A stretch of 24,055 nt of DNA from a virus. A program made the position numbers and the translations under genes. This document shows positions 1 through 24,055 of this stretch, piece by piece. A model generated the notes under the pieces. It was not told where the DNA came from. It did no database searches and saw only the letters and a list, made by a program, of their open reading frames with translations. The stretch is taken from the IMG/VR virus record IMGVR_UViG_3300044732_001271, positions 1 through 24,055 of that record; one strand, given 5' to 3'. Numbering within the stretch: the first letter of the stretch is position 1; each line of letters begins with the position of its first letter.

Positions 1-110
1 GGCTTGGCGGCCCCGGCGGTGAAGGAGGAAGCGAAGGCCTCTGGGGACTTATCTAGGCTGCCATACAAAAGTGAGGCAGGATCAAAAGGCGCTGTCGTGG
101 TGTCGGACAT
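1..110 (-). CDS. N-terminus of an unknown protein, truncated by the window edge
   Basis: A reading frame opens with ATG at 110 and stays open for 36 codons to the left edge. It begins MSDTTTAPFDPASLLYG and continues with a Ser/Ala/Gly-rich stretch. It follows a terminator and a plausible promoter, so it is probably the first gene of the next transcription unit. There is no Shine-Dalgarno sequence; the leader carries one copy of the 14-bp TAACTACACACAAT element also found before the portal gene and before the gene at 7107. The product is not recognised. The Thr/Ala/Pro-rich start would suit a structural or another polyvalent protein, but that is a guess. Confidence 0.6.
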   Translation of the reverse strand, partial: MSDTTTAPFDPASLLYGSLDKSPEAFASSFTAGAAK

Positions 111-119
111 ATTGGTTCT

Positions 120-148
120 AGTATTGTGTGTAGTTAAGAAACTGGCAA
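120..148 (-). promoter_or_regulatory. Putative sigma70-type promoter of the left-edge gene
   Basis: On the minus strand TTGCCA (148-143, 5/6 match to TTGACA) is separated by exactly 17 bases from AATACT (125-120, 4/6 match to TATAAT). It lies just downstream of the terminator and just upstream of the ATG at 110. If used, transcription would start near 113, giving an almost leaderless mRNA. The -10 box overlaps the repeated TAACTACACACAAT element, whose other two copies have no -35 partner, so the promoter reading is uncertain. Confidence 0.4.
123..136 (-). repeat. 14-bp element TAACTACACACAAT, copy 1
   Basis: Exact copy of TAACTACACACAAT on the minus strand, 12 bases before the ATG at 110. 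Unlike the other two copies, its TAA is not the stop codon of an upstream gene. Confidence 0.7.
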
Positions 149-166
149 GAGGAAGTTTTGGCAAGA

Positions 167-198
167 AAAAGCCCGCCTGGCGTTGGCCGGGCGGGCTT
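167..198 (-). terminator. Rho-independent terminator after the Tad2 gene
   Basis: On the minus strand a 9-bp stem AAGCCCGCC / GGCGGGCTT (198-190 and 177-169) closes a 12-base loop and is followed at once by TTT. It starts five bases after the stop codon at 204. This is the only strong intrinsic terminator seen in the window and marks the end of the long minus-strand operon. Confidence 0.85.
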
Positions 199-203
199 GG
201 GGC

Positions 204-551
204 TTACAGCGGCGTGGCTGTGCCTACCGTTTCGCCAGCCACGACATGTTCTCCGTGGATTTCCCAATCAGTCGCGAGGGAGTCGGAGCCGGAAGGCTGC
301 CAGCCATGGAGCGAGTTGTCAGGATACACGATGCAGAACTGATTCTGGTAGGTGATCGGAAGGCCAGTTCTACCAAGCCTGTCTTTCACCGCCTGCGGGA
401 GGCTGGTCATTTTTGGAATAATCTCAGCGGGCACCGATGAAGGCACCTGCCTGAACACGAACAGCCCTTTGCCGTTCCAGCCTGCACGACTGACGATTTT
501 GCCCTCTTTGAGGGCTTTGATTGCTTGCCCGAAGTTTTGATTTGGGATCAT
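204..551 (-). CDS. tad2: Tad2-family (DUF2829) protein, predicted anti-Thoeris signal sponge
   Basis: The 115-residue product matches the Thoeris anti-defence 2 (DUF2829) pattern. It has FGQAIKALKEGK near the N-terminus (residues 7-18), SRAGWNGKG (21-29), a central ITYQNQF...PDNSLHGW strand pair, and the closing LATDWEI (92-98). Known Tad2 proteins are phage-encoded and bind the cyclic ADP-ribose-type signal made by Thoeris TIR enzymes, which blocks NADase activation. I chose the ATG at 551, where homology begins; an upstream ATG at 701 would add 50 residues overlapping the glycosyltransferase gene without family resemblance. It is the last gene of the operon, 53 bases after the glycosyltransferase, and is followed by a terminator. 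Family assignment is firm; activity against Thoeris is inferred. The about 17-residue tail after the domain is not typical. Confidence 0.85.
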   Translation of the reverse strand: MIPNQNFGQAIKALKEGKIVSRAGWNGKGLFVFRQVPSSVPAEIIPKMTSLPQAVKDRLGRTGLPITYQNQFCIVYPDNSLHGWQPSGSDSLATDWEIHGEHVVAGETVGTATPL

Positions 552-604
552 AGGTAGTGATGTTGAATTGCGCTCAGCAATACCGGCCAAGCTCGGGCGT
601 GAGG

Positions 605-1273
605 TCATGCCTCGAAAACTGCGCGGTGCTTCTCCAGAAAGGCGGCCTTCTCGGCCAAGGGCACTCCGGCGGCATGAAGCACCTTGATACCGCCCTGCCA
701 ATCCAGCCAGCCACGATGGCAGGCATGGGGCCAGAAATTCCAGTCGTCACCTAAAAACATCATGTCCACGCCAGTCCTGTTCCAAGCGGCATTGAGGAGG
801 CTCTGTTCGGTTACGTCCTTCAAGACTGGCCCAATGCCCGCCCTGTGCTCGGCCATAAGCAGCCGGGCCAAGTCAAAGGCGGCCCTCACGGCTGGCTGGC
901 GGGCGTTGGCGAAGAAAAAGCCTGTGTTGCAGTAATTCTCAGGCGGGAAGTCCAGGGCCAGGGCGTCTGGCAGGCAGAACGAGTCCAGGGCCTGCCTGGA
1001 GGCGTCTCGGATGGCGGCCACGCCTGCAATGTTGCGGAAGGGGGCGAGGTCAAGAGGCTTGATAACAAGGGTATCTGCGTCAAAGAAACAAAATACGCGA
1101 TCCCCCGCGATCTCGGGTAAGGCGTATTTCCAATCATAGCTAGCCGGGTCGTCGGTAGTGAGGATGATGGCAGGCGCTCCGGTGTATTTTCTGAAACTGG
1201 CCGCCGCTTGGTGGGCCAAGGCCTCGTAGGGTTTGTTGCAGACAGTGATGCCTATGACGGGGGGCAGGTTCAT
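605..1273 (-). CDS. GT-A-fold glycosyltransferase (GT8-like)
   Basis: A 222-residue protein with the layout of a small nucleotide-sugar transferase. IGITVCNKPY lies at the N-terminus, a DxD metal/nucleotide-sugar motif at residues 65-67 (FFDADT), NTGFFFAN from residue 116, then an EQSLLN acceptor-side motif and a late HAAGVP segment. This order (DxD, NTG, EQ-LN, H-G) is that of GT8-type retaining transferases. There is no signal peptide or membrane segment, so it should act in the cytoplasm. It starts inside the stop codon of the methyltransferase gene (ATGA overlap), so the two are probably translationally coupled. The acceptor is unknown: phage DNA, a virion protein or a host surface sugar precursor are all possible. 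Confidence 0.75.
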   Translation of the reverse strand: MNLPPVIGITVCNKPYEALAHQAAASFRKYTGAPAIILTTDDPASYDWKYALPEIAGDRVFCFFDADTLVIKPLDLAPFRNIAGVAAIRDASRQALDSFCLPDALALDFPPENYCNTGFFFANARQPAVRAAFDLARLLMAEHRAGIGPVLKDVTEQSLLNAAWNRTGVDMMFLGDDWNFWPHACHRGWLDWQGGIKVLHAAGVPLAEKAAFLEKHRAVFEA

Positions 1274-2481
1274 GTGATGATGAGCAAAAACCTTTGATCA
1301 TTGATGGGCGAGCATTGAAGCTCCTTGCCAACGAACACTTCGCGGAATTTCCCCATCCACCACTCTACGGGCCGCTGTGTGCAATGTGCATTCTCGCCTG
1401 TTGCCAGTTTTTGGGCAGCCGGACCGGTGTGGACAGTGATAGCCCATACTGGAGCCAGAATTTTCATTTGGTTGAGAAGATCCGTAACCTCTTCTTCTGG
1501 AATGTGCTCCATTACCTCAAAACACAAGCCTGCGGAGTGCTCCATTTCGGGAAGTTTGTCGATGCCGGGAATAGCGGGGTCGTAGCGTGTGACTTTGCCT
1601 TGAGGCCATAGCTTTTTCGCGTCTTGCGACTGCCCGCATCCAAAGTCAATGACTGGACTACCGTCTTTGATTGGCGGCAGGAGGCCAAGTAGCTTTTTCT
1701 TGAAGCCTTCGGACATGCTGCCTGTGCCATACTTCTGTGAAGCATGAAGCTGCTTATAGAGGCTGACCTTGCTGCCTGCCGGACTGGCGGGCTTGGCTGA
1801 CCAAAGGCGGCGTGGATGGATGCCAAGTTCAATTAGGCACCTACCCCAAGGCGTTGAGGCTTGGGCATTCACCAGCGTGTCGGCCCATGGCTCTAAGGGC
1901 TTGTCGAGGGTCAAAAGACGGGCCATGACATAGAGCGGCACTGCATCTGCCGCTACTTCGGCAAAGCGCAAGGGACGCTCCTCAGGATTGACGTTGGCCC
2001 ACATTGACCGCCATGCCTGAATTGAGTTTCTGGCAACGCTTGCAAAACTTGGGTCGTTGTCCAGGTACAAGGCGTAGCTGTAGAGGGCCATGACACGCAG
2101 CACATTTGTTGCGATGCCTGGATGAGTGGTGAGGTCGTCGCCTGCAAGTGAGTCTAGGATGACTTCGGCTAGATTCTTCCAATCATCGTTATTGTGGAGG
2201 ATGCACAAATAGACTTCGGCGGTGATGAGTGAGTACCGCCAACGAACGGCCATGCCTTGGCTTTCGATGCTGCCGGTGTCGATAGGAAAGATTTTCTCCA
2301 GCCAGTCCTTGGCTGTAATCTCGCCGTCTGTGGCACGGTATGTTAGCCAGCATTTAGCGTGCGCTCTTTGCTCCGGCGTGTAAGCATCCCGTGCGTTGTC
2401 ACCATTGTTTAAAGCGTCCCATGCAATGGCGTATTGCTCGCCTTTTGGGGTTGTCGAATTTGGGTTGAGGCTTGAAATCAT
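1270..2481 (-). CDS. SAM-dependent methyltransferase with a long helical N-terminal region
   Basis: A 403-residue protein. The C-terminal third is a class I methyltransferase: motif I VIDFGCG at residues 277-283, an acidic strand end (VTRYDPAIPGID) as motif II, a FEVMEHI motif typical of methyltransferase-11/23 families, and a closing ENAHCTQRPVEWW segment seen in phage methyltransferases. The first about 250 residues are alpha-helical, with no domain I recognise; they look repeat-like and could bind a substrate. I chose the ATG at 2481, which gives an ATGA overlap with the 84-aa gene; the ATG at 2508 would overlap that gene by 31 bases. It is coupled to the following glycosyltransferase. The substrate (small molecule, glycan or protein) is not evident; there is no DNA-methylase DPPY-type motif. 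Confidence 0.75.
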   Translation of the reverse strand: MISSLNPNSTTPKGEQYAIAWDALNNGDNARDAYTPEQRAHAKCWLTYRATDGEITAKDWLEKIFPIDTGSIESQGMAVRWRYSLITAEVYLCILHNNDDWKNLAEVILDSLAGDDLTTHPGIATNVLRVMALYSYALYLDNDPSFASVARNSIQAWRSMWANVNPEERPLRFAEVAADAVPLYVMARLLTLDKPLEPWADTLVNAQASTPWGRCLIELGIHPRRLWSAKPASPAGSKVSLYKQLHASQKYGTGSMSEGFKKKLLGLLPPIKDGSPVIDFGCGQSQDAKKLWPQGKVTRYDPAIPGIDKLPEMEHSAGLCFEVMEHIPEEEVTDLLNQMKILAPVWAITVHTGPAAQKLATGENAHCTQRPVEWWMGKFREVFVGKELQCSPINDQRFLLIIT

Positions 2482-2732
2482 AAGGTTTTTAAACGTGACA
2501 CTGCCCACATGCCCGGCACATCCAAGACAACAGTGTGAGAGCCCGCCACACGGCGAGCCTTGGAGAAAAGCGTTTCTGCGTTTGGTTCTTCATGGTCGGG
2601 TAAGCCGATGCCGCGCAGGAATACTTGCCACATGGCGCGGGTAAGAACGGTAGTGACGTGGTGGTGATCTTTCCCATGGGCGGCTTTGGCGACTTGCCGG
2701 TGCAGTTCAAAAGCTACGCGCTCCTCGGTCAT
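2478..2732 (-). CDS. Unknown 84-aa protein between endolysin and methyltransferase
   Basis: This small soluble protein has a His-rich patch (KDHHH) after a helical N-terminus and ends in a basic segment. It overlaps the endolysin stop by ATGA at its start and the methyltransferase start by ATGA at its end, which fixes both ends and argues strongly that it is real. An ATG at 2789 would overlap the endolysin gene by 61 bases and is rejected. There is no signal peptide, membrane segment or domain I recognise. Confidence 0.6.
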   Translation of the reverse strand: MTEERVAFELHRQVAKAAHGKDHHHVTTVLTRAMWQVFLRGIGLPDHEEPNAETLFSKARRVAGSHTVVLDVPGMWAVSRLKTL

Positions 2733-3517
2733 GCGAAGTTGAAGCGAAGGAAACAACGAGCCACTTCCTGCGGGCGGTTTTTCTCCCAACAGCCATCACC
2801 GTCCCGCTCGCCAGCCGGGCCTGTGTTGGCCTCAATCGTGGCAATGCGGCCCTTAGCGGGCTGGCCAGTGACTAGGCCGATGTGGGAAAAGTCGAAAATT
2901 ACGATGTCGCCTTTCTGCGGCGTGGCGGTGTCGGGCAGGACGGTCACGCCCTTGGCCTTCTTGGCCCAAGCCTGCCAAGCCCAGGCCCCAGCGGACTTAC
3001 AGCGCCATTTCTCGAACTGCTCGGCGGTCATGCCTGTCAGGCTTTCCAGCAAGCCAGCCTTGGCTAGCTCGTCGCCTACCGTGTCCAGCCAAAAGGCCAT
3101 GGCTGCCGCGCAGTAGGGCTCTCGGTTACTGTAGCCTTCTGGGTAAGAGGTAGAGGGCCAGAATCGTTTGATCCATGCGCCTTGGTTGTTGCGGGGCGTC
3201 TCTACCTTGCCCACGTCCCGCTTGGCGATAGTCACCAGCCAGTCGGCGAAGCTCGGGCCTGTGGCAGGCTTGGCGGCAGGCGGCACAACCTTGGTTGGCG
3301 GCTGGAGGGCGGCCCAGGTGGCCGGGCCTGCGATGCCGTCGGCGGTGAGGTTGGCGTCACGCTGAAATCTGCGTATGGCGCTTTCAGTAATTGGCCCCAA
3401 CTCGCCGTCTAAATAGGCTTTGAGATAGCCAAGATCTTGTAGGTGGCCTTGAAGGAGTCTGACTGCCGGGCCTTTATCGCCTCGGCGGAGGGTGGGTGCG
3501 TCGGGTGTCGTGCTCAT
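2729..3517 (-). CDS. Endolysin: peptidoglycan-binding plus CHAP amidase/peptidase
   Basis: This 262-residue protein degrades peptidoglycan at lysis. Residues about 8-72 form a PG_binding_1 domain (LRRGDKGPAVRLLQ, FQRDANLTADGIAG). After a Pro/Ala linker (about 73-88) comes a CHAP/NlpC-like cysteine peptidase domain. It has Cys136 in PYCAAAMAFWL, His212 in SHIGLVTG and a downstream EANTG segment that could supply the polar third residue. GDIVIFDF just before the His is the usual CHAP strand. There is no signal peptide, so export would need a holin. It follows two tiny proteins and a two-TM protein, the expected lysis context. It starts 12 bases after the 39-aa gene. Confidence 0.88.
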   Translation of the reverse strand: MSTTPDAPTLRRGDKGPAVRLLQGHLQDLGYLKAYLDGELGPITESAIRRFQRDANLTADGIAGPATWAALQPPTKVVPPAAKPATGPSFADWLVTIAKRDVGKVETPRNNQGAWIKRFWPSTSYPEGYSNREPYCAAAMAFWLDTVGDELAKAGLLESLTGMTAEQFEKWRCKSAGAWAWQAWAKKAKGVTVLPDTATPQKGDIVIFDFSHIGLVTGQPAKGRIATIEANTGPAGERDGDGCWEKNRPQEVARCFLRFNFA

Positions 3518-3529
3518 AGCAGCCCAAGC

Positions 3530-3649
3530 CTACTTGCCGAGCGGCCCCTTGTCAATCGCGATGAAAATCCCAATCACGGCCAGCACCAGCCCGGCCATGA
3601 CGGCCAAGCCGAGGCCAGCCGCGCTGAGTTCGTGGAGGAAGGCTATCAT
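3530..3649 (-). CDS. 39-aa single-TM protein, possible lysis or spanin-like peptide
   Basis: A tiny protein beginning MIAFLHELSAAG, then a hydrophobic helix (about residues 11-32, rich in Leu/Val/Ile/Gly/Ala) and a short tail ending DKGPLGK. Its ATG overlaps the stop of the preceding 52-aa gene (ATGA), and it ends 12 bases before the endolysin start. Position and topology fit a small lysis-accessory membrane peptide (pinholin- or spanin-like), but there is no diagnostic motif and no lipobox. Confidence 0.55.
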   Translation of the reverse strand: MIAFLHELSAAGLGLAVMAGLVLAVIGIFIAIDKGPLGK

Positions 3650-3804
3650 GGCGGGAAGAGTTGAAGGCGAGCCATCCACACGCAGAACAGCACACGCTCA
3701 AAGAACGAGGCGTTCCGGCAGAACTGCCACGAATGCCGCAGTAAAGCTGGCAAGTAGGCTAGGCGCTGGCCGAATGGGCGGCGGCGGAGGATTGTGGGCT
3801 TCAT
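3646..3804 (-). CDS. 52-aa basic protein of unknown function
   Basis: The product starts with an Arg-rich segment (ILRRRPFGQR), has two cysteines, and ends with a hydrophobic stretch (FFERVLFCVWMARLQLF). It overlaps the stop of the DUF1353 gene at its start and the start of the 39-aa gene at its end, both as ATGA. This continuous coupling is the main evidence that it is translated. The hydrophobic stretch is short for a full TM helix. The function is unknown; its place in the lysis block is the only clue. Confidence 0.5.
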   Translation of the reverse strand: MKPTILRRRPFGQRLAYLPALLRHSWQFCRNASFFERVLFCVWMARLQLFPP

Positions 3805-4286
3805 GACTTCTTGAATATCCTGCCGAAGATCGAAGACGGCCTAGCCCAGCCTTGCGGGCCAAAGGCAGCCACGGCCCGGCCCATGAGGGCGGCCTTGCGG
3901 GGGCGGACGCCTGCTTGGAGGAGGCGGTAGTAGAAATGGCGGTGGACCACACAGGCGGGCGGGGCGGCTGGCAGGTTGCCTAACTTTTCGACTAGCCAGT
4001 AACTGCCGCCAGTCAGGAGGTCGCAAAGAAAATCGTGCTCAAGGGCTGGCATCGTACAGAGGCCGTCTGGCGTGTAGTTGAGGGGCGGCCCCCAGAAAAT
4101 GGGTGGGATGCTGGCTTTGTCGAACTGGTAGCCTGCTGGGATGGTAAATTGCTGCTCTACCGGCCAGATGCCAGAGCATATCTTAAATGTGTACTCTTCA
4201 TCCGTCTGCCACGTCGGCCCCTTAGCCCACGGTAGCAGGCCAAAGCCGGGCTCGGGATCTCTAAGGCATGTGATGTCAAGATTCAT
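3801..4286 (-). CDS. DUF1353 family phage protein
   Basis: A 161-residue protein with the DUF1353 signature. IPAGYQFDKASIPPIFW corresponds to the family's IPxGFxTDxASIPRxFW, followed by a conserved LEHDFLCDLL (usual AxxHDxLY) and a helical HRHFYYRLLQAGVRPRKAALM segment. DUF1353 is common in tailed phages near tail and lysis genes; its biochemical role is not established. Both ends overlap neighbours by ATGA. The Arg/Lys-rich C-terminus (RIFKKS) is not a domain. Confidence 0.8.
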   Translation of the reverse strand: MNLDITCLRDPEPGFGLLPWAKGPTWQTDEEYTFKICSGIWPVEQQFTIPAGYQFDKASIPPIFWGPPLNYTPDGLCTMPALEHDFLCDLLTGGSYWLVEKLGNLPAAPPACVVHRHFYYRLLQAGVRPRKAALMGRAVAAFGPQGWARPSSIFGRIFKKS

Positions 4287-4672
4287 CGGGGCGGGGATGT
4301 TAAGGCGTTGCGCATGGCCTGCTTGGCGATGTCATCGAAGTATTCCACCTGTTTCTCACTTGTTTCGTTGAGCTTGTGCAGGGCTTCTGTGAGGCTATTC
4401 AATGCGTCAAGCATCTTGGTTGCTCCCCACCAGATCACCGATGCTAGAGAGGTGAACAGCACAACGATAGCCACGATGAGAACGCCGTAAAAGCTCCATT
4501 GCCCGGCCTGCTCTGGGCTAGGCACCTGCCCCGTGAAGGCGTGCCAAGCCATTTCAGCCAAGGCTATTACCGAGGCCAGCCCGGCGGACATGGCGGCCAG
4601 GATGGGCGCGGGGATCTCAGTGAGGGCGTGTTGGACTGGTGGCGGGATGTTCATTAAGTGGATGCATTGCAT
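4283..4672 (-). CDS. Two-TM membrane protein, candidate holin
   Basis: This 129-residue protein has hydrophobic helices at about residues 24-46 and 62-90, followed by an amphipathic, probably coiled-coil, C-terminal helix (MLDALNSLTEALHKLNETSEKQ). Two TM segments with a charged soluble tail, placed a few genes before an endolysin, suit a holin or antiholin. No named holin family is recognised. The ATG at 4672 follows the matrixin stop by 6 bases; an in-frame ATG at 4654 (MNIPPPVQ) is a good alternative start. Confidence 0.6.
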   Translation of the reverse strand: MQCIHLMNIPPPVQHALTEIPAPILAAMSAGLASVIALAEMAWHAFTGQVPSPEQAGQWSFYGVLIVAIVVLFTSLASVIWWGATKMLDALNSLTEALHKLNETSEKQVEYFDDIAKQAMRNALTSPPR

Positions 4673-4678
4673 GGTGCT

Positions 4679-5098
4679 TCAAGTGATGGCCCGGACGCTG
4701 ACGGCGTCGATTCTGGATGCTGTAGGCCGAGCGTGCATGATGCTTGTCGGATCGTCCGAGTGTTCGATAATGCCAAGTGCGTGCCCGATTTCATGCAGCG
4801 CCAGCCTGCGCATGTCAGGGGTGCGTCCTGTAAAGCGGTGCCACCATGTTGTTGCCCATTTCAGTGACGGGTCAAAAACTATTGAGTGAGCATCATTACC
4901 CAGCGGAAACCTCCATGCCTGCGCGCCGTCTGGCGGTTTTCCCGACGAAAACATCAGCGTCGAGGTGCGTGGGTGCTCGTAAAACTGAACTTGTCCACTT
5001 GTGCTAATCTCCCATTGGTTCAACGCCCACTCAATGCACGCTCGGGAACCTTTTGGCAGGTTCGTCGTGTCGATTGAGTAGATGAAGATACGCTTCAT
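4679..5098 (-). CDS. Small matrixin-like metzincin metalloprotease
   Basis: The 139-residue product is a near-minimal metzincin. It has a zinc site HEIGHALGIIEH (His102, Glu103, His106, His113) and a Met-turn SIM ending at Met121. The upstream half has the expected features: an N-terminal strand with ALNQWE, then a strand with TSTLMF and later SIVFDP. The third His is one residue further along than in the classic HExxHxxGxxH; a HExxHxxGxxxH spacing also occurs in some bacterial M10-like proteins. There is no signal peptide or propeptide. It might process virion proteins or digest host surface protein. It overlaps the preceding 47-aa gene by ATGA. Confidence 0.8.
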   Translation of the reverse strand: MKRIFIYSIDTTNLPKGSRACIEWALNQWEISTSGQVQFYEHPRTSTLMFSSGKPPDGAQAWRFPLGNDAHSIVFDPSLKWATTWWHRFTGRTPDMRRLALHEIGHALGIIEHSDDPTSIMHARPTASRIDAVSVRAIT

Positions 5099-5238
5099 GG
5101 CTCTTGGACAGTCTCGGGAGTCGTTTCAGGCTTTGGCATAACTTGAGCGATCAGCATTTCGAGTTTGCCGATGGCTGCACCTGCTTTGAATTGCGCGTCA
5201 AGAGCGGCTTGGATGGCTTGGGTAATTTCGGGGTTCAT
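5095..5238 (-). CDS. Unknown 47-aa protein
   Basis: A tiny protein beginning MNPEITQAIQAALDAQFKAG. It has one amphipathic helix of about 30 residues and an acidic, Pro/Thr-rich tail. Its ATG overlaps the stop of the 99-aa gene and its stop overlaps the start of the matrixin gene, both as ATGA. The unbroken coupling supports translation. No family is recognised; its place after the tail-fibre genes might make it a small virion or chaperone component. Confidence 0.55.
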   Translation of the reverse strand: MNPEITQAIQAALDAQFKAGAAIGKLEMLIAQVMPKPETTPETVQEP

Positions 5239-5534
5239 GCGTTTTTGGAATCAAGGTAGTCTTTGATGGCTGGCAAGATATTTAGCACATCTTGCATGAC
5301 CTGTGCGGCACCTGGAACGTTTTGAACGATGCCCCAGAAATTGCCGGATGTGGTAACTCGCCCAGACCACAAGAACTCGCCTGTTTCCGAGTTCTGCGGA
5401 GCTTGGTCGAACGTCAACTTGGCGTTGACTGCATCGTTCAGGTTGGTGGCGGCAAAGTTTGGAAAGAACCACTGGTCAAAGGTCGTCTCTGGAACAGCGG
5501 GTTCAACGATGGGTGGAATGATTGGAATAGGCAT
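5235..5534 (-). CDS. Unknown 99-aa protein downstream of the tail fibre
   Basis: The protein starts with a Pro/Ile-rich segment (MPIPIIPPIVEPAVPETT), followed by FDQWFFPNF, a central strand-rich stretch (EFLWSGRVTTSGNFW), and a C-terminal helix (VMQDVLNILPAIKDYL). I chose the ATG at 5534, four bases after the tail-fibre stop; the ATG at 5582 would overlap the fibre gene by 44 bases. It is soluble, with no TM segment. Its position just after a fibre gene suggests a fibre partner or assembly factor, but no family is recognised. Confidence 0.65.
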   Translation of the reverse strand: MPIPIIPPIVEPAVPETTFDQWFFPNFAATNLNDAVNAKLTFDQAPQNSETGEFLWSGRVTTSGNFWGIVQNVPGAAQVMQDVLNILPAIKDYLDSKNA

Positions 5535-5538
5535 GGCG

Positions 5539-6573
5539 TTAGATGAGGCAAGGGATTCTATAGACTGTGCCCGTGCTATCACGGATGGTTAAGGTGTGCG
5601 TTGGAACCACTGCTCCGAGGGCAGCGGCATTTCCGAGTTGCAAACCAACTCCACTTGAAAGTGTCACTAACGCTGAGTTTGTAATTGTGAGCACGTCCAC
5701 AAGCGTTTGCGCTGTGGCTCCGCTTGATCCAGCTGCGGTTCCTTGGAGGACCACGGTGGCAGGCGTTGCGTTGCCAGTGCTTTTGCCAGGACCAATCGAC
5801 AACTTGCCACCAGTAATGTTTGTGCCTGTCCCACTCGGTCCTGTAAAAAGCTGATTTACCGGCGTGGCAGAAGTTGCCCCCATCTGAATGCTAGCTGCGG
5901 CACCTCCGCGTTGGAAGAACGCATCCGCAGCGGAGTTGCCTCCGCCCATGTTTAATGCTGTGGCATTAAATCCAATGCGCCCAAGACCATTAAAATTAGC
6001 AACCGTAACCCCCGTGTTGCCGTCACCCATGCGTCCAACGCAGGCAAAGTCCCCGAGTCCGCCGCTTCCTCGAAATATAATACCTCCAGCTGTTTGAGCA
6101 TCCTTTAATAAAGCGTGGTTTGCGTCACTTCCACCGAGCCTAAGCATCGCAGAATTTTCGCTTCCTTTCGGAATTAAAGCCAACTTAGCCACACCACTGT
6201 CTTGGATCTCCCAAGATGTAGAAACGTCTGCCCATGTTGTGTCAGAGTAGGCTTTGCTCGCAGTGTTGACGACGTTGATCGTGTTCGTTTTAAACGCCAC
6301 CGTTCCACCGTTCCATGTCTGCGTCTGAATAAGCAGCGGTGTGGAGGTCGTAACTGTGCCGCCCGTAATGGTGAGTGGGCCGGTCAAGGTGCCGCCTGTA
6401 AGCGCCAGCACGCCTAAAGCCGTCCTCTGAGCCGCCGCATCAGCAGCCTCAGCCAAAGTCGCCCCGGCTGCCGTGACGGTGAACTTGCGGTCTGCCCCGC
6501 CCTGCGTGCCGTAGTAAAGGCCGCCTGCGCCTGCCGTGGCGGCTGTGAGTGCTGCGAGTGTTGAGTCTGCCAT
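5539..6573 (-). CDS. Tail-fibre-like protein
   Basis: This 344-residue protein is rich in Gly, Thr, Ala and Ser. It contains the phage fibre signature AAQRTALGVLALTGGTLTG (about residues 48-66), with the GGTLTGPLTI repeat typical of fibres and tail collars. Long beta-rich stretches of short G-x-x repeats follow. The C-terminus closes with HTLTIRDSTGTVYRI, a short strand pair common at the ends of such fibres. No chaperone or endosialidase autocleavage domain is visible. It probably forms a trimeric host-binding fibre. It starts 12 bases after the 49-aa gene, without a Shine-Dalgarno sequence. Confidence 0.8.
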   Translation of the reverse strand: MADSTLAALTAATAGAGGLYYGTQGGADRKFTVTAAGATLAEAADAAAQRTALGVLALTGGTLTGPLTITGGTVTTSTPLLIQTQTWNGGTVAFKTNTINVVNTASKAYSDTTWADVSTSWEIQDSGVAKLALIPKGSENSAMLRLGGSDANHALLKDAQTAGGIIFRGSGGLGDFACVGRMGDGNTGVTVANFNGLGRIGFNATALNMGGGNSAADAFFQRGGAAASIQMGATSATPVNQLFTGPSGTGTNITGGKLSIGPGKSTGNATPATVVLQGTAAGSSGATAQTLVDVLTITNSALVTLSSGVGLQLGNAAALGAVVPTHTLTIRDSTGTVYRIPCLI

Positions 6574-6585
6574 TAGAGTGAGGTG

Positions 6586-6735
6586 TTAGGAGCCGGAAAG
6601 AAGGAGAAAGCTAGAGCCGTCAGCCAAAAGCAAAGACGAACCGCCGCCAGAGGCCAAAAGCAGCGTGTCGCCTGGATCTGGCGGGCCGCCTGCCCCGCCG
6701 GAGCCGCAGCCTAGAAGATTGAGGGCATTAGCCAT
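6586..6735 (-). CDS. 49-aa Gly/Leu-repeat protein
   Basis: A tiny protein starting MANALNLLGCGSGGAGGPPD, followed by near-repeats: DTLLLASGGGSSLLLADGSSFLLLSGS. Three LLL strands separated by Gly/Ser turns suggest a small beta-sheet or beta-helix cap, as seen in tail and baseplate accessory peptides. Its start (CTAACCCACAATGG) resembles the context before the 121-aa gene. The gene fits tightly between the 121-aa and fibre genes, 6 and 12 bases away. No family is recognised. Confidence 0.55.
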   Translation of the reverse strand: MANALNLLGCGSGGAGGPPDPGDTLLLASGGGSSLLLADGSSFLLLSGS

Positions 6736-6741
6736 TGTGGG

Positions 6742-7107
6742 TTAGCCGGGGATGGGTGCCCAGATGACACGGACAGAGACGCTGGCCGTGCCGGTGGATG
6801 TGACAGTAAGCGCCTCGCCAACTTCGGTGACAAACAAAGGCGTCTGATTATCAGGACTGCCACGATTACTGCCGCCGTTGGCCGCCGCATACTCGGGAGC
6901 GTCAATAGCGGTGGAGGCAGAGTTGAAAGTCACCACGGCGTCTGCGGAAGCCCTGATCTCGACGTAGAACACCGCGATTCGTTTGCTTGCCACAGCGGCC
7001 ACAAGTTCCTCGGCTGTATCAGGTGAGGTGATTGTCTCAAAAGCGCGCTGCTTTTGGATGATGAGCCCACCCATGTAGTGGTAGTAGTTTTGGGGGTAGC
7101 GTTCCAT
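6742..7107 (-). CDS. Beta-rich putative virion protein, 121 aa
   Basis: After an N-terminal MERYPQNYYHYMGG the protein is strand-rich (IAVFYVEIRASADAVVTF, TPLFVTEVGEALTVTS, ASVSVRVIWAPIPG), with the Ser/Thr/Val content of a small beta-sandwich. Position between portal and fibre suggests a head-decoration, head-tail or fibre-associated protein. No named family is recognised. Its ATG is the last part of the 14-bp TAACTACACACAAT element, so start choice is clear. Confidence 0.65.
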   Translation of the reverse strand: MERYPQNYYHYMGGLIIQKQRAFETITSPDTAEELVAAVASKRIAVFYVEIRASADAVVTFNSASTAIDAPEYAAANGGSNRGSPDNQTPLFVTEVGEALTVTSTGTASVSVRVIWAPIPG

Positions 7108-7119
7108 TGTGTGTAGTTA
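7106..7119 (-). repeat. 14-bp element TAACTACACACAAT, copy 2
   Basis: Exact copy. Its TAA is the stop codon of the 118-aa gene, and its final AT are the first two bases of the ATG of the 121-aa gene, so it fills the whole junction. Confidence 0.75.
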
Positions 7120-7473
7120 TGCGGATTCTTCGCCCGGCTGCAAGTCTTTTTGCCCGCCCTGCCCGGCCTTTTCCTTGGCGGCCCGGCCCTGGCGCACGGC
7201 GGCGAGCTGGCCGGTGACAAGCGTGGCGACTTCGTTGTAAATAGTGTATTCGCGCAGGCAGTCGGAGATAATCTGGAGATTGCGCACCTTGAGCGGGTCG
7301 TCGGCGTCCTCGGCCTTGACCGGCCCGGCTGGCTTGGCGGCCTCGGCAATGGCCCGGCGTAGCGCACCCTGGGCGTAGGCCGTGTAGGGCTTCACGATGA
7401 TCTTATCAAACGCCTCGTTGTTCTCCAACTGAATGAGGAACTCTTCGGCTAGGGCTTCGATGGGCTTGGACAT
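7117..7473 (-). CDS. Unknown 118-aa helical protein after the portal
   Basis: A soluble, alpha-helical protein beginning MSKPIEALAEEFLIQLE, with a Pro/Ala linker (AKPAGPVKAEDADD) and a charged Gln/Lys/Gly-rich tail. It starts 6 bases after the portal stop. Size, helicity and position would fit a small scaffold or head-tail connector subunit, but I recognise no family. Confidence 0.6.
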   Translation of the reverse strand: MSKPIEALAEEFLIQLENNEAFDKIIVKPYTAYAQGALRRAIAEAAKPAGPVKAEDADDPLKVRNLQIISDCLREYTIYNEVATLVTGQLAAVRQGRAAKEKAGQGGQKDLQPGEESA

Positions 7474-7479
7474 GGGCGG

Positions 7480-9549
7480 TTATCGGGTGGGCGGTTCTTG
7501 CGGAGGCTGGCCTGCCTCGGCCTCGGCTGCCATGGCTTCTGCCTGGGCCTGGGCCATGACGGCGGTGGCCTGCTGGATGGCGGCTAGGGTGGTTTCGGGG
7601 TTTGGCTCGCCGATGCCTTTGAGGATGTCGGTGTATTGGCGCATCATGGCTTGCTGCATGGGCGGGGCCATGGCGGCGAACTGGTTAAGCACGTTGATGA
7701 TGGCTTGGCCGACTTCCACCATTTGCGAGCTGTGCGACTTGGTGAGGCTGATTTCAAAGACGTTGCGCACGTCCTCGGGGAAGCCCTTCACCCACTCAAT
7801 CAGCACCATGGCCTTGTCTTGACCCACTTGCTTAATGAGGGCCGCCAGCCCGGCCTCGGTGTTCGTCATCGTGTAAAGCTCGATGTCGATAAAGTCGTTG
7901 AGCATGGCTGTCAGGCCTTCCACGACTTCGTTTTCTCGGGCGCGCAGGCTTTGGTTGCTGGTGTTTTCGAGGATCTTGGCAACGCCTAGCGTGTCCTGGC
8001 CCGGCACGTCGGCCACGGTGGAGTCGGCGGGGCTGGTCAGCCCGGCGTTGATCTCGGCCCGGCCAATGAAGCGGTCCATGAGCGTAGAGAAGATTTCCAC
8101 GTTGGCGGGCTCTACGGTCTTCACGGCCATGGCGTCGTCGGCGGTGAAGCCTGCGCGGAGTTGGTAGCCTTCGGAGTTGCGGAACTGGATACCGCCGCCG
8201 TCGATGCCCTGCTGTGTGGCTAGGGGGTTCTCAAAGAGCACGTTGCCGGAGGTGTTGGCGTCAAATTCGATGCGGTTTAGCATCTTGTCGGATACTTCAT
8301 GCCAAGTGTCCAAAAGCTCGTAGTAGCCTCGGCCTGTCCAGCGGTGCAGTTTTGGCCAGATACGGTGGTCGGTATAGGGGTGCGGTGCCTCCTTGTCTGA
8401 CCATGGCAAGATGATTGTGGCGTATTCGTAGTGAATGGGGATTTTAGCGTCCCAGTCAATCAGCACATAAATGGGCTCTGCGTAGCCGTCGCCGTCGGCA
8501 TCGTAGCGAATCCATGTCTCTACATAAACGCGGGTGCGGAAGCGTTTAGGATCTTCCGTGGCTGGGCGCATGGAGGCTTCATTCTCGCCATCGCGGACAC
8601 GGTTTAGATTGGCGCGGACGGTGTAGGTGGCGGTATCTGCCCCGCCTGTCAGATTGCCGGTCTTGGCCTTGTCGTTGTAGTCGTCAAACGCCTTTTTCTC
8701 GCGTGTCTCGGGCGCGTAGCCAATGAGCAGGTCGCCGGGATTGGCGGCGAAGACGTGGCCTTTTAAGGGTGAAACGTCGAGGTTCTCGGCGTTGATGTGA
8801 CAGAAGAAGTCCCCGTAGTGGATGACTTTAGTTTCTGCACCTGGCTCCTTGCTGGTGCGTTGCATCACAACCTTGGGCTTGGAGATTTGCAGGGCCGCCC
8901 CTACGGGCACAAAAATAGCCGGGTCACGCTCCAATACTTGACGGTCTGGATAAGCTGGGTCGGCAATCCATTTGTCAGTCGATAAAACAGGCTGGCCTTG
9001 GCTGTCTTTGATGACTTTGCCGTCCAGCGTGACGCTTTGGGTAACGACGGGCTTCATGTAATAGGCCTCGCTTAGCCCGGCCCGCGTGATCTCCTGGCCT
9101 CGGATGAGGCTGCCTTGCTTGGCCTTTTTGCCCACCTCGTTTAGCTTTGTGAGCTTGGCGCGGTGCTTGAGGCGCTGCATCAAAATCTCAATCGCCGGGT
9201 TTTCGTCCTCGGCTCCCTCGGCGTTTGGACCAAAAAAGGCGGGCGTAGAAAGCAAGTCGTTGTCCATCTTGTCGCCGTGCTGGTTAACCGGCGTCATAGG
9301 CAGGTTCAGCGATAGGTTTGTCTCGCGGAAAAGCAGGCAGTTGGCCTTACGGTGCTCGAAGTCCTGCTCATAGGCTAGCTGGTAGTTGTCCCAGCGCCAA
9401 AGGAGAGAGCCAACGGTGTAATCTCGGCTGGTGGTCTGGACGCCCATAAGTTGGCGGCAGTTCTCCACTTCGGCGATGACATACTGAACGAATGCGCTCT
9501 CGGCGTCGTCACTTTCAAAGGCAAGATGGGAGTTTATGATGCGCTGCAT
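7480..9549 (-). CDS. Portal protein (podovirus P22/N4-like type)
   Basis: This 689-residue protein should form the dodecameric portal through which DNA is packaged and ejected. Portal-like traits are the long size, RYDADGDGYAEPIYVLID (from residue 348), a trait of podoviral portals, the ALSLN-like wing region and a Gln/Ala/Glu-rich helical C-terminal barrel-like tail (MAQAQAEAMAAEAEAGQPP). The N-terminal stretch with NCLLFRETNLSLNLP is followed by NPAIEILMQRLK. No membrane segment. It lies 16 bases after the polyvalent gene; podoviral ejection and portal genes are often adjacent. The start ATG follows CTACACACAATATCGA and has no Shine-Dalgarno sequence. Confidence 0.8.
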   Translation of the reverse strand: MQRIINSHLAFESDDAESAFVQYVIAEVENCRQLMGVQTTSRDYTVGSLLWRWDNYQLAYEQDFEHRKANCLLFRETNLSLNLPMTPVNQHGDKMDNDLLSTPAFFGPNAEGAEDENPAIEILMQRLKHRAKLTKLNEVGKKAKQGSLIRGQEITRAGLSEAYYMKPVVTQSVTLDGKVIKDSQGQPVLSTDKWIADPAYPDRQVLERDPAIFVPVGAALQISKPKVVMQRTSKEPGAETKVIHYGDFFCHINAENLDVSPLKGHVFAANPGDLLIGYAPETREKKAFDDYNDKAKTGNLTGGADTATYTVRANLNRVRDGENEASMRPATEDPKRFRTRVYVETWIRYDADGDGYAEPIYVLIDWDAKIPIHYEYATIILPWSDKEAPHPYTDHRIWPKLHRWTGRGYYELLDTWHEVSDKMLNRIEFDANTSGNVLFENPLATQQGIDGGGIQFRNSEGYQLRAGFTADDAMAVKTVEPANVEIFSTLMDRFIGRAEINAGLTSPADSTVADVPGQDTLGVAKILENTSNQSLRARENEVVEGLTAMLNDFIDIELYTMTNTEAGLAALIKQVGQDKAMVLIEWVKGFPEDVRNVFEISLTKSHSSQMVEVGQAIINVLNQFAAMAPPMQQAMMRQYTDILKGIGEPNPETTLAAIQQATAVMAQAQAEAMAAEAEAGQPPQEPPTR

Positions 9550-9554
9550 TCGAT

Positions 9555-9568
9555 ATTGTGTGTAGTTA
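9555..9568 (-). repeat. 14-bp element TAACTACACACAAT, copy 3
   Basis: Exact copy. Its TAA is the stop codon of the giant polyvalent gene, and it ends 5 bases before the portal ATG. Confidence 0.75.
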
Positions 9569-12500
9569 TGGCGTGGCTGTGGCTTTGTGCAAGCCCATTG
9601 CGTGGGCCTGTGCCCTGGCGGCGGCCATGGCGTCCTCGCGGGCCTTCTTGAAGGCCTTGATTAGGCTCTCTCCGGGCTGGGCCTTCTCGCTTGGCATGGC
9701 CTTGGCGGCCACCTGGGCGGCCTTGGCGGCGTATAGGCGGCCTGCCAGCTCGGCGAACTGGCGTTTCTTGGCTGGGTCTGTGATGGGCACTGGCTTGGCT
9801 TTGCCGGGAGGATCGGCGGTGTAGTCGTCGCGTTGGAGCGGTTGCGGGCTCCAACGTTTGGTTGGGTGCAGGCGGTTGGCGCGGTAGAGGAGGGCGTCAG
9901 GCTGTGGCGTAACCTTGGTGTTGGCCTGGAATAGCAGGCGGGCAGGCGGCGTGAAGGCTTTGGGCAGGCGCTCGCCGGTTGTGCTGATTTTGGGCTGGGC
10001 GGCGAAGACTGGCAGTTTGGGGGCAATGGTGGGGTTTGGCAGGGCGGCATAGCCTGGGCCTGCCGTTGTGCGCTCGCGGAGCACGTCGTCCATGTTGCGG
10101 AGCGGCTGCTTGATGAGATTGGGAATCACGTTGTTCATCAGCATTTTTACCCCGGCGTTTTGGTCGGGGTTCTCACGCTTCTCTTCCACATCGCGGACAA
10201 ACTGCATGGCGTTGGCGAAGCCTTGCAGGAATGACTTGTCTTCCAGTGACGAGACGAGACTGGACAGCATGTAGGTGGTGTAGCTGGCGTTTTCGCCCTG
10301 CGACTTGAGGCGTTTGACCTCCTGATAATTGCGGTAAGCGTCGATCCACGTTGTCAGCGTGGTGGCGGCTGGCTCGTAGCGGCCAAAGGGCAGGCTGCCA
10401 AGCACCTTGCCCTTGCCGTCTTGCCAGACAATGGAGTTTTCGCCTCCGTATTTGCGCAAGAACTGGTCTGTGGCGGCCCTCTCCTTGAGGGAGTGCGAGC
10501 GCGTGCCGACGAGCAGCACAGGCTTTTCGTCGTCGTTGTCGTCGCCCTCAAGCATCGAAGCCAAGGCCAGCCAGCCGAGGCCAGCCAGCAGCGTCTCGGA
10601 GGCGTCTTTGATCTGCATTGCCTTCGGGTAGGATTTGATCACGGGCACGCCATCCTTGCCCATTGCCAGCCAGCCTGCCCGAGTCAGGCCGTAGAGCAGG
10701 CTGATAGCCGAGCCACCAGCCTTTTTGATGCCTGCGCGGACGATGTTGGTCGGAGTGCGTTGGAAGGGGAATATCCAGCGCATAAGGCTTCCCACGAATT
10801 TACGGGAGCGGATGCGCTTTTGGAGCTTGGCGGCAAGGTCGGAGTCGCCTTTGGCCTCGGCTTCAGCTAGCAGCTTCTCCAGGTCTTTAATGCCCTTGTA
10901 GCCGCCTAGCACGGTGTCCACGATCTCGGTTGCGGAGTTGTCGTCTTGGAATAGCAGTTCCTCGGCGGTCTTCATCACCTCGCCCCATACGGCGCTGGAT
11001 GTGTCGTTGAGGGTGTTGGCAATCTCGGTGTCGATGAAGGCGGCCCTAGCCTGCCCTTTCAGGCCTTGGCGCTTGGCCTCCACATGCGCCCGGCGGTAGG
11101 CCACGGCTGATGCTTCGGCATACATGATGGCCGTCTTGAAAAAGGCGTCTGTGAAGCGGAGCACACGCCCTGGCAGGCGGCTGATTCGGCCTGCCTGCCC
11201 GCCCACGCTGGCGCGGATGTTGCCCACTTTGTCGAGGTCGCCGTCCACTACGTCGATTTCCAACGGCTGGCCGAGGTACTTGTGGCGGATGGTATCGCCT
11301 TCGGTGAGGAAGGTTTCGCGGGCCATTTCAAAGGCTGGGCCGATGCCTTGCCAGAAGCCTTTTAGGATGTGCTTGAACTCGCGGAACTGTGGCGCGTTCG
11401 GGTCTTGGTAGGCAAGGTTCAGCGTGGCCTCGGCTAGGCGCTGGCCGGTGTAGTGCCAAGCGACTTGGGCGGCGTTGCCGGTGATGTTCGCCACCTGGGT
11501 CTGGGGGCCGGACAGGAGGGGCCAGTTGATCCAGTATTCGTAAACCTTGTCGAAGGCGCTAGCCTTGGCTGCGGTGTATTCGCGAGCGAAGGCGTAGTAA
11601 TTAGCCATGTCGTCGGGGTCGAATGGCACGAACACGCGCACGCGCTGGCCGCCGGGTGTCATCACCACCTTGGACATGAGCTTGCCGGAGTTGCGGGCCT
11701 TGGCGGATTGCAGGGCGTAGGCCATGACGCGGTTTACCTCAGCGGTCACGTCGTCAACGGTCTGGCGCTTGCCTTTGATAAGGGCGGGCTGGGCTTCGAT
11801 GGCCTTGGGCGGCAGGCGGAGGCTTGACGGGCTTGCCGCATTGAACCGCTGGCTAAGCGGGATGACAGCGCCAGATTTGTCGCGGACAACGGGTTCAGCG
11901 TTTTCCTGATTCCAGTTGAACTCATTTTGCCCCACGGTCTTACCTTCTGCTTTTTCTACTCTAGGCTCAACTAAAGAGTGCATCCCCAAATCAGAACGCC
12001 AAATCCATCGGTTTCCAAACGCATCGGTGGTAAATCTGGTGGTAGGATCGCCTGATTTATCAAATGGGTATTCCTTTCTGTATTCAGCGTTTAGCTGTTT
12101 GTAGTCTGAATCTTTTGGGTTCCGAATGACTTCAATACCATTAAGGTTGTGAACCTTTCTTGGCATTAGTCTCGTCTCGTCCACCATACGCTGGGCCTTC
12201 GCTAAATCCCCAGCCTGCACAGCGTCCATGTACTCCTTGTCCAGCCCGCCATCTTGGCTAGGCGGCAGCCCCAGCCCCACGGCCTTCTTGATCTTGGCAA
12301 AGCCAGCCTTAATAAGGCCGCCAAAGCCGGTGCCTGCCTTGACCTGGGCGGCCACGGCGGGGCGGATGATGGCGGCGGTGGCGTCGTGGATGAACTTGCC
12401 CACATCGTCTTGGTTGAGGTTGAGGGCGTTGGCAATGTGTTCGTCGGAGAAGCCTCGGAAGGCTAGGCGCATGATGTTGTAGCCGTCGTTGTCTTTGCCC

Positions 12501-15500
12501 TTGTAGGCTTCCAAGCCTGTCTTGACGGCTGGGAGGTCTAGGATGGCGGATTGGAGGGCGTGGCGGTCTGTGCCGGAGAGCATGAGGTCGTCTTCGGTGA
12601 CTCCCATGTTTTTAAGCACGGCTTGCTTGATCTTCTCGCTTTCGGCGTCGTCCTTCTCCAACAATTCCTCTTTCGTCTCTTGGGCGCGGGCCGTCTTTAG
12701 CGCGGCCTCCACGTCTGCCCGGCGGCTGCCCCGTGCCTCGGCTAGCTCGGCTTCCAGGCTGGCGATGCGGCGGGCCTTGCCTGCGGCGGTGGGAAGAATA
12801 CGGAGTTTGCGGCGGACGGCCTCGCTGGGGCCGAATACGATGTCGAGGGCTTTGGTCCAGCGTTCTTGCGGAGTTTCCAGCGGGTCGCGGCGGGCGCTCA
12901 TGGCCTGGGCTAGGCGGGTGCCGGTGTCGAGGTAGTAGTTGCCTACCTTGTTGAGGAGGGCGCGGATGTTCTTGTCACCTGTCAGGCGGGCCTCGCGGGT
13001 GAGGAACTGGAAGGCTTGGCCTAGCACGGCTTGCTCGTCCACGTCGAGGAGCTTGCTTTCTTCGGCCATGTCGGCGGCCCACTGCACGTACTTCTCGGGG
13101 TCGCTCTCGAAGGTTTCCTTTGCCCACTTGCGGAGCTTGTCGAGTTGCACGGTTTCCGGGCCGCCTAGCTGGTCGCGGGCGGCGGTGAGTGCTTGATACA
13201 CGGCGCGGGCTTCGGGATACTCGAACTGCTTGGACAGGTTGCGGGCGCTCATGGCTCCACTTGCCTGCACGGCGTCGATGGCGTCAGGGTCGTTGCGCAG
13301 AGCCTCCCTGACGGCTGCCTCTTCCTCGGCGAGGCGTTGCTGCTCGGCCATGAAGGCGGCCAAGTCTGGGTCGGCCTCTTCGTCGGCCTCGGGCTGGCGG
13401 GCCTCTTGGCTGGCTGCCGGGCCGCCTTCTGGGGCGGGCGGGTTGCGCAGGATGGAGGGGCTGGCGGGGTTAAAGCGTTCAGAGAGAGGGATGACTTCGC
13501 CGGACTCGTCGCGGGTCACGGGGTCAGCTAGCTTTACCCTGACGCTCTCACCATTTGGGAGAACGGCAGACACAGAACCAGCGTCTTCACCTTCATTTGT
13601 ATAAAAAGCCCCACGCTTTCTCTGTATTTTGCGGTTTGCGGCTGCATCCGAGATAGGCGAGCTTCGCGTGTTGGTCATTTCGCCAACAATGAGGACAGGT
13701 CGCAACCAAGGCTTCCAAGTTGGATCAACAGGAACGCTTTTGCCTACGGTTGGCATTTTTGTCGGGTAATAGTCCGCATTCGGAGCGTCCGTGTTGTATC
13801 CGCTAAGTCGGTATTTACCAAACTGCCCCGAGTTGATACGGTCTTTCCCTGCGAGCAGAGTTTTCCCATACTCGCGGCTACCATCCCACCCCTTGCCGTC
13901 TGCTGGGATGCCAATGCGGGCCTCTAGCGCCTCTGTGGCTGCTTGGCGGGTGCCGATATGAAGCCCGGTAGTTCCGCCCTGCAAATCGCCGGAAGGCGTG
14001 CCGTGCCACATTGCGCCAACGCTTGCTAGTTTTTCGTCCACCATGGCCTGAGCCTTCGCCAAGTCCCCGGCGGCCACGGCAGCCAAGTACTCGGCGTCCT
14101 GGGCGGGCGTGACGGCCTGCCCGGCTGGCGGCAGGGCTAGGCTGGCTGGCTGGCCTTTGTCGGCGGGCCGGAACATGCGTAGGTCCACCGTTTCTGTGGC
14201 GTATTGGCCGCCTCTTGTTGGCGAGACTGTAATAATGCCGTCATAGCCTGCGGCGGCGATGGCCTTGGAGAGCACCTTGCCCTTTTTGCCACCAAATCTT
14301 GCGGACAGCCTTTTCTTCCAGCCGTCTTCACCATATCCGCGCCACTCTAGGACTAGCGGCGATTTGAAAGCGATCTCCCCGTACTCCAGTGATGGAATCG
14401 CGTTTGTGGCCTCCTTACTCACTGGCGATAGGTAGCGCCCGGCTGGCTCGATGTCCTGCTGGAATGTAGCGCCCGCACGGAATGCAGGCGTGTTGTTCCT
14501 GGCGTAGTTGAAGGTAACTGGCTCGCCTGAGCGAATGGTTTGTTTCGTCTCTAGGTCGTAGAACTCTGCGACTTCGCCAAGCTCATCCTCGGCTGGTGGC
14601 AGGCTAGAGCCTTGGCTGGGCGGATTGTAAAGCGCCACACCACTGTCGGTTTCGCGTGTCTTGATGGTGGCGAACAAGTCGTCAAATGCCTTGGCGACTG
14701 GCTCAATTTCCTCGTCCAGCAAATACGGATAGCGGCCTGGATCACGAACAAAGTCCTCAATGCGGACGACGTTGGCGAGGTAATCATTCTGATACCCCTT
14801 CTGCTGCATCTTGTAGATGACGTAGTTTTCAAAAGAGCGGGCGGCACGTTCAATAGTGCTACCCCAGTAGCCCTGCTTACCCTTGTCATTGAGGCTGGCA
14901 CGCTTTGCCATTGGCGAATCGTCCAGCGCCTTAACGAGCGCGGTGAAGGCTTCCTCTACTTCGGGGCGAACACCTTTTTGGAGTTTCCAATCTGCCTCAT
15001 TGCTGATGCGTCCACGACCATCTTTGATCTCGTTCCATCGTTTGACGGAGAGCGAGTGACCTGTCTTCTCGTTCACATACCGGGTTTCTGGCTCGTTTGT
15101 GATGTAAACACCTGCATTGTTCTTGATGGAAGCACCACGGGCGCGGCCAAAGTAATGGTCGAAAGCGTGGAACAGCTCATGCGCCAGCGAACCGGCTCCG
15201 CGTGTTTTGGTGAGGTTGATGACCAGATTTCCTGGCTCGTAATGGGCAGATGCCCAGCCTTTGCCCCGCGAGCCAAAGCCAAGGCCAATTTGCCCGTTGA
15301 GAGAAAGCGCCTTGGTTGGAATACTGAGGATGCTGGCGAGGTCGTGGAGAGCGTCATACGCCTCATTCATCATGCCTTGGCGCTCTTTCGCATTGGCTCC
15401 TTGGCTTACCCAGTTGCCGAACTCCACGCCACGGAAGCCGAATGCCTGCGCGAACATTTCCGGCGTGGCATCTTTGCCTTTACGCCAGTCCTCGGCAGTG

Positions 15501-18500
15501 CGTGGGCGGTTCTCGGTTTTGCGGAGGTCGGTTTCTTTGATGTTGTCGCGCTCCTTGACGCCTTCCCATGCGGCCACGAGATCCGCATAGTTGCTCGTGA
15601 CGTAGGCCAGCGCCTCCTTTGAGTCCTCGAAGGTCTTGAGTTTTCGATAGAGTGGATCACCCTTCTTGTTGATGCCCCACTTGCCAGTGCGTCCGCGCAC
15701 CTCGAACTGCATCTTAGCCTCTGCCTTGCCTTCTGAGACTTTGGCAACCACGGCCTCAAGAAGGGTGTCGAGATTGTCGGCCCGGACACGGCGACCATCC
15801 ACCTCTGCCTCTGCGTGCGGGGATGGAATTTTGGTCATGTTGCCCACACCTTCGCCATACCTGTAGGCATCTGGATAGTTGCGCACTTCGCCGATGCGGT
15901 CCCATTGCGTGCGGTCGATACCTTGCAGTAGTGCCACCTTGTCGGCCAGTGCTCCAAGGTTGTATTTCGTGCTTCGCAGCATGGAAATCATCTCAGGCAC
16001 ACCCTTTTCTGTGGCGTGGCGCATGAGTTCCTTGACCATCTTAACTTTGGCTACCCATGCGTTCAGTTTGTAGCCTTTCTGTGGCTTCGTTGGGATCACA
16101 CCACGCAGAGTCGTCGCGAAGGCCGCGAGTTCATCGTCTTCGATGCTGGCAATTTCCGACTTTGGCCAGATTTCCGAGAGCGTCTTGCCTGCAATCTCGT
16201 CGTCGCTGAGTTCTTCGTTGACGGTGGCAACCTTGTCTTTGCGAGCACCACCGAGTTTCGCGCCAAAGTCGGCAATCCCGGCCTCAGCCTTGGCAGGCTT
16301 AGCCCCGCCCTGCCCTTCGGGGGCTGGCGCTTGGGCAGGCTGGGCCGCCTCTTGGCCCGGCTGGGCGGGCGGGGCGGCTGCCGGGCTGGCTTGGCGGAGG
16401 TTTTGATAATACATCGTCCCACCTTCAGACACTACCTTCACCTCGTAGAGGGCGGCGTTTGGACCTTCGAGGGTTTGTAGTGCTAGGCCATCTTCTTTTT
16501 TGCGGCCAAGCTGGCGGTCGGTGCCACGCTCATACCATTTGCCGCCTTTGCGGTAGTAGGCTGGGCCAGATGGCATGACTTGGAAAATGCGTTTTTCATC
16601 CTGAATGCGTGCGTCTTCGCGTAGTGCATTCATCCTACTCTCCATCCTTTGCTTTTGCTCCGCCTCAAAACGAGCGATGTCTTGGCGCTTTTCCGCTGAC
16701 TCCTCAATGGTGAGCATGTGAGGCTTGCCTTCTTGGTCGATGTAGCCAAGCCGCTTCTCCCCCTGCCGGTCCATGTAAACCCATGGATCGCTTGGGAGCC
16801 TGTGAGTGGTGGTTTGTGGGCGGTCGTAGCCTAGCCCCTTTTTCAGAGCTTCGGCGGCTTCTGCTTTAGGGAGTTGCGCTAGAATCCTCTCTTGTTCCAG
16901 GGTGAGGTCCAGCAACAGTATCTCGTCACTGTCTTGGGCCGCAGCCCCAGAGGTGGAAGTTTCTGACTGGTCGCCGTCAGGTTGAAGTGTCTCAGGTTTG
17001 CGTTGAAGTTCGCTTCCCTCTCCTGCCACGTCAGGGGCGGGAGTGCTTGCCGCATTGCTACGGCCTTGGCCTTTAACTGGCTTTTGTTGCGTTGCATAAG
17101 TGGTGGCGGCTGCCGGGCTGGCCCATTTCTCCAGGCGGACGGCTAGCTCGTCGGCGTTCAACTGCCAGAACTTCGCGTCCATCTCCAAGGCTCGCCTCAT
17201 GCGGGCGGTGGCCTCGGCAATGTTGCGATTGTAGTTCTCGCCTGTCTGCTCGTAGGGTGCGGCGATCTCTAGCAACTCTTGGGGCGTCTTGCCTTTGTAA
17301 GGCGTGTCGTCTTGGGTGCGCAGGGCAACGGCCTTTGGCTCGGCTGGAGCCTCTGCCGTGACGGGCGGGGCCGGGCGGGCGGGTTGGGGCGAGTAGGCTG
17401 CCGCTCCGTTGATGCGCATGGGCATGAGCACGAACAGGGCGTTGCCTGCTCGGAGGGTGGCGGGACTCACGTCGTCTTGGATGCGTAGCTCAATCTGCTC
17501 GTGGCCGAGGTTGCGGGCTACGCGCAGGATGGTTTGGAAGTAGTCAGGGTTGTAGGCGGCAAGGATTTGGGCCTCGGGCTGGATGTTGTGGGCGTAGTCG
17601 CCTCGGTTGACATCGCTGGCGAATAAGCCAAGGCTGCCGTCGGGGTTGCGGTAGAGGGAGACGGCTTTGGAGGCTGTTCCTGTTTCGCCGGGCAAGTCTT
17701 TGATGACGGCGCGGGCTTGGCTCATCAGGCTGAACCAGCGGGCGGTGTCGAGGGTGTAGGGCGTGAAGGCTTTGTCATCGGGGATGATTGCCTCCATCGT
17801 TGGATTTTGTTCACCTTCGGGCCATGGCTGCGCATTACCTTTTTCGTCATAGACGATAGCCTCTTGGCCTTTACCTCCGCCATTTTCATGCTCTACACGC
17901 ACAGCAAAGCGGCCATTGGTTGCCCAAAGGTAAGCGCCTTCACCTTTTACTTTTTGCAAACCTTCGCCGCGTGTCGTGTCCGTGGACACCATCGGGAACA
18001 CCGCCGCCACCACGTCCGCCGTGGTCTTGGCCTTCTTGAGGGCTGGCACCGCTGTAGGGGCCTGGGCCGTGGGCTTGGCTGGCAGGTCGTCCTTGGCCTG
18101 CGAGACGGGGAACTTATCGGCCTTCTTCTGGAAGCGGTAGAGGGCTTCTTTCTCGTTCAGGATGGTGAACGTACCGTCGCCGGGCACTTCAATGGTGACG
18201 TAGCCAATCAGGCGCTCGGCATCTGCCTTGGCGGCGGCTAGTTCGCTTGCATACGTCTTGCGCTCCTCTTCGTTGAGGCTGTCCCAATTACGAAACTTGT
18301 CCTCAAGGTTGGTAATCGCGTCCTTCTGTTCCTGTGTCATGTCCGCCCGCTTTGGCGCGGCCTTCACGGCGGCAGCCACCTCGGCTAGTAGGAACTTCTT
18401 CTGCCCCTTGGCGGCGGCGGCATCGAACGGCGCGGCCTGCTTGGCTGGCTCAGGCATGGCGGCCTCTTCGGCTACGGCCTCGGCCTGGGCTGGCGTTACG

Positions 18501-21500
18501 GAGGCTGGGAGGGCCGGGACTTCTTCGGCAGTCTCTTCCTCTTTGATAAGCATTTGACTGTCGCCAAACGGAACGCCATTCAAAACCTGCTGGTCTGTGA
18601 GCTTGTTGACGCTGTAAAGCCCATAGAGTGAATCGCCGATTTTGAACAATCCTGGCAGAACCTTCGTTACGGGCGCATTGCCTCCATAGTAGGCGCGGAA
18701 CCACTTACTCACCATTTCAGCAGTGACGGGGACGTTTGCCTCTGCGGTGGTAGGCGCTTCTGGCGAGGTTGCTGGCGGCATTGTCGCCTTGAGGCGTGCA
18801 ATCAACTGAGGGGCTAAACTTTTGGCGGTGCCTTTGTAGTTCGGGTTAGCCAATAGGTCGATCAAGTAGCCTTTGGCGTCGTCGGATGCGGTTCCTGCCT
18901 TGAGGTCTTTGAGGGCTGCTGCTCGGCTGCCGTCTGAGTTCTCCGAGGCAAAGAATCTACTCAAGTCCGCCCAAAGCGTCTGGTCGGCCTTGGCAGCCAC
19001 GGGGGCTGGGCTGGCCTGATACACGGCCTGCCAGTCGGGCTTTTCTTCCAGTGTGGAGTCAAAGCCGGTCATCAGCCGCCAAAAGGCCCGGCTGTATTGG
19101 CGAAGCTGGCCGCCTGGGGCTAGCTTGTCGAGGCGGGCGGCTAGCTCGGCTGGCGTCTTCACGCCTGCGTCAACCAGCACAGAGGCCGCCTTCATCATGG
19201 CGTCTCGGCGGTCGCGTGGTAGGTCGGTTTGCTCTAGGCTGCCCTGCGGGGGAAGTCGGAGGCTTGCTTGATTGCTTGGCGGCAAGAACAGCCCAGTAAA
19301 GGCCTCTGCCAAGGCCTTGTCTGCCTCATCGGTTTGGCTGGCCTGGGCTGGCTCTGCCTGCGGGGCGGGCTGGGCTTGGGCTGAGGCGGCAGGCTTGGCG
19401 CTTTTGGCGTTGGCTGCCGTCATGGTCAGGATAGAATCTGCCGTGCCTTCCCATCGCTGCCAGTTGATGTCCTTGGGGCGCTTCCGGTTGTGGTTGCGCA
19501 CCATTTCGTGAGCGTCTGCAATGGCGATCTTCAACGCCTCGTCAATGTCTTTACCCTCGCGAACTGCCCGCTTCATGGACATGAGGGCATCGGCGGCAAT
19601 CCGGTCGTTGGCGTTTTCCGCACCAACGGCGATACCTTGCCCGCCTTCATAGGGGCGTGAACGCTCGTCATATCGGCGAATGGCGGCGTCAATGACTTTT
19701 AGCGCCTCGTCTTGGCTAGCCGGTGCCTGCGGGGCAGCCTCCGGCCCGGCCTGTATCTCCAGCCCGGCCTTGGCCTGGGCGGCGTTTGCCATGAGGGCGT
19801 CAATCACCTGGGGCTTGGTGGCTTTTTTATCCAACTCAATACCAGCCTTCTTGGCCTCGGCTTTGAGTGTGAAGATGTCGGAGGCCTCTAATTCCACGCG
19901 CATCTCTGCAACCTCGTCGGCGGGGAGTGCCGCTATTTGGTCGGCGTAGGCATCGCTCCCTTCAAAGATGTGTGTGTCGAGATACCCGCGAACGTCGCGC
20001 AGGGTTTGAAATTTGCGCGTGTGGGCACCGTCAATGACTTCGTACGCCCCCGGCTTACCTTGGACTGTAATGTTTGCGTCACCTTTTCTTGTGACGTGAG
20101 TGTTGCCAATAAGCGCCCATGGCTTTGGTGTTGCGTTGCGGATGCCATGGGACTCTCCATAAGCCATGGCTTCGTCTAGCGTTCTGAAACTGCGCCTAAG
20201 CTCGCGCTCTGATCGGCCATCGCCGTCTTTATCCACTCCCACCTCAAAGATAGATTGCCCTCTGTTTGTTGGGCGGATCTCCGAGATATAGAAAGCGGCT
20301 TTATCATCCTTCGTTTGGATTTCCAGCCCGGCTTTGGTGGCCATGTCGGCCACGATGGCCTGCACGGCGTCGGCCTCGGCCTCGATGCGGGCGGCCTCGG
20401 CTTTGTCGGTGACGAGCTTGGCGATGTCGCGGAGCTGGGCCACGAAGTCGCGGAGCAGGGCCATGAGGCGGTCGCGGAAGGCCGGGTCTTGGCTGGCCTC
20501 GATCTCGGCTTGGTTGCTGATCTTGCCGCGTAGGCGGGCTTCGACTAGCTGGGCGAACCATTCGTGGGCGGCGGCGAACTCTTTGCCTGCTGTGCCCTCC
20601 TGCTGGAAGTCGGTTAGCCCGCTGTCGGCGAGGTAAAGGGCCTTGCTGGCGGCTTTAGCCTCGGGGGTGAGGAGATTGTAAAGGCCGATGATCTTGGCTC
20701 CGTCCATGTTGCCGATGGCGGCCTTGTGGATGAACTCATGGAGAATGAACACGTCCATAGCCTCGCGGCCTGCCTCGGTGGTGGCGTGCTTGGCGGTGAG
20801 GCGGTTGATGAGCTTTTCTGGGTTGATGAAGAGGATACTCCCCTTTCTGCCCACTGGCTTTACCTCAAGCTCGCCGCTCTTTGCGCGCAGATCCTTGGCG
20901 TAAACGTCAAAGTCCACGGCCCCCGCCATGGCCTTGAGCCGTGCCCGCAGGCGCTTGGCGAGGTCGAGCTTGCGGGCGGCGAGGTCTTTGGCGGCCTTGC
21001 TGGGCTTGCCCACCAGAGCCTTGCGCACCTCGGCCTCATACTCGGCTAGGGCGGCCTCTGCCCGGCCCTCTGGCGTGGCTGGGCGGGGCGGCTGGGCGGG
21101 CTGGGCCTGTCTTTTCGTGCGGATGGCCTGCCAGTATGTAGGCTGCACCATTTTGTTGGCTTCCACATTTGCAGCGGCGGCTTCAAATGTCTCATCGCTA
21201 GCGATACGTCTATTAGCTACCTCATTGGCAATACGGCCCTCAGAAGGCAAGCCTGCCGATTGTTTCAGTATCTCGGCTAACCTTTCGGGCGAGTCCGTGC
21301 GGCGGGCCTCACGCTCAAGAAGCTCGCTCTTTTGGTAATCTGATTCGGTCCAGTCTGCCGCCTCCGCCTCCGCCTGCCCGGCTGGCTGGCTGGCTGGGGC
21401 CGGGCTGGGGGCGGCCTCGTTGGCACGAATAATGCGACCGCCTTCCTCTAATTCTGGGGCGTAGTCTCCTAATTTGTAAGGGCCTTCAATGACTCCATCA

Positions 21501-24055
21501 CGGTCGAAGTAAATACCCCAGATTTCATGGCCGGTTTTTGTGGTCTGCACCACTTTCAATTTTGCCATTGGGGCTGACATTCGGCCTTGTTCGTCCATGA
21601 TCCTGTCCCCAGGCTTCATGGTCATAATCATAGCCTTACCGTCTGGGCGGTAAACATAGAGGTCGCCTTCGCGGGTGTAGCCCTCGGGGAGGGCGATGCC
21701 GTAGGCGTCCACAAATGCCGCATTAGCTGGCAGGTTGAATTTGATGGCCTCTTTGACAGCTAGGCGCACTTGCTGAATAGCTCCAGCCTCGCCGTAGGTT
21801 GCTCCATACACTGCAACCGCCTCCTCTGGCGTCATCTGCTCTGGCGGCTTGGCGGCGGCCTCTTTTTGGCTTGCCTGGGCTGGCTCTTGTGGCAAGTTGG
21901 TTGCAGTAGCCGGAGAGATCGACCCCTCACCCGGTGCAACGTTGCTCACTCCCGCCTCCTCGGTCTGGCCGCCTTGGGGGCGGGCTTGTGTCTGGGCTAG
22001 GGCTTGGCGCATTTCGCGGAAGCCTCGCACAAGTAATGATTTGCCGTCTGTAGCTGCGGTTAATCCGCGCTTTTCAATGGCTGCAATAGCTTTGTCCAAG
22101 TCCGCCCGATTTTGATTCTTCTCTGGGACTGGAATTGTGAGTTCACCCATCGACTCGTCCTTGATGGCTGCATCTAAGACGCGATCCAAGTAATTGCCAG
22201 CCTCCGGCGCAGGCACGGCCTCGACTGGCGGCTTGATCTTGGCGGCGGGCACAGTGGCCTTGGTGCCGTCCTCAAACTTCACTTTAACTTTGCCAAAGGC
22301 GTTGCCGATGACTTCGGCGTTCTTGCCGTCCACGGACACGGCCTTGCCTTCGTAGTTGCTGGCCTCGCGCTTGGCTTTGGCTTCCTGCTCTTTGCCTGTC
22401 AGCTTGCCGGTTATCTGGCGCTTGATGGCGGCAAATCTCATGCCCTCAGCGTAGAGCTTCTTGGCTCTAATCTCGGGGTCGTTCTCCATCCTTTGAATGG
22501 TGGCCTTGCTCTTTTCGTGGGCAGCCTGGGCACGAGCCATCTGGTCGGCCTGGGTAGGCGTCAGGGCTGGCTCGGCTGGCTGGCTAGCTGCTGGTGCAGG
22601 CTCAGGAGGCGCTTCTTGTGCCGGTGCTGGCGGTTGCTCTGGCACCACGGGCACGACTTCTGGCACTTGGCCTTGCGGCGGCTCAGTCGGCAGTTGCACG
22701 GTTTCCGGCTCATTGGCTGGTGTCGGGATGGTAGCGGGTGCGGGATTTGAACGGTTAAGGATCTGGCGATGTTGTTCGGTTAGGTCACTCTCTTCTACCC
22801 AACCCCCAGCCTTCCCGTTTGTGACGTAGAGGATGGTTTTGCCGCGAATAGATGTTTCTTTTACGCCGGTCAGTCTCCAGCCGGTTCCAGCTAAAGAGAA
22901 CTTGCTGTCTGAGTCCTTGTTAGACAGTGCCCTGAGGTCGGATAGCGGATTGCTGGATGATGGCGGTGGCACTTGTCCATTCTTCTCCTCCCACTGCTTC
23001 CGCTTTTCCCTTGCCTCTTTGCGCTCTTGCGAGTGTGGCTCTGTATCATTGAAAGCGTCATCAACCTCTTTCTTGCCTGCCTGCCATTCGGCGTGCGCCC
23101 TATCCATCTCAGCATCCAATGTGGATGCAGGCGAAAGATTTGAACTTTCGTTTTCTGATAATGAGTCAGATGTCTTAACCTCTGGACCAGCCTGCGGCGT
23201 GGATTCTGCCGTGGCAGGCTTGGCCTGTCCAGCCTTTTTCTTGGCGGCTGGCTTAGCCTTGGCTGCTGCTTCGGCGTCGATCTGGGCCTTTCGCTCGGCC
23301 TCGGTGAGGTTGACCATGCCCGCTAGCCCTTCCTGGGCCTCGTCGGTCAGCCACTCGGCGGCGGCGTTGCGGAGCACGGGCTTGTCTTTGTAGAGGTAAA
23401 TGAGGGGCGTAACCTTGGTATCTGGCGTGATCTTCCCGCCTTTGTTGACAAATCCAAGCGCCTCCTGCTCCTCGATGTCGAGGCTTTCAAGGCTCTGGCC
23501 CTGGGCGATCTTGACCACACCTGCGGCGGCCTGCCTAGCCACGGCGGCGGGCGGCCTGCCTGTGCGCTTGGCTGTGGCGGCTACGGACTGCGGGAGAGGT
23601 GTCGCGCCCGTGGGGTTGAACTTGGCGACCATCTCCGCCACATCGGCACTGGCAGATGTCGGAGTATCATCGACAACAATGGTTTCCTTTAGTTTGTAGC
23701 CAAAAGCTGCGGCCAGTGCCTCTACGTCAGGATTGGGTCCACCTTCCAACGAGTCCTCTAGCAGTTTGAGGGTTTTTTCTTCGGCTTCGGTAAGGCGGGC
23801 ACCGATAGTCACTTGCTCAGGCGTGCCATCTTTACCAAGTGTGAACTCGCCATCCTTCTTTGCCCGCAAAGAGGCAAGACGTGCTCGGGCTGCTTTTTCG
23901 AGTCCCGTCTTTGAAATGCTGGGGAGTTCAGCCGGGCGGGGCTGCACGGGCATGGCTGGGCTGCCTGCCTCTGGGGGCGGGGCCATGCCGGGGCCTTCGG
24001 TGCCTGCTTGGCGGCGGGCCTGCATGAGAGCGCCTGCACCGCCCATGAGGGCTGT
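9566..24055 (-). CDS. Giant large polyvalent protein (at least 4826 aa), probably virion-delivered; 5' end open
   Basis: One frame encodes at least 4826 residues from the ATG at 24046; it is open to the edge (codons for T-A-L precede), so the real start may be outside. Residues below count from that ATG. About 564-606 is a small KOW/SH3-like segment (GKAVSVDGKNAEVIG...KFEDGTKATV); 996-1238 zincin 1; 1388-1421 HeH/SAP-like (FTLKAEAKKAGIELD); 2003-2212 beta-clamp-like; 2591-2730 LPD5; 2847-3130 LPD1 with zincin; 3152-3300 and 3320-3537 ART-like; 3538-3927 helical; 3939-4080 bracketed cassette; about 4085-4826 ejection-type C-terminus. Pro/Ala-rich linkers lie near 436-500 and 2553-2590. Such polyvalent proteins of phages and conjugative elements are thought to enter the host with DNA and counter defences. 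Delivery and individual activities are inferred. Confidence 0.9.
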   Translation of the reverse strand, partial: TALMGGAGALMQARRQAGTEGPGMAPPPEAGSPAMPVQPRPAELPSISKTGLEKAARARLASLRAKKDGEFTLGKDGTPEQVTIGARLTEAEEKTLKLLEDSLEGGPNPDVEALAAAFGYKLKETIVVDDTPTSASADVAEMVAKFNPTGATPLPQSVAATAKRTGRPPAAVARQAAAGVVKIAQGQSLESLDIEEQEALGFVNKGGKITPDTKVTPLIYLYKDKPVLRNAAAEWLTDEAQEGLAGMVNLTEAERKAQIDAEAAAKAKPAAKKKAGQAKPATAESTPQAGPEVKTSDSLSENESSNLSPASTLDAEMDRAHAEWQAGKKEVDDAFNDTEPHSQERKEAREKRKQWEEKNGQVPPPSSSNPLSDLRALSNKDSDSKFSLAGTGWRLTGVKETSIRGKTILYVTNGKAGGWVEESDLTEQHRQILNRSNPAPATIPTPANEPETVQLPTEPPQGQVPEVVPVVPEQPPAPAQEAPPEPAPAASQPAEPALTPTQADQMARAQAAHEKSKATIQRMENDPEIRAKKLYAEGMRFAAIKRQITGKLTGKEQEAKAKREASNYEGKAVSVDGKNAEVIGNAFGKVKVKFEDGTKATVPAAKIKPPVEAVPAPEAGNYLDRVLDAAIKDESMGELTIPVPEKNQNRADLDKAIAAIEKRGLTAATDGKSLLVRGFREMRQALAQTQARPQGGQTEEAGVSNVAPGEGSISPATATNLPQEPAQASQKEAAAKPPEQMTPEEAVAVYGATYGEAGAIQQVRLAVKEAIKFNLPANAAFVDAYGIALPEGYTREGDLYVYRPDGKAMIMTMKPGDRIMDEQGRMSAPMAKLKVVQTTKTGHEIWGIYFDRDGVIEGPYKLGDYAPELEEGGRIIRANEAAPSPAPASQPAGQAEAEAADWTESDYQKSELLEREARRTDSPERLAEILKQSAGLPSEGRIANEVANRRIASDETFEAAAANVEANKMVQPTYWQAIRTKRQAQPAQPPRPATPEGRAEAALAEYEAEVRKALVGKPSKAAKDLAARKLDLAKRLRARLKAMAGAVDFDVYAKDLRAKSGELEVKPVGRKGSILFINPEKLINRLTAKHATTEAGREAMDVFILHEFIHKAAIGNMDGAKIIGLYNLLTPEAKAASKALYLADSGLTDFQQEGTAGKEFAAAHEWFAQLVEARLRGKISNQAEIEASQDPAFRDRLMALLRDFVAQLRDIAKLVTDKAEAARIEAEADAVQAIVADMATKAGLEIQTKDDKAAFYISEIRPTNRGQSIFEVGVDKDGDGRSERELRRSFRTLDEAMAYGESHGIRNATPKPWALIGNTHVTRKGDANITVQGKPGAYEVIDGAHTRKFQTLRDVRGYLDTHIFEGSDAYADQIAALPADEVAEMRVELEASDIFTLKAEAKKAGIELDKKATKPQVIDALMANAAQAKAGLEIQAGPEAAPQAPASQDEALKVIDAAIRRYDERSRPYEGGQGIAVGAENANDRIAADALMSMKRAVREGKDIDEALKIAIADAHEMVRNHNRKRPKDINWQRWEGTADSILTMTAANAKSAKPAASAQAQPAPQAEPAQASQTDEADKALAEAFTGLFLPPSNQASLRLPPQGSLEQTDLPRDRRDAMMKAASVLVDAGVKTPAELAARLDKLAPGGQLRQYSRAFWRLMTGFDSTLEEKPDWQAVYQASPAPVAAKADQTLWADLSRFFASENSDGSRAAALKDLKAGTASDDAKGYLIDLLANPNYKGTAKSLAPQLIARLKATMPPATSPEAPTTAEANVPVTAEMVSKWFRAYYGGNAPVTKVLPGLFKIGDSLYGLYSVNKLTDQQVLNGVPFGDSQMLIKEEETAEEVPALPASVTPAQAEAVAEEAAMPEPAKQAAPFDAAAAKGQKKFLLAEVAAAVKAAPKRADMTQEQKDAITNLEDKFRNWDSLNEEERKTYASELAAAKADAERLIGYVTIEVPGDGTFTILNEKEALYRFQKKADKFPVSQAKDDLPAKPTAQAPTAVPALKKAKTTADVVAAVFPMVSTDTTRGEGLQKVKGEGAYLWATNGRFAVRVEHENGGGKGQEAIVYDEKGNAQPWPEGEQNPTMEAIIPDDKAFTPYTLDTARWFSLMSQARAVIKDLPGETGTASKAVSLYRNPDGSLGLFASDVNRGDYAHNIQPEAQILAAYNPDYFQTILRVARNLGHEQIELRIQDDVSPATLRAGNALFVLMPMRINGAAAYSPQPARPAPPVTAEAPAEPKAVALRTQDDTPYKGKTPQELLEIAAPYEQTGENYNRNIAEATARMRRALEMDAKFWQLNADELAVRLEKWASPAAATTYATQQKPVKGQGRSNAASTPAPDVAGEGSELQRKPETLQPDGDQSETSTSGAAAQDSDEILLLDLTLEQERILAQLPKAEAAEALKKGLGYDRPQTTTHRLPSDPWVYMDRQGEKRLGYIDQEGKPHMLTIEESAEKRQDIARFEAEQKQRMESRMNALREDARIQDEKRIFQVMPSGPAYYRKGGKWYERGTDRQLGRKKEDGLALQTLEGPNAALYEVKVVSEGGTMYYQNLRQASPAAAPPAQPGQEAAQPAQAPAPEGQGGAKPAKAEAGIADFGAKLGGARKDKVATVNEELSDDEIAGKTLSEIWPKSEIASIEDDELAAFATTLRGVIPTKPQKGYKLNAWVAKVKMVKELMRHATEKGVPEMISMLRSTKYNLGALADKVALLQGIDRTQWDRIGEVRNYPDAYRYGEGVGNMTKIPSPHAEAEVDGRRVRADNLDTLLEAVVAKVSEGKAEAKMQFEVRGRTGKWGINKKGDPLYRKLKTFEDSKEALAYVTSNYADLVAAWEGVKERDNIKETDLRKTENRPRTAEDWRKGKDATPEMFAQAFGFRGVEFGNWVSQGANAKERQGMMNEAYDALHDLASILSIPTKALSLNGQIGLGFGSRGKGWASAHYEPGNLVINLTKTRGAGSLAHELFHAFDHYFGRARGASIKNNAGVYITNEPETRYVNEKTGHSLSVKRWNEIKDGRGRISNEADWKLQKGVRPEVEEAFTALVKALDDSPMAKRASLNDKGKQGYWGSTIERAARSFENYVIYKMQQKGYQNDYLANVVRIEDFVRDPGRYPYLLDEEIEPVAKAFDDLFATIKTRETDSGVALYNPPSQGSSLPPAEDELGEVAEFYDLETKQTIRSGEPVTFNYARNNTPAFRAGATFQQDIEPAGRYLSPVSKEATNAIPSLEYGEIAFKSPLVLEWRGYGEDGWKKRLSARFGGKKGKVLSKAIAAAGYDGIITVSPTRGGQYATETVDLRMFRPADKGQPASLALPPAGQAVTPAQDAEYLAAVAAGDLAKAQAMVDEKLASVGAMWHGTPSGDLQGGTTGLHIGTRQAATEALEARIGIPADGKGWDGSREYGKTLLAGKDRINSGQFGKYRLSGYNTDAPNADYYPTKMPTVGKSVPVDPTWKPWLRPVLIVGEMTNTRSSPISDAAANRKIQRKRGAFYTNEGEDAGSVSAVLPNGESVRVKLADPVTRDESGEVIPLSERFNPASPSILRNPPAPEGGPAASQEARQPEADEEADPDLAAFMAEQQRLAEEEAAVREALRNDPDAIDAVQASGAMSARNLSKQFEYPEARAVYQALTAARDQLGGPETVQLDKLRKWAKETFESDPEKYVQWAADMAEESKLLDVDEQAVLGQAFQFLTREARLTGDKNIRALLNKVGNYYLDTGTRLAQAMSARRDPLETPQERWTKALDIVFGPSEAVRRKLRILPTAAGKARRIASLEAELAEARGSRRADVEAALKTARAQETKEELLEKDDAESEKIKQAVLKNMGVTEDDLMLSGTDRHALQSAILDLPAVKTGLEAYKGKDNDGYNIMRLAFRGFSDEHIANALNLNQDDVGKFIHDATAAIIRPAVAAQVKAGTGFGGLIKAGFAKIKKAVGLGLPPSQDGGLDKEYMDAVQAGDLAKAQRMVDETRLMPRKVHNLNGIEVIRNPKDSDYKQLNAEYRKEYPFDKSGDPTTRFTTDAFGNRWIWRSDLGMHSLVEPRVEKAEGKTVGQNEFNWNQENAEPVVRDKSGAVIPLSQRFNAASPSSLRLPPKAIEAQPALIKGKRQTVDDVTAEVNRVMAYALQSAKARNSGKLMSKVVMTPGGQRVRVFVPFDPDDMANYYAFAREYTAAKASAFDKVYEYWINWPLLSGPQTQVANITGNAAQVAWHYTGQRLAEATLNLAYQDPNAPQFREFKHILKGFWQGIGPAFEMARETFLTEGDTIRHKYLGQPLEIDVVDGDLDKVGNIRASVGGQAGRISRLPGRVLRFTDAFFKTAIMYAEASAVAYRRAHVEAKRQGLKGQARAAFIDTEIANTLNDTSSAVWGEVMKTAEELLFQDDNSATEIVDTVLGGYKGIKDLEKLLAEAEAKGDSDLAAKLQKRIRSRKFVGSLMRWIFPFQRTPTNIVRAGIKKAGGSAISLLYGLTRAGWLAMGKDGVPVIKSYPKAMQIKDASETLLAGLGWLALASMLEGDDNDDEKPVLLVGTRSHSLKERAATDQFLRKYGGENSIVWQDGKGKVLGSLPFGRYEPAATTLTTWIDAYRNYQEVKRLKSQGENASYTTYMLSSLVSSLEDKSFLQGFANAMQFVRDVEEKRENPDQNAGVKMLMNNVIPNLIKQPLRNMDDVLRERTTAGPGYAALPNPTIAPKLPVFAAQPKISTTGERLPKAFTPPARLLFQANTKVTPQPDALLYRANRLHPTKRWSPQPLQRDDYTADPPGKAKPVPITDPAKKRQFAELAGRLYAAKAAQVAAKAMPSEKAQPGESLIKAFKKAREDAMAAARAQAHAMGLHKATATP
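9569..11794 (-). other. Domain: C-terminal ejection/internal-virion-type region (residues about 4085-4826)
   Basis: Motifs are INWPLLSGPQTQVANITGN (from residue 4173), recalling NxLLSGPxTHxxN in phage internal virion proteins, and FPFQRTPTNIVRAG (from 4426). A hydrophobic helix with ETLLAGLGWLALASML lies near 4480. The tail is long, helical, basic and rich in Ala and Lys. This part argues that the whole protein is packaged and ejected with DNA. A link to T7 gp16-like ejectosomes is an inference. Confidence 0.6.
11807..12232 (-). other. Domain: second bracketed cassette with non-ART cargo (residues 3939-4080)
   Basis: It has the same opening (YMDAVQAGDLAKAQRMVDE) and closing (EPVVRDKSGAVIPLSQRFN, SLRLPP) as the module at 13436-14089, but the about 95 residues between are different. 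They include GIEVIRNPKDSDYKQLNAEY and TTDAFGNRWIWRSDLGMHS and have no HGT motif. The GNxYIW...xMH pattern recalls another small domain common in phage polyvalent proteins. Confidence 0.6.
13436..14089 (-). other. Domain: ADP-ribosyltransferase-like module 2 (residues 3320-3537)
   Basis: The module opens with YLAAVAAGDLAKAQAMVDE, a lead-in common before polyvalent ART domains. Next is WHGTPSGDL (His3348) and GLHIGTRQAATEAL, the ART strand-helix start, then late FYTNEGEDAGSVSAVLPNG. It closes with DPVTRDESGEVIPLSERF and ILRNPP. The interior DNA (about 13560-13880) is AT-richer than its ends. Likely an NAD-using toxin-type or modifying domain; activity is inferred. Confidence 0.65.
14147..14593 (-). 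other. Domain: ADP-ribosyltransferase-like module 1 (residues 3152-3300)
   Basis: Features are FNYARNNTPAF, DIEPAGRYLSP, a strand FKSPLVLEW, and IAAAGYDGIITVSP (GYDG at 3267-3270) followed by TETVDLRMF. The order of GYDGI then E-x-V-x-LR resembles the C-terminal half of phage ART-fold modules, but no classic R-S-E or H-Y-E triad can be fixed with confidence. It is bounded by SSLPP and SLALPP junctions. Confidence 0.45.
14657..15508 (-). other. Domain: LPD1 with embedded zinc-peptidase motif (residues about 2847-3130)
   Basis: RPRTAEDWRKGKDATPEMF and FGFRGVEFGNWVSQG are the hallmark LPD1 N-terminal block; ALSLNGQIGLGFGSRG and NLVINLTKTRGAGSLAHELFH follow. The motif HELFH (His2956, Glu2957, His2960) is intact, so it may be a second metallopeptidase. 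A helical C-terminal part (RAARSFENYVIYKMQQKG) completes the family pattern. Confidence 0.85.
15857..16276 (-). other. Domain: LPD5 (residues about 2591-2730)
   Basis: IADFGAKLGGARKDK opens the segment, matching the FGEKIGGARKDL signature of LPD5. Next comes TLSEIWPKSEIASIED and LRGVIPTKPQKGYKLNAWVAKV, the second LPD5 block. LPD5 commonly precedes LPD1 in polyvalent proteins, as here. The function is not known. Confidence 0.75.
17411..18040 (-). other. Domain: beta sliding-clamp-like (DnaN domains II-III) (residues 2003-2212)
   Basis: The segment starts with TTADVVAAVFPMVSTDTTRG and reaches YLWATNGRFAVRVE (Asn2044-Arg2046), the counterpart of the clamp signature ATDGHRLA after DxxR. It continues with GSLGLFASDVNRG and NPDYFQTILRVARNLG, comparable to the domain III NxxYhxDhLxAL helix. 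It ends IELRIQDDVSPATLR...FVLMPMRI (2208-2212), close to the DnaN C-terminus yVVMPMRL. About 210 residues would hold two of the three clamp domains; domain I is not seen. The AT content is visibly higher at 17790-17960. Confidence 0.65.
20333..21061 (-). other. Domain: first zincin metallopeptidase of the polyvalent protein (residues 996-1238)
   Basis: A helical lead-in is followed by strands (SILFINPEKLINRL) and the zinc helix VFILHEFIHKAAIG: His1103, Glu1104, His1107. A later helix AAAHEWFAQLVEARL carries Glu1162, a plausible third ligand. This matches the zincin-like metallopeptidase modules of polyvalent proteins. Active-site residues are intact. The target is unknown. Confidence 0.75.

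Follow-up and report, generated by a model that had tools for sequence, protein, structure and literature searches.

Why should a Tad2-type anti-defence gene lie behind the lysis genes of a virus, and what would it do there? A sequence-only reading of this locus, starting from the premise that anti-defence genes are usually early, took the gene to close a late operon and offered three ways out: a weak promoter of its own, protection during late infection, or carriage as lysogenic or prophage cargo. The window, by which we mean the whole stretch of DNA analysed, is the whole virus contig of 24,055 bases; no cellular genome lies behind it. Nearly all of its genes are carried on the minus strand, in a run that leads from a 4,826-aa polyvalent-type protein through portal, fibre, metalloprotease, putative holin, DUF1353, endolysin, methyltransferase and glycosyltransferase-like (GT-like) genes to the Tad2 gene, whose position would be called late by gene content. 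The main features are:

7480..9549, minus strand: portal protein (SU10 type), where the late gene run starts (PF23899, 3.3e-11)
4283..4672, minus strand: putative holin, with no family match
3801..4286, minus strand: DUF1353 gene, which follows the putative holin
2729..3517, minus strand: endolysin with PG_binding_1 and CHAP domains (Pfam)
1270..2508, minus strand: methyltransferase-domain gene (PHROG 24759, 6.9e-11)
605..1273, minus strand: GT-like gene with a DAD motif, without family match; left border of the slot described below
204..551, minus strand: Tad2-family (DUF2829, PF11195) gene of the long-insertion type, 115 aa, with a low-confidence C-terminal tail
1..110, minus strand: 5' end of a scaffold-like gene, cut by the contig end (100% identical over 36 aa to L093:20505-21398)

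As to the upstream neighbours that had been named earlier, an endolysin and a methyltransferase on the same strand were recovered, whereas the glycosyltransferase assignment has no family match behind it. The idea that the Tad2 gene ends the late operon did not survive the analysis: the scaffold-like gene starts at 110 on the minus strand, and in a relative (L109) the gene behind it encodes a major capsid protein (PF13252, 3.6e-12; PHROG 334). Intact versions of the scaffold-like gene encode 297 aa (L093:20505-21398). We call it scaffold-like for its position and composition, as profile searches gave no family match; a possible identity as Tad4 was rejected, the only match being weak and at noise level (E 0.29). 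The late region thus continues past the Tad2 gene, which lies where the lysis/GT genes give way to the head genes.

At the other end of the run, the polyvalent-type ORF (9566-24046, minus strand) makes up 60% of the contig and contains, on the same strand, a tRNA-Met at 23122-23196 (ARAGORN; Rfam 48 bits). A relative carries a tRNA-Met at the corresponding place (L180:5229-5303), and the alignable sequence stops at the tRNA.

Family, fold and predicted ligands

Read from an ATG at 551 to a TAA at 204-206 on the minus strand, the ORF encodes a protein that matches the Tad2-like family PF11195 at 4.4e-19, with 69.2 bits against a Pfam cut-off of 25. A longer protein, starting from an ATG that overlaps the stop of the upstream gene, was considered and rejected: in L009 the leader is not in frame with the gene, and in L010 an extension is impossible, as a stop codon immediately precedes the ATG. 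The start at 551 thus holds. Compared with five homologues, dN/dS values of 0.04-0.14 show that the gene is under purifying selection, and all residues that are invariant in an alignment of 39 homologues (F7, G17, R22, G24-F31, W84, S87, D90, D95 and W96) are kept in the window protein. Homologues on bacterial contigs are more distant, with 48-55% identity, and a search for the host by way of Tad2 relatives gave nothing above 55% identity.

By sequence the closest solved protein is SptTad2 (8wjd, 1.4e-18), followed by HgmTad2/AcrIIA7. An AlphaFold2 model of the monomer (pLDDT 83.7, falling below 50 only in the last 14 residues) finds its best fold match in 8wjd with cGG (TM 0.81, Z 13.4 over 100 residues); next come HgmTad2/AcrIIA7 (Z 12.2-12.6), then ModTad2 and SPO1 Tad2 (Z 10.6-12.1). 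All top matches are Tad2 proteins, and unrelated folds score at Z of 5.0 or below. The Tad2-type (DUF2829) identity proposed from the sequence is therefore borne out by profile and by fold, the latter through the comparison with Tad2 structures that had been suggested as a check, here run on the monomer. The gene itself is an ordinary, well-supported new member of its family.

An insertion gives a hint as to which signals the protein may bind. The segment at about residues 35-62 is present in the window protein, SptTad2 and HgmTad2 and missing in SPO1-like members; 100 residues of the model align to the 101-residue SptTad2 chain, and SPO1-like sequences are gapped at the insertion. Tad2 binds cyclic dinucleotides (CDNs) via the beta2-beta5 insertion, separately from the gcADPR pocket (review, PMC12043709), and 3'3'-cGAMP is not bound by SPO1 Tad2 (PMC11722364). 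From these reports and the long insertion of the window protein we predict by analogy that the protein is more likely a dual sponge for Thoeris and CBASS signals than a purely anti-Thoeris one, with fold and insertion length as the guides to the ligand class. The earlier label "anti-Thoeris" was right as to the Tad2 family and would be too specific as to function, the insertion being as long as in the Tad2 solved with cGG.

Two observations concern the protein ends. The C-terminal peptide of the window-type Tad2 (V.A.ETVGTA..L; window 204-260) recurs at the opposite end, the N-terminus, in further Tad2 proteins (L012, L014, L017), where the versions read MEVASETVGTANALV- and MKEANETVGTAKQLV-; it looks like a short tag that has switched protein ends. 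Elsewhere, many Tad2-like domains stand fused behind an N-terminal segment (GYLVEY..GY.SWSP...FE.AYRE) in L021, L028, L030, L031, L039, L046, L070, L071 and L080, and another N-terminal segment precedes the Acb2-like domain of L146 and L147.

An exchangeable slot ahead of the head genes

Close relatives were gathered from IMG/VR by portal, scaffold, GT-like and Acb2-like searches. The variable part in all of them is the gap between the GT-like and scaffold-like genes, for which the following alleles were found:

Tad2: 8 contigs (the window and seven others), in three haplotypes, 90-99% identical
Acb2-like: 2 contigs (L091 and L116), 51% identical to each other
HNH endonuclease: 5 contigs
Unknown 79-aa protein (u79): 4 contigs (L096:20392-20631, L097, L098 and L104)
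Empty: 7 contigs, with about 43-66 bases between the genes

As contigs may repeat one population, these numbers are better read as haplotypes, of which there are about three for Tad2, two for Acb2-like, one each for HNH and u79, and four empty. The Tad2 gene occupies an exchangeable one-gene slot before the scaffold and capsid genes, and it is this sponge slot, with its shared ends ahead of capsid genes, that makes the locus of interest. Both ends of a 61.8-kb relative (the contig of L087) fall within the slot region; this contig may represent an entire permuted genome.

The Acb2-like occupant scores above the PF24729 cut-off of 27 in both contigs (29.7 bits in L091, 34.4 bits in L116) and matches Tad1 by profile at 1.5e-5. 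Its model (pLDDT 69.5) has no significant match by Foldseek, and its similarity to Vs.4 (Z 7.3) and Tad1 (Z 5.5-5.9; VIA-align) lies within the background of helical hairpins. Among the examined records with one sponge type in the slot, mostly fragments, the second type was found nowhere else. Two unrelated sponge families alternating in one slot, with cassette ends in common and the capsid gene close by, would be natural evidence that their jobs are interchangeable. The content of the slot also offers a route to new anti-signalling genes. One candidate is u79, which begins MPYILQETPDESCVYRS..., fills the slot in a related subgroup and has no Pfam, PHROG or phage match. An alignment of the Acb2-like group (L131-L159) further displays a strongly conserved tail, NPYP.S..P....VIEPTADGLKL.

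Three local signals mark the two ends of the cassette and the start of the next gene:

572..604, minus strand: 33-base 5' block common to the Tad2 and Acb2-like cassettes (from the alignment)
163..198 (about), minus strand: intrinsic terminator at the cassette 3' end (-23.9 kcal/mol, z -3.25; T tract)
120..148, minus strand: promoter-like site of the next gene, TTGCCA..AATACT with TAACTACACACAATA, kept in all slot alleles

The 33-base block stands directly after the upstream stop and is 88-100% identical among Tad2 and Acb2-like alleles, even though the haplotypes agree at only 40-79% of positions over the final 300 nt of the upstream gene (94% in the closest pair, the window and L002). The block is absent from the empty, HNH and u79 alleles. 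On paper it can form an RNA hairpin with a 7-pair stem, a candidate that we rejected, as the window version folds otherwise and the z-scores are weak. The terminator hairpin starts 5 bases past the Tad2 stop codon, in agreement with the earlier statement that the gene is terminated immediately afterwards, and a mismatch in its stem made a simple scan overlook it. Its counterpart in L091 (-24.2 kcal/mol, z -4.39) keeps the stem with changes on both sides. Like the 5' block, the terminator recurs in the Acb2-like cassettes, and it is absent from the empty and HNH alleles. The simplest reading is that the exchanged unit consists of a gene, the fixed 33-base block and its own terminator; in having the last, the Tad2 cassette behaves as a moron does.

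Downstream of the cassette the motif TAACTACACACAAT(A/G) appears at 122-136 and again at 7105-7119 and 9554-9568 (all minus strand), three occurrences against 0.18 expected. It immediately precedes the scaffold-like, orf121 and portal genes, and twice its TAA doubles as the stop codon of the gene before. Is it a late promoter or a start-site signal?

Placement in other phages and timing

Sponge genes beside head genes are also seen where the rest of the genome differs. The Tad2 genes of L008, L010 and L011 are nearly identical (85-90%) to that of the window, and these records have no other window gene in common with it. In L010 the order is Tad2, a scaffold-like gene and a PF19821 capsid gene; in L157 a PF12236 connector is followed by an Acb2-like gene and by scaffold-like and capsid genes of the same kinds as in L010. 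DUF2829 directly follows the capsid gene in Klebsiella phage PWKp9B and comes after lysis genes in Pm86, AP1 and Louie. The annotated phages sampled, a set of 15 that is small and not random throughout, have DUF2829 in a lysis/capsid module (4/15), near the terminase (3/15) or elsewhere (8/15). The premise that anti-defence genes are usually early thus holds poorly for DUF2829, for which late placement is common, although not a rule. The two sponge types also meet: Acb2-like and DUF2829 genes adjoin in Tenacibaculum phage Gundel_1 (L185) and lie close together in L149 and L156, the Tad2 match in L156 being weak (1e-6).

We consider it probable that the window carries a Tad2-family sponge in an exchangeable slot before the scaffold and capsid genes of an uncultivated tailed phage, transcribed together with the upstream late genes. 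By analogy with its solved relatives, the protein would form a tetramer and sequester host immune nucleotides. ADP-ribose-type Thoeris signals would be held in a pocket between subunits and CBASS cyclic dinucleotides, for example cGG, in a second site through the long beta2-beta5 insertion. The sponge would be made at about the time when the capsid protein, a Thoeris trigger in other phages, appears. Related phages would have an Acb2/Tad1-hairpin sponge in the slot, or nothing.

Several published results bear on this sequence of events. The major capsid protein triggers staphylococcal and streptococcal Thoeris (PMC12578639), and phages lacking acb2 escape CBASS through capsid mutations (PMC10419184). 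A late action of the sponge, with its timing read from gene content and the lack of a recognisable promoter, would fit the published sensing of capsids by Thoeris. Moreover, Acb2 triggers Panoptes, as SptTad2 does slightly (PMC12657218), and SptTad2 is, among solved proteins, the one most closely related to that of the window. Where sponges become a liability in this way, swapping and loss would be favoured, and the presence or absence of a sponge in the slot fits a trade-off against sponge-activated Panoptes. More doubtful is the further proposal that phages of this group keep a dedicated slot because the capsid protein triggers Thoeris and CBASS. The sponge would then be made together with its trigger, and recombination in the shared leader and terminator would exchange the alleles (Tad2, Acb2-like or empty) when hosts turn to other signals or possess systems such as Panoptes that penalise sponges. 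The slot makes one question testable: is a sponge needed only late, once the immune trigger appears?

Alternative explanations and known systems

The gap might instead be a harmless insertion site with no meaning for timing, in which the phage keeps any small gene that happens to land. We regard this as quite possible, if somewhat short of an even chance: HNH and u79 genes take the same gap, DUF2829 is found in many other contexts, and accessory genes of Pseudomonas Mu-like phages cluster in regions of plasticity (PMC4378225). Against it stand the 5' block and terminator, which Tad2 and Acb2-like cassettes have in common and other alleles lack, and the recurrence of a sponge beside scaffold or capsid genes in the unrelated L010, L157 and PWKp9B. 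Expression independent of the late genes, from a weak promoter in the 53-base gap between the Tad2 and GT-like genes (552-604), is unlikely. A conserved block in this gap and a terminator belonging to the cassette, as in morons, would suit such a promoter, but a scan for sigma-70 consensus sites found nothing promoter-like there. Furthermore, the TAACTACACACAAT motif is absent from the gap, no promoter-like core is conserved across cassettes, and the spacer right before the start codon varies between them in length and sequence. As far as these signals tell, the Tad2 gene most likely lacks its own promoter and is read with the upstream late genes.

Lysogenic cargo that protects the prophage-carrying cell is the least probable of the explanations weighed here, even though Tad2 homologues are known in prophages (PMC12043709) and distant ones occur on the bacterial contigs mentioned above. 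The family records, which are mostly fragments, contain no tyrosine integrase (19 records) and no serine recombinase (11 records), the 61.8-kb relative included, and no relative of the portal protein was found in 84,980 genomes. A portal search of INPHARED likewise gave no relatives of the phage. With neither a promoter-like site found in the gap nor signs of lysogeny, protection during late infection is the best fit among the three options first put forward. Very unlikely, too, is an anti-CRISPR role, suggested because the closely related HgmTad2 was deposited under the name AcrIIA7, which denotes a type II CRISPR-Cas inhibitor. Structures 8kbi and 9kzr, which bear that name, match the window protein at 4e-15; yet the HgmTad2 structures 8kbj and 8kbk contain bound cADPR and cGG, and the alternation with an Acb2/Tad1-type protein in the slot speaks for nucleotide signals.

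Among known systems, the preferred reading of a late Tad2-family sponge in an exchangeable slot is closest to SptTad2 (8wjd) and HgmTad2/AcrIIA7 (8kbi, 8kbj, 8kbk), which are about 38% identical to the window protein and have the same fold and long insertion. The motifs GWNGKG(L/M)F and, towards the C-terminus, W..S..D....DW are common to all three. What sets the window protein apart from the two others is an additional C-terminal tail (HGEHVVAGETVGTATPL), modelled with low confidence, and its place in a late-gene slot. SPO1 Tad2 (8sme/8smf) and ModTad2 (9eib) have the same core fold without the long insertion, and a relative of SPO1 Tad2 in Bacillus phage Goe10 sits among a cluster of small genes. 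Acb2 (Vs.4) and Tad1 are sponges for the same signal classes with a fold unrelated to that of Tad2; in comparison with them, the Acb2-like occupant of the slot consists of the PF24729 hairpin only, plus its conserved NPYP...VIEPTADGLKL tail. Fixed sites with changing anti-defence genes are already known from Mu-like phages: the anti-CRISPR region of Pseudomonas Mu-like phages (RGP G) likewise keeps a fixed place in which anti-defence genes vary among relatives (PMC4378225). Its genes and their target are others, whereas the slot described here lies directly in front of the scaffold and capsid genes and alternates two sponge families within shared ends.
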